This document shows, in pieces, positions 1 to 64,000 of a stretch of DNA of 64,000 nucleotides. Source of the stretch: Galbibacter orientalis DSM 19592. GTDB lineage: Bacteria > Bacteroidota > Bacteroidia > Flavobacteriales > Flavobacteriaceae. A model generated the notes under the pieces. That model was not told where the DNA came from. It worked only from the letters and a program-made list of their open reading frames with translations, and did not search any database. The first letter of the stretch is position 1. Each line of letters starts with the position of its first letter. The translations under genes and the position numbers were made by a program. The stretch lies in assembly GCF_000260115.1 (NCBI RefSeq), contig NZ_JH651379.1, forward strand, positions 1,740,501 through 1,804,500, in the 5' to 3' direction.

Positions 1-1
1 A

Positions 2-1444
2 AATCAAGAGTACGACCAAACGGTAGCGCCAGAACTGATAAATCCAGGGGTGTATTCTTTTAATAATAATAGAAAACCATTAGAAGTTACTTCCATAGAT
101 CAAAATAAACGTATTAATAGTGTGTACGGTTTTGCTCGTTTAGCCTATAATAATTATCTGTTTTTAGATATAACAGGAAGAAACGATTGGTCTAGTACGC
201 TTCCTTCTAATAATAATTCATATTTCTATCCTTCTGTAACATTGAGTACAGTATTTAGCGATATGTTTGTGTTGCCAGAGTTTGTAAGTTTTGCCAAATT
301 GAGAGCAGCTTATGCAGAAGTTGGTAATGATACAGATCCTTATAAATTATCTAGTTTTTACACCAATGAGAATCCGTTTGGAGAGTATCCGGTGTTAACA
401 GAATCTTCTTTAATACCAAATGCAAATTTAAAACCAGAGATTACTTCTTCTTATGAATTTGGGGTTGACTTACGCTTTTTTCAGAGTCGCTTAAATATAG
501 ATGCTACTTATTATAGCTCCTTAACAAAGAACCAGATTATTTCTATTGATGCAGATATTGCTAGTGGTTACGCTAGTAAACTTATCAATGCTGGGGAGGT
601 TAAAAATTATGGTTTTGAAGCTATTTTAGGAATAACTCCAGTTAGAAATGATAATTTTTCATGGAAAGCAACCTTCAATTTTGCTAAAAACCAAAGTGAG
701 GTTACAGATTTGGGAGGGGTAGATTATACCTTAACCGAAAGAAATTCAGCTTTTATTCAAGCAAGAGAAGGAGGTTCTATTAGTGCAATTTACGGAAGAG
801 GATTTCAAAGAGTAGAAGATGAGAATAGCCCGTACTTTGGGGAAATGATTATTGATGCAAATGGAATTCCGTTACGTACAGATGATTTGGTGTATCAAGG
901 AGATTATGCTCCAGATTATACGCTTGGGTTTCAGAATAGCTTTAGATATAAGGCTTTTGATTTTGGATTTCTATTAGATACCCGCCAAGGAGGAATTGTA
1001 GTGTCTAGAACAAAAACAATTGGAAGTACTTCTGGACAATTAAAGGAAACTTTAGTAGGAAGAGAAACAGGAATTGTTGCAGATGGAGTTGTACAAGTAT
1101 CGGATGGGTTTTATGAACCTAATACTACTAATGTAGATGCTAGAACTTATAATAACAGATATTACGAAAGAGATAATGTGGAGGCTGCAAAATATGATGC
1201 TTCTTACACAAAACTAAGAGAGGTAACATTGGGGTACACTATTCCTAAGCGCTTTATAAAGCAGTTGCCAATTACAAATGCTAGATTTTCTCTTAGCGGA
1301 AGAAACTTACTTCTGTGGACAGAAAACCCACATTTTGACCCAGAAACAGTAGCTGTTTCGGGAGGGACATTGCAACCTGGAATCGAAAACATGTCGTATC
1401 CAAGTACAAGATCATTCACTTTTAATTTACGAGTAGACTTTTAA
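2..1444 (+). CDS. SusC/RagA-family TonB-dependent outer-membrane receptor, 3' part
   Basis: This is the C-terminal portion of a large SusC-type TonB-dependent transporter. The frame is open from the left edge, so the N-terminal signal peptide, carboxypeptidase-like domain, plug and early barrel lie outside the window. The visible 480 residues have the alternating aromatic/polar beta-barrel pattern of the family, including stretches such as FARLAYNNYLFLDITGRND and LREVTLGYTIP, and end with the typical aromatic-rich final strand (TFNLRVDF). A GTG at position 50 is internal valine, not a start. The SusD gene follows 10 nt later, which is the diagnostic pairing. Family knowledge: SusC carries the SusD-bound ligand across the outer membrane using TonB energy. 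The enzymes downstream suggest a phosphorus-containing ligand rather than a simple glycan; that is inference. Confidence 0.95.
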   Translation, partial: NQEYDQTVAPELINPGVYSFNNNRKPLEVTSIDQNKRINSVYGFARLAYNNYLFLDITGRNDWSSTLPSNNNSYFYPSVTLSTVFSDMFVLPEFVSFAKLRAAYAEVGNDTDPYKLSSFYTNENPFGEYPVLTESSLIPNANLKPEITSSYEFGVDLRFFQSRLNIDATYYSSLTKNQIISIDADIASGYASKLINAGEVKNYGFEAILGITPVRNDNFSWKATFNFAKNQSEVTDLGGVDYTLTERNSAFIQAREGGSISAIYGRGFQRVEDENSPYFGEMIIDANGIPLRTDDLVYQGDYAPDYTLGFQNSFRYKAFDFGFLLDTRQGGIVVSRTKTIGSTSGQLKETLVGRETGIVADGVVQVSDGFYEPNTTNVDARTYNNRYYERDNVEAAKYDASYTKLREVTLGYTIPKRFIKQLPITNARFSLSGRNLLLWTENPHFDPETVAVSGGTLQPGIENMSYPSTRSFTFNLRVDF

Positions 1445-1454
1445 TTCAATAGAA

Positions 1455-3035
1455 ATGAAGAAAAATCAATTTATAAAGAAGCTATTTTTAGGGGCTACAA
1501 TGATACTTTCATTAAATGCCTGTACTAAAGATTTTGAAGAAATAAATGCAAATCCTAATTATCCTGAAAAGGCAGCATCAGAATTATTATTGCCAGGGAT
1601 TTTAAGACAAATGTCTTACAATTGGGGTAATATGGGCTGGGAACAAGGCTTTACAGTTGCACAATATGGAGCAAGACTACAGTTTACAAGTGGAGATCGC
1701 TATAATTGGTCGCCAACAGGAAACCCATATAACGATGCCTATGATGCGCTTAGAGATGTTGAGAATATTATAGAATCTACGGTAGGTGTAAAAGGACAAG
1801 AAAATTACTTAGCTGTTGCTTTAATAGTAAAATCTTGGATTTATTCTTACTTAACAGATGCTTATGGAGATGTGCCATACACACAAGCAACAAAAGGAAT
1901 AAGAGAAGATAATATTACACCAGAATTTACACCACAGAGTGAAATTTATGATGGACTAATTACAGATCTTACTGTTGCAAATAATTTATTAAAAGGAGCT
2001 GCTACTATCTCTGGGGATATTCTTTACAATGGAGATGTTACTAAATGGAGAAAGTTCTCAAACTCTTTGCGATTAAGATTATTAATGAGAATTAGTGATG
2101 TAGATAAAGCGAGAGCAATTTCGGAAATGAAGGAAATAACAAATGCTCCTTCAGAATTTCCAATTTTTGAAAGCAATGGAGATGCTGCAGTGATACAATG
2201 GAATTCTGATAATCCACAGCCTAAATTTACTACTCGATCTGGAAGTTATGATGAGGTAAGGTTAAGTACTACTTTAGAAACTAGGCTAAAGGATTTAAAC
2301 GACCAAAGATTAATTGTTTTTGCCCAGCCTACTTCGGCATCAGGAAAAGGGATTTATTCGGATAATATGGACGATTATGTAGGGATGCCAAATGGTTTAA
2401 ATGATGAAGATGCATTGGCATATAGTCCTTCTGGGGATCCACAAAAATCGGGTTCTAATTTTATTTCTCGTTTAGGGGTTTTACTTACATGTAGAGCATG
2501 TGATCCTGAAAATGCTTCTCCAACAGCTTCTCAAACTATTATAATGAGTTATTCTGAACTTCAGTTTATTTTAGCGGAAGCTCGCGAGAAAAATTTTATT
2601 ACTGCAGGGACATCAGAGCAGTATTATGAAAATGGAATTTATGCTTCATTTGAGTATTATTTAGAAAGAATTAATGCTGGAGGTTGGAATGAAATAGCTA
2701 CAAGCTTGGCAAATTTTGATGTAGATGCATATATAAATCAAGAAAAAGTAGCTTATACAGGAACTTCCGAAGAAAAACTAGGGAAAGTGGCTATGCAAAA
2801 ATGGATTTCACTTTTCTACACAGGTTTTGAAGCTTGGTCGGATTGGAGACGTACCAATATGCCAGCAATAGTGCCTGGTCCAGATGCTGCTAACGGAGGG
2901 AAAGTGCCAGTTCGTTTTCAATATCCAAATTCAGTAAAATCTACAAACAATGCAAACTACCAAGAGGCTGTGAGCAGAATGGGAGGAGATAATCTAAATA
3001 CATTGCTTTGGTGGGATGTGTCTGTGAATAATTAA
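1455..3035 (+). CDS. SusD/RagB-like nutrient-binding outer-membrane lipoprotein
   Basis: A 526-residue protein with a lipoprotein signal peptide (hydrophobic stretch ending LNAC, lipidated Cys about residue 23). The family hallmark YLTDAYGDVPYTQA lies near residue 135, and TPR-like helices with SELQFILAEAREKN lie near residue 370. Length and motifs fit the SusD-like_2 group that binds ligand at the mouth of the SusC barrel on the cell surface. It begins 10 nt after the receptor gene, and the next gene begins 5 nt after its stop, so these are co-transcribed. The specific ligand cannot be read from the sequence. Confidence 0.93.
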   Translation: MKKNQFIKKLFLGATMILSLNACTKDFEEINANPNYPEKAASELLLPGILRQMSYNWGNMGWEQGFTVAQYGARLQFTSGDRYNWSPTGNPYNDAYDALRDVENIIESTVGVKGQENYLAVALIVKSWIYSYLTDAYGDVPYTQATKGIREDNITPEFTPQSEIYDGLITDLTVANNLLKGAATISGDILYNGDVTKWRKFSNSLRLRLLMRISDVDKARAISEMKEITNAPSEFPIFESNGDAAVIQWNSDNPQPKFTTRSGSYDEVRLSTTLETRLKDLNDQRLIVFAQPTSASGKGIYSDNMDDYVGMPNGLNDEDALAYSPSGDPQKSGSNFISRLGVLLTCRACDPENASPTASQTIIMSYSELQFILAEAREKNFITAGTSEQYYENGIYASFEYYLERINAGGWNEIATSLANFDVDAYINQEKVAYTGTSEEKLGKVAMQKWISLFYTGFEAWSDWRRTNMPAIVPGPDAANGGKVPVRFQYPNSVKSTNNANYQEAVSRMGGDNLNTLLWWDVSVNN

Positions 3036-3040
3036 TATCT

Positions 3041-4678
3041 ATGAAATTTAAAAAAATCATTTTTATGGTAACCACAAGTCTTTTAGGCTTGTGGTCTTGC
3101 CATAATAATTCTACTGAGAACAGAGAAATTAAACATGTTGTTGTAATTGGGTTTGATGGACTTAGTCCAGATGGGATTAGAAATGCTTCCACACCTAATT
3201 TTGATAAGGTTATTGCTGAAGGGGCTTCTACCATGCGAGCAAGAGCCGTACTTCCTACAAGTTCTAGTTCTAATTGGGCATCTATGATAATGGGAGCTAG
3301 CCCTTCTCAACATGGGATTACATCTAATGCGTGGAATAAAGACAATTTTGAGTTACCTACAGTAGTTCAAGGGGAAGATTTTTTGTTTCCTACGGTCTTT
3401 AATTTAATAAATAAGCAAAAAGAAAATACAGAGATAGGTGCTATCTATCATTGGAGCGATTTTGGTAGATTGTTTGAGAAAAGTGCTGTTAATTTTGATA
3501 TTCATGCAGACACAGAAGAACAGACTGCCGCCGTAGCAAGTAGTTATATTAAGAACAAAAAACCGACTTTTACTTTTATTCATTTTGACCATATTGATCA
3601 TGCTGGTCATGAATACGGACATGGAACACCAGAATATTATGAATCGGTTACAAAAGGAGATAAATTATTAGGAGAGGTTTTATCGGCAATTAAAAAAGCT
3701 GGAATACTAGAAAATACATTAGTTATTATTTCTTCGGATCATGGTGGAGTAGGAAAAGGACATGGAGGGGAGTCTTTAGCAGAAATTGAAATCCCATTTA
3801 TTGCCTGGGGGAAATCAGTTAAAAAGGGATATGAAATTAAAACGCCCGTATATCAATATGACAATGCTGCTACCGTTGCCTATGCATTAGGTGTTAAAAC
3901 GCCTACAGCATGGATAGGAAAGCCTGTTCTGTCATTGTTTGAAGGGAATGAAATAAAGGGTGATGAGTATCTTATTGAAGATCGTTTGGTAGCTCCCATA
4001 ATAAAGCCAGAAGCTAGTTTGAATAAAAGAGCAGGAGGTCTTTTTTTTAATGAAACGAAATTGGAAATAATAAATCCAAATAAAGAAGGTGTTATTAGAT
4101 ATACTTTAGATGGGTCTATGCCTACAAAAAAATCAACAGTATATGAGGGTATTATTGATATAACCGACAATAAAGTAGTAAAAGCAGCAATATTTTTAGA
4201 GGGGAAAATATCGAGTCCCTTAAGCGAAGCCTTTTTTAGAATTCGTCATGATGATAGAAAGAGAGTATCTTATAAAATTTATTATTTAGTGAATCTTACT
4301 TCTCTTCCTGAACTGTTCAATAAAACTCCAGATGATAGTGGTAACACCTATGAAATCACTTCAGAAGAAATAAAAGAGAAGATAAAAGAGAACACAGCAG
4401 TAATTTATACAGCAATTATAGATATTAAAAAAGCAGCTAATTATACTTTCTACACTAGATCTGACGATGGGAGTAAACTATGGATTGATAATGAGTTGGT
4501 AGTAGCTAATGATGGCGACCATGGGGTACTAGAAAAATCTGGAACTGTTAAGCTTAATGCTGGAGAACATGCTATAAAAGTAGCTTGGTTTAATGGAGGA
4601 GGAGATGGTTGGTTAGATGTTTATTATAAAGATGGTAAAAGTCCAAAGCAACTAGTTTCTACAGAACTTTTAAATTAA
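3041..4678 (+). CDS. Type I phosphodiesterase/nucleotide-pyrophosphatase-like lipoprotein with C-terminal PA14-type domain
   Basis: This 545-residue surface lipoprotein (signal peptide ending LWSC) has an alkaline-phosphatase-superfamily core at about residues 30-300. Visible metal and active-site motifs are VIGFDGLSPDG (first metal Asp), PTSSSSNWASMIMG (nucleophile Ser/Thr region), HFDHIDHAGHEYGHG (Asp/His ligands) and SSDHGGVGKGHGG. After the core comes a segment like the chitobiase C-terminal beta domain (RYTLDGSMPTKKSTVYEG, about 340-400). A PA14-like domain follows (YTFYTRSDDGSKLWIDN, GWLDVYYKDG, about 420-540), typical of carbohydrate binding. Family knowledge: such cores cleave phosphodiester or pyrophosphate bonds. 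The accessory domains suggest the substrate is attached to a sugar or polymer. Fifth-nucleotide spacing from susD places it in the SusCD operon. Confidence 0.85.
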   Translation: MKFKKIIFMVTTSLLGLWSCHNNSTENREIKHVVVIGFDGLSPDGIRNASTPNFDKVIAEGASTMRARAVLPTSSSSNWASMIMGASPSQHGITSNAWNKDNFELPTVVQGEDFLFPTVFNLINKQKENTEIGAIYHWSDFGRLFEKSAVNFDIHADTEEQTAAVASSYIKNKKPTFTFIHFDHIDHAGHEYGHGTPEYYESVTKGDKLLGEVLSAIKKAGILENTLVIISSDHGGVGKGHGGESLAEIEIPFIAWGKSVKKGYEIKTPVYQYDNAATVAYALGVKTPTAWIGKPVLSLFEGNEIKGDEYLIEDRLVAPIIKPEASLNKRAGGLFFNETKLEIINPNKEGVIRYTLDGSMPTKKSTVYEGIIDITDNKVVKAAIFLEGKISSPLSEAFFRIRHDDRKRVSYKIYYLVNLTSLPELFNKTPDDSGNTYEITSEEIKEKIKENTAVIYTAIIDIKKAANYTFYTRSDDGSKLWIDNELVVANDGDHGVLEKSGTVKLNAGEHAIKVAWFNGGGDGWLDVYYKDGKSPKQLVSTELLN

Positions 4679-4685
4679 AAACAGC

Positions 4686-5948
4686 GTGCAAACAACTATA
4701 AAACTAGCTTTATATTTTTTATTCATTCTGTGCTTTTATAAAGGAATCTCTCAAGAGATGTACCCAAATTGGGAACCTGGTATTTTAGAGATTCATCATA
4801 TAAACACTGGTAGAGGAGACGCTACTTTTTGTGTTTTTCCAGATGGAACTACTTTGCTTATAGATGCAGGAGATACCTCAGAAACACATCCAAGAACTTT
4901 GTCTGATAGAAATGCAAAATTGCTTCCTAATAGAAGTAGAACTGCTCCTGAATGGATTGTAGATTATATAAATCAATTTCATCCAAAACCAAAAGGGCAG
5001 ACTTTAGATTATGCCTTGATTACGCATTATCATGATGATCATTTTGGAGAAGTAGATAGTACACGGTTATATTCTAAAAAAGGGAAGTATCAATTAACCG
5101 GAATTGTTGCTGTTGGAGATGCTATTCCTATTAAAAACTTAATAGATAGAGGTTCTCAGTTTCCTATAGATTTAAAAGATGAACAGGTTCAAAAGGAGCT
5201 ATCTGCAGATAAATATCATATAATTCCAACTTTGAAAAATTATTGGAAGTATAGTGATGTACACTCTAAAAATGGATTGAAACATTCTGTTCTAAAAGCA
5301 GGAATGCTAAATCAAATAAGACTGTTATATAATCCTGAAAATTATAAGAGTTTTTCTGTCAGAAATATTGCTGTAAATGGTAATGTCTGGACAGGAGAAA
5401 AGGAAAATTACTACGCATTATTTTCAGAAGGAGACTCTCCTTCTGAAAATAATTTAAGTACCGTTATAAAAATTTCATTTGGTTTGTTTGATTATTATAC
5501 CGGAGGAGATATTAGCGGGGTAAATGCAATAGGGGCAACCGATTTTAATTCCCTAGAATCCAATATTGCTCCTGTTGTAGGCCCTGTTGATGTTGCTACC
5601 TTAAATCATCATGGAAATAGAGATTCTCAAAATGCATTTTATGTAAGAACACTTCGTCCTCGAGTATGGGTACAACAAAATTGGTCGTCAGATCATCCTG
5701 GAGAAGAAGTGCTCAGAAGAATACTTAGTAAAGAAATATATCCTGGGGAGCGAGATGTGTTTTCAACAGTAATGCTAGCTGCAAATAAAAAAGTAATAGG
5801 CAATCGCTTAGATGCGTATAAAAGTCAGGAAGGACATATTGTAGTAAGGGTTTATAATGATGGAAAAAAATACAATGTTTACATTTTGAATGATAAAGAT
5901 GAAAAGCGTAATGTGGTAAATAAATTTGGTCCTTATGAAGCAAGGTGA
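4686..5948 (+). CDS. Secreted metallo-beta-lactamase-fold hydrolase (ComEC/competence-like MBL)
   Basis: The 420-residue protein starts at a GTG 7 nt after the previous stop; no ATG lies nearby in frame. An N-terminal signal peptide (hydrophobic core, then GISQ) indicates export. The MBL metal motif HYHDDH is clear near residue 117, preceded by the first strands GRGDATFCVFPDG and LLIDAGD. Later motifs are YTGGDISG and ATLNHHGNRDS, supplying further metal ligands. This layout matches the exported MBL domain seen in ComEC C-termini and related stand-alone hydrolases, some of which are phosphodiesterases. Within this operon a phosphoester or nucleotide substrate is plausible but not shown. The 3' end overlaps the next gene by 14 nt. 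Confidence 0.8.
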   Translation: MQTTIKLALYFLFILCFYKGISQEMYPNWEPGILEIHHINTGRGDATFCVFPDGTTLLIDAGDTSETHPRTLSDRNAKLLPNRSRTAPEWIVDYINQFHPKPKGQTLDYALITHYHDDHFGEVDSTRLYSKKGKYQLTGIVAVGDAIPIKNLIDRGSQFPIDLKDEQVQKELSADKYHIIPTLKNYWKYSDVHSKNGLKHSVLKAGMLNQIRLLYNPENYKSFSVRNIAVNGNVWTGEKENYYALFSEGDSPSENNLSTVIKISFGLFDYYTGGDISGVNAIGATDFNSLESNIAPVVGPVDVATLNHHGNRDSQNAFYVRTLRPRVWVQQNWSSDHPGEEVLRRILSKEIYPGERDVFSTVMLAANKKVIGNRLDAYKSQEGHIVVRVYNDGKKYNVYILNDKDEKRNVVNKFGPYEAR

Positions 5949-7272
5949 AATTAATAAAAGAACAGAAGGAGATATTAATACTACTTCAGAAAGGGAAAAA
6001 TGGAACCTTCGAGAAAAGGATAGGCATACACAGTTAATTTTAGAAAAGGACGAACGTTATTTTATGCATCAATCTATGTCTACTCCTTGTTTGGATGTTT
6101 TAAAATCATCTAAAAATAGTTATATAGAGAATTTGTCTGGAAATAAATATTTAGATTTTCATGGTAATAATGTGCATCAAATAGGTTTTGGAAATGAGGA
6201 ATTAATTCAAAAATTAATAGCGCAATTAAAAACACTTTCTTTTTCTACAAGAAGGTATACCAATGAACCAGCCGTTTTATTTGCTGAGAAATTAGCGTCT
6301 ATAGCTCCATCAGATTTAAATAGAGTTTTATTAACGCCCAATGGAAGCTCTGCAATTGGAATAGCGTTAAAATTGGCTAGAGCTATTACAGGAAAGTTTA
6401 AAGTGGTTTCTTTTTGGGATTCTTTTCATGGAGCGTCTTTAGATGCTATCAGTGTTGGAGGAGAAGCGGTTTTTAGAGAAGCTATGGGGCCTCTAATGCC
6501 AGGAGTAGAAAGAATTCCACCTCCCGTTACCTATAGAGGGATTTTTGAAAATAATGAGGCCAAGTGTTTAGAATATTTGGAATATGTTTTTGCTAAAGAA
6601 GGAGATATTGGTGCTTTTTTAGCAGAAACTATTAGAAATACAGACGTACAAATTCCTTCTAAAGAGTTTTGGAAGGAGGCTCGCAAATTATGTGATAAAT
6701 ATGGAGTTCTTCTTATTTTAGATGAAATTCCAATAGCTTTAGGAAGGACAGGTAAATTGTTTGCTTTTGAGCATTATTCTATAGAACCAGATATTATTTG
6801 TTTAGGAAAAGGACTTGGGGGAGGAATATTTCCGCAAGCAGCGGTTATAACAAGAGATAAATATAATACATTTGGAGAACTGTCTTTGGGGCATTACACC
6901 CACGAGAAAAGTCCGCTTGGAGCAGTAGCTGGAATGGAAACGATTAGAATTGTGGAAGGTTTATTGGAGAAAGTTAAAGCAGATGAAGCTTTTCTAAAAA
7001 CAGAACTCAATAGATTAAAAACAAAGTTTGATATAATAGGAGATGTAAGAGGGATTGGAATGCTTTGGGGAGTTGAATTAGTTTTAAATAGATTAACTAA
7101 AGAAAAGGCCCTAGAAGCTGCCGAGAAAGTTATGTACAATTGTTTAAGAGAAGGATTAAGTTTTAAAGTTTCTTCGGGGAATGTTTTACAATTATCGCCT
7201 CCTTTAACAATTACACGAGAGGAATTGTTAAAAGCAATTCATATTTTAGAAAACAGTATTTCAAATTTATAG
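5935..7272 (+). CDS. Class III PLP-dependent enzyme, similar to (R)-1-hydroxy-2-aminoethylphosphonate ammonia-lyase / phospholyase group
   Basis: A 445-residue class III aminotransferase-fold protein. The best start is the ATG at 5935 (MKQGEINKR), inside the end of the MBL gene; a TTG three codons earlier is also open. PLP signature: LLILDEIPIALGRTG, then CLGKGLGGG with Lys292 as the Schiff-base lysine. The N-terminal EGDIN...REKW motif and the HQSMSTPCLDVL and DFHGNNVHQIGFG segments resemble, from memory, the subgroup now named (R)-1-hydroxy-2-aminoethylphosphonate ammonia-lyase (PbfA). The related ethanolamine-phosphate phospho-lyases are the main alternative, and a true transaminase cannot be excluded. 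There is no signal peptide, so it is cytoplasmic, unlike its neighbours, and would act on the imported product. Confidence 0.75.
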   Translation: MKQGEINKRTEGDINTTSEREKWNLREKDRHTQLILEKDERYFMHQSMSTPCLDVLKSSKNSYIENLSGNKYLDFHGNNVHQIGFGNEELIQKLIAQLKTLSFSTRRYTNEPAVLFAEKLASIAPSDLNRVLLTPNGSSAIGIALKLARAITGKFKVVSFWDSFHGASLDAISVGGEAVFREAMGPLMPGVERIPPPVTYRGIFENNEAKCLEYLEYVFAKEGDIGAFLAETIRNTDVQIPSKEFWKEARKLCDKYGVLLILDEIPIALGRTGKLFAFEHYSIEPDIICLGKGLGGGIFPQAAVITRDKYNTFGELSLGHYTHEKSPLGAVAGMETIRIVEGLLEKVKADEAFLKTELNRLKTKFDIIGDVRGIGMLWGVELVLNRLTKEKALEAAEKVMYNCLREGLSFKVSSGNVLQLSPPLTITREELLKAIHILENSISNL

Positions 7273-7274
7273 AG

Positions 7275-8873
7275 ATGAGATTAGTTTATACCAAAAGCCT
7301 GCTTATCTGTTTTTTTATGTTGAGTTTAATGTTGACTCATGCACAAACAGTTAAACAAAATTTATTAGTAGCGCCTTACTTACAAAACGCTTCTCCACAA
7401 GAAATAACTATTATGTGGGAAACAGCTGTAGGAGAAGAAAGTACAGTATTGTATGGCAAAACAACCGATTTAAAGAAAAAAGAGACAGGAATTTCTTACG
7501 ATGTTAATTTTTCCGACCATAGAATTCACGAGGTAACACTTAAAGGATTAGAGCGTTTTACAACTTATTATTATAGAGTAAAAACTGGAGAAACGTATTC
7601 AGATGTTTATCAGTTTAAAACTCCTCCTTTTGCTGAAGATAAAAAAGCGTTCAATGTTTTAGCCATGAGCGATATGCAAAGAGACCATAATGAACCAGAA
7701 AAGTTTGCTGAAATTGTAAATGAAGGAATTTTAACCTACCTGAAGAAAGAATATGGAGAAGATATTTCAGACAATCTGGCTTTAGTGCTTATTCCTGGAG
7801 ATTTAGTTGAAAATGGAACTAAATATGAACAATGGCAAAATGAGTTTTTTGAGCCTTCAAAGAAGTTATTTTCAAATGTACCTGTATATCCTGTATTGGG
7901 GAACCATGAAAAGAATTCTACATTCTATTTTAAATATTTTAGTCTTCCTAAAAATGGAACTCCAGCTTATGCCGAGCATTGGTGGTTTAAAGATTATGGA
8001 AATACAAGAATAATAGGGCTAAATTCAAATGACGGATATAGAGACTCTAAAGAGCAGTATATTTGGTTAAAAGAACTTTTAGAGCGTACAGCCAATAATA
8101 ATGAAATAGATTTTGTTTTTGCACAATTACATCATCCACATAAATCGGAATTATGGATTCCTGGGGAGACAGATTTCACAGGAAAAGTTGTTGAATTATT
8201 AGAGAATTTTACTACCAAAACTGGAAAACCGAGTATACATTTTTTCGGACATACGCATGGGTATTCAAGAGGACAATCTAAAGAACATAAACATTTGTGG
8301 ATTAATGTAGCTTCTGCTGGAGGAGCTATAGATAATTGGGGAGAATTTGAAGGACGAGATTATGATGAATTTACTGTAACTCAAGATGAGTATGGATTTG
8401 TAATGGTAGAGGTAGATCCAAACCCAGAAAATCCTAAGTTTGTTGTAAAAAGAGTTAGTAGGGGAAATACTGTACAATCTAGAAACAATGAGGTTACAGA
8501 TAGTATGGTAATTTATAAGAAAAAACGCTTGCCTTACGCTCCAACAATAGAAAGTCCAATGGGAGAGCATATAGCAAATAAAGATGTACTGTTGAAGGCG
8601 GGAGGTTATAAAAGCGATTATAAAGATAGTTTTCATGCAGCTTCAAATTGGCAATTAGCTACCGATGCTGAGTTTTCTAATATTATAGTAGATAGATGGA
8701 AGCAATACCAAAATTGGTATTATAATGAAAACCGACAAAAGGATGATGATCTTACAGATGAGAAAATGCCTTTATTAAAATCTAACACTAAATATTTCTG
8801 GCGCGTACGTTATAGAGATCAAAATTTAAATTGGAGTGATTGGTCTAAAACCGCAACTTTTACAACAAAATAA
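7275..8873 (+). CDS. Purple-acid-phosphatase-like secreted metallophosphoesterase
   Basis: The 532-residue protein has a signal peptide (to about THAQ, residue 24). A fibronectin-III-like N-terminal domain follows (VAPYLQNASPQEITIMWET, residues 30-115), as in purple acid phosphatases. The calcineurin-like catalytic core carries MSDMQRD, IPGDLVENG, LGNHEKN, LHHPHKSELW and FFGHTHGYSRG, the usual Asp/Asn/His metal ligands in order. The C-terminal 100 residues (APTIESPMG ... FWRVRYRDQNLNWSDWS) look like another Fn3-type module. The protein starts 2 nt after the PLP gene stop. Role by family: hydrolysis of phosphomonoesters or diesters outside the cytoplasm, releasing phosphate in step with the other operon enzymes. 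Confidence 0.85.
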   Translation: MRLVYTKSLLICFFMLSLMLTHAQTVKQNLLVAPYLQNASPQEITIMWETAVGEESTVLYGKTTDLKKKETGISYDVNFSDHRIHEVTLKGLERFTTYYYRVKTGETYSDVYQFKTPPFAEDKKAFNVLAMSDMQRDHNEPEKFAEIVNEGILTYLKKEYGEDISDNLALVLIPGDLVENGTKYEQWQNEFFEPSKKLFSNVPVYPVLGNHEKNSTFYFKYFSLPKNGTPAYAEHWWFKDYGNTRIIGLNSNDGYRDSKEQYIWLKELLERTANNNEIDFVFAQLHHPHKSELWIPGETDFTGKVVELLENFTTKTGKPSIHFFGHTHGYSRGQSKEHKHLWINVASAGGAIDNWGEFEGRDYDEFTVTQDEYGFVMVEVDPNPENPKFVVKRVSRGNTVQSRNNEVTDSMVIYKKKRLPYAPTIESPMGEHIANKDVLLKAGGYKSDYKDSFHAASNWQLATDAEFSNIIVDRWKQYQNWYYNENRQKDDDLTDEKMPLLKSNTKYFWRVRYRDQNLNWSDWSKTATFTTK

Positions 8874-8905
8874 AAAATAAAAATATGAAATACCCATTAG
8901 CAGTT

Positions 8906-8929
8906 TTATCAAATCAATCGATTTGATAA
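8906..8929. other. Perfect 10-bp hairpin in the 102-nt gap of the phosphohydrolase operon
   Basis: Arms TTATCAAATC and GATTTGATAA are perfectly complementary around the loop AATC. No T-run follows and the stem is AT-rich, so it is not a standard terminator. It could be an RNA processing or stability element, or a palindromic protein site. A 13-codon open frame (8885-8926, MKYPLAVLSNQSI) ends in the stem and may be chance. Confidence 0.4.
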
Positions 8930-8975
8930 TTGAGGGCATTACATCTGACTTTTTTAAATCAATAAATATTAACAA

Positions 8976-10052
8976 ATGAAAAAGATAAGTTTACTACTTT
9001 TATTAATAACGAGCTTTATTTCGGCACAAGATAAAGATCAGAAAGTAATTTTAATTACGTTAGATGGCCTTCGTTGGCAGGAGCTATTTACTGGAGCAGA
9101 TGAGAAGTTAGTTGCTAACAAAGAATATGTAGCTAATCCAGAAGGGTTAAAGAGAATGTTTTGGAAGGAAACTCCAGAAGAACGTAGAACTGCACTTTTT
9201 CCATTTGTATGGAATTTTGTAGCTGAAAGCGGACAGATTCATGGAAATAGAAATGTAGGAAGTAAGGTGAATTTAACAAACACGATGTGGTTTTCTTACC
9301 CTGGTTATAATGAAATTTTAACAGGGGCTGCAGATGATGTAAACATAAAGAGTAATGATAAGATTTATAATGCTAATATTACTATTTTAGAGTTGCTAAA
9401 TAACACAGCAGATTTTAAAGATAAGGTAGCAGCCTTTGGGAGTTGGGATGTGTTTCCTTTTATAATTAATGATGAAAGAAGTGGAATCCCTGTAAATGCA
9501 GGGTTTAGAAATGCTGAAGGTGACTTAACCGAAAAAGAAGAGTTTTTAAATCAATTGCAGACTGAAATTCCTAGCCCATGGGGGAGTGTTCGTTTGGATG
9601 CTTTTACGCATCACTATGCAAAAGAATACATACAAAAAGAGCATCCTAAGGTAGTTTATATTTCCTACGGAGAAACAGACGATTTTGCGCATGATGGTCA
9701 TTATGAAGCATATTTAAAATCGGCACATACTACAGATTCTTTTATAAAAGATTTATGGGAATATGTACAAGCAGATCCTTTTTATAAAGACAATACAACT
9801 TTTATAATTACTACAGATCATGGTCGTGGTACAACGCCTTTAAAAACATGGAGAAGTCACGGAAGAGATATTAAGGGAGCAGATGAGGTGTGGTTAATTG
9901 CTTTTGGTGCTAATGTAAATACATTGGGAGAAGTTAAACATGATGAGCAATTATACAGTAATCAAATTGCACCTACTATTTTAAATATCTTGAATACCAA
10001 AATCGATACCAAAACAATGAAAGGTGCTGATTTAAAAATAACAAATCCTTAA
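8976..10052 (+). CDS. Alkaline-phosphatase-superfamily (phosphoglyceromutase/sulfatase-like) secreted enzyme
   Basis: The 358-residue exported protein has a short signal peptide (LLITSFISAQ). Superfamily metal motifs are ILITLDGLRWQELF near residue 25, NTMWFSYPGYNEILTG near residue 105 (nucleophile region), YGETDDFAHDGHYEAYL near residue 228 and ITTDHGRG with WRSHGRD near residues 270-290. It differs clearly from the 3041 enzyme in length, lack of C-terminal domains and nucleophile loop, so the two are not recent duplicates. It closes the operon: a 102-nt gap with a hairpin precedes it and a terminator-like hairpin follows. Phosphomonoesterase or phosphonate-type hydrolysis is the family expectation; the exact substrate is unknown. 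Confidence 0.82.
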   Translation: MKKISLLLLLITSFISAQDKDQKVILITLDGLRWQELFTGADEKLVANKEYVANPEGLKRMFWKETPEERRTALFPFVWNFVAESGQIHGNRNVGSKVNLTNTMWFSYPGYNEILTGAADDVNIKSNDKIYNANITILELLNNTADFKDKVAAFGSWDVFPFIINDERSGIPVNAGFRNAEGDLTEKEEFLNQLQTEIPSPWGSVRLDAFTHHYAKEYIQKEHPKVVYISYGETDDFAHDGHYEAYLKSAHTTDSFIKDLWEYVQADPFYKDNTTFIITTDHGRGTTPLKTWRSHGRDIKGADEVWLIAFGANVNTLGEVKHDEQLYSNQIAPTILNILNTKIDTKTMKGADLKITNP

Positions 10053-10085
10053 ACATAAATTAGTTAAGGTTTTACAATAGTATAA

Positions 10086-10120
10086 TAGCCTTCTCTTAAA
10101 ATAGAGAAGGCTAAATTATT
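10086..10120 (+). terminator. Intrinsic terminator-like hairpin ending the SusCD/phosphohydrolase operon
   Basis: Arms TAGCCTTCTCT and AGAGAAGGCTA form an 11-bp perfect stem with loop TAAAAT (10086-10113), followed by AT-rich AATTATTTTC. It lies 34 nt after the last operon stop. Confidence 0.7.
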
Positions 10121-10632
10121 TTCAAACTAGTTTCCTACTTTTTATAATTCTAAGTTTTACTTTATATACGTAAGCGTGCTAGTTTATTATTAAAGACTAC
10201 ACAATGTAATTTCTCTTCAATTTTAATATTCAGCTTTTAAGTTACAAATTTAAACTGCTTACTAAGCTATACTGAGGGCTAAAATCATAGCGTAATGTAG
10301 ATTTTTTTCAACTAGGTAGTAGTTGTTTTTACACTCTAATTTACTTGAGTATTATTAGAATTTAGTCTATTTTTTTTAAATATTTTTATTAAGTTAAAAT
10401 ATATCTTCATTCTTTAAGAATAGTTCAAAAATTAAAGTTTTTAATACTATTAATAATGATTTGAAAGAGAATTCTTTATGATTTTTAGGATGAAAAAGAA
10501 GGTTTTGTAAGTAGTTTATCGATTTTATATCGCTTTTAGTCTAATAGGAGTCAATTATGAGTGACGAAAATGATGATTGGGTTTCTTAATAAGTGAAGGC
10601 TAAACTATATAAAATAAATTACGATATAACGA
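10121..10632. other. AT-rich intergenic region without a recognised gene
   Basis: About 510 nt with no convincing coding frame, no tRNA-like fold that I can see and no clear TAnnTTTG box. A ten-codon frame at 10557-10589 (MSDENDDWVS) is preceded by AGGAG at a good ribosome-binding distance, unusual for this phylum, but it is too short to call. The region probably carries the promoter of the surface-protein gene that follows. Confidence 0.4.
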
Positions 10633-13600
10633 ATGAAAAAATTATTACTTTTTCTAGCATTAACTATTGGCTATTTTTCCTATTCTCAAGTTGGGATAGG
10701 AAATACATATCCCAATAGTTCCTCTCAACTAGATGTTGAAGCCCAAGACAAGGGGTTGCTTATTCCGAGACTTGCACTCAAAAGTACAACAGATTCAAGT
10801 ACTATAGTTAACGGTAATGTTAACAGTTTGTTAGTTTTTAATACAGCTACTACTACCGATTTAATACCGGGGTACTATTATTGGTATGTAGATAAATGGC
10901 TTCGTATTCTTAATGCAAACGATGTTAATGGTACTGGGGATCTCCCAGATAACATTGTTATTTACAATCCATTAGAGGAGACATTTAACTATATTGACAA
11001 TGAAGGGAATCTTCAAAATATAAGTTTTGAAGATATTGTAAAGGCTAATGAAACCGTAACTGTTATAAAGGATAACGGAGATGGAACGTATACGCATACT
11101 TCTGAAGATGGAACGGTAACTACTATTAATGTTCCTGCAGATGTAATCAACCAATTTCAAGATATTGTCAAAAATGAAAATGTAAGGAATGAGATTACTA
11201 ACTTAATTAATAGTATAGGTGGTAATGTTTATTATGATGGTAATAACTTTACATATATAGATGAAAATGGTGCTGAGCAAACAATCAACTTAGGTGATAT
11301 CGTTAAAGCGAATGAAACAATAACTGTTTTAAAAGATAATGGAGATGGAACGTATACACATACTTCTGAAGATGATACTAAAACTACCTTTAAAGTTACA
11401 CAAAGTGGAACAGGTAATCCAAATAATAACAATACAACAGGTGGTGCGGGAGATATTTATGTAGATGAGTCTACAGGAGATGTTTATACACACAATGGAA
11501 TAACTTGGGTTCAGGTAGCAGGAGATAACTTAATTATAGATGAAGGAGACCCTAACGATAACAACACCTCTGGAAACGAAGGGGATGTATATATCGATAA
11601 CTCTACAGGCGACACGTATGTGTATAATGAAACTACAGGCGAGTGGGAACAAAACACAGACAGTTTAAGTGTAGTAGACGGAAAAGCAACACATACAGCA
11701 GTTGATGGCACAGTAGAAACCTTTGATGTAAGTCAAAGCGGAACAGGTAATCCAAATAATAATAACACAACAGGTGATGCAGGAGATATTTATGTAGATG
11801 AGTCTACAGGAGATGTTTATACACACAATGGAACAACTTGGGTTCAGGTAGCAGGAGATAACTTAATTATAGATGAAGGAGATCCTAACGATAACAACAC
11901 TGAAGGAAACGAAGGGGATGTATATATTGATAATTCCACAGGTAATACCTATGTATATAATGAAACTACAGGCGAGTGGGAACAAAACACAGACAGTTTA
12001 AGTGTAGTAGACGGAAAAGCAACACACACGGCAGTAGATGGCACAGTAGAAACCTTTGATGTAAGTCAAAGTGGAACAGGTAATCCAAATAATAACAATA
12101 CAACAGGTGATGCAGGAGATATTTATGTAGATGAGTCTACAGGAGATGTTTATACACACAATGGAACAACTTGGGTTCAGGTAGCAGGAGATAACTTAAT
12201 TATAGATGAAGGAGATCCTAACGATAACAACACTTCTGGGAACGACGGTGATGTATATATTGATAATTCCACAGGTAATACTTATGTATATAATGAAACT
12301 ACAGGTGAGTGGGAGCAAAGCACAGACAGTTTAAGTGTAGTAGACGGAAAAGCAACACATACAGCAGTTGATGGCACTGTAGAAACCTTTGATGTAAGTC
12401 AAAGCGGAACAGGTAATCCAAATAATAATAATACGACAGGTGATGCAGGAGATATTTATGTAGATGAGTCTACAGGAGATGTTTATACATTTGTTAATGA
12501 CCCTGATGGAGACCCTACTACGGATGATGCAGTTTGGGTTCAATCAAATGTTGGAGATGATGAGAGTCAGACTATTTTAGTAAGTACAACCGATAAAAGC
12601 GAATTATACTACGTATCGGAAGCTTATTTAGCGGCAAATAATCAAACAGCCCCTACAAGTACAGATGCTGATGGATGGGATCCTACATCTTTACCAACAG
12701 GAATTTATGCAATTGATATTGCAGGTGGTGTAGTAAACAATTTTGAAAATATCGTTAACAGCGGCCCAGTTACTATTAATGGAGATACGTATACTACTGT
12801 TGAAGAATATTTAGAAAATATCGTAAGCGCTAATGAGAGTCAGACTATTTTAGTAAGTACAACCGATAAAAGCGAATTATACTATGTATCGGAAGCTTAT
12901 TTAGCGGCAAATAATCAAACAGCCCCTACAAGTACAGATGCTGATGGATGGGATCCTGCATCTTTACCAGCAGGAATTTATGCAATTGATATTGTAGGCG
13001 GGGTAGTAAACAATTTTGAAAATATCGTTAACAGCGGCCCAGTTACTATCAATGGAGATACGTATACTACTGTTGAAGAATATTTAGAAAACATCGTAAG
13101 CGCTAATGAGAGTCAGACTATTTTAGTAAGTACAACCGATAAAAGCGAATTATACTATGTATCGGAAGCTTATTTAGCGGCAAATAATCAAACAGCCCCT
13201 ACAAGTACAGATGCTGATGGATGGGATCCTGCATCTTTACCAACAGGAATTTATGCAATTGATATTGTAGGTGGTGTAGTAAACAATTTTGAAAATATCG
13301 TTAACAGCGGCCCAGTTACTATCAATGGAGATACGTATACTACTGTTGAAGAATATTTAGAAAACATCGTAAGCGCTAATGAGAGTCAGACTATTTTAGT
13401 TAGTACAACCGATAAAAGCGAATTATACTATGTATCGGAAGCTTATTTAGCGGCAAATAACCAAACAGCCCCTACAAGTACAGATGCTGATGGATGGGAT
13501 CCTGCATCTTTACCAGCAGGAATTTATGCAATTGATATTGTAGGCGGGGTAGTAAACAATTTTGAAAATATCGTTAACAGCGGCCCAGTTACTATTAATG

Positions 13601-14496
13601 GAGATACGTATACTACTGTTGAAGAATATTTAGAAAACATCGTAAGCGCTAATGAGAGTCAGACTATTTTAGTAAGTACAACCGATAAAAGCGAATTATA
13701 CTACGTATCGGAAGCTTATTTAGCGGCAAATAATCAAACAGCCCCTACAAGTACAGATGCTGATGGATGGGATCCTGCATCTTTACCAACAGGAATTTAT
13801 GCAATTGATATTGTAGGTGGTGTAGTAAACAATTTTGAAAATATCGTTAACAGCGGCCCAGTTACTATCAATGGAGAGACATTTACTACCATTGAGGATT
13901 ATCTTGAGAGTAAAGAACCTTGGAATGTGGAAAATACTTCTACTCCAGCAATAAGCAATACAGAAAACATTTATCAAAAGGGAAAAATAGGGATCGGAGA
14001 TTTTTCAGGAGAAACAACTACCGAGAGCTTAGATATTAAAACTGGGAGCGCAAGAATACGTGAGGTTAATACAAATGTAGGAACCATAGAAGCTGCTACA
14101 ACAGGACAAAAAGACCGTGTGTTAGTAGCCGATGCAAATGGAATCATAAAATCATTAAAGGCAACCTTACCTAAGTTTTTCTTTATGCCATCTGTTTTAA
14201 TACCAGTTATTGCAGAGCAGGTTCCTGCTGGAGATACATTTGGAACAATAGATCTTCATGCAAAATATATCGATCAATTTGGAACACCTCAGGCAAGTAG
14301 TGATACTTCATTAGATGTAGCTATACCAGTTTTACCAGCTGATGAGTTAGCATATCATATTACATGGTATGATGAAGAAGTATTTGAAAATGTTGCTGTT
14401 TCAGCAGCTGGAGTGCTTACGTATGATGTTATAGCAGGAGCAGATATCTATGAGGGGTCTTTTATGAATATAGTATTTGTTGTAAAGGAAGATTAA
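10633..14496 (+). CDS. Large repetitive secreted surface protein (adhesin/fibre-like)
   Basis: This 1287-residue protein has a signal peptide (LLLFLALTIGYFSYS). Next comes an N-terminal module common in flavobacterial surface proteins (VGIGNTYPNSSSQLDV, then GLLIPRLAL). Residues about 257-643 hold 111-residue repeats built from half-units of the form GDxYxDxSTGxxYxxN. Residues about 644-1098 hold five 91-residue repeats (ESQTILVSTTDKSELYY ... VEEYLENIVSAN). The C-terminal 190 residues are non-repetitive and begin with a second lipid-free beta module (KIGIGDFSGETTTESLD). I see no canonical T9SS sorting domain at the end, so the secretion route is open. Acidic Asn/Asp/Thr-rich composition fits a calcium-stabilised extracellular stalk. 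Function is inferred from architecture only. Confidence 0.85.
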   Translation: MKKLLLFLALTIGYFSYSQVGIGNTYPNSSSQLDVEAQDKGLLIPRLALKSTTDSSTIVNGNVNSLLVFNTATTTDLIPGYYYWYVDKWLRILNANDVNGTGDLPDNIVIYNPLEETFNYIDNEGNLQNISFEDIVKANETVTVIKDNGDGTYTHTSEDGTVTTINVPADVINQFQDIVKNENVRNEITNLINSIGGNVYYDGNNFTYIDENGAEQTINLGDIVKANETITVLKDNGDGTYTHTSEDDTKTTFKVTQSGTGNPNNNNTTGGAGDIYVDESTGDVYTHNGITWVQVAGDNLIIDEGDPNDNNTSGNEGDVYIDNSTGDTYVYNETTGEWEQNTDSLSVVDGKATHTAVDGTVETFDVSQSGTGNPNNNNTTGDAGDIYVDESTGDVYTHNGTTWVQVAGDNLIIDEGDPNDNNTEGNEGDVYIDNSTGNTYVYNETTGEWEQNTDSLSVVDGKATHTAVDGTVETFDVSQSGTGNPNNNNTTGDAGDIYVDESTGDVYTHNGTTWVQVAGDNLIIDEGDPNDNNTSGNDGDVYIDNSTGNTYVYNETTGEWEQSTDSLSVVDGKATHTAVDGTVETFDVSQSGTGNPNNNNTTGDAGDIYVDESTGDVYTFVNDPDGDPTTDDAVWVQSNVGDDESQTILVSTTDKSELYYVSEAYLAANNQTAPTSTDADGWDPTSLPTGIYAIDIAGGVVNNFENIVNSGPVTINGDTYTTVEEYLENIVSANESQTILVSTTDKSELYYVSEAYLAANNQTAPTSTDADGWDPASLPAGIYAIDIVGGVVNNFENIVNSGPVTINGDTYTTVEEYLENIVSANESQTILVSTTDKSELYYVSEAYLAANNQTAPTSTDADGWDPASLPTGIYAIDIVGGVVNNFENIVNSGPVTINGDTYTTVEEYLENIVSANESQTILVSTTDKSELYYVSEAYLAANNQTAPTSTDADGWDPASLPAGIYAIDIVGGVVNNFENIVNSGPVTINGDTYTTVEEYLENIVSANESQTILVSTTDKSELYYVSEAYLAANNQTAPTSTDADGWDPASLPTGIYAIDIVGGVVNNFENIVNSGPVTINGETFTTIEDYLESKEPWNVENTSTPAISNTENIYQKGKIGIGDFSGETTTESLDIKTGSARIREVNTNVGTIEAATTGQKDRVLVADANGIIKSLKATLPKFFFMPSVLIPVIAEQVPAGDTFGTIDLHAKYIDQFGTPQASSDTSLDVAIPVLPADELAYHITWYDEEVFENVAVSAAGVLTYDVIAGADIYEGSFMNIVFVVKED
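11401..12561 (+). repeat. Tandem 333-bp in-frame repeats, three full copies plus a partial
   Basis: Unit starts (CAAAG-GGAACAGG) fall at 11401, 11734, 12067 and 12400, exactly 333 bp (111 codons) apart. The fourth copy diverges after about 90 bp into a non-repeated linker. Copies are almost identical at the DNA level, including third positions, indicating recent amplification or gene conversion. Confidence 0.95.
12562..13926 (+). repeat. Tandem 273-bp in-frame repeats, five copies
   Basis: Unit starts (GAGAGTCAG) fall at 12562, 12835, 13108, 13381 and 13654, exactly 273 bp (91 codons) apart. Variation is limited to a few positions, for example Thr/Ala in SLP(T/A)GIYAIDI, where units alternate T, A, T, A, T. 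The last copy diverges in its final 50 bp (GETFTTIEDYL). Confidence 0.95.
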
Positions 14497-14539
14497 TACT
14501 GAAATCTAAATTTTTTATAACAATTAATGAACCAATTTT

Positions 14540-17500
14540 ATGTGCAGAATTAAATATATCATAATACTTATTATATACATGTTTATAGTGAGCTTTACTT
14601 TTTCAAAAAGCTCATCTGAGACTGTATATATAGATATTGCTGTTAAGAAGAGTGATAGTTTTCTTGTTATAAATAAGAATTTAGATTCAAGAACTTATCA
14701 TTTAATAACTCATGGTCGTCCAGGACAATTATTGATAGAAGGTAAATGGCTGAACGCCGAGCAAATTACTGACTTTCTCAAACCTAAAATTCAAAACTCA
14801 GAATTCAAAATTCAAAACTTAAATATTTATGGTTGTGAATTTGCTAAAGGAGAAGAAGGGATAAATGCAGTTAAATACATAGAAAGTAAATTAGATGTAA
14901 AAGTTTCTGCATCTACTAATCTTACAGGAAAAGATGGAGATTGGGTGTTAGAAGTAGGTGTTAAGGCTAATTTTAGTTTTTTAAAAGATTATCCTTATAC
15001 TTTACAAACAGGCCCTAATGATGACTTAGATGGAGACACTGTACTTAATAAAGATGATTTAGATGATGATAATGATGGAATTCTAGATACTAATGAGAGT
15101 TCGAATTGTGTTAATAATATTGTTATAACAGATTTGGTTTCTAGTAGAGAAAACATACCAGAAGAAGGGACTCCTTATTGCAATGGTCTTTTAAATAGTT
15201 ATACCCATTTTGGACCTAGGGGTTATCTAGAATCTCAAAATGATATACCAGGAACTTATGAGGCGGTTTTTACCTATGCTGGTTTAGATACATCAAAAGA
15301 GGCAATATTTCAACATCGTTTTGTTTATTCAAATGTTAATGGTAGTCATGGAGTATATGGTGTAAATGATGCAGATGTCAGGCTTACTACTAGAATATAT
15401 GTTAACAATACCTTAATTAGAACAACAATAGTTCAGGGAATAGAATATACTAGTGCATCAGGAGAAAGAGATATTAAATATTATACATTTACTCCTAATT
15501 CTCCTTCAGGAACAGTTACCGTTCGAACTACTTTTGAAAGATTTAATGGGTATTGTAACCACCTTCCAGAAATACATTTTTCTAATGCAGAGATTAGACA
15601 AGAGGGAAATGAGCTTACTTGTGATTCAATTGATACGGACAATGATGGTCTTCCAAACCATCAAGATCTTGATAGTGATGGAGATGGTTGCCCAGATGCT
15701 TTAGAAGGCGATGGAGGAATAACTTCAAATCAATTACAAACCTCTAACATTAATGGAGGAAATACAGGAGCAGAATACAATGGTACCGCAGGTCCTGTAA
15801 TAGATAATCTTGGAAATAATGTGGGTGACACTGGGATACCAACAATCGCTAATGGAGGACAAGCTGTTGGAACTTCACAAAATGCTTCTGCAATTAATGA
15901 AGAAGAATGCGGTGCAGTTCCAACAGCTTGTGATGACTTAGATGGTGATGGATTTTGTAATGCTTCTGATTCAGATGATGATAACGATGGTATCTTAGAT
16001 ATAGATGAACAAGAGTGTACAAGTAATGGCTTATTGTTAAAAGATTATGATGGAGTATGGACTAATAAACACGGAGATAGTTATAAACAATATAGTGAGA
16101 ATACAGGGATAAGAGTAGCCAGTTATAGAGATACGGGAACAGAATCTTATAAATTTTCTTTATCAGATTTAAATCCAAATGTAGTTAATACGTTAAGGTT
16201 CAGATATTATAGTTTGAATCCTCAAAACATTAGAAGTCAAAATGTTACGTTAAAGGTGAATGGAACTTCTTTATTTTCATATACCACAACAAAAGGACAA
16301 CCAGATCCTCCTCCAGCATACACAGTAGATCATGGTTATAAAACAGTTTCTTTTACACCTACTTCTGAAACAGCGGAAGTGATATTAGAGTTTGTAGCTC
16401 CTACTTCTGCAGGAGGTACAAGCGATGGACTTTTTAGAGAGTTTAATGTAAATGGAGAAACTAACCTTACATGTACTCCAATTGATACGGACAATGATGG
16501 TCTTCCAAACCATCAAGATCTTGATAGCGATGGAGATGGTTGCCCTGATGCCTTAGAGGGCGATGGAGGAATAACCTCAGGTCAATTACAAACCTCTAAT
16601 ATTAATGGAGGAAATACTGGTTCAGGATATAATGGTATAGCAGGCCCTGTAAATCAGAATCTTGGAAATGGGGTAGATGATGAAGGGGTGCCAACAATTG
16701 CTAATAATGGTCAAGCTATTGGAACCTCACAAGATGCTACAACAATTAATGAAGAAGAATGCGGTGATGGTACTGGATGTAGTCAATGTTCTGTAGCTGG
16801 AGTAGTTGGTGGCTCTGAAGCTTGTGATGACTTTGATGGTGATGGTATTTTGAATAGTTGTGATTTAGATGATGATAACGATGGGATTTTGGATACCGTC
16901 GAAGGATGTATTACTAATCACATAACCCGCAACTGGGTAGACGAAGGAAATGGGGTGTATACATCTGTAGATCCATTAACAGGTATAGCCACCACCATTA
17001 CTTTGGGTAATTATTCTACATTTTGGGATAACGGTACCAACGCAGGGAACAATAGTAGGACTGGTTGTAGTACATGTACTGAGACTGGAGAAGACTTGAA
17101 TTCGGGGAGAAATATGAATTTTGGCGCTGGAAATGGGGGAGGCTCTTCTTCAGGAACATTTGAGATATCGTTTACTGACGCAAGTGGCCAGCCACTCAAT
17201 ATTAAATCCCCTAAAATCCACATTTTGGGTATGGGGGGAAGTGCAGGTTCTCCTACTAAGTTTACATCTGTACAGTTGATAGCACAGAATTCCTTGACAT
17301 TGACAAAACTATGTGGAGGGATAGCTCTTAAAAATTCCAATGAACTGATACATTCTAGAATAACAGATAATACCAATAATACAAGGGTGTTAAGTTGTGA
17401 TTCGGGAGAAGAGAATGGAAGTTTTATTCTTAATGATACAAACTCTTTATTCACATTTCAGGTAACAATGCTAGGGACTGCAGCATTACCTAGTTCTAGT

Positions 17501-19135
17501 ATTCAAGATGCATTCATCTTTTATGTGGAATATTCTTATTGTGAAGAAGACACAGATGAAGATGGTATTCCAAACCAATTTGACCTAGATAGTGATGATG
17601 ATGGCTGCTCAGATGCTTTTGAATCTGGAGCAACTACAAATAAAACAGCAAGTAAATTTAATACAACACAGGGAGCAGGTAATGGCGATGAAAATGGCGA
17701 TGGTCTAGCAGATGTTGTAGATAATGGAGCTAATAGTGGTACTGCCAATGATGGAATTCCAGATTATAATTATTTACCATATGCATATGATAAAGATTTA
17801 AATTATTGTACAGATACAGATAATGATGGTGTACCTGATATAGTAGATTTAGACGATGATAATGATGGTATTTTGGATAAAATAGAATGTCCTGCAGCTT
17901 ATACAAATTTAGTAGATGGTGGTGGTTTTACTACCAATCCTCCTACGTCAAATTGGTATTATTCAAATAGTACATTTAATTATGAGACTTCTAGTGGAAA
18001 TTTTCCATTTTATTACTCAGGTACTCAAAAAAATTCAACACTTACTACAGGATTATTTGCTGAAATAGAAGGAGATAACACAAATTCTGGAACCTTAAAT
18101 GCATTAATGGAACTAAATGGCGCTACTGATGCCTTGGTAACTAGACTTAATCAGGAGCTCATACCTGGAGTAACTTATAAGTTCAGTTATGATGCTGGAC
18201 TTCGAGGTTCAGGTGGAGTTGCAGGACAAAATTGTACGTTGCAATTATACAATGCAGATACTGATGAAGTAGAAGCTGTCTTAAGTTCAATTCCACTTCA
18301 AGACCTACCTTCATATGGAGCAACACCAAACTACATAACAATTTCAGGGTCATATACTGTAACCAGAAAAGGAAATTATTATTTACTCTTTATGAATGCA
18401 GGAAATGGCGGTACTAATAATGATTATATTATGGATAGAGTTGCTATGGTTGGAGAAAAAACAAATGTTGCTATTTGTGATATAGACGGAGATGGTATTC
18501 CTAATCATTTAGACCTTGATAGCGATGGAGATGGTTGCCCAGATGCCTTAGAAGGCGATGGAGGAATAACCTCAAGTCAACTAGAAACTTCAAGCATTAA
18601 TGGAGGTAATTCAGGTGCAGAATACAATGGCATAGCAGGTCCTGTAAATCAGAATCTTGGAAATGAGGTAGATGATAATGGGGTTCCAACAATTGTTAAT
18701 GGAGGACAAGATTTTGGAACTTCACAAGACGCAACTACAATTAATCAAGAAGAATGTGGAACTGGATGCAGTCAATGTTTTATAGCTGGAGTAGTAGGTG
18801 GCACGGAAGCTTGTGATGATTTTGATAACGATGGTATTCTTAATAGTTGTGATTTAGATGATGATAACGATGGAATTCTAGATACAGTAGAAGCTGATTA
18901 TACAGAAACAGCTGTATTAAATTTTAGTCAGCTTGGAATTACCCCACCTAACGATAATAATCCTCATGATTATTCAATAGATATTAGTGAGCAATTAGGT
19001 TATCCAGCAGGAACTACAATTTTATCTTTCAAAGATATTTATCAAATGAATTTAGGAGGGGATTTTCAGGATGATTTTTCTTCTAGTAGATTGAGTGTAA
19101 ATTCCTGTAAAGTTGACCCACCCATTCCTGTTTAA
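14540..19135 (+). pseudogene. DUF4347 / thrombospondin type 3-repeat giant surface protein, truncated by IS21 insertion
   Basis: The open frame codes for 1531 residues. A signal peptide is followed by a DUF4347 domain at about residues 30-150 (LITHGRPGQLLIEGKWL, IYGCEFAKGEEG, ASTNLTGKDGDWVLEVG). Nine calcium-binding TSP3-like clusters alternate with beta-sandwich-like segments; typical strings are DTDNDGLPNHQDLDSDGDG and DLDDDNDGILDTVE. The native sequence stops near residue 1522. The last few codons and the stop come from the IS end starting at 19106. The expected C-terminus, in this family often a gliding-associated or T9SS sorting domain, is therefore missing and the product is probably not anchored or secreted properly. 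Starting 43 nt after the repetitive surface protein suggests co-expression. Confidence 0.85.
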
Positions 19136-19178
19136 ATTGAGCATAGTAAAACAGGTTCTAAAAAGAGCAGTTTTGTGC

Positions 19179-19925
19179 TTATAAAAATATAAAATTTATC
19201 ATTGTTTTTTCTTTTTTTCTCATGGATTCACCTTTAAGTTCCACTCTATGTGCTGCATGTACCAGTCGATCTAAAATAGCATCAGCAATAGTTTGTTCTC
19301 CGATAATTTGATGCCATCCCATAATTGGTAGTTGTGAGGCTATGATAGTAGCACGTTTTCCATGTCTATCTTCGATGATTTCCATAAAAGCTTGTCTTTT
19401 ATTAGTATCAAGTTCTTGAAGTCCAAAATCATCAAGAATGAGCAAATCCTGTTTTTCTATTCTATCGATTTCTTTCATGTATGAACCGTCTGCTTTAGCT
19501 AGTTTGAGTTTAGCAAAAAGCTTATTGATATTGTAATATTTGACTTTATACCCTAGAGAACAAGCTTGGTATCCAATAGCTGAGGCAATAAAGCTTTTAC
19601 CAACACCTGTGCTTCCTGTAATGAGTATGTTTTCCTTGTTTTTAATAAACTCGCACGATGTGAACCTAATTAATAGGTTTTTGTCAATCATTCGGCTGGA
19701 TTCAAAAGATATCTCTTCTACAGAAGCTTTATATCTAAACTTGGCTGCTTTGGTTAATCGTTCTATTTTTCTATTGTGTTTATCATCCCATTCAGATTGT
19801 AATAAATACGCTACTAGCTCATCATTAGTATATGCTAGATGATTTGCTTCTAGTGTTGTCGTAAAGGCTCTATGCATGCCATATAGCCTTAGTTGTTTCA
19901 TTTGTTGTAATGTTTGGTCATTCAT
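19179..19925 (-). CDS. istB: IS21-family helper ATPase IstB
   Basis: The 248-residue AAA+ ATPase has Walker A ITGSTGVGKSFIASA (about residues 100-115), Walker B LLILDDFGLQ (about 160-170) and the IstB-typical C-terminus (GWHQIIGEQTIADAILDRLVH). Family knowledge: IstB oligomerises on DNA and directs IstA to target sites. It starts 17 nt after istA ends. The gene is intact and matches the usual length of about 245-260 residues. Confidence 0.95.
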   Translation of the reverse strand: MNDQTLQQMKQLRLYGMHRAFTTTLEANHLAYTNDELVAYLLQSEWDDKHNRKIERLTKAAKFRYKASVEEISFESSRMIDKNLLIRFTSCEFIKNKENILITGSTGVGKSFIASAIGYQACSLGYKVKYYNINKLFAKLKLAKADGSYMKEIDRIEKQDLLILDDFGLQELDTNKRQAFMEIIEDRHGKRATIIASQLPIMGWHQIIGEQTIADAILDRLVHAAHRVELKGESMRKKEKTMINFIFL

Positions 19926-19942
19926 AATTTATAATGATTTAA

Positions 19943-21487
19943 TTATTTATAATAATCGCCCCCTCTGATGTTTCCATGCTTAGGGATTGTAGATTCTGTA
20001 TTGGTATCTTCCTGTATAAAATCCAATCCTTTTTCAAGAATACTTTTAACACTTTGATAATTGATGCGTTCATAATCTAAAGCTCGTTTACAAGCATTAT
20101 CAAGACGTTCATTCCCAACTTTTTTAGCTAGCCCTAATACACCAGCACAAGATTTATAGGATTGTTCAGGATGTTGTCTTTTTCCTAATAATAAAGTGAT
20201 GAAAGTTTTACAATGGCCTCCAATACCTTCAGCCCAATTTAAAAAGGTGTCAGGATTCCAATCAGCTACATAACGATGTGTTGAAGGCATATGCTCGCTA
20301 TCGGTAGTGTAACCATGACGTTTTAAGCCTCTTTTATGAACAGCAATCCGTTTTTGCTTATAGTAAATTTCAACGGTGTCTTTTGTATAAATGATGCGAA
20401 CCTTCTTTCCTATATAACGATAAGGAACGCTGTAATAATGCTTATCTTTATTAATGTGGATATGAGAGGTCTTATATACTGTTCCCATTAGGTAGGCACG
20501 TAGTTGATATTTATCTGTAGGCAATGGCAATAATTCTTCTTGCTCCAAAGATGTAAATAAATCTAACCTAGAACAGTCCCTTGCTTGAAAGTTAATTTTA
20601 TTATGCTTCCCCGTGAGTTCTAATACAGCTTCATTTAAAGCACTTAAGGTATAATAATCATTCCCATTTAATGGAGCAAAAACTCTTGTGTAGATAATCT
20701 TTACAGCATTTTCTACTAGTGCCTTATCTCTTGGACGATAGGTTCTTGTTGGAAGTATCGTGGTATCATAATGAGTTGCCATAGCCAATAAACTCTCATT
20801 AAGGATAGGCTCATACTTGCTACTTTTTGTAACAGCTGACTTTAAGTTATCAGTTACTATTGCTCTAGGAACGCCTCCGAAAAAATGTAATGCACCTACT
20901 ATGCACCCAATAAAATCCTCTCGTTTTTGTGAACGACAAGCTTCTACATAGGTATAGCCGCTTGCTCCTAGTACAGCAATAAATACTTCCATTTCTTTTA
21001 GTAAACCAGTAGCGGGATCTATGATAGCTAATTTCTTTCCTGTGAAGTCCACAAACATTTTATCCCCAGCCTTATGGTTAAATCGCATGACTGGATTTTG
21101 AGTACGAGACCAAACTCTATACAAATGACAAAATCTAGAATAAGAGATAAATACCTTTTTATTTTGATAATAGTCCTCCCAGATCATGTAACGAGTAACT
21201 CCAACCTTTTTAAGGCGTTTGCTTACCTCTGGGTATAACTTAAAAACATACTCATGACGAGTCGTTATGTGGGTCTCATCAATATGCAATAATATACGTA
21301 AATCTTCAAAACCAAGCTTATCAACCTCTTCACTTGTAAGCTTGCTCTTTAGTAATAATTCGATGTATTTGCGAACAGTATTCCTGGATATACCAAGTTG
21401 TTTACTGATGCTCCGCTTACTAACTCCTTGAGTATGTAAACGATATAGTTGTTTGATTTTTCGCATGTCTAAATGTATGTTTGCCAT
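19943..21487 (-). CDS. istA: IS21-family transposase IstA
   Basis: The 514-residue DDE transposase has an N-terminal helix-turn-helix (GVSKRSISKQLGISRNTVRK, about 19-38). An rve-type catalytic core shows MFVDFTGKKLAIID (first Asp, about 140), AIVTDNLKSAV (second Asp, about 210) and DKALVENAVKIIY (Glu, about 255). A C-terminal Mu-like DNA-binding segment follows. The full length and the intact acidic triad indicate a functional enzyme. It reads leftward from next to the multi-repeat right IS end, which carries the likely promoter and transposase sites. Confidence 0.95.
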   Translation of the reverse strand: MANIHLDMRKIKQLYRLHTQGVSKRSISKQLGISRNTVRKYIELLLKSKLTSEEVDKLGFEDLRILLHIDETHITTRHEYVFKLYPEVSKRLKKVGVTRYMIWEDYYQNKKVFISYSRFCHLYRVWSRTQNPVMRFNHKAGDKMFVDFTGKKLAIIDPATGLLKEMEVFIAVLGASGYTYVEACRSQKREDFIGCIVGALHFFGGVPRAIVTDNLKSAVTKSSKYEPILNESLLAMATHYDTTILPTRTYRPRDKALVENAVKIIYTRVFAPLNGNDYYTLSALNEAVLELTGKHNKINFQARDCSRLDLFTSLEQEELLPLPTDKYQLRAYLMGTVYKTSHIHINKDKHYYSVPYRYIGKKVRIIYTKDTVEIYYKQKRIAVHKRGLKRHGYTTDSEHMPSTHRYVADWNPDTFLNWAEGIGGHCKTFITLLLGKRQHPEQSYKSCAGVLGLAKKVGNERLDNACKRALDYERINYQSVKSILEKGLDFIQEDTNTESTIPKHGNIRGGDYYK

Positions 21488-21544
21488 GGTTATTTTTCTT
21501 GATTATAACCATACAAGTTATTTAATACATGCTCTTTCTAGAGG

Positions 21545-21630
21545 TGGGTCAATTTAGACAGGAATACCCGGGTCACTTTAAATAGGATTCAGTGGGTCAC
21601 TTTCGCAGGATTACATGGGTCAGTTTGGCA
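21545..21630. repeat. Iterated transposase-binding repeats at the right IS21 end
   Basis: The core GGGTCA (TGACCC on the other strand) recurs at 21545, 21570, 21594 and 21617, about one repeat per 24 bp, with a partly shared AGGA-TA spacer. The left end has only one clear copy (19113). Multiple, asymmetrical terminal repeats are a known IS21-family property. Confidence 0.8.
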
Positions 21631-21778
21631 AGAATTTCCACTTTGGGAACCTGGAGGTAAAACATCAGGAGGTTATAGAGAAGCTATACTTATTGATAAG
21701 ACAAACGCATCTACGCCCATTAGTCATAATAAAAGTATAAAATCACTTAAAGAACAATTTAATTGGGAGAAGCTATGA
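21631..21778 (+). pseudogene. 3' fragment of a polymorphic-toxin-like gene
   Basis: A frame open from the IS junction codes for about 48 residues (EFPLWEPGGKTSGGYREAI ... LKEQFNWEKL) and ends in TGA at 21776-21778. That stop overlaps the ATG of the next small gene (ATGA). No start exists, so it is the tail of a larger gene lost through the IS event. Its placement as a C-terminal tail translationally coupled to a small acidic gene is the pattern of a contact-dependent or polymorphic toxin and its immunity protein. The toxin activity is not recognisable. Confidence 0.5.
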
Positions 21779-22107
21779 GTAAAAAAATAACAATTACGGA
21801 ACTTTTAGAGTTAATTCCTCAGAAGAATGAATCAAAAAAGTATTTATCTTGGGAAAAGCTTGACCTTAACGATTTTAACGATTTCAATCTAGTAGGGGAG
21901 GTATATTCTAATTCTGATAATCAAACAGAATTTTCTACTAAAGAAAATTACTGGTCTGAAAACTATCCGATTGCTTTAGACTTTTTTCCTAATTCAAGGT
22001 GTGAAGTCTATACAGATAATATTAATTATTATCTAGTTTATAGAGATTTTGGAGGGCATGTGCCAGAAAGAAGATGTCGTTTGATTAGAAGAGAGTTAAT
22101 TATATAA
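21775..22107 (+). CDS. Small acidic protein, putative immunity protein
   Basis: The ATG at 21775 overlaps the upstream stop by four bases (ATGA), which favours it over the TTG at 21763. The product is 110 residues, soluble and acidic at its N-terminal half, without a signal peptide (MSKKITITELLELIPQ ... FGGHVPERRCRLIRRELII). I do not recognise a named family. The inference of an immunity role rests on coupling to the toxin-tail fragment and on a second similar arrangement 1 kb downstream. Confidence 0.5.
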   Translation: MSKKITITELLELIPQKNESKKYLSWEKLDLNDFNDFNLVGEVYSNSDNQTEFSTKENYWSENYPIALDFFPNSRCEVYTDNINYYLVYRDFGGHVPERRCRLIRRELII

Positions 22108-22177
22108 AATTCTTCTACAAATAAGCTTGTCTAGTTTTATAATGAACTTTCTTGAAATCATAAAAAATATCTTTATT

Positions 22178-22210
22178 CCCCCCGCTGGTGCGCGATTGTA
22201 TCGCGTTCCA
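22178..22210 (+). repeat. REP-like hairpin upstream of the tyrosine transposase
   Basis: A CCCCCCGCTGGTGCG head is followed by the palindrome CGCGAT-TGT-ATCGCG (22191-22205). It is far more GC-rich than its surroundings. A related head plus palindrome occurs at 23343-23375 and, inverted, at 22817-22846. Confidence 0.75.
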
Positions 22211-22242
22211 CAAGGTAATAATATTAGTAATAAGATATAAAT

Positions 22243-22806
22243 ATGAGCCGCAACTATAAATTTCATAATCCGGAGGGACTTTACTTTGTGAGTTTTGCAG
22301 TAGTTTATTGGCTTGATGTTTTTACAAGAAATGAATATAAAAAGATAGTAGTGGATAGTCTAAAATTTTGTCAAGATAAAAAAGGAATGGAAATAGTTAC
22401 ATGGTGTGTCATGACAAATCACGTTCATTTAATTTTTAGGAGCATAAAAGGGAATAAACCTGAACTATTAATAGGAGATTTTAAACGTTTTACAAGTAAA
22501 GCTGTGGTAAAAGCCATACAAGAAAATTCACAGGAGAGTAGAAAAGAATTTTTATTAGAAAATTTTAAGAAAGCGGCTAATGAAAGTTCTAATGTGAAAC
22601 ATCATCAATTTTGGAGGCATGATAACAAGCCAATTGAGTTATGGAGCAATAAAGTGATAAATGAGAAGATAGTTTATGTACATAATAATCCGGTAGAGGC
22701 TGGATTGGTTTTTAAGGCAGAAGATTATGTTTATAGCAGTGCTATGGATTATGCAGGCGAAAAGGGAATGCTAGAAAATATTATAAAATTTGAACATTAT
22801 GGATAA
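22243..22806 (+). CDS. REP-associated tyrosine transposase (RAYT, IS200/Y1-like HUH family)
   Basis: The 187-residue protein has the Y1_Tnp fold markers: MTNHVHLIF (HUH histidines, about residues 66-68) and the catalytic-tyrosine helix IVYVHNNPVEAGLVF (Tyr about 146). The WRHDNKPIELWS segment is typical of the RAYT subgroup. REP-like hairpins flank it in inverted orientation, left at 22178 and right at 22817, as expected for RAYT/REP units. The start MSRNYKF is supported by a broken paralogue at 23423 beginning MSRKYKF. Family knowledge: RAYTs nick REP single strands and are usually single-copy and domesticated. It appears intact. Confidence 0.9.
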   Translation: MSRNYKFHNPEGLYFVSFAVVYWLDVFTRNEYKKIVVDSLKFCQDKKGMEIVTWCVMTNHVHLIFRSIKGNKPELLIGDFKRFTSKAVVKAIQENSQESRKEFLLENFKKAANESSNVKHHQFWRHDNKPIELWSNKVINEKIVYVHNNPVEAGLVFKAEDYVYSSAMDYAGEKGMLENIIKFEHYG

Positions 22807-22816
22807 AAGACAACTA

Positions 22817-22846
22817 CCACACGAAAGGATTCGTGCGGCAGCGGGG
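22817..22846 (-). repeat. Inverted REP-like hairpin at the 3' side of the transposase
   Basis: On the minus strand this reads CCCCGCTGCCGCACGAA, loop, TTCGTGTGG: the same CCCCGCTG head followed by a palindrome (CACGAA/TTCGTG). Together with the 22178 copy it brackets the transposase gene in head-to-head arrangement. Confidence 0.75.
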
Positions 22847-23062
22847 CCAACCTGGATTGCAGAATTTTCAAGTAGCCAAATTATAAATGATGTTCGATTC
22901 CCTAAAGCAAAATTCAATAATGCTGACTATATAGAGGTTTTGACAAGGAGTTACCCAGAATGGGGTGTAGGAGGCGGGAGTCAGTTTATTACTAATTCAC
23001 AAATTAAAGTGTTGAAAATCAAAAATCTAGAAACAGGAGAAACTATAAATTTCAATCATTAA
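22847..23062 (+). pseudogene. Second 3' fragment of a toxin-like gene
   Basis: A frame ending at 23062 codes for PTWIAEFSSSQIINDVRF ... NLETGETINFNH. It is open upstream through the REP hairpin to a TTG at 22790, but those first residues are encoded by REP sequence, so the real gene fragment begins about 22847. It has no start of its own. As at 21631, a short C-terminal tail is followed 11 nt later by a small standalone gene (23074), the toxin-immunity pattern. The family is not recognised. Confidence 0.45.
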
Positions 23063-23073
23063 AATTTGATTAA

Positions 23074-23301
23074 ATGAGTAAGAGAAAAAAAATAGAGGAT
23101 TTTGTAAATAAACTTGAATTTTTTTACAGAAACTTTGGAAACAAATGGAATCTTAAGGACTTTATAGATATTAGAAATAAGAATGATGAAATAATCCTTT
23201 CAGAATGTTTAAAAGACTTGGAGAAAAAGGGAATTGTGAAAATACTTAGTGATAATCATGATTTTGAGATAATTGATTTGCCTTCTAATAAGAAAGAGTA
23301 A
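23074..23301 (+). CDS. Small charged protein, putative immunity protein
   Basis: A 75-residue Lys/Glu/Asp-rich protein with no signal peptide or membrane segment (MSKRKKIEDFVNKLEFFYRN ... IIDLPSNKKE). It starts 11 nt after the toxin-tail fragment. The predicted structure is a small helical or winged fold (KDFIDIRNKNDEIILSECLK, then a beta hairpin KGIVKILSDNHDFEI), so a DNA-binding alternative exists. The immunity role is inferred from context alone. Confidence 0.45.
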   Translation: MSKRKKIEDFVNKLEFFYRNFGNKWNLKDFIDIRNKNDEIILSECLKDLEKKGIVKILSDNHDFEIIDLPSNKKE

Positions 23302-23342
23302 TCTATCTGATTTGTTTTTGTAAAAAACAGAGAAATCCATTT

Positions 23343-23375
23343 CCCCCCGCTAGCGCGAGCGTCACGCTCGTGCCG
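23343..23375 (+). repeat. Third REP-like hairpin
   Basis: A CCCCCCGCTAGCGCG head is followed by arms GCGCGAGCGT / ACGCTCGTGC around a single C. It lies 48 nt upstream of a degraded transposase start, the same layout as the intact unit at 22178-22243. Confidence 0.75.
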
Positions 23376-23422
23376 ATTATGAGTAAGGATATTATTAATA
23401 AACAATAACAGAACAAAAACGA

Positions 23423-23506
23423 ATGAGTCGTAAATATAAATTCTATAGCAAAGAACTGGTAATAGACTGCATTAAGTATTGTATGAATAACAAGAAGATA
23501 ATATAG
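23423..23506 (+). pseudogene. Degraded REP-associated tyrosine transposase remnant
   Basis: This 27-codon frame (MSRKYKFYSKELVIDCIKYC...) aligns to the intact transposase start (MSRNYKF) and then, after an internal deletion of about 25 codons, to its EYKKIVVDSLKFCQDKKG segment. A stop follows. All catalytic residues are missing. The rest of 23302-23628 is AT-rich leader of the next gene. Confidence 0.65.
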
Positions 23507-23628
23507 TATTGAAGTTAAAAAAGAAAAGAATAAATACTTATAAATAAACCTAATACATAAACCTATAAAAGCTGAAAAGATAAACCAGCCCTAAACAGAA
23601 CAAACAGAACTATAATGTAATAATTATC

Positions 23629-25992
23629 TTGAAGCAACATCTACTCTACATACTACTTTTTATAGTAGCGGGGAATGCTATGGCTCAAAGCGTAGATTTG
23701 GAGCAATTTGGTAAAGAAAATCCGCTAAAAGTTACTGGTAATATTGCAGCTAATAGCGTGTATTACAATTCCAATCAAAATAATGCGCGCGAGCCATTTA
23801 CCTACTTTTTACAAGGAACACTTAATGTGCAATTGTATAGCTTTGCCATGCCTATAAGTTATAGTTTTACTAATCAAGGAAAGAATTTAGATTATCAATT
23901 ACCTTTTAATTTTAATAGACTCAGCTTACATCCCAAATATAAATGGGTAACAGCACATATAGGAGATGTAAATATGACTTTTTCTCCTTATACTTTAAGC
24001 GGACACCAATTTACTGGAGGTGGTGTAGACCTAACTCCTGAAGGAAAATTTAAAGTAAGCGCTATGGCTGGACAACTTTTAAAAGCCACCGAAGATACAG
24101 AAGATTCCCGAACGGTGCCAGCTTTTAAACGTATGGGCTACGGACTAAAAACCGAATATGAAACCGAGAAGTATAAAGTGGGAGTTATTGGCTTTTATGC
24201 CAAAGATGCTATCACTTCCATAGATTCTGTACCTGAACAAAAAAATGTTCTACCAAAAGAAAATTTGGTATTAAGTATAGAAGGAGCTTATAAAATAAAT
24301 AATAATTTTGATGTTTTTGCCGAGTATGCATCGAGTGCTATAACACAGGACTTAAGGGCTCAAGATGGGAATGGAGGCAAAGGTGGGATGGCAGGCTTAT
24401 TATTTAATAGTAAAATTTCTACCGAATATTATACAGCACTCAAGGCTGGAGTAAATTATGTATTCGATCAATCCTCAGTAGGAGTTGCTTACGAACGTAT
24501 AGATCCAGGTTACCAAACTTTAGGTTCTTATTATTTTAATAACGATTTTGAAAATATTACTCTTAACGGAGCTACAACAGCATTGAATAATATATTAAAT
24601 GTTTCATTTAATGTGGGGTATCAGCGAGACGATTTAAATAATAAAAAAGACAATGCCACCAGCAGAATGGTGGGGTCAATAAATGCAACAGCCAGTGTAA
24701 ATGAACGATTGAATATAACCGGTTCTTACTCTAACTTTAGAACTTATACCAATGTAAAAGTAAATCAGTTTGATAATATCAACGATGATAATTTGTTGGA
24801 TAACAATTTGGATACGCTTGACTATAGACAACTTTCACAATCGGCAATGTTGGGAATAAATTATGTAATATCCCAAAAAGAGACAGTACAACAAAACATC
24901 AATTTTAATTACAATGTAAATGATGTTGCTAACGAACAAAACGGAGTAGTTAGAATAGGAGATGCCTCTATCTTTCATAATTTCAATACGGCTTATACCA
25001 TAGGCTTCCCAAAACATCAAGTAAATATTACGGGTGCTGTAAATGCTACACTCAATACTATTGGTAGAGAAGATGCTACAACAATTGGGCCTACCTTGAG
25101 TGTTAATAAACAATTTTTTGAAAATAAACTAAATACAGGTTTATCGTCTTCGTTTAATACAACTAGCAATACTTCTGGTAAAACTTCTATGACTAATATT
25201 AGAGCCAATGCAAATTATAGATTGTTGGAAAGACACAACATTAATTTAAGTTTAATTCAGCTTTTTAGGAATAACAATTATCAAGAGAATGCAATTGGTT
25301 TAAGTGAGTTTACAGCTACATTGGGTTATAATTATTCGTTTAATCTTCCGCCGAAATTCAAAAAGAATAAAAAAGATAAGATTTTTAACTTTACCTATCG
25401 TGAATATTATTTTGAAGGCGTGCATGATAGTATAAGTCCTCAGGTGGTAGCAGTTTCTCAAGAGGATAAGTTTAGTGCCATTTTAAAGATTAAAGGAATA
25501 AAATCTAACTTGACTTTTTTAGAAGAAATTATATCTCAAACAGAAAACGATAGCGATAAGAAATACAAACAAGCTGCTATTGATTATTTAAAGTATTTAT
25601 ACAAGCATAAAGATTTTCTAGACACATATAATGATCTGGCTTTTCAAGGACTTAAAAAACTTTATATAGAAGCTGTTGAAATGAATGATGAAGTTGAAAA
25701 AGAATATTTTGCATTACAAGCAAAGGTAAATAGTGCTAAAACAAAAGATAATAAAGACTTGGCAGAATTAGAGGTAAAAGAGAGAAGGTATAGGGCACAC
25801 ACTTATATGATGGAGCAATTACAGACCATTCATTTTGATGATATTTTGAATGATAATCCGCCATTTAAAATATTTAAAGATAACCATATTTCAAAAGTAT
25901 TTGCAATGCTTGAGGACGGAAAAAGTAGAGAAGAGATACAAACATACCTTGAAATTCAATTTGCAGATATGTATCATAAAAAAGCTTTATAA
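23629..25992 (+). CDS. Outer-membrane beta-barrel protein, function unknown
   Basis: A 787-residue protein with a signal peptide (LLYILLFIVAGNAMAQ). The body is a large amphipathic beta-barrel at residues about 35-570 with repeated alternating patterns such as LNVSFNVGYQRDD and FTATLGYNYSFNL. The C-terminal 190 residues are charged and helical, coiled-coil-like (VEKEYFALQAKVNSAK, KERRYRAHTYMMEQL). The start is a TTG; the nearest upstream in-frame ATG is followed directly by a stop. Such proteins occur in Bacteroidota next to very large secreted proteins, so a role in their export or anchoring is possible. That would fit the truncated giants and toxin remains upstream. Confidence 0.7.
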   Translation: MKQHLLYILLFIVAGNAMAQSVDLEQFGKENPLKVTGNIAANSVYYNSNQNNAREPFTYFLQGTLNVQLYSFAMPISYSFTNQGKNLDYQLPFNFNRLSLHPKYKWVTAHIGDVNMTFSPYTLSGHQFTGGGVDLTPEGKFKVSAMAGQLLKATEDTEDSRTVPAFKRMGYGLKTEYETEKYKVGVIGFYAKDAITSIDSVPEQKNVLPKENLVLSIEGAYKINNNFDVFAEYASSAITQDLRAQDGNGGKGGMAGLLFNSKISTEYYTALKAGVNYVFDQSSVGVAYERIDPGYQTLGSYYFNNDFENITLNGATTALNNILNVSFNVGYQRDDLNNKKDNATSRMVGSINATASVNERLNITGSYSNFRTYTNVKVNQFDNINDDNLLDNNLDTLDYRQLSQSAMLGINYVISQKETVQQNINFNYNVNDVANEQNGVVRIGDASIFHNFNTAYTIGFPKHQVNITGAVNATLNTIGREDATTIGPTLSVNKQFFENKLNTGLSSSFNTTSNTSGKTSMTNIRANANYRLLERHNINLSLIQLFRNNNYQENAIGLSEFTATLGYNYSFNLPPKFKKNKKDKIFNFTYREYYFEGVHDSISPQVVAVSQEDKFSAILKIKGIKSNLTFLEEIISQTENDSDKKYKQAAIDYLKYLYKHKDFLDTYNDLAFQGLKKLYIEAVEMNDEVEKEYFALQAKVNSAKTKDNKDLAELEVKERRYRAHTYMMEQLQTIHFDDILNDNPPFKIFKDNHISKVFAMLEDGKSREEIQTYLEIQFADMYHKKAL

Positions 25993-26186
25993 TTCTTAAC
26001 TTTCTTCAAACTGCGTTATTGAACAACAGGTATAATAGTATTTATCACATTTGTTTGTGGTGAATTTCTTGTTTTCTGTTTATATTATTAATAGATTTAA
26101 AAACTTATTCTTATGAGAACTTTAATATATAGAGTGTTATTATGAGAATATCTTAAATGCTAACTAAAATTTCAACTAAAACAAAA

Positions 26187-27149
26187 ATGAAACGTAGACA
26201 GTTTGTAACCAAAACTGCTCAGACAAGTTTAGCGCTCACTTTTTTGGGAGCAATGGCTTGTAAAGAGCAAACTAAAAAAACTACCGAAGAAACTATTAAA
26301 GAAGTTGTTGAAAACGCTCCTTTATTTTTTAAACTATCATTAGCTCAATGGTCTTTTCATAGGGCTTTAAAAGCTGGTGAAATGGATAATTTAGATTTTG
26401 CTAAAAATGCTAAAGAATTAGGATGTGAAGGACTCGAATATGTAAATCAGTTTTTTGCTGATAAGGCTACGGATACAGCTTATTTAAATGAAATGAATAG
26501 CAGAGCAAAGTCTGAAGGGTTACAAAATGTACTTATTATGATTGATGGAGAGGGCCAACTTGCAGATGCAGATACTAAAAAGCGACAAGTAGCTATAGAA
26601 AATCATTACAAATGGGTAGAAGCTGCAAAATTTTTAGGCTGTCATGCTATTCGAGTGAATCTTGGTGGTGGTGTAAAAATGGAGGAAGCATCCAAAGCTG
26701 GAATCGATTCTTTGACGCAATTGTCTGAATTTGCTTCAAAAGAAAATATAAATATTTTAGTTGAAAATCATGGTGGGTTTTCTTCAAATGGTGCTTGGCT
26801 AGCCAATGTAATGAAAGAAGTAAATAAAAATAACTGTGGTACACTTCCTGATTTTGGAAATTTCTGTACTGAATATGGTGAAAATTATAGTTGTAAAACG
26901 GAATACGACCGTTATAAAGGTGTAAAGGAAATGCTTCCTTATGCAAAAGCTGTGAGCGCTAAGTCTCACGATTTTGATGCTAATGGAAATGAAATTCATA
27001 CAGATTATTTAAAAATGATGCAAATGGTAAAAGCATCTGGTTATAAAGGTTTTGTAGGGATTGAATATGAAGGAGACAAAGTTTCAGAGAGAGAAGGAAT
27101 TGCCTTAACAAGAGATTTATTAATTAAAGTAGGAAAAGAATTAAGCTAA
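26187..27149 (+). CDS. Sugar phosphate isomerase/epimerase-like (xylose-isomerase-type TIM barrel) lipoprotein
   Basis: The chosen start at 26187 gives MKRRQFVTKTAQTSLALTFL, a twin-arginine-type signal with a lipobox (GAMAC); a further ATG ten codons upstream only adds a hydrophilic tail. The mature part is an AP-endonuclease-2-type TIM barrel: LSLAQWSFHRAL (strand 1), CEGLEYVNQFF, HAIRVNLGGG, ILVENHGGFSSNG, GTLPDFGNF, VSAKSHDFD and GFVGIEYEG, with the Glu/Asp/His metal ligands of the family. Such exported members act on sugars in the periplasm. It lies 9 nt before a GH20 gene, which suggests a joint role in aminosugar handling. Confidence 0.8.
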   Translation: MKRRQFVTKTAQTSLALTFLGAMACKEQTKKTTEETIKEVVENAPLFFKLSLAQWSFHRALKAGEMDNLDFAKNAKELGCEGLEYVNQFFADKATDTAYLNEMNSRAKSEGLQNVLIMIDGEGQLADADTKKRQVAIENHYKWVEAAKFLGCHAIRVNLGGGVKMEEASKAGIDSLTQLSEFASKENINILVENHGGFSSNGAWLANVMKEVNKNNCGTLPDFGNFCTEYGENYSCKTEYDRYKGVKEMLPYAKAVSAKSHDFDANGNEIHTDYLKMMQMVKASGYKGFVGIEYEGDKVSEREGIALTRDLLIKVGKELS

Positions 27150-27158
27150 TAATAAACA

Positions 27159-28760
27159 ATGAAGAATTATATAAAAATATTTTCTTTGACTGGAAAATAT
27201 ATGAGTACACTAGGTAAAACCATTTTTTTATTCCTATTCATATTTGCTTCATGTAGCAAAAAACCTAAACTTCAAACAAGTATGGAAGATATAGGTTTAA
27301 TTCCTATTCCAGTTTCTGTAGACAGTCAACCAGGAACTTTTGAGATCCTTGAGAGTACTCCAATCTATGTAAATGGAGATGATGAATTAGTAAAAGTTGC
27401 TAATTACTTTTCAGAAACTATTCATATTATTAGCGATTTTCATTTAGAAATAGCTTCTTCTTCAGAAGAAATTAAAAGTGGTGTGCTTTTTAAGATTTCA
27501 TCTGAAATAAAAAATGAAGAGGGTTATAAAATAACTGCTTCGGAAAATTTAATAACACTTGAGGCAAAAGATGCTGAAGGTGCTTTTAGAGGAGTGCAAA
27601 CTCTTTTGCAGTTACTTTCTGTACAGGAAAATGCTGATGGAATTCGATTGGGAATTCCTGCCGTAAAAATTGAAGACTATCCTCAATATGAATACCGCGG
27701 GAGTATGTTGGATGTTTCAAGACATTTCTTCTCGGTTGATGAGGTAAAAAGATACATCGATTTAATGGCTTCTTACAAGCTTAATGTCCTTCACTTACAT
27801 TTAACAGACGATCAAGGTTGGAGAATTGAAATTAAGTCGTGGCCCAAACTTACCAAAATAGGAGGAAGTACAGAAGTAGATGGGGGAGACGGAGGTTTTT
27901 ATACCCAAGAACAGTATAAGGATATTGTAAATTATGCTGCTGCTCGCTACATTACAATTATTCCAGAAATAGATATGCCAGGGCATACCAATGCTGCTTT
28001 AGCATCATATCCTGAGTTAAATTGTGATGGAAATGCACCAGAGCTATACACAGGAACAGAAGTAGGGTTTAGCTCTTTGTGTATTGATAAGGAAATTACT
28101 TACAAGTTTGTGGAGGATGTTATAAAAGAACTTGTTGAGATTACTCCTGGTCCATATATTCATATTGGTGGAGATGAATCGCATTCTACAGAATTGGAAG
28201 ATTATATTCCTTTTGTAACTAGAGTTCAAGATATGGTTTATAAATACGGAAAAACTCCAATTGGATGGGACGAAATCCGTCATGCAAAACTTAAAAAAGC
28301 TTCTATTGTACAATTTTGGGCTAATAAAGAAAATGCAAAAGCTGCGGTAAAACAGGGAGTAAAAGTACTTATGTCGCCTTCTGCAAGATCCTATATGGAT
28401 ATGAAATACGACAGTATTACACCTTTAGGATTGCAATGGGCGGGACTTATTAATGTAAAGAAAGCTTACAATTGGAATCCTGCAACTTTGGTAGATAGTA
28501 TTAGTAAGAAAGATATTATTGGGGTGGAAGCTCCTCTTTGGGCGGAGACAATAGAAACGATGGAAGATATTGAATATATGACTTTTCCTCGATTATTAGG
28601 TTATGCCGAAATAAGTTGGTCGCCAGATTCTTTACGTAACTGGGAAACCTATAAGTTAAGATTGGCGAAACAATACAAAGATTTAAAACTTAAAAATGTT
28701 AATTTATATGAGTCTAAAATGGTTCCTTGGGAAAAAGGAATAAAAGATTCTTTAGAGTAG
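27159..28760 (+). CDS. GH20 beta-N-acetylhexosaminidase, lipoprotein
   Basis: The 533-residue protein has a GH20b N-terminal domain (IPIPVSVDSQPGTFEI, EGYKITASENLITLEAKD). The catalytic TIM barrel follows: RGSMLDVSRHFF, LNVLHLHLTDDQGWRIEI, PEIDMPGHTNAAL, and the catalytic pair Asp339-Glu340 in IHIGGDESHSTE. A lipobox FASC follows a hydrophobic stretch. The ATG at 27201 (MSTLGKTIFLFLFIFASC) gives a more typical lipoprotein signal than the one at 27159. Reaction by family: removal of terminal GlcNAc/GalNAc by substrate-assisted catalysis. It is co-transcribed with the isomerase-like gene and followed by a strong terminator. Confidence 0.93.
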   Translation: MKNYIKIFSLTGKYMSTLGKTIFLFLFIFASCSKKPKLQTSMEDIGLIPIPVSVDSQPGTFEILESTPIYVNGDDELVKVANYFSETIHIISDFHLEIASSSEEIKSGVLFKISSEIKNEEGYKITASENLITLEAKDAEGAFRGVQTLLQLLSVQENADGIRLGIPAVKIEDYPQYEYRGSMLDVSRHFFSVDEVKRYIDLMASYKLNVLHLHLTDDQGWRIEIKSWPKLTKIGGSTEVDGGDGGFYTQEQYKDIVNYAAARYITIIPEIDMPGHTNAALASYPELNCDGNAPELYTGTEVGFSSLCIDKEITYKFVEDVIKELVEITPGPYIHIGGDESHSTELEDYIPFVTRVQDMVYKYGKTPIGWDEIRHAKLKKASIVQFWANKENAKAAVKQGVKVLMSPSARSYMDMKYDSITPLGLQWAGLINVKKAYNWNPATLVDSISKKDIIGVEAPLWAETIETMEDIEYMTFPRLLGYAEISWSPDSLRNWETYKLRLAKQYKDLKLKNVNLYESKMVPWEKGIKDSLE

Positions 28761-28779
28761 AAATTTATTTTACCGTCTA

Positions 28780-28806
28780 AACCGTCGCCTGCGACGGTTT
28801 TTTTAT
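28780..28806 (+). terminator. Rho-independent terminator after the GH20 gene
   Basis: Arms AACCGTCGC and GCGACGGTT pair perfectly around CT and are followed by seven T residues. Confidence 0.92.
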
Positions 28807-28902
28807 GCTTAAAGCACAGCATACATTTTATTAGGAATCCATATTTTATCTTTTTATTAATATTTTTTTAGAAGGAAAAAGTTAAATTCAAATAAAAAAA
28901 GA

Positions 28903-30426
28903 ATGGCAGTAATAGGTTCTATAATTAAAGGAATAATTGAATTGGCAGATAGCGTTATTTCAGAAGAAAATGCAAGCAAAAATCAACATATAGTTTTAAA
29001 ACAACTACTAGAAAAAGCCAAGGACACCAAGTTTGGAAAAGACCATTCTTTTAATGAAATATTAGAATCTGAAAATACAGAAGAAGCTTTTGCTGAAAAT
29101 ACTCCTTATTATGATTACAATCTTATAAATGATAAATATTGGAAGTATTTGCATGAAGGGGAGGAAAATCTTACGTGGCCTGGAAACCCAGAATATTTTG
29201 CTTTAAGTTCTGGAACTACAGGGAAAACGAGCAAACGAATTCCAGTAACCGAAGCTATGCTAGAAGCTATTAGAAAAACAGGAATCAAACAAGTAAGTGC
29301 ATTAGCAAATTTTGATCTTCCAGCAGATTTTTTTGAAAAAACAATTATGATGCTTGGAAGCTCAACTAAACTAAAAGAAAAAAATGGACATTTAGAAGGA
29401 GAGATAAGTGGAATTAGTGCTAGTAATATTCCTTTTTGGTTTCGTGGATATTACAAGCCAGGGGTTGAAATTTCTCAAATTGACGATTGGGACGAGCGGG
29501 TACAAAAAATAGCAGAAGAGGCCAAAAATTGGGATATCGGTGCTTTAAGTGGAATTCCTTCTTGGATGGAACTCATGATAAAAAAAGTTATAGAGCATCA
29601 TGGTGTAGCTAATATCCATGAAATTTGGCCCAACTTACAAGTTTATACTACAGGAGGGGTGGCGTTTGGGCCATATGAAAAGAGTTTTAATGCCTTACTA
29701 AAACACCCTATTACAATTATTGATACTTATTTAGCTTCTGAAGGTTTTTTGGCGTATCAAGAACGACCAGAAACAAAATCGATGAAATTAGTACTCGATA
29801 ATGGTATTTATTTTGAGTTTGTTCCGTTTAAACCAGAATACATTAATCAAGATGGTTCTTTAGTGCCTAATGCTCCTTCTATAAATATTAGTGAGGTTGA
29901 AGAAAATGTAGAATATGTTTTAATTATTTCTACAGTCTCTGGCGCGTGGCGTTATTTAATTGGAGATACTATTAAATTTACAAACATAGAGCGGGCAGAA
30001 ATTATAATTACTGGGAGAACTAAATTCTTTTTAAATGTTGTAGGCTCTCAATTATCGGTTAATAAAATGAATGACGCTATTCAGGAGGTTGAAGAGAAAT
30101 TTGATATGGAAATACCTGAGTTTACTATTGCAGCAACAAAAATAAATGATGAATATCACCACAAATGGTACATCGGTTCTCCAAATGCTAAAGTTAGTAA
30201 TGAAGAATTAGCAGATGCTTTGGATGCTGCTTTAAAAGAGGCCAATAAAAATTATAAAGTAGCACGCTCAAAAGCTTTGAAAGGGGTAAAAGTGGAAGTT
30301 GTAAAACCTGAAATATTTCATGCTTGGAACGAGCATAATAAAAAGAAAGGCGGACAGGTAAAAATGGAGCGTGTAATGGGAGAAGAAAAATTTAAAGAAT
30401 GGGAAGCTTTTGTTTCCGAGCAATAA
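28903..30426 (+). CDS. GH3 auxin-responsive-promoter family acyl-acid-amido synthetase-like protein
   Basis: The 507-residue member of the GH3 branch of the ANL adenylating superfamily shows the ATP-binding motif ALSSGTTGKTSKRIPVT (about residues 105-120), YLASEGFLAYQ (about 280) and the hinge/motif region WRYLIGDTIKFTN (about 350), then the small C-terminal domain. Plant GH3 proteins join amino acids to jasmonate or auxin; bacterial homologues are common in Bacteroidota with unknown substrates. It is a monocistronic cytoplasmic protein between two minus-strand/terminator boundaries. Family assignment is firm; the reaction is not known. Confidence 0.88.
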   Translation: MAVIGSIIKGIIELADSVISEENASKNQHIVLKQLLEKAKDTKFGKDHSFNEILESENTEEAFAENTPYYDYNLINDKYWKYLHEGEENLTWPGNPEYFALSSGTTGKTSKRIPVTEAMLEAIRKTGIKQVSALANFDLPADFFEKTIMMLGSSTKLKEKNGHLEGEISGISASNIPFWFRGYYKPGVEISQIDDWDERVQKIAEEAKNWDIGALSGIPSWMELMIKKVIEHHGVANIHEIWPNLQVYTTGGVAFGPYEKSFNALLKHPITIIDTYLASEGFLAYQERPETKSMKLVLDNGIYFEFVPFKPEYINQDGSLVPNAPSINISEVEENVEYVLIISTVSGAWRYLIGDTIKFTNIERAEIIITGRTKFFLNVVGSQLSVNKMNDAIQEVEEKFDMEIPEFTIAATKINDEYHHKWYIGSPNAKVSNEELADALDAALKEANKNYKVARSKALKGVKVEVVKPEIFHAWNEHNKKKGGQVKMERVMGEEKFKEWEAFVSEQ

Positions 30427-30428
30427 AA

Positions 30429-31001
30429 TTATTTTAACTCTTGTGTTAATTGTAAAATATCTTCGGGAGATAAGTATAAACTCTTAATTCTATTTTTATA
30501 AGCTTCTGATAAGCTGGTATGATTTAATATAAAATTTTTAGTACTTAAAATATAATCTCCCATTCCGTGACTTACAGCAAAAACATCGGCTGTTCTTTCG
30601 GCTTCTCGAATGTGTTTTCCAATAAAAATATATTTAATTCCGAATACAAATAAATTCCAACTACTACGGTTGAGGTAATCCATAATATGTCCTAATTCAT
30701 GACCAATCCATCCAATTATAACATCCTCTGGAACGTTATTAATATTAAATTTTTCGCCCTCAATATTAAAATTACTACTGATAAATATAATGTACTTTCG
30801 CTTTTTAGGTTTTTTTAAAAGCGTAGAGAAATCGGGTTGCGCTTGCATAAACGACTTTTGTAATTTCTCTTTAAATTTAAACTCAATAGCAACTTCCTTT
30901 AATTCAGGATAAAAACTTAATGCAGTTATAACTTCCTTTCTTATGGCTAAAGGAATTTCTTTATTTATAATTTTTTCTTTACTGTTTGTAGTCTCTTTCA
31001 T
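30429..31001 (-). CDS. Putative zinc metallopeptidase (HExxH)
   Basis: The 190-residue protein carries a zinc-binding GWIGHELGHIMDYL motif (HELGH about residues 96-100) and a downstream EAERTADVFAVSHGMG. The spacing resembles the gluzincin third ligand Glu plus Asp of M48-like peptidases. There is no signal peptide and only one weakly hydrophobic stretch (FVFGIKYIFIG). It is convergent with the GH3 gene, with 2 nt between stops. Cytoplasmic role and substrate are unknown. Confidence 0.65.
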   Translation of the reverse strand: MKETTNSKEKIINKEIPLAIRKEVITALSFYPELKEVAIEFKFKEKLQKSFMQAQPDFSTLLKKPKKRKYIIFISSNFNIEGEKFNINNVPEDVIIGWIGHELGHIMDYLNRSSWNLFVFGIKYIFIGKHIREAERTADVFAVSHGMGDYILSTKNFILNHTSLSEAYKNRIKSLYLSPEDILQLTQELK

Positions 31002-31120
31002 TAAAAAGAAGATACAAAAAAGAGGATATAATGTTTGTATTCAGAATTGTAATTTTATCTTAATATTTGTGTGTAAACACTAGGCTTTATGTGTGAATTT
31101 GTTATAAATAATTAAAAAAA

Positions 31121-31192
31121 TTAATGTCCGAGTATAAATACAAGATCGCTTCGCTATAAGAAAAAAGACTAAATATTAACTATCAAAAAAAA
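31121..31192 (+). repeat. Dispersed intergenic repeat, copy 1
   Basis: A block of about 50 bp containing AATGTCCGAGTA, ACAAGA and CGCTTCGCTATAAG recurs with few changes at 39243-39320, in the same orientation. It has no coding potential. Confidence 0.8.
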
Positions 31193-31259
31193 TAAACATT
31201 GATTTATTTGGAGTAAATTATCTCTTTTTTTTTATCAAGAAAAATAGTATTTTCATTAG

Positions 31260-32066
31260 ATGATTGTTCCATTTCTTATAGGCATACCTACAGCCTTGCT
31301 TTTTACCTACTGGGGGGTTAATCTCACAGATCTTGCCTATTCCAAAATTTACGGAAAGCCATTAATTGTTTATGACCATATATATTTTAAAAAGTTACGT
31401 ACTGAAGATATTGAGGTTATAAAGGCTCATTCGTTATTCTATACTAAGCTTAGTGCTTATAAAAAAAGGGTTTTTCGACATAGAGTGGTAATGTTTATAA
31501 ATGATAAAACATTTATAGGACTTAATGGTTTTGAGATTACTCGGGAAAAGAAAATAATGATTGCTAGCGTTGCTGTAATGCTTTCTTTTGGAATGCGTAC
31601 TTATTTAATAGCATGTGTAAATAAAATTATAATTTACCCACATGCATATTTTTCGGAGATTAACAGGAAATATCATTTGGGAGAATTCAATCCGCTTTTA
31701 AAAACCATTGTTTTTTCTTGGGAAGATTTTATTGCTGGCATGAATAACAATACCAATAATAGCAATTTGGGGGTTCATGAATTTGCGCATGCAATTTATT
31801 TTTGCTCTAAATATTCAAATGATTCTAGTTCTATATTGTTTACTAACGGAATAAAAAAAATTGATAAGCTGCTGCATTCCGAATCTTATATTGATAAAAT
31901 GAAGAATACAGCATATTTAAGAGGTTATGCATATACTAATAAATTTGAATTTTTTGCTGTCTGTTTAGAACACTTTATTGAAACCCCCAAACAATTTAAA
32001 GAAGCATTTCCTCAGTTGTTTGGAATTATAAAGGATATGATGAATTTTGAAACTTCAGAAGCTTAA
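31260..32066 (+). CDS. MtfA-like (M90) zinc-dependent peptidase
   Basis: The 268-residue protein has one N-terminal membrane segment (IVPFLIGIPTALLFTYWGV). An M90 domain follows: the zinc motif NLGVHEFAHAIYF (about 168-180) and the downstream YTNKFEFFAVCLEHFIETP, where the Glu is the expected third ligand region. Flanking features FRHRVVMFINDKTFIGLNG and TIVFSWEDF match MtfA N-terminal elements. In enterobacteria MtfA cleaves after loss of Mlc control; flavobacterial targets are unknown. It is convergent with ypdA, overlapping by 4 nt. Confidence 0.8.
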   Translation: MIVPFLIGIPTALLFTYWGVNLTDLAYSKIYGKPLIVYDHIYFKKLRTEDIEVIKAHSLFYTKLSAYKKRVFRHRVVMFINDKTFIGLNGFEITREKKIMIASVAVMLSFGMRTYLIACVNKIIIYPHAYFSEINRKYHLGEFNPLLKTIVFSWEDFIAGMNNNTNNSNLGVHEFAHAIYFCSKYSNDSSSILFTNGIKKIDKLLHSESYIDKMKNTAYLRGYAYTNKFEFFAVCLEHFIETPKQFKEAFPQLFGIIKDMMNFETSEA

Positions 32067-33037
32067 TTCTTTTGTTTTTTTGAAATTGTGTTTAGTATCA
32101 TTTTAGCATGAATTCTAGAGTTTTCTATAAACCAAAGATGGGTGTCCATACCGCCACAAATAACCCCAGCTAAATAAAGATTTTCCACATTTGTTTCCAT
32201 AGTATCCTCGTTGTATTGAGGGTAGAATTTTCCATCATCAGATAGTTTAACACCTATTTTTTCTAAGAACGAAAAGTTGGGTTTGTAACCAGTTAGTGCC
32301 AAAACAAAGTCGTTTTCTATAGTTTTTTCGCCTTCTGGAGTGTTTATTATAATGCTATGTTCTTTAAATTCTTTAACGGTAGCGTTAAAATAAGCATTTA
32401 TACTCCCTTCTTTTATTCTATTTTCAATATCAGGTTTTACCCAGTATTTTACACGGGGTCCAATTTCTGGTCCGCGTACAATCATTGTAACATCTGCACC
32501 CTTTCTATAACACTCTAAAGCTGCGTCAACGGCCGAATTGCTAGCTCCAATTACGGCTAGTTTTTGCATGGCATAAAAATGAGGATCTTTGTAATAGTGA
32601 GCCACTTTGGGTAAATCTTCTCCTTTGGTATTAAGAGTATTTGGAATATCATAAAATCCAGTGGAAACTACCACATAATTAGCGGTATAAGTTTCTTTTT
32701 CTGTTTTTATTACAAAAGAATTGTTGTTCTCTTTTGTTACAGAAGTTACTTTTTCGAATAAATTAATATCGAGGTCGTTTGAGGTAACTATTCTTCTGTA
32801 GTATTCTAAAGCCTCATTTCTTCTTGGTTTTGCCTCTTTACTGATAAACGGAATTCCATCAATCTCCAATTTTTCAGAAGAAGAGAAAAACTGCATATTC
32901 ATTGGGTAATTAAATAGCGAATTTACGATGGCTCCTTTTTCAATAATAAGAGCGTCAATTCCTCTTTTTTTTGCTTCTAACCCACATGCTATTCCGATAG
33001 GACCACCACCTATTATGATTAAATCTTTATGCGTCAT
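32063..33037 (-). CDS. ypdA: YpdA-family putative bacillithiol disulfide reductase
   Basis: The 324-residue FAD/NAD(P)-binding protein has the N-terminal dinucleotide motif IIGGGPIGIACGLEAKKRG, the YpdA-typical NYPMNMQFFSSSEKLEIDGIP segment, a second Rossmann motif (LAVIGASNSAVDAALE) and VLALTGYKPNFSFLE. No CxxC redox pair is visible, as expected for YpdA, which uses a single cysteine. Family knowledge: it reduces bacillithiol disulfide with NADPH, and Bacteroidota make bacillithiol. It overlaps the upstream rpe by one base and so is translated with it. Confidence 0.88.
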   Translation of the reverse strand: MTHKDLIIIGGGPIGIACGLEAKKRGIDALIIEKGAIVNSLFNYPMNMQFFSSSEKLEIDGIPFISKEAKPRRNEALEYYRRIVTSNDLDINLFEKVTSVTKENNNSFVIKTEKETYTANYVVVSTGFYDIPNTLNTKGEDLPKVAHYYKDPHFYAMQKLAVIGASNSAVDAALECYRKGADVTMIVRGPEIGPRVKYWVKPDIENRIKEGSINAYFNATVKEFKEHSIIINTPEGEKTIENDFVLALTGYKPNFSFLEKIGVKLSDDGKFYPQYNEDTMETNVENLYLAGVICGGMDTHLWFIENSRIHAKMILNTISKKQKN

Positions 33038-33696
33038 TAAGCAATTTTATTTTTTAGATCTGAAATTGTTTGGAGTTGATTTTTACTACTGAAGATAAAG
33101 CTACCAGCTACTAACACATCTGCGCCAGCATCGGTAAGTTTTTTAGCATTTTCAGCATTTACGCCGCCATCTATTTCAATAAGAGTAGTGGCATTATGGG
33201 TAAGAATCATTTCTTTAAGCTGCTTTATTTTTTTGTAGGTATTTTCAATGAATGATTGTCCGCCAAAACCAGGATTTACACTCATAATTAAAACAAGGTC
33301 AACATCTTTTATTACTTCTTCCAAAACACGGACACTGGTATGAGGGTTTAATGCTACTCCTGCTTTCATACCTTCCGCTTTTATGGCTTGTAGCGTTCTG
33401 TGTAAATGGGTACAAGCTTCATAATGAACCGTAAGATTATCTACCCCTAGATTTGCAAAATCTTTAATATATCTATCTGGATCAGCAATCATTAAATGTG
33501 TATCTAGAGTTTTTTTGGCATGCTTTGCAATTGCTTTTATAACGGGCATCCCAAATGAAATATTAGGAACAAACATTCCGTCCATAACATCTATATGAAA
33601 CCAATCGGCTTCACTAGTATTTACCATTTCGATATCTCGTTGTAGATTGGCAAAATCGGCTGCCAATAGGGAAGGAGCTATTAATTTTTTATTCAT
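33037..33696 (-). CDS. rpe: Ribulose-phosphate 3-epimerase
   Basis: The 219-residue TIM barrel has all the family signatures: PSLLAADFANLQRDIE, WFHIDVMDGMFVPNISFG, DTHLMIADPDRYI, VLIMSVNPGFGGQSFI and LIEIDGGVNAENA. Catalytic Asp residues and metal-binding His/Asp are intact. Reaction: D-ribulose 5-phosphate to D-xylulose 5-phosphate in the pentose phosphate pathway. It is the first gene of an rpe-ypdA pair; upstream lies a 1-kb mosaic repeat block, so the promoter must lie within or next to that block. Confidence 0.97.
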   Translation of the reverse strand: MNKKLIAPSLLAADFANLQRDIEMVNTSEADWFHIDVMDGMFVPNISFGMPVIKAIAKHAKKTLDTHLMIADPDRYIKDFANLGVDNLTVHYEACTHLHRTLQAIKAEGMKAGVALNPHTSVRVLEEVIKDVDLVLIMSVNPGFGGQSFIENTYKKIKQLKEMILTHNATTLIEIDGGVNAENAKKLTDAGADVLVAGSFIFSSKNQLQTISDLKNKIA

Positions 33697-33739
33697 GGAT
33701 GTTTGTTATTAAACGGTTTGGCTTTTAACAAAAATAAGG

Positions 33740-34692
33740 AAAGTTAAAAAGTTAGAGAGTTAAAAAGTAGGTAAAGTTTTTTTTAGTTGAAGGTTCTAAA
33801 GGTTCAAAGATGTAAAGTTGTAATTGTATAAATGTGTCAATTTGAAGATTTGGAAATGCGAGAAAAAAAATCGGAAGTCCGAAGACCGAAGTCGGGAGTG
33901 TTCAGTTGGCAGTTACAGTATGTAGTTTTTTTTCATTGTAACTTCATAACAGCATAACTTTTTAACTCAAAGATGCAAAGGTTCAAAGATGCAGAGGGAC
34001 AAAGTTATAAATTTATAAAGTGGAAATGAGGAAATGAGGAAATGAGGAAATGAAAAAAGAAAACCGAAGACCGAAGACGGGAGTGTTCAGTTGGCAGTTA
34101 CAGTGTGTAGTTTTTTTTCATCGTAACATCGTAACTTTATAACAACATAACTTTTTACTTTCAACTCAAAGTGGCAAAGATGCAAAAGTGCAGAGAGGCA
34201 AAGTTGTAAATGCGAGAAAAAAAAGTCTGAAGTCCGAAGACCGAAGACGGGAGTATTCAGTTGGCAATTACAGTATGCAGTTTTTTTTCATCGTAACATC
34301 GTAACTTCATAACAGCATAACTTTTTACTTTCAACTCAAAGTGGCAAAGATGCAAAGGTGCAGAGAGGCAAAGTTGTAAACGTGAAAAAAAAGTCGGAAG
34401 TCCGAAGACCGAAGACGGGAGTATTCAGTTGGCAGTTACAGTATGCAGTTTTTTTATCGTAACATCGTAACTCCATAACAGCATAACTTTTTAACTCGAA
34501 GATGCAAAGGTGCAAAGGTTCAAAGAGGCAAAGTTGTATATGTGCTAATTTGAAGATTTGGAAATGTGGATTTGTGAAATAAATAAAATCTCCCGACTTC
34601 GGTCTCCCGACTCCCATCTTTCAATCTTTCAATCCTTCAATCCTTCAATCCTTCAATCCTTCAATCTTTAAATTTTCAAATCTTAACCTTCC
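33740..34692 (-). repeat. Mosaic intergenic repeat block R1 (inverted relative to the other blocks)
   Basis: About 950 bp of non-coding sequence is built from recurrent words. Four successive units of about 165-190 bp begin near 33871, 34056, 34225 and 34393. Each unit runs as (T)CGGAAGTCCGAAGACCGAAG, then CAGTTGGCAGTTACAGTATG, a T-run, ATCGTAACATCGTAAC, CATAACAGCATAAC, then a CAAAGATGCAAAGG series. Simple tracts GAAATGAG (34027 on) and TTCAATCC (34617-34670) are embedded. Short open frames here are artefacts. The same words occur in reverse complement at 47.6, 49.3, 54.0, 55.3 and 62.2-63.1 kb. Confidence 0.9.
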
Positions 34693-34762
34693 AAAAATAT
34701 AAAGCTTGTTAAGGGACGATATTTTTTTTAACTTGTATACATTATCCAAACCGCTGTACAAG

Positions 34763-35158
34763 ATGAAAACGCTATTTGAAAAGCTGAAACTAGAAGACCT
34801 GAAAGAAATTCTTATTATTAATGAGCCTGAAGGCTTTTCTGAGCAATTGGCAGAATTGATTGATATAGATATTTACCAATCTTTGATCCAGGTAAACAAA
34901 ATGGAATTTGCCTTGGTATTTGTTTCTTCAATTGAAGAATTAGAAAATCAGGTGCATACGCTTCATCCAAAATTAAAAGACGACGTAGTACTTTGGGTTG
35001 CGCATCCTAGAAAAAAATCGGAAAAACTAACTACAGATATAACAGATGCTTATGATTGGCAACCTCTTCTAAAACACCGCTACGAAGCTGTAAAAAATCT
35101 TAAAATAAATCCCGATTGGGAAGCAGTTAGATTTAGAAGGGTGGAATATATTAAGTAA
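34763..35158 (+). CDS. Conserved-looking small cytoplasmic protein, function unknown
   Basis: The ATG at 34763 (MKTLFEKLKLEDLKEILIIN) gives 131 residues; a GTG at 34706 only adds an unlikely extension running into the repeat block. Features are a Leu/Lys-rich N-terminal helix, an alternating alpha/beta pattern (FALVFVSSIEEL, DVVLWVAHPRKKSEKLTTDI) and a C-terminal PDWEAVRFRRVEYIK. The W-A-P-KKSE-K part recalls small proteins that adopt a bacteriocin-like or DUF3052-type alpha/beta fold, but I cannot assign it. The stop codon lies within a short dispersed repeat. Confidence 0.65.
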   Translation: MKTLFEKLKLEDLKEILIINEPEGFSEQLAELIDIDIYQSLIQVNKMEFALVFVSSIEELENQVHTLHPKLKDDVVLWVAHPRKKSEKLTTDITDAYDWQPLLKHRYEAVKNLKINPDWEAVRFRRVEYIK

Positions 35159-35190
35159 ACTCCCTCGGGGCAAGCCTTGGAGCATTCAAG
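35153..35190 (-). repeat. Short dispersed repeat with CCTCGGGGCAAGC core
   Basis: AAGTAAACTCCCTCGGGGCA and following bases match, in reverse complement, a segment at 57621-57693; a decayed version occurs at 56568-56600. Here the repeat supplies the stop codon of the preceding gene. The remainder up to 35309 is AT-rich and has no other feature. Confidence 0.7.
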
Positions 35191-35309
35191 TCTCAATTAT
35201 TGAGTAAATTACTTGAGGAGCCTACCTTACTAACTATTATAAGAAAAACTAAAACATTTTTAACCCAGACCAAAAAACTCGATTATCGAGAAAACTCAAC
35301 TAACTGATA

Positions 35310-37097
35310 ATGAAAAAAATCATCCTAACAGCAAGTGTTATACTTCTATTTTTTTCCTGTAAAAACAAAGAAGTTTCTAAAGAAGTAATCGTAGATAAGG
35401 TGTCTATTGATTCGGTATTTAAGCATTATTATGAAGAAAGTTTGAAATTATATCCGCTAAACGCTACTCTTTCGGGAGATTCTCGTTATAACAATTACCT
35501 GCCAAACGATATTACAGCATCCTTTAAGAATAAGCAAAAGGCGTTTTATAATGCTTATAGAGATGAGCTTTTGAGTTTTAATAAAGATTCGCTTTCCAAA
35601 GAACAGCGAATGAGTTACGAGGTTTTAATGTGGGAATGTAACATCAATTTAGACAAGTTACAATATCCAACAGAGCTCATTCCTATTAATCAGTTTTCCT
35701 CATTACCACAAACCATTGGGCAGTTGGCGGGAGGTTCCAGCGCGCAACCATTTAAAACGGCAACCGATTATAAAAATTGGCTGCAACGCCTTAACGACTA
35801 TGTTGTTTGGTGTGATACCGCAATAGTAAACATGAAAAAAGGGATTAAAACTGGTTATGTTTTACCCAAATCTCTTACCCTAAAAGTAATTCCGCAGATG
35901 GAGAGTTTTTCTAGCGGAGCTCCAAAAGAACATTTGTTTTATAGCCCTATAAAAAACATCCCGAATAATATTAGTCGTGCTGAAAAAGACAGTCTTGCAT
36001 TGGCTTATGAAACAATAATTGCTGAAAAAATTATTCCTACCTATAAAAAATTAGAAAACTTTTTTAGAGATGAATATTTACCTGCCAGTAGAGAAACCTC
36101 TGGAATAAATGATGTTCCGAGAGGAAATGCATATTACGGACACCAAATACAAACTTTTACCACTACCTCTTTAGAAGCAGATTCTATCCATAAATTAGGA
36201 TTGAGTGAAGTAGCTCGTTTAGAAAATGAAATGAAAAAAGTGATGGCGGAAGTTAATTTTAAAGGCGAATTAAAAGATTTTTTTCAAGCCATAAGAACTG
36301 CAAGAGAGTTAATGCCATTTGATAAACCAGCACAGGTAATTGAAAATTTTAATGAGATTCACCAAAAAATGAAACCTCAACTTGCAAAGCTTTTTGATTT
36401 AACTCCAAAAACCGAATTTGAAGTTAGAAGAACAGAAGCTTTTAGAGAAGCATCGGCAAGTGCAGAATATAACCCAGGTTCTATAGACGGCACACGTCCG
36501 GGGGTGTTTTATGTTCCAATTCCAGATGTAAAAAAATACAATATTTATTCGGATGAGGATTTGTTTTTACATGAAGCTATTCCGGGACATCATTATCAAA
36601 TTTCGCTTCAGCAAGAAAATAAAAGCTTACCAGATTTTAGAAAAACCCTATGGTATAGTGCTTATGGCGAAGGTTGGGCTTTATATTCTGAATCTTTAGG
36701 AAAAGAACTCGGACTTTATAACGATCCATATCAATATTTTGGAATGCTAAGTGCAGAAATGCATCGAGCCATACGTTTGGTGGTAGACACGGGCATACAT
36801 ACTAAAGGATGGTCTAGAGAAAAAGCTATAGAATTTTCTTTGGCTCACGAAGCAGAATCTGAAGAAAGCATAACCGCAGAAATAGAGCGTTATATGTCGT
36901 GGCCAGGACAAGCATTGTCTTACAAAATAGGACAACTTAAAATAATAGCTTTAAAAAATAAGGCACAAAAGCAATTGGGGGATAAATTTGACATTAAAAT
37001 TTTCCATAATAAAGTATTAGAATCGGGATGTATCCCAATAAAACTTTTGGAAGAAAAAATAAATACTTGGATCCTTAAAAACACAGTAGATGAATAA
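35310..37097 (+). CDS. DUF885-family putative metallopeptidase, lipoprotein
   Basis: The 595-residue lipoprotein (signal ending LFFSC) has the DUF885 fold. Visible landmarks are YEESLKLYPLNATLSGD near the N-terminus, the zinc-type motif LFLHEAIPGHHYQISLQQE (about 425-443), then GEGWALYSESLGKELGLY and SWPGQALSYKIGQLKI. HExxxxH with a downstream Glu is the family's presumed catalytic site. It overlaps the following DoxX-like gene by 8 nt. Substrate is unknown; exported peptidase or carboxypeptidase is the family expectation. Confidence 0.87.
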   Translation: MKKIILTASVILLFFSCKNKEVSKEVIVDKVSIDSVFKHYYEESLKLYPLNATLSGDSRYNNYLPNDITASFKNKQKAFYNAYRDELLSFNKDSLSKEQRMSYEVLMWECNINLDKLQYPTELIPINQFSSLPQTIGQLAGGSSAQPFKTATDYKNWLQRLNDYVVWCDTAIVNMKKGIKTGYVLPKSLTLKVIPQMESFSSGAPKEHLFYSPIKNIPNNISRAEKDSLALAYETIIAEKIIPTYKKLENFFRDEYLPASRETSGINDVPRGNAYYGHQIQTFTTTSLEADSIHKLGLSEVARLENEMKKVMAEVNFKGELKDFFQAIRTARELMPFDKPAQVIENFNEIHQKMKPQLAKLFDLTPKTEFEVRRTEAFREASASAEYNPGSIDGTRPGVFYVPIPDVKKYNIYSDEDLFLHEAIPGHHYQISLQQENKSLPDFRKTLWYSAYGEGWALYSESLGKELGLYNDPYQYFGMLSAEMHRAIRLVVDTGIHTKGWSREKAIEFSLAHEAESEESITAEIERYMSWPGQALSYKIGQLKIIALKNKAQKQLGDKFDIKIFHNKVLESGCIPIKLLEEKINTWILKNTVDE

Positions 37098-37437
37098 TTG
37101 GCATTACTACTTAATGGCTGGCATTTATATTGTAGCAGGAATTTTACATTTTGTAAGACCTAGAAGTTACGTTTCTATTATACCTTCCTATATTCCTTAC
37201 CAAAAGGAAATGGTATACTTAAGCGGAATTGCAGAAATAGTTTTTGGAGCAATGCTATTTACTACTTTAAAGGATTATGCACTGTGGGGAATTATTTTAA
37301 TGCTAATAGCATTTATTCCAGTACATATTTATATGTTAAAAGATAAGAAGTTTGAAAAAGTAGCTCCAAGGTGGGTATTAATTTTAAGAGTGCCGCTACA
37401 ATTTGCCCTTATGTTTTGGGCATATACGTATTTATAA
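37090..37437 (+). CDS. DoxX-like small integral membrane protein
   Basis: 115 residues with four predicted transmembrane helices: YYLMAGIYIVAGILHFV, MVYLSGIAEIVFGAMLF, LWGIILMLIAFIPVHIYML and ILRVPLQFALMFWAYTYL. The GILHFVRP motif and helix pattern match the DoxX/DoxD-like group. It is translationally coupled to the DUF885 gene by an 8-nt overlap. No specific function can be given. Confidence 0.8.
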   Translation: MNNWHYYLMAGIYIVAGILHFVRPRSYVSIIPSYIPYQKEMVYLSGIAEIVFGAMLFTTLKDYALWGIILMLIAFIPVHIYMLKDKKFEKVAPRWVLILRVPLQFALMFWAYTYL

Positions 37438-37446
37438 AGCAAAAAA

Positions 37447-37472
37447 AAAGGGAGTTCTAACACCTCCCTTTT
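37447..37472. terminator. Bidirectional terminator between convergent genes
   Basis: AAAGGGAG / CTCCCTTT stem with a 9-nt loop, A-run before and T-run after, placed in the 60-nt space between two convergent genes. Confidence 0.85.
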
Positions 37473-37497
37473 CCAACTTCAAAATCTATTTGTAAGA

Positions 37498-38103
37498 TTA
37501 CAAGCTAACTGTTTTGTAAAATGTATTTCCTTTGCGAGTTACTTCAAATCTGTAAGAACCTTTTTGAGCGTTAGAAAAATCAAATCTTTTTCCTACACTT
37601 TTAGCTCCTTTAAGTATTTCTTCATGTACTAACTCATTTGTTGTTTCGTTGTAAACTTTTACAGTTACAGGAGACATATCTGAGCTTAACATGTTTACAC
37701 TTAACACAGACCCATCTTTTCTAAAATAAGGCTTGTAAGTAACTTCTTCTTTTTCTCTTTCAACAATTGTTTTCCCATCGGTAAAAACTACAGGTACTCT
37801 TTCAATTTTAATTTCGTTCTCAACAACAAAATAGTAAGTTCCTGTTGGTAACCCTTTAAAATTATAACGTTTTACGTTTGTTGGTAATTGTTTGTATTCA
37901 TAATTATACAGAACCTCTCCTTTTGCATCAACAAAAGAAATTGCTATTGGCTGGTTGCTTTTCTCTACGAATAAATCAACAGTTCTATTATCATCCTTTT
38001 TTACAGATAAGTAAAAATCATTGGCTCTTGTCATCGCTAACGTTGCAATACTCAATACTACAACTAGCATACTGTTTCTTAATGTGTTTTTCATCTTTAG
38101 CAA
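37498..38103 (-). CDS. Secreted protein of unknown function with two beta-domains
   Basis: 201 residues (198 from the second ATG at 38094, MKNTLRNSMLVVVLSIATL) with a cleavable signal peptide (TLAMTRAND). The mature protein has two similar beta-sandwich-like halves with the pattern YNFKGLPTGTYYFVVEN and FDFSNAQKGSYRFEVTRKG. This 'G-x-Y-x-F-V' ending recalls the T9SS sorting or DUF3244-type folds found in Bacteroidota secreted proteins. A TATCTTTG -7 box lies 36 nt upstream of the first ATG. Monocistronic. Confidence 0.7.
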   Translation of the reverse strand: MLKMKNTLRNSMLVVVLSIATLAMTRANDFYLSVKKDDNRTVDLFVEKSNQPIAISFVDAKGEVLYNYEYKQLPTNVKRYNFKGLPTGTYYFVVENEIKIERVPVVFTDGKTIVEREKEEVTYKPYFRKDGSVLSVNMLSSDMSPVTVKVYNETTNELVHEEILKGAKSVGKRFDFSNAQKGSYRFEVTRKGNTFYKTVSL

Positions 38104-38138
38104 TTTTAATGGTTATACATTTCATTTTAATTACATTA

Positions 38139-38146
38139 CAAAGATA
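38139..38146 (-). promoter_or_regulatory. Bacteroidota -7 box (TATCTTTG) for the secreted beta-domain protein
   Basis: On the minus strand TATCTTTG matches TAnnTTTG, 36 nt before the first ATG. The -33 region is not a clear TTG match. Confidence 0.6.
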
Positions 38147-38264
38147 CGGTGGACACCAAGGTTAAAATACATCAGGATTTTCAAGTTTATGCACTATTTT
38201 AACACGATGCTTATGTTAACTCAATGTTAAGGATAAAATAGAACACATTTGAGGTAATATTTTG

Positions 38265-38272
38265 TATATTTG
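38265..38272 (+). promoter_or_regulatory. Bacteroidota -7 box (TATATTTG) for the AraC gene at 38317
   Basis: TATATTTG matches TAnnTTTG, 44 nt before the ATG. It leaves a leader of about 37 nt. Confidence 0.6.
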
Positions 38273-38316
38273 CCCCGTTAACATGGTATATTTTTATACT
38301 GAAAAACAATTTTGCT

Positions 38317-39192
38317 ATGAGTATTAAAAAGCCTGCATTAGAAGTAATTAACCCAACTTTTGGCAGTTCTTTTTCTTTTGTGAAGTTTGATGAGAATCAA
38401 AATCAGAATACATCGTATTGGCATTATCATCCAGAAATTGAATTGGTATATGTAAAAGGAGGAGCTGGAAAAAGACAAATTGGGAGTCATATTTCTTATT
38501 ACACAGAAGGAGACCTTATATTAATAGGTTCTAATTTACCACATTGTGGTTTTACAGATAAATTTACTGGAAACGAAAACGAAGTGGTTATTCAAATGCT
38601 CCCCGATTTTCTAGGAGCCGATTTAATGTCGAAACCCGAAATGAATAATATTAAATTATTATTTAAAAGATGTAAAGGAGGATTGGCTTTTACAGGAAAA
38701 ACAAAAGAAATTATTGGAGAAAGAATAGAAGGTCTAGAAAAACTAAATAGTTTTGAACGCTTATTAGGTTTCCTTTCTATTTTAAATGAATTACAACTTT
38801 CTGAAGATTATCAAATCTTAAATGCAGAAGGCTTTTCTATGCAAGCCGATGTACAAGATAATGACAGAATTAATATTGTGTTCAATTATGTGAAGAAAAA
38901 TTTTCAACAACCTATTACTCTAGAAGAAATTGCTAGCATTTCTGGTATGACAGTTCCTTCGTTCTGTAGATATTTTAAACAAATTACAGGGAAAACATTT
39001 ACACATTTTGTAAATGAATACAGATTAGTACATGCTTCTAAGCTGCTTGCTGAGAAGCCTATTGGAATTACAGATATTTGCTTTGAAAGTGGATTTAATA
39101 ACTTTTCATACTTTAATAAATCGTTTAAAAAGTTTACAGGAAAAACGCCTTCTCAATATAGAAATGAATTAAAAACGGTTATAGAAGATTAA
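38317..39192 (+). CDS. AraC-family transcriptional regulator with N-terminal cupin
   Basis: 291 residues. The N-terminal cupin-like sensor (YWHYHPEIELVYVKGGAGKR, GDLILIGSNLPHCGF) is followed by a C-terminal double helix-turn-helix: ITLEEIASISGMTVPSFCRY, then GITDICFESGFNNFSYFNKS and KFTGKTPSQYRNE. This is the standard sugar-responsive AraC layout. It is monocistronic with a good -7 box. Targets are unknown; the structured-RNA region directly downstream and the second AraC gene at 40288 are the nearest candidates. Confidence 0.92.
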   Translation: MSIKKPALEVINPTFGSSFSFVKFDENQNQNTSYWHYHPEIELVYVKGGAGKRQIGSHISYYTEGDLILIGSNLPHCGFTDKFTGNENEVVIQMLPDFLGADLMSKPEMNNIKLLFKRCKGGLAFTGKTKEIIGERIEGLEKLNSFERLLGFLSILNELQLSEDYQILNAEGFSMQADVQDNDRINIVFNYVKKNFQQPITLEEIASISGMTVPSFCRYFKQITGKTFTHFVNEYRLVHASKLLAEKPIGITDICFESGFNNFSYFNKSFKKFTGKTPSQYRNELKTVIED

Positions 39193-39242
39193 AAAGTATC
39201 TATAATAAGGATACTCGTTAAAGCTTATTCTATTTCTTAACT

Positions 39243-39320
39243 TTAATGTCCGAGTAAAAATACAAGACCGCTTCGCTATAAGAAAAAAGAACAAAGACCA
39301 AATTTTAACTACCACAAAAT
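39243..39320 (+). repeat. Dispersed intergenic repeat, copy 2
   Basis: It shares AATGTCCGAGTA, TACAAGA and CGCTTCGCTATAAG with 31121-31192, same order and orientation, 8.1 kb away. Confidence 0.8.
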
Positions 39321-39489
39321 AAGTAGTTTAAAGAAACAACATTTCAAAAACTCTCTTTTTATTCATTTTTATTAATAGCAAGGAGGGCTTAAAAACCCCA
39401 TTTGAACCTTGCTATAAGTGGAGTTCAATAAATTCCGTTAACTTTTATAACACAACAATAATTTCTTAACAGAAAATTTTAAATGAAGT

Positions 39490-39829
39490 TGAGCATAAAA
39501 AAAGCCGCATTCTTAGCAAAATGCGGCTTTTTTAAACTAACCAACTTAAAAAATAATCAAACAAGTTTTTATATTATTTAGCTGAAAACATCAGCTTTAC
39601 TTTCTTTTTATATATCTTCTTTTAAAATTCCAATCTTCCACAATAATCAATTCCTTCGGCACAAATTATAAGGGTTAAAATAAAGAGTCGCACGGAGTTG
39701 GGTTTCAAATAAGCACGACTCTTTTAACTAACCAACCAAAAAAATCTATAAATGATGAGCTATCAACCTCATCATTCTAATTATGAAAACTATCTTAAAG
39801 AACGCGTTGTTTAATTGCTAACAACAGTA
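39490..39829 (-). ncRNA. Candidate structured RNA, copy 1 (two hairpins)
   Basis: Reading the minus strand from a TATCTTTG box, a leader contains a perfect 9-bp hairpin (39751-39776). It is followed by GGTTGGTTAGTT and hairpin B (39682-39725, AAAGAGTCGTGC / GTGCGACTCTTT, then TTTATTTTAA). Further on comes TTGGTTAGTT and hairpin A (39497-39534, GCCGCATT / AATGCGGC, then seven T). Copy 2 at 39924-40187 has the same parts in the same order. Pairing of B needs two U-G wobbles that exist only on the minus strand, supporting this strand. No coding frame longer than about ten codons. Unknown function; possible regulatory RNA pair. Confidence 0.6.
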
Positions 39830-39837
39830 CAAAGATA
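39830..39837 (-). promoter_or_regulatory. -7 box (TATCTTTG) of RNA copy 1 with conserved upstream block
   Basis: TAnnTTTG match on the minus strand. The block ACAAGTATTAAGGTA (39849-39863) upstream is conserved in copy 2 (40207-40221) as ACAAGTAATAAGGTA at a similar distance. Confidence 0.6.
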
Positions 39838-39923
39838 CAGCCCGTTTTTACCTTAATACTTGTATAAACTAGTTAAAAAATTTCCTTTTGGTATTTTCTT
39901 AACGTAACTATAGCATCACATTA

Positions 39924-40187
39924 TAAAAAAGAAAAAGCCGCATTCTTAGGGAGAAATGCAGCTTTTTCAACTAACCAACTTAAAAAATAATCAAACTAAC
40001 CTTTATATGTATCGCTATTATATATGTTCTTTTTTAAAATAAAGAGCCGTACGGTTTGAGGGAACGTTTGGGGGAAGTACGACTCAATATTATAAACTAA
40101 CCAATCAAAAAATCTAAATCGATATGATAAAATCACATCATTATGAAAAAATTTTAAAGAACTATCGCTTTGTTTTTAATTACCGTG
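39924..40187 (-). ncRNA. Candidate structured RNA, copy 2 (two hairpins)
   Basis: This is the homologue of the 39490-39829 unit: TAAATTTG box, leader, ATTGGTTAGTT, hairpin B (40044-40085, GAGTCGTAC / GTACGGCTC on the minus strand), then TTGGTTAGTT and hairpin A (39931-39968, GCTGCATT / AATGCGGC, then TTTTTCTTTTTT). Between copies, three single changes in stem B and one in stem A all keep pairing on the minus strand (U-G or U-A) but give A-C mismatches on the plus strand. That is the strongest argument for a minus-strand RNA. The promoter end faces the AraC gene at 40288, so the two are divergent. Confidence 0.6.
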
Positions 40188-40195
40188 CAAATTTA
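40188..40195 (-). promoter_or_regulatory. -7 box (TAAATTTG) of RNA copy 2
   Basis: TAnnTTTG match on the minus strand with the conserved ACAAGTAATAAGGTA block just upstream (40207-40221). Confidence 0.6.
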
Positions 40196-40287
40196 CGACA
40201 CGATTATACCTTATTACTTGTAAAAACTGCTTGAAAATTTTCTATTTTTGATATAATTAACTGATTATAAACACCTAATAATAAGAA

Positions 40288-41142
40288 ATGGACAGTTTTC
40301 ATGACGGTTTTATTGTAGTTCAAGGGGATATAGACAAGAAGGAAACATCATTGCAAAAGCATAATTATTTCCAAATTGTCTATATTAGAGATGGTAATGG
40401 TATTTATAGAATTAATGATATAGATGTTAATTACAAAAAAGGGAGTATCTTTTTATTAGCTCCAGAAGACAACCACATTTTAAATCCAAAGACCAATACA
40501 AGCTATACCGCTTTAAAATTTACCGAAGTTTTATTTTCCAATAAGTCTAACCTTCCAGATAGAAAAATGTGGTTAGAAAATATTGAACACATTTTGCATA
40601 ATCCTAATATTATGCCAGGCGATTGTATTTCTGAAGAGGTTGATAGAGAACGACTTTGGAGAATTCAAGATTTTATTGTGGAAGAATTTAAAAATCAAGA
40701 TGAATTTTATTGGAGCATTATTACCAATGGAATTACAACTTCCTTAAGTATTATTGCAAGAAATATAATTAAAAAATATGCTCCTAATAAAGAGCTAACT
40801 GCATCTGTAAACTTAAAGAAATCGGATCAAATTCTGGCATACATTAGAACCAATGTATACGAACCAGAACTTATTAAAATTGAGCATTTGGCGCAAAAAT
40901 TTAATATGTCTCAGGCAAATATTGTTCATTTATTTAAAAAAGAAACAGGAGAGAGCATCAGACAATACATTATTAACTACAAATTAATGCTTGTAAAATA
41001 CCGATTAAAAAACACGCATTATTCTATTTCAGAAATTAGCTATGAGTTAGGTTTTACAGATGAGAGTCATCTTACCAAATCTTTTAAAAGTAAGTTTAAA
41101 AAAACCCCTAAGCAATACCGCCAAGAGGTTTTGAATAAGTAG
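40288..41142 (+). CDS. AraC-family transcriptional regulator
   Basis: 284 residues. The N-terminal cupin-type half (NYFQIVYIRDGNGIYRIND, GSIFLLAPEDNHIL) is followed by a C-terminal AraC DNA-binding half (IKIEHLAQKFNMSQANIVHL, SISEISYELGFTDESHLTKS, FKKTPKQYRQEVLN). It is only distantly similar to the 38317 regulator. It is transcribed divergently from the RNA unit at 39924-40187, so a shared control region of about 90 bp is likely. A 140-nt tail region after the stop shows no further gene. Confidence 0.9.
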   Translation: MDSFHDGFIVVQGDIDKKETSLQKHNYFQIVYIRDGNGIYRINDIDVNYKKGSIFLLAPEDNHILNPKTNTSYTALKFTEVLFSNKSNLPDRKMWLENIEHILHNPNIMPGDCISEEVDRERLWRIQDFIVEEFKNQDEFYWSIITNGITTSLSIIARNIIKKYAPNKELTASVNLKKSDQILAYIRTNVYEPELIKIEHLAQKFNMSQANIVHLFKKETGESIRQYIINYKLMLVKYRLKNTHYSISEISYELGFTDESHLTKSFKSKFKKTPKQYRQEVLNK

Positions 41143-41297
41143 TACTTATCATACTTTTCTATTTCCTTACTCCTGTAAGAGAATCAACTACTTTGGAGCA
41201 AGCCCAACATACAAAGGAAACTATTACAACACATTTAGACTTTAACCCTACGGTAAACTCAGAACAAGCATTGGGAAATTAACTCCTTAATAAAGGA

Positions 41298-42068
41298 TTA
41301 AAAAATATCATCTAAAATTTTAGCCAAACGCAAGCCTCCTTTTTCCAATTGAGCACGTACGGTATCAAAATTATCATACATATAATTGTAGCCAAGCTTC
41401 TCTCCCACTTCTACAGAACCATATACTTTTTTTGCCAATTCTTGAGATTCTTTTACCCAATCTAACAAAGTTCCCTCCGTAATAGCTTTTTGCTGTTCTT
41501 TAGAATACACAGGTAAATTAGCCGATAATTCGCTATAACTCATCCCATAAGACTCTATCATATCGCTGTCCCAAACCCGGTGTAAGTTACTTCCGTCTCC
41601 AAACCAACGTACTTGAATGTCGTTTCCTCCCTTATCTTCTGCTCTTCCAACATGCAGAGGCTGATGTAAATCTCCCACAAAATGAATAAGTAGTTTTAAG
41701 TAAAACGCTTTATCTTCTTTAGTAGCGGTATCATCTTTTATTACAGAGATGCATTTTTCAATTCCCATAATAATATCTCCATCTTCACTTGGAGTAACAT
41801 CTGTATAATTTTTATCAAAAGGAAAGTTTACATAATGCCACGGACTAAAACCACGAAATCTTTTATCCGACTTAATATCGTCGGCATACGTAGCTACAAT
41901 TGAAAGGGATTGCCCACCTAAAAATTTTTCAATTTTACGTTTTGTGCTATTTTTTATATGTTCTTGTGCTACTTCACCTACTACACGGTGACCAGTTTTT
42001 CCCCAAAAAGGAGTATTTGCAAAAGACTGTTGACAGCATAAAATAACCAGAATAAATAATAAACGCAT
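41298..42068 (-). CDS. S1/P1-family nuclease, secreted
   Basis: 256 residues with a signal peptide (LLFILVILCCQQSFA). The mature N-terminus is FWGKTGHRVVG, where the near-terminal Trp and the following His are zinc ligands in the family. Further ligands are seen in VATYADDIKSD, SPWHYVNFPFD, LIHFVGDLHQPLHVGRAEDKGGND (split ligand cluster) and NLHRVWDSDMI. This is a complete trinuclear-zinc S1/P1 nuclease. Likely role: extracellular or periplasmic degradation of single-stranded nucleic acids for nutrient (phosphate) gain. A TACTTTTG -7 box lies 17 nt upstream of the ATG. Confidence 0.93.
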   Translation of the reverse strand: MRLLFILVILCCQQSFANTPFWGKTGHRVVGEVAQEHIKNSTKRKIEKFLGGQSLSIVATYADDIKSDKRFRGFSPWHYVNFPFDKNYTDVTPSEDGDIIMGIEKCISVIKDDTATKEDKAFYLKLLIHFVGDLHQPLHVGRAEDKGGNDIQVRWFGDGSNLHRVWDSDMIESYGMSYSELSANLPVYSKEQQKAITEGTLLDWVKESQELAKKVYGSVEVGEKLGYNYMYDNFDTVRAQLEKGGLRLAKILDDIF

Positions 42069-42084
42069 AAGATAAATTTTTTAA

Positions 42085-42092
42085 CAAAAGTA
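42085..42092 (-). promoter_or_regulatory. -7 box (TACTTTTG) for the S1/P1 nuclease gene
   Basis: TAnnTTTG match on the minus strand with only 16 nt between the box and the ATG, giving a very short leader. Confidence 0.5.
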
Positions 42093-42298
42093 AAACTCTA
42101 TACTTTAACCAGATGTTAAATTTACCAACGAATTTATAATCAAACAACCATTATAAATATTCCATACACTTTAGTACCTTTACGAAGAAAGGAAAAGCTT
42201 CCTTTTATAAAGCATTCTTGCCCTAAACTATATGCTTATTGAACTATGTTGAAGAAATGATGAAAGGATTGAGAGTCAACAAGAATAAAAAACATAAG

Positions 42299-43645
42299 AT
42301 GAAATTAAAATATATCGCCACATTTGCGGTAAGCATTTTCTCTATAAGTATTGGATTTTCACAAATTCCTGAAAATATAAAGAAGGAAATTCAGTACAGA
42401 GTTAAAAATAAAATAAACCCATCCATTGCAGTTGGAATAGCAGACTCCACAGGAACATATTATTACGTCCATGGATTAAAAGATGTTGCAAACAAATTAA
42501 AAGCAGATGAAAACACCTTGTATGAAATAGGCTCTATTACCAAAACATACACGGGCCTACTTCTTGCAAAATACAATGTTACAGATTCGTTAGATTTAAA
42601 AACTCCTGTAAACAATTTCCTACCAGACTCTATAACCCTAACCGATAAAAAAGGGGTAGACGTTACCTTAAAAAGTTTGTCTACACACTCTAGTGGTTTA
42701 CCAAGACTACCCAACAACATGGATTTACAAAATCAACTTAATCCATATGCCGAATATTCTAGAAAGGATATGTATACTTTTTTAAGCCATTATATCCCAA
42801 AAAGTGTTGATAAGAAGTTTGAATATTCTAATCTAGGAGCTGGTTTATTAGGAGATATACTTTCTATTTACAAAAAAGACAGTTACAAAAATTTATTGCA
42901 AAAAGAAGTATTGAGTCCGTTAGCTCTAAAAGCTACTTTTTTAAATATCCCAACCACACAAACCGAAAACTTTGCTAAAGGATATTTGGGAAACCAAGAA
43001 GTTCCACATTGGAAATTTAAGTTAATGGAACCAGCAGGTGGATTAAAAACCAATATAAAAGACCTTGTTAAATACGGGAAAAGTTATTTAAATCCGCAAA
43101 ACCCTTTGGCAAAAGCCCAAAAAGTAGCTACCTCAGTACAGTTTACGGATCAAGAAATGAAGAAACATGGCTTGGGATGGTTTATAAATGAAGATGATAT
43201 AATTTTTCATGGTGGCGGTACTGGCGGTTTTAGAACTTTTATGGCTGTGGATAAAAAGAATAAAAGAGTTATTGCAATAATGACAAATTCTGGCTCGAGC
43301 TCTGTGGAAGATATAGCTGAATATATTATAGATCCAAAGAAAAATCCAATAGATTTCACTCCAAAAGCAATAGAAATTACGCCAGAAGAATTAATGGCTT
43401 ACGAAGGGAATTATATAAATGATGGTTTAAAATTATCCTACGATTTTATAATTAACGAGAACACCTTACAAGCTCAATTAAGCGGACAACCAGAATTTCC
43501 TGTTTATTACCAAGGAGAATCTACTTTTTTTTATAAAGTTATAAAGGCTAAAATAGTATTTGAGCGTGATGAAAACAACACAGTTGTAGGTTTAACTTTA
43601 CACCAAAACGGACAGGAAATCCCTTTCATTAAAACAACTCCATAA
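42299..43645 (+). CDS. Class C beta-lactamase-fold serine hydrolase, secreted
   Basis: The ATG at 42299 (MKLKYIATFAVSIFSISIGFS) gives a proper signal peptide; the TTG at 42239 adds 20 unlikely residues. Active-site motifs are SITK (IGSITKTYTGLL, catalytic Ser-x-x-Lys), YSN (KFEYSNLGAGLLG) and HGGGTGGF near residue 330 in place of KTG. A C-terminal lipocalin-like extension (ALMAYEGNYINDGLKLSYDF) is typical of Bacteroidota members. These are usually D-amino-acid peptidases or esterases rather than resistance enzymes. It is followed after 14 nt by a HAD gene. Confidence 0.85.
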   Translation: MKLKYIATFAVSIFSISIGFSQIPENIKKEIQYRVKNKINPSIAVGIADSTGTYYYVHGLKDVANKLKADENTLYEIGSITKTYTGLLLAKYNVTDSLDLKTPVNNFLPDSITLTDKKGVDVTLKSLSTHSSGLPRLPNNMDLQNQLNPYAEYSRKDMYTFLSHYIPKSVDKKFEYSNLGAGLLGDILSIYKKDSYKNLLQKEVLSPLALKATFLNIPTTQTENFAKGYLGNQEVPHWKFKLMEPAGGLKTNIKDLVKYGKSYLNPQNPLAKAQKVATSVQFTDQEMKKHGLGWFINEDDIIFHGGGTGGFRTFMAVDKKNKRVIAIMTNSGSSSVEDIAEYIIDPKKNPIDFTPKAIEITPEELMAYEGNYINDGLKLSYDFIINENTLQAQLSGQPEFPVYYQGESTFFYKVIKAKIVFERDENNTVVGLTLHQNGQEIPFIKTTP

Positions 43646-43659
43646 ACTACAATTTATTA

Positions 43660-44475
43660 ATGTATAAAATTATTTTTACAGATATTGATGGTACTTTATT
43701 AGGTCCAGACAGAGTTCTAACACAAGCAACCATAGACCAAGTAACTAGAATAAAAGAAACAATTCCTTTTATTTTGGTTTCTTCTAGAATGCCAAAACAG
43801 ATGTATCATCTTCAGCAGGATTTAGGAATTTTAAACACCCCGTTAATTGCATTTAATGGCGCTTATATAGAAAAAGAAAGTAAAGTAATTCATTCTTCAG
43901 AAATTCCAATTTCAATTATAAAAAACTTAGTGCTTTTAAATGAAAAAGCAGGCGAAAACAAAATCCACATCAGTCTCTTTAATGCCAATAATTGGTATGT
44001 AGATAGTATGGATTATTGGGCAAAACGTGAAGAAACAAACACAAAAATTTCTCCAGAAATAAAACCCAATTCCGAAGTTGTAACACTTTGGGAAAAAGAA
44101 AATAAAGGAGCACATAAAATTATGTGTATGGGAGATAAATTACTCATTGATAAAATTTACAAATTTCTAGAAGAAAATTATAAAGACGCTCTACATCTAT
44201 ATCGTTCTAAAGACACTTATATTGAAATAGCTAGCAAAGAAATTTCTAAATTAACAGGAATAAAAACCTTATTAAATTGTTGCTACCCAACTTATAATTT
44301 AGAAGAAGTTGTTGCTTTTGGCGATAATTATAATGATGAAGAAATGATAGGCGCAGTGGGTCATGGAGTAGCTGTAGATAATGCTCGAGATGAAGTAAAG
44401 GCAGTAGCCAAGGCTATAACCCAACATCATAAAGAAGATGGAGTAGCAAATTATTTGAAAATTCTATTCAAATAA
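43660..44475 (+). CDS. Cof-type HAD-IIB phosphatase
   Basis: 271 residues with HAD motif I FTDIDGTLLGPDR (nucleophile Asp7), motif II VSSRMPKQ, the type IIB cap, motif III Lys in KLLIDKIYKF/KEISKLTGI and motif IV VAFGDNYNDEEMI. Cof-type enzymes dephosphorylate sugar phosphates or cofactors such as pyridoxal phosphate; the substrate is not evident. It lies 14 nt after the serine hydrolase and may be co-transcribed. Confidence 0.9.
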   Translation: MYKIIFTDIDGTLLGPDRVLTQATIDQVTRIKETIPFILVSSRMPKQMYHLQQDLGILNTPLIAFNGAYIEKESKVIHSSEIPISIIKNLVLLNEKAGENKIHISLFNANNWYVDSMDYWAKREETNTKISPEIKPNSEVVTLWEKENKGAHKIMCMGDKLLIDKIYKFLEENYKDALHLYRSKDTYIEIASKEISKLTGIKTLLNCCYPTYNLEEVVAFGDNYNDEEMIGAVGHGVAVDNARDEVKAVAKAITQHHKEDGVANYLKILFK

Positions 44476-44522
44476 TTGTAACATAACAATAAAAATTAGG
44501 TCTTATATAAAAATTTTGATAA

Positions 44523-46391
44523 ATGATACACATGAAGAAAATTGCATTTGCACTTTTGGCTGTTACTATTGTAGCCTGTACACCTAAAGTCAACGATTTA
44601 GCAACAAGCAAACCAATAGACGCGTCTATTGATTTAGTAAATGTAACAAACGATATGGTACATGTAACCATCAATCCTGGTAGATTTACTACTGAAAGTA
44701 TTAATTTTTATATCCCAAAAACTGTTCCTGGAACTTATAGTAATAATAATTATGGTCAGTTTCTAGAAAACGTAACTGCTTACGATTACGATAACAATCC
44801 CATGGAAATTTCTAGTGTTGACACCAATACTTGGAAAATAGCAAATGCTACCAATTTTGATAGAATTGAGTACGATGTTAACGATTCTTTTGATACCGAA
44901 GCAGAAGTTGAAGAAGCTGTTTTCTCTCCAGCAGGAACAAATATCGAAGCGAATAAGAATTTCTTTCTTAACTTACATATGTTTGTAGGGTATTTTGATA
45001 ACTTGAAAGAGCATTCCTATTTATTACATTTTACACATCCTACAGGATTTGAAGCTTCTACCTCATTAAATAAAGTAATGTTGAATGACGGTAAAGCAGA
45101 TACCGATACTTTTATGGCAAACAGATACTTTGAGGTTACAGACAACCCAATTATGTATTCAAAACCAGATTCTGAAAGCTTTTCGGTAAACGATATCGAG
45201 GTTACTTTGTCGGTATATTCTCCAAATAAAGTATATTCTGCATTAAGCATTAAGGATGAAATGGAGAAAATGATGAAAGCCCAAAAAACTTTCTTAGGAG
45301 ATATAAATTCTACAAAAAAATACCATATCCTACTATTTTTAGGAGCAATGGGAGAAGGAGATCCTACTGGATTTGGAGCTTTAGAGCACCATACTAGTAC
45401 AACCGTTGTGTTACCAGAAACTATGCCTAAAGATGCATTAGTAGAAACGATGACCGATGTAGTCTCTCATGAGTTTTTCCATATTGTAACTCCGCTTACT
45501 GTTCATTCAGAAGAGATTCAATATTTTGATTATAACGATCCAAAAATGTCCGAACATTTATGGATGTATGAAGGAGTTACAGAATATTTTGCTAACCTAT
45601 TCCAAATTAATCAAGGACTTATAGACGAGCAAGCTTTTTATGATAGAATAGCTACTAAAATTCAGAACTCGAAAAGGTATAACGACAGTTTATCTTTTAC
45701 TAAAATGAGTAAAAATGTTTTAGTAGAACCTTATAAAGACGATTATGCAAATGTTTATGAAAAAGGAGCATTAATTGGAATGTGTATAGACCTTATTATT
45801 CGTGAGCAAAGTAATGGTGAAAAAGGAATTTTATGGTTAATGAAAGAACTTTCTAAAGAATATGGCGAAGACAAACCATTTAAAGATAATGAGCTGTTTG
45901 ATAAAATTGTTTCTTTAACATACCCGGAAGTTGGTAGCTTTTTAAATACTTATGTTGTAGGAGACACGCCTATTAATTACGAAGATTTCTTTGGAAAAGT
46001 AGGTTTATCTTTTGAAAGTGAAATGGTAGAAACTGGATTTTTCTTAAACGGACAAATTCCTTTTATTGATGTAAAACCTAGCAACAACGAAATTTTTGTT
46101 AGAAATGTCGATTTAAACTCTTCGATGAAAGAAATAGGACTACAAGCAGATGATGTTATAAAATCTGTAAATGGAAAAGACTTTACAGTAGAGGCAATTC
46201 GTGAGATCATTATGGGTTCTATGTCTTGGCAAGCAGACAGCGAAGTTATTTTGGTAATTAATAGAGATGGAAAAGAGCTAACGCTTAAAGGAAAAGCAGG
46301 AACTCCTAGGATAGAAAACAAAAAACTTACTAAAAAAAGTTCTACAACCCCAGCACAAGATACTTTGCGTAAAGCATGGCTAAAAAGCTAA
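44523..46391 (+). CDS. M61-family glycyl aminopeptidase-like peptidase with PDZ domain, lipoprotein
   Basis: 622 residues; the ATG at 44532 (MKKIAFALLAVTIVAC) is the better lipoprotein start. An N-terminal beta domain (FTTESINFYIPKTVPGTY) is followed by the M61 zinc centre DVVSHEFFHIVTPLTVHS (HExxH about residue 320) with downstream WMYEGVTEYFANLF (third ligand Glu). A C-terminal PDZ domain (GLQADDVIKSVNGKDFTVEA) closes the protein. Family knowledge: aminopeptidase with preference for N-terminal Gly/Ala. A strong terminator follows. Confidence 0.9.
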   Translation: MIHMKKIAFALLAVTIVACTPKVNDLATSKPIDASIDLVNVTNDMVHVTINPGRFTTESINFYIPKTVPGTYSNNNYGQFLENVTAYDYDNNPMEISSVDTNTWKIANATNFDRIEYDVNDSFDTEAEVEEAVFSPAGTNIEANKNFFLNLHMFVGYFDNLKEHSYLLHFTHPTGFEASTSLNKVMLNDGKADTDTFMANRYFEVTDNPIMYSKPDSESFSVNDIEVTLSVYSPNKVYSALSIKDEMEKMMKAQKTFLGDINSTKKYHILLFLGAMGEGDPTGFGALEHHTSTTVVLPETMPKDALVETMTDVVSHEFFHIVTPLTVHSEEIQYFDYNDPKMSEHLWMYEGVTEYFANLFQINQGLIDEQAFYDRIATKIQNSKRYNDSLSFTKMSKNVLVEPYKDDYANVYEKGALIGMCIDLIIREQSNGEKGILWLMKELSKEYGEDKPFKDNELFDKIVSLTYPEVGSFLNTYVVGDTPINYEDFFGKVGLSFESEMVETGFFLNGQIPFIDVKPSNNEIFVRNVDLNSSMKEIGLQADDVIKSVNGKDFTVEAIREIIMGSMSWQADSEVILVINRDGKELTLKGKAGTPRIENKKLTKKSSTTPAQDTLRKAWLKS

Positions 46392-46418
46392 CAAACAATA
46401 TGTTAATATAACGCAATC

Positions 46419-46452
46419 ATCCCCAAAGGTTTTAAAACTTTTGGGGATTTTC
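46419..46452 (+). terminator. Terminator between the M61 gene and rpoD
   Basis: ATCCCCAAA / TTTGGGGAT stem with a self-complementary GTTTTAAAAC top and a trailing T-rich tract. Confidence 0.9.
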
Positions 46453-46558
46453 ATTTAAAAAATAAAAAATCATTTTTTTTGTAACATTTTATCTCCTAGC
46501 TACGTATAATAATCTGTATACCCAAATTCATTCATTTAAAACAATCAGGAGAGAATAG

Positions 46559-47422
46559 ATGAGACAGCTCAAAATTACGAAGCAGGTAACCAATAGAGAA
46601 ACCGCTTCCCTGGATAAGTATCTTCAAGAAATTGGTAAGGTAGACTTAATTACAGCAGACGAAGAGGTAGAATTAGCACAACGTATTAAGGCGGGAGACC
46701 AAATAGCCTTAGAAAAACTTACAAAAGCTAATTTACGTTTCGTGGTTTCTGTTGCAAAACAATACCAAAATCAAGGATTAACTTTACCAGATTTAATTAA
46801 CGAAGGAAACTTAGGCCTTATCAAAGCTGCACAACGTTTTGATGAAACACGTGGGTTTAAATTTATTTCGTACGCAGTATGGTGGATTCGTCAATCTATC
46901 CTACAAGCATTAGCAGAGCAATCGCGTATTGTTCGTTTACCATTAAATAAAATTGGTTCTATTAATAAGATTAATAAAACCTTTGCTTTTTTAGAGCAAG
47001 CTCATGAGCGTGTTCCTTCAGCAGAAGAGATTGCAAAAGAACTCGATATGTCTATAAACGACGTAAAAGAGTCTATGAAAAATTCTGGTCGCCATGTATC
47101 CATGGATGCTCCTTTAGTAGAAGGAGAAGATTCTAACCTTTACGATGTACTTCGTAGTGGAGAATCTCCAAATCCAGATAAAGACCTTTTACACGAGTCG
47201 CTTCGTACCGAAATTGAAAGAGCTTTAGAAACACTTACGCCTAGAGAAGCAGATGTTATTAGACTTTATTTTGGTTTAGGAGATCAACATCCAATGACTT
47301 TAGAAGAAATTGGAGAAACTTTTGATCTTACAAGAGAGCGTGTTCGTCAAATTAAAGAAAAGGCTATCAGAAGATTAAAACATACTTCTAGAAGTAAAAT
47401 TCTAAAAACCTATTTAGGTTAA
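46559..47422 (+). CDS. rpoD: Primary sigma factor RpoD/SigA, short Bacteroidota type
   Basis: 287 residues without region 1.1, the usual Bacteroidota form. Region 1.2 [17 protein letters not shown]; region 2 [37 protein letters not shown] and [15 protein letters not shown]; region 3 [16 protein letters not shown]; region 4 [14 protein letters not shown] and [20 protein letters not shown]. All key residues are intact. It recognises TAnnTTTG / TTG promoters, which agrees with the boxes seen in this window. It is monocistronic between two good terminators; the TTTTGTAAC upstream of TACGTATAAT around 46480-46510 may be its promoter. Confidence 0.97.
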
Positions 47423-47531
47423 TCATATTTAGCTTATTTTTTTGTAATTTTAAGTGTAGAGATTAAAATTTTATAAAAATATATACAGTAACAACAGTTT
47501 ATCATAACTGTTCGTTTTTTGATTGATGAAT

Positions 47532-47560
47532 AAACTCCGGCTGATTACCGGAGTTTTTTT
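47532..47560 (+). terminator. Rho-independent terminator after rpoD
   Basis: AAACTCCGG / CCGGAGTTT stem, 7-nt loop, followed by a seven-T run. Confidence 0.93.
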
Positions 47561-47562
47561 GT

Positions 47563-48083
47563 TGGAAAAGGTTGGGAGTCGGAAGATTAAGATTTAAAGA
47601 TTGAAAGATTGAAGGATGGAAGTCGGGAGACCGAAGTCGGGAGATTTTATTTATTTCACAAATCCACATTTCCAAATCTTCAAATTAGCACATATACAAC
47701 TTTGCCTCTTTGAACCTTTGCACCTTTGCATCTTCGAGTTAAAAAGTTATGTTGTTATAAAGTTACGATGTTACGATGAAAAAACTGCCAACTGAATACT
47801 TATTAGCTTCCGACTTCGGTCTTCGGACTTCCGACTTTTTTTCTCATATTTACAACTTTGCCTCTCTGAATCTTTGAACCTTTGTCACTTTGAGTTGAAA
47901 GTAAAAAGTTATGTTGTTATGAAGTTACGATGTTACGATGAAAAAAACTGCATACTGTAACTGCCAACTGAATACTTCCGTCTTCGGTCTTCGGACTTCC
48001 GACTTTTTTCTCACATATACAACTTTGCCTCTCTGCACCTTTGAACCTTTGCCCCTTCAACTAAAAAAACTACATACTCAGTA
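47563..48083 (+). repeat. Mosaic intergenic repeat block R2
   Basis: It fills the space between the convergent rpoD and FemAB-like genes. Words in order: GATTGAAAGATTGAAGGA, GTCGGGAGACCGAAGTCGGG, ATTTTATTTATTTCACAAAT, CAAATCTTCAAATTAGCACA, the CTTTGCACC series, AAGTTACGATGTTACGATG, CTTCGGTCTTCGGACTTCCG; then a second round. The first 150 bp are close to a perfect inverted match of 34470-34620 in block R1. No coding frame. Confidence 0.9.
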
Positions 48084-49184
48084 CTAAGAAGTACTCATTT
48101 CTTGTAACCTAAACAAATCGTAGGCTTTTTGATTGAAAGGATAATCCCAACATCCCATTCTATGAAATAAATCGCCTCCAAACCCTTTTTTATAAACATG
48201 AACTCCTCTTAGTGGGTGCGAATCGTTTAAATTGGGAGCAGAACCAAACATATCGTATTCCGTACATCCCCAGTCTTTAGCTACTTTTATAGATTCCCAT
48301 TGTAGGGCATAACTCGCCAATTTGTTATGTGTAGAAGAAGCGCCATAGAGGTAATTCCCACGTTTATTAGACAAAACCAAAAACATAGAAGCTAGAAATT
48401 CCCCATCTTGGTGTGCCATTAACATCTTTACATTCACCCCATTTTTATGGTTGTCTTGATTGGTTAAAATACGTTTAAAATAATCTTCATTCTGTAATGC
48501 CATATTATGGCGTTTCGAAGTTTCTAAATACAATGCATACCAATTGCTAATATGCTCCACACCATATTCCTGCACTTCAATTCCCTTTTTATTGGCTTGT
48601 CGGATGTTATAGCGGGTATTATAGCGCATATTATATAGGAGCGTTTCTTTTTTTTGCTGAAGGTCTAAAAAGAAAGTATTCTTAGGAAGCACGTCACTCG
48701 GACTCTTACGGAGGTTCCATTCCGAAGTTTTGTAATTTACTCTAAATTCCTGAATTCTACTTTGTGGTGGCCCATTCCAATTTCCCGAAGCATCAAAATA
48801 TTCTTCTTCCTTAGCCCATTGGTTTTCCCAAATTAAATCGTAACGGATAAACATACAATTCTCTGGTAGATGTGGTTTTATAGTCTCTGAAAGTTCTTCT
48901 AAAAACACCCCCTGATTCTCAATAGTAGGTTCCAATTTAGGGCCATAAGGTACATAGGCGTAGCAAAAACTATCATTAATATATTTTATAAGCACCAATA
49001 AATCGTCTTGAGTTTTTGAGAGTCCGCTAGTTGAGGTTCCTAAAATATCTTTAGAAATAGTAACTTCAAACCCATTAGGAATAAATCCCTGTTGGTCTTT
49101 TAACCTTCCCCAATACGGTGTTTGAGGTAAAATATTTGTTGGTTTGATATCTTCAATCTCCTTTTTCGCTACAGTACAAATCAT
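48084..49184 (-). CDS. FemAB-like aminoacyltransferase / peptidoglycan bridge enzyme family protein
   Basis: 366 residues with tandem GNAT-type halves. Markers are TPYWGRLKDQQGFIPNGF at the N-terminus, YVPYGPKLEP, the N-half end RKSPSDVLPKNTFFLDLQQ, the FemX-like RYNTRYNIRQANKKGIEVQE (about 190-210) and, in the second half, LLYLETSKRHNM-type and YLYGASSTHNKLASYALQWE, followed by YDMFGSAP. The KxTRYNI/NIRxAxKxG motif is characteristic of FemX/FemAB. Bacteroidota do not usually have Gly bridges, so the substrate is uncertain. Its stop runs directly into repeat words of block R2. Confidence 0.85.
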   Translation of the reverse strand: MICTVAKKEIEDIKPTNILPQTPYWGRLKDQQGFIPNGFEVTISKDILGTSTSGLSKTQDDLLVLIKYINDSFCYAYVPYGPKLEPTIENQGVFLEELSETIKPHLPENCMFIRYDLIWENQWAKEEEYFDASGNWNGPPQSRIQEFRVNYKTSEWNLRKSPSDVLPKNTFFLDLQQKKETLLYNMRYNTRYNIRQANKKGIEVQEYGVEHISNWYALYLETSKRHNMALQNEDYFKRILTNQDNHKNGVNVKMLMAHQDGEFLASMFLVLSNKRGNYLYGASSTHNKLASYALQWESIKVAKDWGCTEYDMFGSAPNLNDSHPLRGVHVYKKGFGGDLFHRMGCWDYPFNQKAYDLFRLQEMSTS

Positions 49185-49257
49185 CCAAAAAAATTTCGTG
49201 CAAAACTAAAAAAAGTGTTTGGAGTATTAAAATTATAAGCAAATGTTTTTGAGTTGA

Positions 49258-49680
49258 AAATTAGTTAGTTAGGGGGTGGAAGAAGTCGGGAGTCCGAAGA
49301 CGGAAGATTAAGATTTAAGAATTTAAAAATTTAAAGATTGAAAAAGTCGGAAGTCCGAAGTCAGGAGACGGAAAATTAAAAAATTCGACAATTGACACAA
49401 TAACAACTTTGCCTCTCTGCACCTTTGCATCTTTGAGTTAAAAAACTATGCTGTTATGAAGTTACGATGTTACGATAAAAAAAACTACACACTGTAACTG
49501 CCAACTGAACACTTCTGTCTTCCGACTTCCGACTTTTTTTTCACATTTCCAAATCTTCAAATTAGCACATTTACAACTTTGCTTCTCTGCACCTTTGAAT
49601 CTTTGCATCTTTTATGTTGAAAGTAAAAAAGTAAAAAGTTTTGTTGTTATGAAGTTACGATGTTACGATGAAAAAACTGC
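49258..49680 (+). repeat. Mosaic intergenic repeat block R3
   Basis: About 420 bp with the same words as R2 and in the same orientation: GGGAGTCCGAAGACGGAAGA, the CTTTGCATCTTTGAG series, GAAGTTACGATGTTACGATA, CACTGTAACTGCCAACTGAA and CTTCCGACTTCCGAC, twice over. The right edge reaches into the next gene's 3' end. Confidence 0.88.
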
Positions 49681-50235
49681 CTACTGTTTACATCCGACTT
49701 CGGACTCTAAGATTGCGTATTCGTAATTGTCAGACCAGCCTGATTTAAGGGGTAATACTTGTCTACGATGTCCTTCTCTTATCATGCCTACTTTTTCTAA
49801 AACTTTAATAGAACCAATATTGTTGATTGCACAACCTGCTTCTATTCGATGTAATTTAAGAGTTTTAAATCCGAAGTTTATTACAGCTTTTAAAGATTCA
49901 GAAGCGTATCCTTTCTTCCAATAATTGGAATGTATTTTATACCAAACTTCTGCTCTTTTATATTTTGTACTCCCAAGTTTAAGTCCAAATAAACCAATAA
50001 AATCTCCATTAGAAATAAGATCAATTGCAAAAGTGTAATTCTTTATTTCAGGTAATTGATTGTTCGTAATCCAAGGTTCAATTATGGATTTGGTTTCTTC
50101 AATATTTTCGGGAATCCCCAACGCATTGTATTCATCTGTTTCTGGTAGGGAATGTAAATTATGGATTGACTCTAAATCTGTTAATTCAATCAATCTTAAT
50201 TTTAATCTATCAGTAGATATTTCAGTTCGATTCAT
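49681..50235 (-). CDS. GNAT acetyltransferase (RimJ/RimL-like)
   Basis: 184 residues with the RimL-type fold: RLKLRLIELTDLESIHNLHS, then EVWYKIHSNYWKKGYASESL (acetyl-CoA-binding strand and loop), FKTLKLHRIEAGCAINNIGS and IKVLEKVGMIREGHRRQ. The last seven codons (SEVGCKQ) and stop are encoded by a repeat word (GAGTCCGAAGTCGGATG...), so block R3 has replaced the original C-terminus. Substrate is unknown; ribosomal-protein N-acetylation is the classical role of relatives. Confidence 0.85.
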   Translation of the reverse strand: MNRTEISTDRLKLRLIELTDLESIHNLHSLPETDEYNALGIPENIEETKSIIEPWITNNQLPEIKNYTFAIDLISNGDFIGLFGLKLGSTKYKRAEVWYKIHSNYWKKGYASESLKAVINFGFKTLKLHRIEAGCAINNIGSIKVLEKVGMIREGHRRQVLPLKSGWSDNYEYAILESEVGCKQ

Positions 50236-50466
50236 TTTTTTACTAAACTCCTAATTTAGGAAATAAAAACTGAATATACAGTCTATTATGGATTTAGGGG
50301 CTAGCGGAGAGCAACCAATTCCTTGTAGTTAACAATTCTAGCACATTTTCAATTCATCTTTATAATTTAACATAAAAATTTAAAATTTAACGACCTTGAG
50401 AAAAGTACCTAAATCTATATGACTTCAGATATTCGCGCTATTTTTATAACATTGTAAGCAGTTTTT

Positions 50467-51291
50467 CTACATCGCTGTAACTGAGTTCGCTAATCTTTTT
50501 TCATTTCCAATTAGGGTTGTGTAATAACGTTGTTCAATCCCATATAATAATTGTTTAAGATTTTCTTCTGTTCCAATTGTAAAGCATTCATCATCATCTG
50601 AAAACTCCAATTCATCACAATATTCCTTAATATAACCATATATTGAATTTCTTTGTGTAGGATTGAAATTATTAAAGGTGTCTATCGCCATTGCAATTCT
50701 TTTTCTATTCGCTTTTTTAACTTTTGTAGCATCATAATCACCCACGAGGTTTATAAAATTATTTTCCAAAAAAGTTTCTGTGTCAGCTTGCGTTGCCTCC
50801 CTGTAAAGTTCTTCGATACCCGTAAATATAGTTGTGATAGATGTCAATTTTTTGAAATACAATATGTCATCAGTTTTGTCATAAATAGCATCGGCTATAT
50901 CCTTAATTACGATAATTGGATTTTCTGAATGTAGTTCGGGTTCGTTGTTTAATGGAAACCATTTTCTATTTATAGTTTGACTTTTCGATAATTTTTGAAA
51001 AAAGTAATACCTGTTATTCTGATAGGAACATAGATAACTTAACTTTGAATAGTCTGCATTAACGATTTGATTGTATTCTGCTGAATTGAAATCTTTTGTT
51101 AAGAAATCTATTATATAATCTGTTTCAGAAAATCCGCCAATTGCAAACCATTCATCATCTTCTAATTTGTAATCGGTATCATATTCATGAGGATTGTCTA
51201 AATCATAAGGTAAATCAAATACATTTTCATCAGACATTATTTTAATAAATTGTCCGTTCTGTCGTGATTTTTTTGCAAGTAAATGGTTCAT
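50467..51291 (-). CDS. kwaB: KwaB-like protein (DUF4868), Kiwa-type anti-phage system
   Basis: 274 residues, cytoplasmic. Resemblance to the DUF4868/KwaB family lies mainly in the C-terminal half: DILYFKKLTSITTIFTGIEE (inner core strand and helix), VKKANRKRIAMAIDTFNNF, YCDELEFSDDDECFTIGTEE and LLYGIEQRYYTTLIGNEKR. It starts 2 nt after a four-helix membrane protein, which is the kwaA-kwaB arrangement. Family knowledge: KwaA sits in the inner membrane and KwaB binds DNA; together they sense infection at the membrane and block phage late expression or replication. The family call is from remembered pattern, not a search. Confidence 0.65.
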   Translation of the reverse strand: MNHLLAKKSRQNGQFIKIMSDENVFDLPYDLDNPHEYDTDYKLEDDEWFAIGGFSETDYIIDFLTKDFNSAEYNQIVNADYSKLSYLCSYQNNRYYFFQKLSKSQTINRKWFPLNNEPELHSENPIIVIKDIADAIYDKTDDILYFKKLTSITTIFTGIEELYREATQADTETFLENNFINLVGDYDATKVKKANRKRIAMAIDTFNNFNPTQRNSIYGYIKEYCDELEFSDDDECFTIGTEENLKQLLYGIEQRYYTTLIGNEKRLANSVTAM

Positions 51292-51293
51292 AG

Positions 51294-51833
51294 TTATTTG
51301 GTTAAATCTATAAATGTAAAATCGTTAATTCTTCTTAACTGTTCAAATTCCGTATTCTTTGGATCTTTTAAAATTCTGCGGGTAATAATGAAAATCTTTA
51401 TTTCATTCGTGGTTGTCAAATAGTAGAAATGATACTTGAATATTAAAAAAAGCGGATTAAAATACAATGTTTGAGATAAAAATGTAAAAACAAACAGAAT
51501 TGCAAATACAAAAATCAATGTATCAACATATGGTACGCTTAATGCAACAAAGAAGTACCCTAAATAACTGGGCAAAAAAGCATTATTAGCTTGCTCAATA
51601 CTTTTTATCGTTCCTAAAGAGATATTGTCTTTGCTTAAAAATTTCGCAATTAGAAGGCTTATAAAAGTTAAGAAAATTGGGATTAGAAAATACAGAACAT
51701 AGGAAACGTAATTAGGAAGTCCAAACAGGTAGCAATTCAAATTATTAAGCAGAACTTCTACTTTCACGAGATATACTACAATGATTAAAGATGTTGCGTT
51801 GAAAGTCAATAAAAGCCTATAAATAAAATTCAT
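51294..51833 (-). CDS. kwaA: KwaA-like four-helix membrane protein
   Basis: 179 residues with four predicted transmembrane helices: LLTFNATSLIIVVYLV (with a short re-entrant stretch), YVSYVLYFLIPIFLTFISLL, FLPSYLGYFFVALSV and TLIFVFAILFVFTFLSQTL. A charged cytoplasmic tail (ITRRILKDPKNTEFEQLRR) follows. Size, topology and 2-nt linkage to the DUF4868 gene fit KwaA. Sequence similarity within KwaA is low, so context carries the call. A TATATTTG box lies 41 nt upstream. Confidence 0.6.
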   Translation of the reverse strand: MNFIYRLLLTFNATSLIIVVYLVKVEVLLNNLNCYLFGLPNYVSYVLYFLIPIFLTFISLLIAKFLSKDNISLGTIKSIEQANNAFLPSYLGYFFVALSVPYVDTLIFVFAILFVFTFLSQTLYFNPLFLIFKYHFYYLTTTNEIKIFIITRRILKDPKNTEFEQLRRINDFTFIDLTK

Positions 51834-51873
51834 TTTTTATGTTTATTGGTTTGGTTAAATTGCTTACAACTCT

Positions 51874-51881
51874 CAAATATA
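51874..51881 (-). promoter_or_regulatory. -7 box (TATATTTG) for the KwaA-like gene
   Basis: TAnnTTTG match on the minus strand, inside a leader whose sequence (TTTGATG ... TTTGAGA) resembles the leader of the upstream nuclease gene. Confidence 0.55.
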
Positions 51882-51906
51882 ACCAATCATCAAAGAATCA
51901 CTTTGT

Positions 51907-51932
51907 GGAATTACTCATTTACAGCAGCTTAA
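51907..51932. repeat. Direct repeat, downstream copy, flanking the nuclease gene
   Basis: GGAATT-CTCATTTACA-CAG-TTAA matches 53879-53904 at 23 of 26 positions. It abuts the nuclease stop codon exactly (stop at 51933-51935 on the minus strand). Confidence 0.7.
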
Positions 51933-53777
51933 TTATTTACTTAATGCTTTTATTATTCTTTCTTCATTAATTACAATATCTCTAAATAATACATGTGGAA
52001 ATTCTTGATATTTAGAATCTTTAAATGTTTCGAATATTTTGGAAAGCGTAGAGGCCGTTAAAAGTGATAAATTCATTTCAGTATCCATTTCGCAATCATA
52101 AACAAAGTCATCACTAAATTCAGGGGCAATAAGTAAGATTTTAACAATTCTTAGATTGTTTTTCAAGGCTAAGTTTTGATATGATTTTAATTGTCTCGAA
52201 ACTGTACTAAACTTATTATATCCTTTTTCTTTTATTGTTTTACATTCAACAATAATTATTTCATCATTACCTAAATTCAAAAGTATATCCATGATATCCT
52301 TTTTTGTATTCAATTGACTTTTAAATTTATCATCAACATGAAACCCTAAGCCTTTAAATATAACTTTTGTAAGTTCCTCAAATTTTAATCCTAATTCACT
52401 TTCTTTTACAGTTATTCCATTCTCTTTTAATAGATTTAAATTTCTATAGCCAACATTAGCATAGTTCTCGAGATATAAATTTTCAACATCTTTATAATGA
52501 TCAAGGATGTTTAATATATCATCTCCACGTTGTTTAATTCCATTATCTTTAACGAATTTGGAAAGATTTGGCTTTGTTATTAAATCTAAGATGTCTCTAG
52601 GTTTTATATTGTAGTCAAGTAAATAATCTGCGCTCAGAACAAATTCATCTTGTAACTCAAATTGTTCTTTTAGTTCTTTGTTAAGTGTGGGAATTGAAAC
52701 ATTGAGTTCTGAAAGCATTTTATCAAAACCGTCTATTGAGATACCAACTTTCTCATCTTTTTCGATAGTTTCGAAATGAGTTATTAAACTTTTAATTTTA
52801 TCCTCTAGTGTACTTCCCTTTAAATTGGGAATATTTAGTCCTTTCTCACAAAGTTCATTGAGCGTTTTTTTCTTCTCGGTAAGATTAGTTCCTTCTTTAT
52901 ATATTTCATTTGTAAGTAAATCTGTGAAAGAAATCCCTACTTTAATTATTTGTTCTATTTTTTGTGAATGAGTTAATTTTCTTTCAATGTTATGCTCTTT
53001 AGCAATTTGATTGATTATAGGCTCCCTTAATAATTTTAGTGTTCTTCTATAAAACTTCTCTGCTACTTCTTTTTCCCTAACCTTTCTTAAAAGTCTAACC
53101 ATCTCGTCCGCAACCAAAATTGTATTTTCCTTTTTTGAGTAGAATACAACGCCAAGATTCTTTAAATTGTTAATAACATCTAGAATATCTGCTTTCTTGA
53201 TGGGAAGAATGGAATAGTTAATTAACTTGATTTCTTCTTGCGAAAGACCTAACTGTTTTGATAAAGTCAATATTATAGATAATTCATCAGAGGTAATTTT
53301 TGCATCCCTATTATTTGTAATATCATTAGTGTATGCAGTAGATAAACACGCTTTATATATGCGATAATCTCTTTTTCTAGTATCACTTAATTCCGATTTC
53401 TCCTTTTCTAATTCTGATATAAGGTTCTTTGTCTTAACTTTTAAGTTTTTGATTTCGATTTCATATAATCTAGAAAACCAATCTTGTTTCATTAAGCAAT
53501 TTCCATCTCGAATTATAATATCAATTAAGATGTCTAATTGAGAATTAGCTTCTTGGAATTCAGACTTAAGATGCTCTGTGAATTCTGATGAGATTAAGCT
53601 AAATATATTTGATACATTTTGATTATCAACAGATTTAAGCCCCTTGTCGGATGAACTTAAAATTTTATCAATCTCTTTTGAGTTTTTAGGGTTCTTAGAA
53701 ATAATATGATCAATGATTTTTATAAAAGAGTTCTTTTCAATAGAACCAAGTTTATCAAGTATCTTTTCCAGTTTCAT
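51933..53777 (-). CDS. Helical protein with C-terminal PD-(D/E)XK (restriction-endonuclease-like) domain
   Basis: 614 residues without a signal peptide. The N-terminal 460 residues are Lys/Glu/Leu-rich and helical (coiled-coil-like around 130-170, VKTKNLISELEKEKSELSD). The C-terminal domain fits a PD-(D/E)XK fold: Glu467 region in KFEELTKVIFKGLGF, Asp494/Asp497 in DIMDILLNLG and Glu511-Cys-Lys513 in IIIVECKTIKEKG, then the Gln-containing helix SRQLKSYQNLALKNN. These carry the expected catalytic order. It is upstream of, and codirectional with, the KwaA/KwaB-like pair and is bracketed by direct repeats. The role is likely nucleic-acid defence; target and modification dependence are unknown. 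Confidence 0.7.
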   Translation of the reverse strand: MKLEKILDKLGSIEKNSFIKIIDHIISKNPKNSKEIDKILSSSDKGLKSVDNQNVSNIFSLISSEFTEHLKSEFQEANSQLDILIDIIIRDGNCLMKQDWFSRLYEIEIKNLKVKTKNLISELEKEKSELSDTRKRDYRIYKACLSTAYTNDITNNRDAKITSDELSIILTLSKQLGLSQEEIKLINYSILPIKKADILDVINNLKNLGVVFYSKKENTILVADEMVRLLRKVREKEVAEKFYRRTLKLLREPIINQIAKEHNIERKLTHSQKIEQIIKVGISFTDLLTNEIYKEGTNLTEKKKTLNELCEKGLNIPNLKGSTLEDKIKSLITHFETIEKDEKVGISIDGFDKMLSELNVSIPTLNKELKEQFELQDEFVLSADYLLDYNIKPRDILDLITKPNLSKFVKDNGIKQRGDDILNILDHYKDVENLYLENYANVGYRNLNLLKENGITVKESELGLKFEELTKVIFKGLGFHVDDKFKSQLNTKKDIMDILLNLGNDEIIIVECKTIKEKGYNKFSTVSRQLKSYQNLALKNNLRIVKILLIAPEFSDDFVYDCEMDTEMNLSLLTASTLSKIFETFKDSKYQEFPHVLFRDIVINEERIIKALSK

Positions 53778-53845
53778 AAGTTTCTATTTATAACTTCATC
53801 AAAGGATTAACAACAAATAATATATAGGATATGCTTTTGTTTTCT

Positions 53846-53853
53846 CAAACTTA
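53846..53853 (-). promoter_or_regulatory. -7 box (TAAGTTTG) for the nuclease gene
   Basis: TAnnTTTG match on the minus strand, 69 nt before the ATG, followed by GAGA as at the KwaA box. Confidence 0.5.
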
Positions 53854-53878
53854 TACATTCAAATAATGGAAGCCTTAC

Positions 53879-53904
53879 GGAATTCCTCATTTACAACAGA
53901 TTAA
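53879..53904. repeat. Direct repeat, upstream copy, flanking the nuclease gene
   Basis: Partner of 51907-51932, 1972 bp away, same orientation. Between the copies lie only the nuclease gene and its own leader. Confidence 0.7.
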
Positions 53905-53974
53905 AGAAATAAATAGTCCTCAAACACTTATAGAATGATACTTTAGCGCTATAGGGGGTATTTTCCCTTTTTTG

Positions 53975-54215
53975 TTGGAAGTGGAAAAGTCGGGAGACGG
54001 AAGATTAAGATTGAAAGATTGAAGGATTGAAAGAAGTTGGGAGTCAGAAACTAATAAGAATAAAGAGCATAGAATAGATTTTGCATTCTTGACTCTTGAT
54101 TCCTGATTCTTTGATTGAAAATGTACGCCTACTGAACTGAACACTGCATTCTGTCTTTCGACTTCAGACTTTTTTCTCACATTTCCAAATCTTCAAATTA
54201 GCACATTTAGCATAC
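53975..54215 (+). repeat. Mosaic intergenic repeat block R4
   Basis: Short block with GTCGGGAGACGGAAGATTAA, GATTGAAGGATTGAAAG, GACTCTTGATTCCTGATTCT, GAAAATGTACGCC, TGAACTGAACACTGCATTCT and CAAATCTTCAAATTAGCACA. It lacks the CTTTGCACC and GTTACGATG words of R2/R3. Confidence 0.85.
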
Positions 54216-54238
54216 TAAAACTCCATTTAGGTCAAAAG

Positions 54239-54349
54239 ATGTCCCGTTTGGGTGTTTTAATGATGTTTATGGTTAAAAGATATATAATTAGTAGTGTTGC
54301 AATCATAATTTTAATTAATGTGTTTATAATTTTAGTCGTTTTGCCTTAA
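54239..54349 (+). CDS. Possible 36-residue small membrane protein
   Basis: ATG at 54239 to TAA at 54347-54349 gives MSRLGVLMMFMVKRYIISSV followed by a 16-residue hydrophobic run (AIIILINVFIILVVLP): a positively charged start and one transmembrane segment. This is the shape of small hydrophobic toxins or membrane peptides. No promoter or homologue is evident, and an AT-rich chance frame is a real alternative. The rest of 54350-54556 has no gene. Confidence 0.25.
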   Translation: MSRLGVLMMFMVKRYIISSVAIIILINVFIILVVLP

Positions 54350-54556
54350 ATTATGGGTGCGAGCCTCCAAATTATAGTTATCGGACTTAAAAGCATCTTT
54401 AAAACACGCAAACGGGATATTAAATAACCGTATCGCATCTATCTTTAATCCTAGCAGCTTATTAGCATGCTTAAACAGTGTTATGGAGGACTTGAATTCT
54501 TTAAGTTAAACCCTAAACTTTTAGGGATAATACCTAAAAAATTAGGGAGACAACTC

Positions 54557-54602
54557 AAAAAAATAAGCATGTCCCCTAATAATATAGAAGTACATGCTTA
54601 TT
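54557..54602 (-). terminator. Terminator for the minus-strand gene at 54630
   Basis: On the minus strand AATAAGCATGT / ACATGCTTATT (11 bp, perfect) is followed by a T-run; it lies 28 nt beyond the stop. Confidence 0.8.
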
Positions 54603-54629
54603 GTATGGATTCCGTGTTATAAAATCAGA

Positions 54630-55106
54630 CTATGAGCTGGAATCGGGGTCTTGTGTTTTTTTAGTTCTTGGGAAAAACTGCTTTAAATCGGCCACTTTCT
54701 CTGTGAATCCGTTTGCGCCAGCACCTTTTTTATATTGTGCATGACTATAATCTAACAGGGCATCATGGTAATTATCGTAATCATGCAGCGTTTTGGTACT
54801 TTCCATTTGGTATGCTATACTTTTAAGTCGCTCTAAAGTACTTTCCAAAAATTCACGCGACTCAAAATCGCTTTTAAATTCTACCCAATCCACATCGGCA
54901 GTGCTAAGAGTAGGGGAGCGTTTGTAATAATCGTAAATCTTATTTACTAATAATTTATTTTGCTCGTTAATAGAACCATATTTAATACGTTCCTCTTCAG
55001 TAAGTGCTATTAATTTGTCTTTAATAAGGTCTTCTAATTGTCCAACTGCTGTGCTAATAGCTGTTACATCCTCCGGACTTAAATTTGAACTAATTACATT
55101 TCTCAT
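54630..55106 (-). CDS. Helical cytoplasmic protein of unknown function
   Basis: 158 residues, no signal peptide, mostly helix: MRNVISSNLSPEDVTAISTA, VGQLEDLIKDKLIALTEEER, KLLVNKIYDYYKRSPTL and FLESTLERLKSIAYQ. A hydrophilic Lys/Asp/Ser C-terminus (RTKKTQDPDSSS) ends it. I do not recognise a named family. It is monocistronic with its own terminator and lies between two repeat blocks, suggesting an accessory gene. Confidence 0.65.
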   Translation of the reverse strand: MRNVISSNLSPEDVTAISTAVGQLEDLIKDKLIALTEEERIKYGSINEQNKLLVNKIYDYYKRSPTLSTADVDWVEFKSDFESREFLESTLERLKSIAYQMESTKTLHDYDNYHDALLDYSHAQYKKGAGANGFTEKVADLKQFFPRTKKTQDPDSSS

Positions 55107-55209
55107 TATTCTTCGTTTTATGATTAATCTAATAAATGTATAGCTTTAATTCTATAATCAGTTCAACAAGTGCGTTTTTAATTTCTATTTTATAGAAAAT
55201 AAGTTTACA

Positions 55210-55609
55210 TAAAAAGAAGTCGGAAGGTTAAGATTTTAAAATTGAAAGATTGAAGGATTGAAAGATTGAAAAAGTCCGAAGTCGGGAGTTGGAAGGAAGC
55301 AAGAATAAAGAGCATAGAATAGATTTTTGCATTCTTGACTCTTGATTCTTGACTCTTGATTGAAAAGAGAGAAGTTGGAAGTCTGAAGCCCGAAGTAAAA
55401 AGTTACGCTGTTATGGAGTTACGCTGTTACAAAGAAAAAAACTGCTTATTGAACATTGAACACTGCATCTGTCTTCAGACTTCGGACTTCCGACTTTTTT
55501 CTCACAATCACAACTTTGCTTCTCTGCACCTTTGAACCTTTAAGCTGAAAGTAAAATGTTATGCTGTTATGAAGTTACGATGTTGCGATGAAAAAAAACT
55601 GCCTACTGC
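55210..55609 (+). repeat. Mosaic intergenic repeat block R5
   Basis: About 400 bp with GAAGTCGGAAGGTTAAGAT, GATTGAAAGATTGAAGGATT, GACTCTTGATTCTTGACTCT, GTTATGGAGTTACGCTG, GAACATTGAACACTGCAT, CTTCAGACTTCGGACTTCCG, the CTTTGCTTCTCTGCACC word and GAAGTTACGATGTTGCGATG. It combines words from R3 and R4. It ends at the stop of the next gene. Confidence 0.88.
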
Positions 55610-55903
55610 CTAACTACTTTTTAATTTCTTCATGAACTTTTGAATTTCTGGGGAGAGCTCAGAAAAAAGTTCATTCTTTCTATTTTTAAGCATTACTTCT
55701 GTAAAGAGTTTTAGACCGATAGCAAATTCTATAGATTGATTCTCGTTTTCAAATAGATTTTTCTCTTTTATAAGCTCTATAATATGAAAGACTTCGTCAT
55801 GATTTTCAAATTCTATTTCCAAGGATTTATCCTGTTTTTTATCATCATTGGTTGTTTGAAGCTGAGTTAGTTTTAAAGAATACTTGTTTGTTTTTTTCAT
55901 CAT
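55610..55903 (-). CDS. DUF3861 family protein
   Basis: 97 residues (96 from the second of two adjacent ATGs). The family core is evident: KYSLKLTQLQ, SLEIEFENHDEVFHIIELIK, FAIGLKLFTEVMLKNRKNEL and IQKFMKKLK. DUF3861 proteins are small, soluble and of unknown function; one structure shows an alpha/beta fold. It is monocistronic, with repeat block R5 beginning immediately after its stop (TAG then TTAGGCAGTAGGCAG). Confidence 0.8.
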   Translation of the reverse strand: MMKKTNKYSLKLTQLQTTNDDKKQDKSLEIEFENHDEVFHIIELIKEKNLFENENQSIEFAIGLKLFTEVMLKNRKNELFSELSPEIQKFMKKLKSS

Positions 55904-56083
55904 TTAATCTTTAAACAATTAATGGAGTTTTTGATATCTTTTTAAGAAAATTTAAACGCTTTAATAGATTGTTTATGTACTATTAATTACAAGACTTTAA
56001 CCTTATTTCTTCAAAGATACCCATTTAGTAGGTAATTTCTTATTTCAGATTATTTTTTAGAATAGGAGAGGTGTTTGCTATAA

Positions 56084-56554
56084 TTATTCTTCATTTGCGA
56101 CCCAAGTGTTGGTGGTAAAATCAAACGTAAGAGATAAGGTGTTTCCTACTGAATTATTAACCTTTTCCAATTTATCTACTACTGTATCTTGACCAGATAT
56201 TTTTGTGAGTTTTGTGCTAATTAAGCTTATATTATCGGAAATAGGAGTAATTTTTATTCCTACTACTTTGTATTCTTTTACCATTCTCGAATCAACAGTA
56301 ATGGTTTCATCACAACAATTTATACCAGAATAAGTTAATACTTCTTCCTGTAGCTGGTCTTTCTCATCTGTTGTAATAAAAGTAGCTTCAAATTCATAGG
56401 GTAAATCGGCGCCCGTAGATTCAACATTGAAGGCAAGTTCATAATCATCAAATTGAGATAAATCAACTTCCTTATTTTTATTGATACTATCATCAGAAGA
56501 ACATGAGATTGAAAAAAATAATATGGCTAGAACTAGTAGACTTTTAATTTTCAA
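56084..56554 (-). CDS. Small lipoprotein of unknown function
   Basis: 156 residues with a clear lipoprotein signal (LLVLAILFFSISC, then SSDDSINKNKE, an acidic surface-export-like stretch). The mature part is beta-rich (YELAFNVESTGADLPYEFEA, ETITVDSRMVKEYKVVGIKI, LSLTFDFTTNTWVANEE) and resembles small Ig-like outer-surface proteins. No family is recognised. The Ser/Asp residues right after the Cys fit the Bacteroidota lipoprotein export signal. Confidence 0.7.
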   Translation of the reverse strand: MKIKSLLVLAILFFSISCSSDDSINKNKEVDLSQFDDYELAFNVESTGADLPYEFEATFITTDEKDQLQEEVLTYSGINCCDETITVDSRMVKEYKVVGIKITPISDNISLISTKLTKISGQDTVVDKLEKVNNSVGNTLSLTFDFTTNTWVANEE

Positions 56555-56716
56555 ATTGATTGATTTTTAAATCCCTCGCGGATTTGTCCCGAGGTAGTTA
56601 ATTGAATACTAAATATCGGGATTTTTGAACGAATAGGGAAATAATGTACTATAAACTTTTATTTTTTTCTAAGCTTTTCCCACATTTATCTGTAAGAAAT
56701 ACTCCCGTTATATGGT

Positions 56717-57553
56717 TTATTTTATTATTTTCATTTGTTTTAATGCTGTATAAGTCACCTCTTTTCTAATGCTTGGAAACAGATCCATATTAAACTGTTG
56801 TTTAGGCGCTACATTTGTTGCAAAAAAATAGCTATTGTTTTGAACTTCCACATATCCAACAAACCAACCATTATTGTTTCCATTACTAATAGACCAGCCT
56901 GTTTTACCACTAATTTTATAGTGGTTGTTAGTCTCCATAACTATCATTTGTTTTATAATCGACTCTGTCCGCTTAGAAATAGGGAGTTTAGATTGATAAA
57001 GCCTTTTTAAAAAGTCTATTTGTTCAAACTGATTAATTCGCGATTCTCCTTCTAGCCAGAAAGAATCAATGTTTGTAGCATCAACTTTTATAGCTCCATA
57101 TTCAAATTTCTTTAGATACTCGGACATTCTTTTAGCCCCAATTTCTCTCGCTACTTCTTGATAGCAAGGTACACATGAATAATGAAAAGCCTCTTTGAAA
57201 ATTAAATCTTGCTCCCAGCTTTTAAGAAATCTTTCTTCTCCGTTCCATTCAAAAAGAGTACTATCATTTTCAACAACACCCGTTTCTATTGCTATGATTG
57301 AATTGGGGATTTTGAAGGTAGAAGCTGGTAATTTTCCTTTTTTTGCCCATTTAAAATTATTAGAATAATATTTGTCCTCCTTAAGATCGTAGATTACAAT
57401 AGAACCTTTAATAGCAGCCGAATCGATAATAGTTTGAAATTCTGGAATTATAACCTCACGTTCAGCAGAATTATTATTTGTATTAGAAGATTTCTTCTTA
57501 TCTGTACAAGAAAGAAAGAGGATGAACGCTGATAGAATATAAAGTAATTTCAT
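56717..57553 (-). CDS. Class D (OXA-like) beta-lactamase, lipoprotein
   Basis: 278 residues, lipoprotein signal ending LFLSC. Class D motifs are all present: Ser78-Thr-Phe-Lys81 (LPASTFKIPNS), Ser126-Cys-Val128 (YSCVP), Tyr152-Gly-Ala154 where most OXA enzymes have YGN, Trp166 (FWLEG), and Lys217-Thr-Gly219 (SGKTGWS). Lys81 would be the carboxylated general base. Reaction: hydrolysis of penicillins and possibly other beta-lactams at the periplasmic face. Membrane anchoring and the YGA variant are unusual for acquired OXA enzymes; this looks like a chromosomal flavobacterial type. A C-terminal SIRKEVTYTALKQM helix completes the fold. Confidence 0.88.
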   Translation of the reverse strand: MKLLYILSAFILFLSCTDKKKSSNTNNNSAEREVIIPEFQTIIDSAAIKGSIVIYDLKEDKYYSNNFKWAKKGKLPASTFKIPNSIIAIETGVVENDSTLFEWNGEERFLKSWEQDLIFKEAFHYSCVPCYQEVAREIGAKRMSEYLKKFEYGAIKVDATNIDSFWLEGESRINQFEQIDFLKRLYQSKLPISKRTESIIKQMIVMETNNHYKISGKTGWSISNGNNNGWFVGYVEVQNNSYFFATNVAPKQQFNMDLFPSIRKEVTYTALKQMKIIK

Positions 57554-57620
57554 TTTTTTATAATGGTGATAGGGTTGAAAAATACTGAACCTTAGTTACC
57601 TATTGCTTTACTCGATAATC

Positions 57621-57693
57621 GAAATTTGAATGTTCCAAAGTCTGTCCTGAGTTTACCGAAGTGCTTGCCCCGAGGTAGTTTACTTAATCATTC
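57621..57693 (+). repeat. Short dispersed repeat, second copy (GCTTGCCCCGAGGTAGT)
   Basis: In reverse complement it matches 35153-35190 (AAGTAAACT-CCTCGGGGCAAGC, followed by a TTGGA-CATTC-like word). A decayed relative sits at 56568-56600 (TCCCGAGGTAGTTAA). Confidence 0.7.
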
Positions 57694-57791
57694 CTTTTCA
57701 AAATTAATGAAGAAAAAGGTTTTATACTAGTTATTATAAATTCTTAATTAGCTTTTAGATTTGACGGTCAATTTATTTAAATTATTCCTTT

Positions 57792-59378
57792 TCAAAGTTT
57801 AATTATCCGATTTATATTTATTTGTTCTAAAAGTGTTTCATCGTGCGAGACAATAATCAATGTACCTTGATACTCATTAATTGCAGCTGTTAGAATTTCT
57901 ATATTTTGAAGATCAAGGTTATTCGTAGGCTCATCAAGGATAATTATATCGGGTGATCGATTGCTAATTGTCAAACAACAAATCATTAATCGCATTCTTT
58001 CTCCGCCACTTAAAGCGCTAATAGGTTTGTCCCATTCGTTTTTAGTAAATAAAAATCGGTTGAGTCTTATTTTTATCTCGTGTTCTTGTAAAGTAGACGA
58101 ATTGAATTGTTGAGATTGCTCGAAGACGTTCAATTTATTATCAAGCAAAGAATAATCTTGATCTATATAAACCGAACTATTTTCTGCTCTTTTGATGTTT
58201 CCTAATTGAGTTTCTAGCGTTCCTAAAATCAATTTGATTAGCGTTGTTTTTCCTGAGCCGTTTTTTCCTTTCAGAGCAATGCGTTCACCACTAATTATTT
58301 GGAAATTGAGATCTTTCTCCCAAAGCTTATTTGTATTGTATTTAAAATTGATATTAGTTGCTGTAAACAAAATTTTTCCTTTGTGTAAAGATGAATCTTC
58401 AAAGCCAAATTTCATTTTATCAATATCGGATAATGTTGAACGAAAGTTTTGCAATTCTTTAGAAATACCATCAACTTTTTCAGCATGAATTCCTTTCATT
58501 TTTGAGGTACTATTTTCAGCATTGTTTCGCAAAGTATTCATCATAATTCGGGAAACCCCAGATTTCTCCTGTTTGCCTTTTCCTCGCCTGTCTAACTTTT
58601 GTTGACGCTCCAATGTTTCTCTTTCCTTTTCTTTGGCTTTTTTTAATGCTTTTTCTTTACTCTGAATATTATTACTTAAAGCATTGTTTTCTATCTGTTT
58701 TTGCGCTGTATAAAATTCATAGTTTCCACCATATACTTTAATAGCATTTTTACTTAATTCGGCAACTTTATTTAAAAGGTTTAATAATTTTCTGTCATGG
58801 CTAACAATAACCAAAGTACTTTTTGTAGACTGAATAAAATTATATAAAAGTTGCCTCCCTGTAGCATCTAAATGATTGCTGGGCTCATCGAGTAAAATAA
58901 ATTTTGGTTGATGGATTAGAATACCTGCGAGAAAAACTTTTGTTTTTTGTCCGCCACTTAAAGATTTTATAGGTGATGATATGTTTAAATCACTGATATT
59001 CCAATATTTTAATGCTTCTTTGTAGCGGTCTTCAATTGTCCAATCATCATTCAATATGTTGAAATTTTCTTCAGAAGTATTTCCATTTAAAATTTCTCGA
59101 AAAGCATTTAATTTTTTATGAATCCGTAATGCTTCAGCAATTGTTAAATGATTGTATTGTCCAAAAATCTGAGGAATATAATAAGGCTCGGATTCTATTT
59201 GTAAATGTCCTTCTGCATATTGTAATTCTCCAGCAACTATTTTTAGTAATGTTGATTTTCCTGTTCCGTTGTTACCGATTAAAGCTATCTTTTCTTGGGC
59301 ATTTACTGTGAGATTAATTTCTGAAAACAGCAAATCTTTGTTGGGATGTGTATATGAAAGTTGTTGTATAGTCAACAT
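57792..59378 (-). CDS. ABC-F family ATPase
   Basis: 528 residues with two ABC domains and no membrane segment. Domain 1: Walker A LIGNNGTGKSTLLK, signature SLSGGQKTK, Walker B ILLDEPSNHLD. Linker about 230-310, basic and helical (ALKKAKEKERETLERQQKL, GKGKQEKSGVSRIMMN). Domain 2: LKGKNGSGKTTLIK, ALSGGERMR, IILDEPTNNLD. ABC-F proteins act on the ribosome, either as translation factors or by displacing antibiotics. The long basic linker and proximity to a beta-lactamase make ribosome protection plausible, but substrate specificity cannot be read. Confidence 0.92.
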   Translation of the reverse strand: MLTIQQLSYTHPNKDLLFSEINLTVNAQEKIALIGNNGTGKSTLLKIVAGELQYAEGHLQIESEPYYIPQIFGQYNHLTIAEALRIHKKLNAFREILNGNTSEENFNILNDDWTIEDRYKEALKYWNISDLNISSPIKSLSGGQKTKVFLAGILIHQPKFILLDEPSNHLDATGRQLLYNFIQSTKSTLVIVSHDRKLLNLLNKVAELSKNAIKVYGGNYEFYTAQKQIENNALSNNIQSKEKALKKAKEKERETLERQQKLDRRGKGKQEKSGVSRIMMNTLRNNAENSTSKMKGIHAEKVDGISKELQNFRSTLSDIDKMKFGFEDSSLHKGKILFTATNINFKYNTNKLWEKDLNFQIISGERIALKGKNGSGKTTLIKLILGTLETQLGNIKRAENSSVYIDQDYSLLDNKLNVFEQSQQFNSSTLQEHEIKIRLNRFLFTKNEWDKPISALSGGERMRLMICCLTISNRSPDIIILDEPTNNLDLQNIEILTAAINEYQGTLIIVSHDETLLEQININRIIKL

Positions 59379-59491
59379 AATTTCTTTCTTTAAAGATTAA
59401 ATAATGAAACAAACCGTATTGCAGCTTGTTTTCTTTAAATAGTTTGAAAGAAATTATTTTTCACATATTGTTTTTAATTAAGGCATCAAAT

Positions 59492-59845
59492 TTACAAATT
59501 ATTTTTTTTATAATGCCATTCTCTATCTATTGCAAAATTAAAAACCACAATGTGAGAGTCGTAAGTAGCACTCAGACAAATTGTATAATTAAATGTAGAT
59601 TCATTAGAAATGGAAAGTAGGAGTGTAGTATTGAATTCTCTAATTTTTGCACCTGGATTAGCAAATTCATTTGTAGGAATAAACTGAAAATCTGAATTTA
59701 AAAAGTTGTTTTCAACTTTTACGCTATCTGGACAATTGTTCTATTCAAAATATACAGTTTTGTATGAAATGTCTAAATTACTGATTAGTTGTATTAAACA
59801 TACTATAAGATTCAACTTGTCTAGAAAAGATAGAACTCCTAACAT
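59492..59845 (-). pseudogene. Likely pseudogene: 117-codon frame split by one internal TAG
   Basis: On the minus strand a frame opens at ATG 59845 (MLGVLSFLDKLNLIVCLIQL), meets TAG at 59741-59743, and continues in the same frame as NNCPDSVKVENNFLNSDFQ ... SATYDSHIVVFNFAIDREW to TAA at 59492. The second part reads like real beta-rich protein. Either a nonsense mutation broke a small gene, or a short ORF precedes an unrelated remnant. The rest of 59379-59904 has nothing else I can support. Confidence 0.35.
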
Positions 59846-59904
59846 TTATATAATTTATTAGATACTATGTTTATTAGTTCAACTAAATGAAATGTCAAAA
59901 AATA

Positions 59905-60213
59905 TCATTTTCTTTTTGGTAAAAATTCGTACTCATAAAATGTCTCTCGAACTGGTTTGAAAACTTCTATTTTTTTTGAAATTTTAGATTTAGAAACAAT
60001 TTCTTGAGCAAATTTTTCAAATTCTTCTTTTGATTCCCAAGTAGCATAATTAATTACAGTGCTTTTATCTTCATTGGTAATAATTTGAGAAGATATAAAA
60101 CCAGGGGAAGGACTTACCTCTGTTGCAAAAAAAATCTTAATTAGTGAAATTAGAAATTGAAAATCATCTTTCTGTATTTCGAAACGAACTAGAACGCAAT
60201 ATGTTTTTTTCAT
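59905..60213 (-). CDS. ABM-type (antibiotic biosynthesis monooxygenase-like) ferredoxin-fold protein
   Basis: 102 residues. The pattern CVLVRFEIQKDDFQFLISLI, PSPGFISSQIITNEDKSTVI, NYATWESKEEFEKFAQEIVS fits the dimeric alpha/beta barrel ABM fold, in which the W-x-S-x-E-x-F motif is typical. Members include haem-degrading or quinol monooxygenases and many uncharacterised proteins. No catalytic assignment is possible. It lies 13 nt downstream of a lipoprotein gene and may be co-transcribed. Confidence 0.7.
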   Translation of the reverse strand: MKKTYCVLVRFEIQKDDFQFLISLIKIFFATEVSPSPGFISSQIITNEDKSTVINYATWESKEEFEKFAQEIVSKSKISKKIEVFKPVRETFYEYEFLPKRK

Positions 60214-60226
60214 TGTAATTGCTTTC

Positions 60227-60970
60227 TTAGATGTTATTACTTTTTAATAGAAATCGAGATATTGCATTCTCTTTTATTAAGTCATTTGTATATTTTGTGA
60301 TTGAATCAGAAATTAATTCTGGAGATGCTAGTTGTAAAAATCTTAGTGTTTTGTCTTTTTGAGGAGTAACTAGTACTGTTTTTCCAAAATTCAAATCAAA
60401 AAGTTTTGTGTTTATAATTGCATATGCTGTATTATCTGCTGTTTTAAATGCCAAATAGTCAATTCTGTTATTTTTTGTTTTGAAAAATCCCTGTCCTAGA
60501 TAATCAGGATGATTTCTTGATAAAACAAGGCTCTGGTTGTTGTTGTTGATTGTGTCGGTTAAAACAATTATTTGAAAAAATATTTCATCTTTTTTGTTGT
60601 TTAATCTGTTTTTATTCAGTTCATTTTGCCCAATAAAAAAACTGTTCATTAAGAGTGTTTTGTCTTTTAATTTAAACACTCCCGATTTATTACCCAATCC
60701 TTTAAAGCTTTCCTCTCCTAATAAGCTGTACTTTGGAACTGGATAAGCTCCTAATTCAAATGGGCCGAAATCTCCAATTTCAATCAATTGCTTGTCATTT
60801 TCAAGCATTTCCATATCCCAAGTCATAGAGTCTTTAGTATTGTTTATATGTTTAAGCCTTTTAGTTTTAGACCATTTGTTATTGCTTTTTTCTACTGATT
60901 GGTTTTTAGAACAAGCTATAAGTAAAATTATAAATAGGGAGGTAATAATTCTATTTCGCATAGTTTTCAT
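60227..60970 (-). CDS. Lipoprotein of unknown function
   Basis: 247 residues with a lipoprotein signal (IITSLFIILLIAC, then SKNQSVEKS). The mature part is mixed alpha/beta: WDMEMLENDKQLIEIGDFGP, KGLGNKSGVFKLKDKTLLMN, DEIFFQIIVLTDTI and DYLAFKTADNTAYAIIN. No known family recognised. Adjacent to the ABM gene; upstream is a heptamer tandem repeat within 25 nt of its start, which may affect expression. Confidence 0.65.
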   Translation of the reverse strand: MKTMRNRIITSLFIILLIACSKNQSVEKSNNKWSKTKRLKHINNTKDSMTWDMEMLENDKQLIEIGDFGPFELGAYPVPKYSLLGEESFKGLGNKSGVFKLKDKTLLMNSFFIGQNELNKNRLNNKKDEIFFQIIVLTDTINNNNQSLVLSRNHPDYLGQGFFKTKNNRIDYLAFKTADNTAYAIINTKLFDLNFGKTVLVTPQKDKTLRFLQLASPELISDSITKYTNDLIKENAISRFLLKSNNI

Positions 60971-60993
60971 TTAAAAAGTAATTTTATTTTTTT

Positions 60994-61035
60994 GCCTAAA
61001 GCCTAAAGCCTAAAGCCTAAAGCCTAAAGCCTAAA
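60994..61035 (+). repeat. Heptanucleotide tandem repeat (GCCTAAA)6
   Basis: Six perfect copies of GCCTAAA followed by two partial units (GCCTACT, GCC). It lies between the DUF3037 gene and a lipoprotein start, in the upstream region of the latter. A copy number that is not a multiple of the helical turn could vary by slippage. Confidence 0.95.
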
Positions 61036-61052
61036 GCCTACTGCCTTCATGC

Positions 61053-61439
61053 CTACAACACATACTTCTCAAAAATATCTTGTAAAACTTCTTGAGGGTT
61101 GGCGTTACATAGTCCTGGATGTGGTTTGGAGCTTTGAATAATAGTACTTCTAGAAGCAACTAGCCAACGGAATCTATCGGATATTTCTAACTTTCCAATA
61201 GCACCCCCAGCAGGAGCCCCTTGACAAATAAGTTCCCACGATTTTAGATAATCTTCAAGGAAATTGACATCCAATTCTTCAGAAAAAGCCTTTAATTTAT
61301 TCGTGTCAATATGGTATTTTACTTGTAGGTATTTTTTACTTTTCGAAAAAAGTATGACCCCAACATTAAAGAATTCTTCCCGTTCTACTTTTGGAACAAC
61401 TCTAATAATTGCATATTCATATTTTACTCTATCTTGCAT
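61053..61439 (-). CDS. DUF3037 protein paired with HipA-like kinase
   Basis: 128 residues: YEYAIIRVVPKVEREEFFNV, GVILFSKSKKYLQVKYHIDT, RFRWLVASRSTIIQSSKPHP and a C-terminal helix. These match DUF3037, small proteins encoded next to HipA-like kinases in many bacteria. Its start lies inside the 3' end of the kinase gene (11-nt overlap), indicating translational coupling. A partner or antitoxin-like role is inferred, not shown. Confidence 0.82.
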   Translation of the reverse strand: MQDRVKYEYAIIRVVPKVEREEFFNVGVILFSKSKKYLQVKYHIDTNKLKAFSEELDVNFLEDYLKSWELICQGAPAGGAIGKLEISDRFRWLVASRSTIIQSSKPHPGLCNANPQEVLQDIFEKYVL

Positions 61440-62214
61440 CGTTCGCCTCGTTTACTAATGAATCAATTTTTGAAAGTTTAGTAGTTATAAATTTAATATA
61501 AGCTACTCTCATTTCGTTTGGAGTTAATGTATCAGACTCGCTTAACAACCAGTCTTCAGGAATTAGAGATACAATTTCTTTAATTTTTTCTTCGGTTAAT
61601 AGTTTTTTTATTTCTTCGGATGCTACTTCAAGCATAGTAGCACGCTCCAAAAGTACGTGGTCTTTTATAAGTGGGAAAGTTCTGGTAAGATGATTTTCCC
61701 ATTGTTGCCAATTATGATGAAAATAAAAACTGGCACCATGGTCTATAAGCCACAATTCTTTATTCCAATTTAATAGATTGGTGTTTTTATGAGTACGATC
61801 TATATTGCTAATAATACTGTCCAAAAGCACTATTTTAGAAACTGTCATTTCATCAGAAATAGGAACGAGGGGATCGTAAGTAATAGCGGTAGATAAAAAG
61901 TGAAGTCCCAAATTTAAACCAACACTATATTTTAGTAAGTCTTGAATCTCTTCATCGGGTTCGGTTTTACTAAACGAATCATCAAGATTCATAAAAACTA
62001 GTTCAGGGACTTTTAAGCCAATAGCACGTGCTATTTCTCCACCTAGCAATTCGGCAATGAGGGCTTTTTTTCCCTGCCCTGCGCCTCTAAATTTTAGTAC
62101 ATACAGGAAATCATCATCTGCTTTTACAATAGCAGGAAGCGATCCACCCTCTCGTAAGGGCTTTATGTATTGAAGTACATCTACAGTACGAATTTCAATT
62201 TTACTCATTTTCAA
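61429..62214 (-). CDS. HipA-like kinase (HipA_2 type)
   Basis: 261 residues, shorter than classical HipA (about 430). Kinase-like features are GSLPAIVKADDDFLYVLKFR (Lys-containing ATP-binding part), ALIAELLGGEIARAIGLKVP, VLLDSIISNIDRTHKNTNLL (catalytic Asp-x-x-x-x-Asn region) and LWLIDHGASFYFHHNW (DFG-like DHG). The N-terminal HipA-like subdomain is missing. The start MKMSKIEI has a second ATG at 62208. It is the first gene of a two-gene unit with DUF3037, overlapping by 11 nt, and is preceded by repeat block R6. A role in stress or defence is the family hint. Confidence 0.82.
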   Translation of the reverse strand: MKMSKIEIRTVDVLQYIKPLREGGSLPAIVKADDDFLYVLKFRGAGQGKKALIAELLGGEIARAIGLKVPELVFMNLDDSFSKTEPDEEIQDLLKYSVGLNLGLHFLSTAITYDPLVPISDEMTVSKIVLLDSIISNIDRTHKNTNLLNWNKELWLIDHGASFYFHHNWQQWENHLTRTFPLIKDHVLLERATMLEVASEEIKKLLTEEKIKEIVSLIPEDWLLSESDTLTPNEMRVAYIKFITTKLSKIDSLVNEANDAR

Positions 62215-62221
62215 ATTTACA

Positions 62222-63130
62222 TATTTGAGTCGGAAGTTTTGGAAGTTGAAAGTTGAAAGTTTGTAAAGTAAAAAAGTTATGTTGTTATGAAGTTACGATG
62301 TTACGTAAAAAAAACAGGGAAGGAGTTGGAAGGTTAAGATTTTAAGATTGAAGGATTGAAAGATTGAAAGATTGAAAAAGTCAGAAGTCGGAAGTCCGAA
62401 GTCGGGAGTTGGAAGTTGGAAGGAAGCAAGAATAAAGAGTATAGAATAGATTTTTGCATTCTTGACTCTTGATTCCTGACTCTTTGATTGAAAATGTACG
62501 CCTTGAACATTGAACACTGCATTCTGTCTTCCGACTCCCGACTTTCTTTCTCACATTTTCAAATCTTCAAATTAGCACAATCACAACTTTGCCTCTTTGC
62601 ACCTTTGAACCTTTGCCACTTTGAGTTAAAAAGTTATGTTGTTATGAAGTTACGATGTTACGTAAAAAGAACAGGGAAGGAGTTGGAAGGTTAAGATTTT
62701 AAGATTGAAATATTGAAGGATTGAAAGATTGAAAAAGTCAGAAGTCAGAAGTCCGAAGTCGGGAGTTGGAAGTTGGAAGGAAGCAAGAATAAAGAGAAGA
62801 GAATATAGATTTTTGCATTCTTGACTCTTGATTCCTGACTTTTTGATTGAAAATGTACGCCTTGAACATTGAACACTGCATTCTGTCTTCAGACTTCCGA
62901 CTTTTTTTCACAATCACAACTTTGCTTCTTTGCTTCTTTGCACCTTTGCACCTTTGCCACTTTGAGTTAAAAAGTTATGCTGTTATGAAGTTACGATGTT
63001 ACGTAAAAAAACTGCATACTGTAACTGTCAACTGAACACTCCCGTCTTCGGTCTTCCGGCTTCAGACTTTTTTACTCACAATCACAACTTTGCCCCTCTG
63101 AATCTTTGAACCTTTTAAAGAAAAAACTGC
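62222..63130 (+). repeat. Mosaic intergenic repeat blocks R6 and R7 (tandem, period 357 bp)
   Basis: The segment from TTACGTAAAA at 62301 is repeated from 62658, an offset of 357 bp, with near-identical order: AACAGGGAAGGAGTTGGAAG, GATTGAAAGATTG, GAAGTCCGAAGTCGGGAG, GCATTCTTGACTCTTGATTC, GAAAATGTACGCCTTGAACA, GAACACTGCATTCTGTCTTC, the CTTTGCACC series and GAAGTTACGATGTTACG. A third partial round ends at the stop of rlmF. Apparent open frames within it (for example ALNIEHCILSSD) are repeat artefacts. Confidence 0.92.
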
Positions 63131-64000
63131 CTACTTTCTCGAAACACGCCATTGATTTTGAGCTTCTGTGGAGAGGAATGTCCATGCTACTATGCGACTT
63201 GTTTTGTTGCCTGTACCCATTTTAATAGTTTTAAATTCTGCTACTTTTGCTTTGTCTAAAAGCTTGTAAATTCCTTTTAAATTGGATTCTTTGGAAACTA
63301 AAGTAGTAAACCACAGACAATTGTTTTGAAACATCATACTTTCTTTTATCATGTTGCCGATAAAAGCAAATTCTCCCCCTTTATAGATAAGTTCGTTACT
63401 AATTCCAGCAAAATTTAGGTCAGGATTTTTCTCTTTTTTTCCTGAGAGATTTTTAATTTTTCGTCGGGTTCCTTTTAAAGCGTCTTCTTTAGATGCATGA
63501 AAAGGTGGATTACTAATGGTAACATCTATTTTTTCATTTGTAGTTATTATCCCTTTAAAGATTTGCGTTGGGTTATTTTGTAATCTGCATTCAATTTTCC
63601 CTTTTAATTGAGGGTTTGAAGCTATAATATTTTTTGCGTTGGCAATAGATTTCTCCGCAATATCACTCCCAATAAAATTCCAGTCATATTCGGTAACTCC
63701 TAAAATAGGGTAGATGCAACTGGCTCCCATCCCAATATCTAGACAAGTAATATTGTTTTTTGAAATCTCTCCTGAATTATTAACTCTTAGTAAATCGGCA
63801 ATATAATGCAGGTAATCAACTCTCCCAGGAATTGGCGGGCATAAATTAGCATCTGGAAATTCCCAGTATTCAACTCCATAATAATGGTGGAGTAAGGCTT
63901 TGTTGAGGATTTTTACAGCCTCAGGATTAGAAAAGTCAATACTTGGATTACCAGCTTTATTAGGTTTTATATAGTTTGCTAAAGAAGGTTTGCATTGTAT
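63131..64000 (-). CDS. rlmF: 23S rRNA (adenine(1618)-N6)-methyltransferase RlmF, 5' end outside the window
   Basis: 290 residues are visible, open to the right edge. RlmF features are NPSIDFSNPEAVKILNKALL, YWEFPDANLCPPIPGRVDYL, the SAM-binding LDIGMGASCIYPILG, FIGSDIAEKSIANAKNI and the catalytic ISNPPFHASKEDA (NPPF motif). An internal Met in LDIGMGAS is not the start. Reaction: N6-methylation of a 23S rRNA adenine. Only the first few residues should be missing. Its stop abuts the repeat block. Confidence 0.93.
   Translation of the reverse strand: MQCKPSLANYIKPNKAGNPSIDFSNPEAVKILNKALLHHYYGVEYWEFPDANLCPPIPGRVDYLHYIADLLRVNNSGEISKNNITCLDIGMGASCIYPILGVTEYDWNFIGSDIAEKSIANAKNIIASNPQLKGKIECRLQNNPTQIFKGIITTNEKIDVTISNPPFHASKEDALKGTRRKIKNLSGKKEKNPDLNFAGISNELIYKGGEFAFIGNMIKESMMFQNNCLWFTTLVSKESNLKGIYKLLDKAKVAEFKTIKMGTGNKTSRIVAWTFLSTEAQNQWRVSRK

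Follow-up and report, generated by a model that had tools for sequence, protein, structure and literature searches.

In Galbibacter orientalis DSM 19592 a predicted nuclease gene and a kwaA-kwaB pair lie side by side and probably represent two independent phage-defence modules, each with its own promoter and most likely co-regulated, rather than the parts of one protein complex. The first module would be a stand-alone nuclease with a mostly helical N-terminal part of ~430 residues that probably serves in sensing or DNA binding, followed at the C-terminus by a PD-(D/E)XK domain which, to judge from its predicted fold and conserved residues, most likely cuts incoming DNA. The second would be a Kiwa operon in which, as in other Kiwa systems, KwaA would sense infection and KwaB would bind injected DNA. 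The 26-bp direct repeats around the nuclease gene are best regarded as homologous promoter-upstream elements containing most of an inverted repeat, which in its consensus form is followed at exactly 21 nt by a Bacteroidota -7 box and occupies the place of the -33 box. Besides prophage genes, several unrelated defence genes of the present genome and sets of genes in other Flavobacteriaceae appear to follow the same promoter form. Since the form is common to unrelated defence and prophage genes, co-regulation of the modules through an accessory-gene promoter class is the most likely arrangement, and both probably share a regulator.

The main import of the locus is this shared promoter rather than the genes themselves, which are a new member of a large fold and a known Kiwa pair. 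If the sharing is true, much of a bacterium's immune expression could be probed by knocking out one transcription factor, and new defence genes could be sought by means of the site.

The Kiwa operon

All three genes lie on the minus strand of the window, the whole 64,000-nucleotide stretch of DNA that was analysed. The 179-amino acid kwaA (51294..51833) is 2 nt upstream of the 274-amino acid kwaB (50467..51291), and 99 nt separate the 614-amino acid nuclease ORF from kwaA; direct reading of the sequence and the ORF list agrees with the first-pass annotation on the length of the nuclease and on both gaps. In that annotation KwaA was taken for a four-helix membrane protein. The Kiwa-like identity which it proposed was confirmed by PADLOC profiles, KwaA matching over residues 1-178 [1.8e-12; PDLC00221] and KwaB over residues 33-271 of 274 [6.1e-17; PDLC00222]. 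The description of KwaB as DUF4868-like holds in so far as the PADLOC KwaB model carries that description; Pfam gave no such match (none better than E 0.03) and NCBIfam no match at all. In published Kiwa systems KwaA is the sensor of infection, acting at the inner membrane, and KwaB attaches to the DNA that is injected but leaves it uncut; four membrane helices in KwaA, a KwaA-KwaB supercomplex and phage resistance are further marks of such systems. Here kwaA is followed directly by kwaB, and both genes are also present in all 10 other kwa loci surveyed; by its gene order and profile matches the pair is a normal two-gene Kiwa operon.

Five of the loci surveyed came from genome searches. The other five were drawn from the plasmid collection, in which 23 records matched, 13 of them from Apilactobacillus. 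The survey is small because few genomes match KwaB: the PADLOC model found it in 2 of 395 genomes across the class, and a protein search in 4 of 299 genomes of the family and 2 of 395 of the phylum, the present genome being counted in each. No kwaB was found in viral contigs.

The predicted nuclease

The nuclease gene (51933..53777, minus strand) is supported by the ORF list, by 78 relatives and by a match to phrog_34709. Its PD-(D/E)XK core comprises residues 459-574 (52056..52403, minus strand) of the AlphaFold2 model, in which helices (459-476, 523-539, 556-564) and strands (498-503, 506-512, 543-551, 570-574) follow the alpha-beta-beta-beta-alpha-beta order of the fold. The pLDDT of this block is 83-94 from residue 461 on; the pTM of the whole model is 0.37. 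Glu467, Asp494, Asp497, Glu511 and Lys513 do not vary in any of the 73 aligned rows, this nuclease included, and the residue order recognised in the first-pass annotation is upheld. The nearest folds are BspD6I and FokI: the best Foldseek matches (2ewf, 1.4e-3; 2p14, 6e-3; 2fok, 6.6e-3) lie just above an E value of 1e-3, below which there was none. The sequence itself had no match beyond chance in Pfam, NCBIfam or PDB, and none of significance among the PADLOC 2023 defence families (best E 0.045). The N-terminal 430 residues were modelled mostly with low or middling confidence. We regard the protein as a predicted PD-(D/E)XK nuclease that stands alone and adds a new member to a very large fold.

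The relatives in genome contigs share 62-91% identity with it; in plasmid records the nuclease was found only at 34% identity, in three Pseudoalteromonas records. Its neighbours vary from locus to locus, and it is a stand-alone gene with many types of neighbour. At one locus (L002) a second full promoter copy lies 16 nt after the nuclease stop codon, before an unrelated gene. Comparison with two genomes of the same genus gave no clean empty site because the shared genes end just after rpoD.

Direct repeats and leaders

One copy of the direct repeat (51907..51932) follows the nuclease stop codon and precedes kwaA, and the other (53879..53904) lies upstream of the nuclease, both on the minus strand. 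As reported in the first-pass annotation, they are identical at 23 of 26 positions. The two leaders share a box, TAnnTTTGAGA, which in each begins 51 nt after the repeat does, with a spacer of 25 nt between repeat and box. When up to three mismatches were allowed, the repeat consensus turned up at no other place in the window, nor in any of 100 shuffles, nor elsewhere in the genome. Identity between the leaders is 23/26 in the repeat, 10/25 in the spacer and 9/11 in the -7 box (repeat versus spacer, Fisher p 0.0004); the spacer has diverged in sequence and its length is unchanged, so it is the spacing that has been kept.

The -7 boxes, all features again being on the minus strand, are TAAGTTTG in the nuclease leader (53846..53853) and TATATTTG, at the same offset, in the kwaA leader (51874..51881). 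An inverted repeat in the nuclease leader, and its counterpart in the kwaA leader, stand 21 nt before the box. That of the nuclease, ATGAGGAATTCCGTAA (53875..53890), has 9 of the 12 arm bases of the form TTACGG-N4-CCGTAA-N21-TAnnTTTG, with a perfect right arm, exact spacing and a full -7 box. Its degenerate counterpart before kwaA, ATGAGTAATTCCACAA (51903..51918), has 6 of 12 at equal spacing; it was recognised through the homology of the two leaders, its own score being too low for this. Fourteen nucleotides of the direct repeat, upstream of the inverted repeat, fall outside this promoter account.

Occurrence of the promoter form

The form was first spotted by eye in the leaders of nuclease genes, and was then looked for elsewhere. 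A score of at least 10/12 was reached in 17 of 74 nuclease leaders against 0.45 expected, and 55 of the 72 relatives' leaders are without a high-scoring palindrome. It counts against the nuclease's own site that its score of 9 is also the best one, within 300 nt, for about 5 of 74 shuffled leaders. Among 149 genomes of the family, 34 carry a total of 49 exact sites with a gap of 20-22 nt (reversed control, 0). When gaps of 5-35 nt were allowed 52 sites were found, 46 of them at exactly 21 nt (reversed control, 1). In viral sequences 90 stretches contained the form, whereas each of two anagrams gave 2; the spacing is 21 nt at 63 of 81 viral sites. Of the sites which were re-read, 45/47 lie outside ORFs of at least 80 amino acids, and at 40/47 an ORF running in the same direction begins no more than 250 nt away. 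At kwa locus G036 an exact site heads a tubulin-like gene run which continues co-directed into kwaA-kwaB. Against a defence and prophage class speak several sites in other genomes (L152, L154, L159, L169), which lead polysaccharide, metabolic or unclassified genes. PADLOC matched 241 families for 140 site-downstream proteins, 23 for 121 controls and 122 for 143 nuclease neighbours; these counts, which are of matched families and not of proteins, point to defence enrichment downstream of the sites without being a measure of it.

In the present genome the sites were read in the direction of the gene, and families were assigned by a PADLOC scan of 10 chosen downstream proteins. A small first ORF was skipped in L094 and L096 and a 67-amino acid XRE-like ORF in L098, the ORF of L097 overlaps its site, and L102 and L104, with sites inside ORFs, were left out. 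Sites with a 21-nt gap and a full -7 box precede genes for a type I methyltransferase (12/12), a IIG enzyme (11/12) and a type II methyltransferase (10/12). Those of cas9 (9/12, gap 21), pAgo (11/12, gap 20) and lmuA (11/12, gap 20) each have five of six -7 bases, and deviate from the form in a single -7 base or in a gap of 20 nt; for cas9 and pAgo these gene-directed readings are the weaker ones. Three of the scanned proteins matched no PADLOC family. At three mismatches the genome holds 14 matches against 11 for the reversed pattern, so this loose count is no proof by itself. Among the 14 are two within ORFs, of 404 and 295 amino acids, and three (cas9, pAgo, PDC-S31) that were matched on the opposite strand and point away from the defence gene; it is only on that strand that the site near cas9 agrees with the nuclease site at 14 of 16 positions. 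PDC-S31 was rejected as a site-led gene, there being no -7 box and a start 594 nt off; the exact promoter near it leads a 255-amino acid lipoprotein.

Alternative explanations

In the first-pass annotation the three genes were taken for a combined system. A genuine three-gene system, with KwaAB trapping injected DNA at the membrane, the nuclease cutting it, and separate promoters setting the stoichiometry, is in our opinion highly improbable. A cutting partner for Kiwa makes sense because KwaB, according to the excerpted text of PMC12904381, binds DNA without cutting it, and such pairing is echoed at other kwa loci, 4 of the 10 lying within or directly beside type I restriction operons. The trio, however, does not recur: neither kwaA nor kwaB was found at any of the 78 nuclease loci (phmmer, E 1e-3, up to 6 kb on each side, some contigs being shorter), and the nuclease query found nothing at E 1 at the 10 other kwa loci. 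The separate leaders, and the many unrelated contexts of the nuclease, some of them integron-like, also speak against it. In the same annotation a nuclease module was taken to have been inserted into or duplicated onto a Kiwa operon. If the direct repeats are scars of such an insertion, which we hold to be unlikely, a mobile nuclease recombined at a short homology and duplicated it, the promoter similarity being a by-product. That repeat copy 1 begins at the very base after the nuclease stop codon (offset 0) is in its favour, as are the integron-like core sites which bound the nuclease on both sides in 8 of 72 relatives. Yet no repeat was found beside the nuclease at the 78 other loci (best, 9 mismatches; 400 nt upstream and 600 nt downstream, some contigs or fragments ending sooner) or elsewhere in this genome, and simple decay of a duplication does not predict an equal distance to the -7 box across a diverged spacer. 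The repeats fit related promoter-upstream DNA better than mobile-element scars. Transposon ends or a target duplication were rejected, as there is no transposase ORF in the unit and the repeat was not found beside other nuclease copies. The second copy may have arisen when the kwa promoter was duplicated, or the nuclease may have brought a promoter of its own.

With two co-regulated modules as the preferred reading, the nature of the regulator can be considered. An inverted repeat 21 nt before the -7 box has what we take to be the geometry of a CRP/FNR class-II activator. It is possible, and we suggest it tentatively, that a Flavobacteriaceae host activator with the site TTACGG-N4-CCGTAA is a common on-switch for unrelated defence systems and prophage genes; its genome-wide defence and accessory-gene regulon would take in three restriction types, CRISPR-Cas9, pAgo, Lamassu, Ter-like and tubulin-like clusters, the nuclease and Kiwa. 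Somewhat unlikely is an operator for a repressor (e.g. XRE or LexA-like) silencing the modules until infection or damage; by eye, the form does lie upstream of XRE-type-repressor-like genes in prophage-like contigs. A repressor needs no fixed spacing. The spacing is exactly 21 nt at 46 of the 52 cellular sites and at 63 of the 81 viral ones, with the right arm at the -33 position, as an activator overlapping the -33 region would require. A search for the regulator through Crp-family genes was unproductive: of the Crp-type domain matches three were over the cut-off and seven weaker, and none of the ten loci held a palindrome of at least 10/12. A narrow search of open-licence PMC papers found no description of the site, which the print record may hold; among the matches listed, those papers containing both hexamers look like primer lists.

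Relationship to known systems

The adjacent kwaA-kwaB genes resemble Kiwa in their near full-length profile matches to both proteins. They differ in having their own degenerate promoter after a nuclease gene, whereas among the kwa loci of relatives some belong to type I restriction operons and one to a run of tubulin-like genes. The nuclease shares its predicted core and E...D...ExK residues with the FokI and BspD6I catalytic domains, but has no sequence match beyond chance in Pfam, NCBIfam or PDB. No DNA-recognition domain was recognised in its N-terminal part, whose model is of low confidence and may or may not hide the separate sequence-recognition domain of FokI-type IIS enzymes. Residues 1-610 match phrog_34709, a viral protein family of the same length and unassigned function [2e-105], although the nuclease was found in no phage-collection record and in a single IMG/VR contig. 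The nearest parallel in regulation is the RptR-controlled defence island of E. coli, in which, as far as the excerpted text of PMC12255303 describes it, a small DNA site likewise controls defence promoters. RptR is there a repressor binding direct repeats with the minimal site TAGCTA, whereas the present site is an inverted repeat at a fixed distance from the -7 box, before unrelated systems of one genome.

Genes of the window

The nuclease (51933..53777, 614 aa), kwaA (51294..51833) and kwaB (50467..51291) genes, all on the minus strand, had been read in the first-pass annotation as a single three-gene defence cassette. When the sequence and ORF list were re-read the three ORFs, the intergenic gaps and the 26-bp direct repeat (51907..51932 in the kwaA leader and 53879..53904 in the nuclease leader) were all as described there, and the Kiwa identity was borne out by PADLOC profiles matching KwaA and KwaB across most of each length. 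None of the three proteins had a significant model in Pfam or NCBIfam, or a relative beyond chance in a PDB sequence search; the nuclease matched one viral family over residues 1-610, phrog_34709, of unknown function. Elsewhere in the window a 158-aa ORF (54630-55106) has a weak match to PADLOC DndG (E 4e-4), and an ORF at 56717-57553 resembles, by eye, a class D beta-lactamase relative. Over the 14 kb that was compared, gene sharing with two genomes of the same genus stops directly past the gene for a sigma factor, and the remainder of that side (47423-64000) appears strain-variable.

The nuclease and its relatives

A scan of genome contigs yielded 78 nuclease relatives (best-segment identity 62-91%), chiefly from Flavobacteriaceae or elsewhere in Bacteroidota; in 72 cases the ORF is longer than 600 aa. 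The gene is present in 18 of 299 family genomes, counting its own, and three Pseudoalteromonas plasmids carry relatives at 34%. The five residues proposed as catalytic are invariant (73/73 aligned rows). The AlphaFold2 model is poor overall (mean pLDDT 68.5, pTM 0.37) with a confident C-terminal end (pLDDT blocks 83-94 from residue 461 on), where the predicted alpha-beta-beta-beta-alpha-beta order supports the PD-(D/E)XK assignment. The top Foldseek matches were N.BspD6I, the R.BspD6I small subunit and FokI (E 1.4e-3 to 6.6e-3, probability 0.97-1.00), with none better than E 1e-3.

Recurrence of the trio failed from both sides. No kwaA or kwaB relative was found (phmmer, E 1e-3) in the 78 nuclease loci, with flanks of up to 6 kb per side and shorter on some contigs, and the nuclease had no match at E 1 in the ten other kwa loci that made up the survey. 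All ten possess both kwaA and kwaB. In four of them kwaAB lies within or abuts a type I restriction operon, its place among hsdM, hsdS and hsdR varying: hsdM-hsdS-hsdR-kwaA-kwaB (L204, 1299-8292), hsdM-hsdS-kwaA-kwaB-hsdR (L091, 3073-10324), hsdR-(77-aa ORF)-hsdS-kwaA-kwaB-hsdM (L211, 1877-9508) and kwaA-kwaB-hsdS (L212, 3788-6855), the type I subunits being confirmed by PADLOC. At L089 kwaAB follows a tubulin-like gene set in a co-directed run; a type II restriction system lies ca. 1.3 kb upstream in L208, a 1565-aa ORF lies downstream in L209, and L207 and L210 have no evident partner. The kwaA of L090 (5880-6158) is shortened to 92 aa; by eye its start seems derived from a response-regulator gene, and a 680-aa sensor-kinase-like ORF lies just upstream on the same strand.

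The neighbours of the nuclease likewise vary. Among 143 proteins (nearest ORF on each side, 77 loci, one duplicate removed) 122 PADLOC families were matched, including Drt4 and Drt6, against 23 among 121 control proteins from elsewhere in family genomes. Core sites that we take to be integron-like occur upstream of the nuclease in 12/72 loci, downstream in 13/72 (0.3 expected) and at both ends in eight of the 72 (L007, L009, L010, L013, L019, L023, L027, L028). In a Lacinutrix array (L064) such repeats recur at intervals, 6-7 times over 13.8 kb, and by eye some genes there are toxin-antitoxin-like.

A probable promoter form shared with other genes

No further copy of the 26-bp repeat was found in its own genome or near the nucleases of the 78 relatives (400 nt upstream and 600 nt downstream, some contigs shorter; best 9 mismatches). 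In an ungapped alignment the nuclease and kwaA leaders share 23/26 positions across the repeat, 10/25 across the segment that follows, 9/11 in TAnnTTTGAGA and 10/37 beyond; the spacing has therefore been kept and the intervening sequence has not. An inverted repeat, TTACGG-N4-CCGTAA, was first spotted by eye in the relatives' nuclease leaders. In the promoter form it is followed after 21 nt by a -7 box, TAnnTTTG, described in PMC9723704 as the primary-sigma element of flavobacteria. The nuclease leader (ATGAGGAATTCCGTAA, 21 nt, TAAGTTTG) matches the arms at 9/12 bases and the kwaA leader (ATGAGTAATTCCACAA, 21 nt, TATATTTG) at 6/12; regulation of kwaA by the factor serving this form may have been lost, or never present. 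Among 74 leaders (72 relatives and the two of the window) 17, all relatives, score at least 10/12, against 0.45 per shuffle set, and eight of these have TAnnTTT exactly 21 nt beyond. The closest relative (L002, 91%) has a full promoter ahead of the nuclease and a second 16 nt past its stop, heading an unrelated gene: the same arrangement as in the window, with another neighbour.

A search of 149 family genomes for the exact form at gaps of 20-22 nt gave 49 sites, spread over 34 genomes, and none for the reversed pattern. Allowing 5-35 nt gave 52 sites (reversed pattern 1), 46 at 21 nt, one at 20, two at 22 and three elsewhere, a set partly non-independent through near-copies inside one genome (G069, G131). 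When 47 sites were re-read, 45 lay outside ORFs of at least 80 aa, and for 40 a co-directed ORF began no more than 250 nt away. In IMG/VR 90 stretches contained the exact form, versus two for each of two anagram palindromes; in the 80 loci listed, several of them near-identical prophages, the gap was 21 nt at 63/81 sites. The central two bases are A or T at almost all sites. On the prophage-like contigs (L213-L292) the form several times precedes, by eye, XRE-type repressor-like genes, and also short secreted proteins.

The own genome gave 14 matches with at most three mismatches (reversed pattern 11; anagram 5, all within ORFs), representing 13 places since one palindrome matched from both strands; two fall within ORFs. 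Before direction was accounted for, seven of ten nearby proteins scanned matched PADLOC families and three did not. Sites read toward the gene precede a type I methyltransferase (E 5e-87; 12/12, gap 21, full -7 box, 121-aa ORF intervening), a type IIG enzyme (3e-89; 11/12, gap 21, full box, 135-aa ORF intervening), a type II methyltransferase (2e-71; 10/12, gap 21, full box, 67-aa ORF intervening), Cas9 (6e-33; 9/12, gap 21), pAgo (6e-203; 11/12, gap 20, box TAGGTTTA), LmuA (4e-33; 11/12, gap 20, box TAATTTTA) and the window nuclease (9/12, gap 21, full box). Because a TAnnTTT box lies 21 nt off both sides of the cas9 palindrome (L099, ca. 1500-1575; TATATTTA toward cas9, TATATTTG away), it could serve two divergent promoters. 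PDC-S31 was dropped as a target, since no promoter of this form stands in front of it; the exact promoter at that place points toward a gene for a 255-aa lipoprotein.

Proteins downstream of sites in other genomes (140) matched 241 PADLOC families. Identified partly by eye were TerB-type clusters (L137, L142, L147, L166, L173, L175), tubulin-like clusters (L140, L148, L151, L174), a TerY/kinase set (L143), type I restriction (L143, L172 and, on the facing strand, L138), and also ordinary metabolic or polysaccharide genes (L152, L154, L159, L169). The recurrent tubulin-like cluster, seen also at L089 (6934-14889), encodes a lipoprotein and a large partner beside the tubulin-like protein, with the promoter form at its head. 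In genome G036 an exact site heads a gene run leading on into kwaA-kwaB, an independent link of Kiwa with the form. The association with defence is shown by example in one genome, where three cases are clean and three weaker in addition to the nuclease; for the other genomes it is shown by coarse counts.

Proposed mechanism

Within the inverted repeat, the right arm occupies the position expected of the -33 element, at fixed spacing. Class-II activators of the CRP/FNR kind are placed at the -33 region in this way, and we therefore read the site as activator-bound; a putative activator would bind the inverted repeat. No regulator of the form was found among loci with a Crp-type domain match. 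The nuclease would act beside Kiwa as a second, separate barrier, cutting DNA; Kiwa itself, according to PMC12904381, is a membrane lattice built of KwaA tetramers and KwaB dimers, in which injected DNA is bound by KwaB, not cut.
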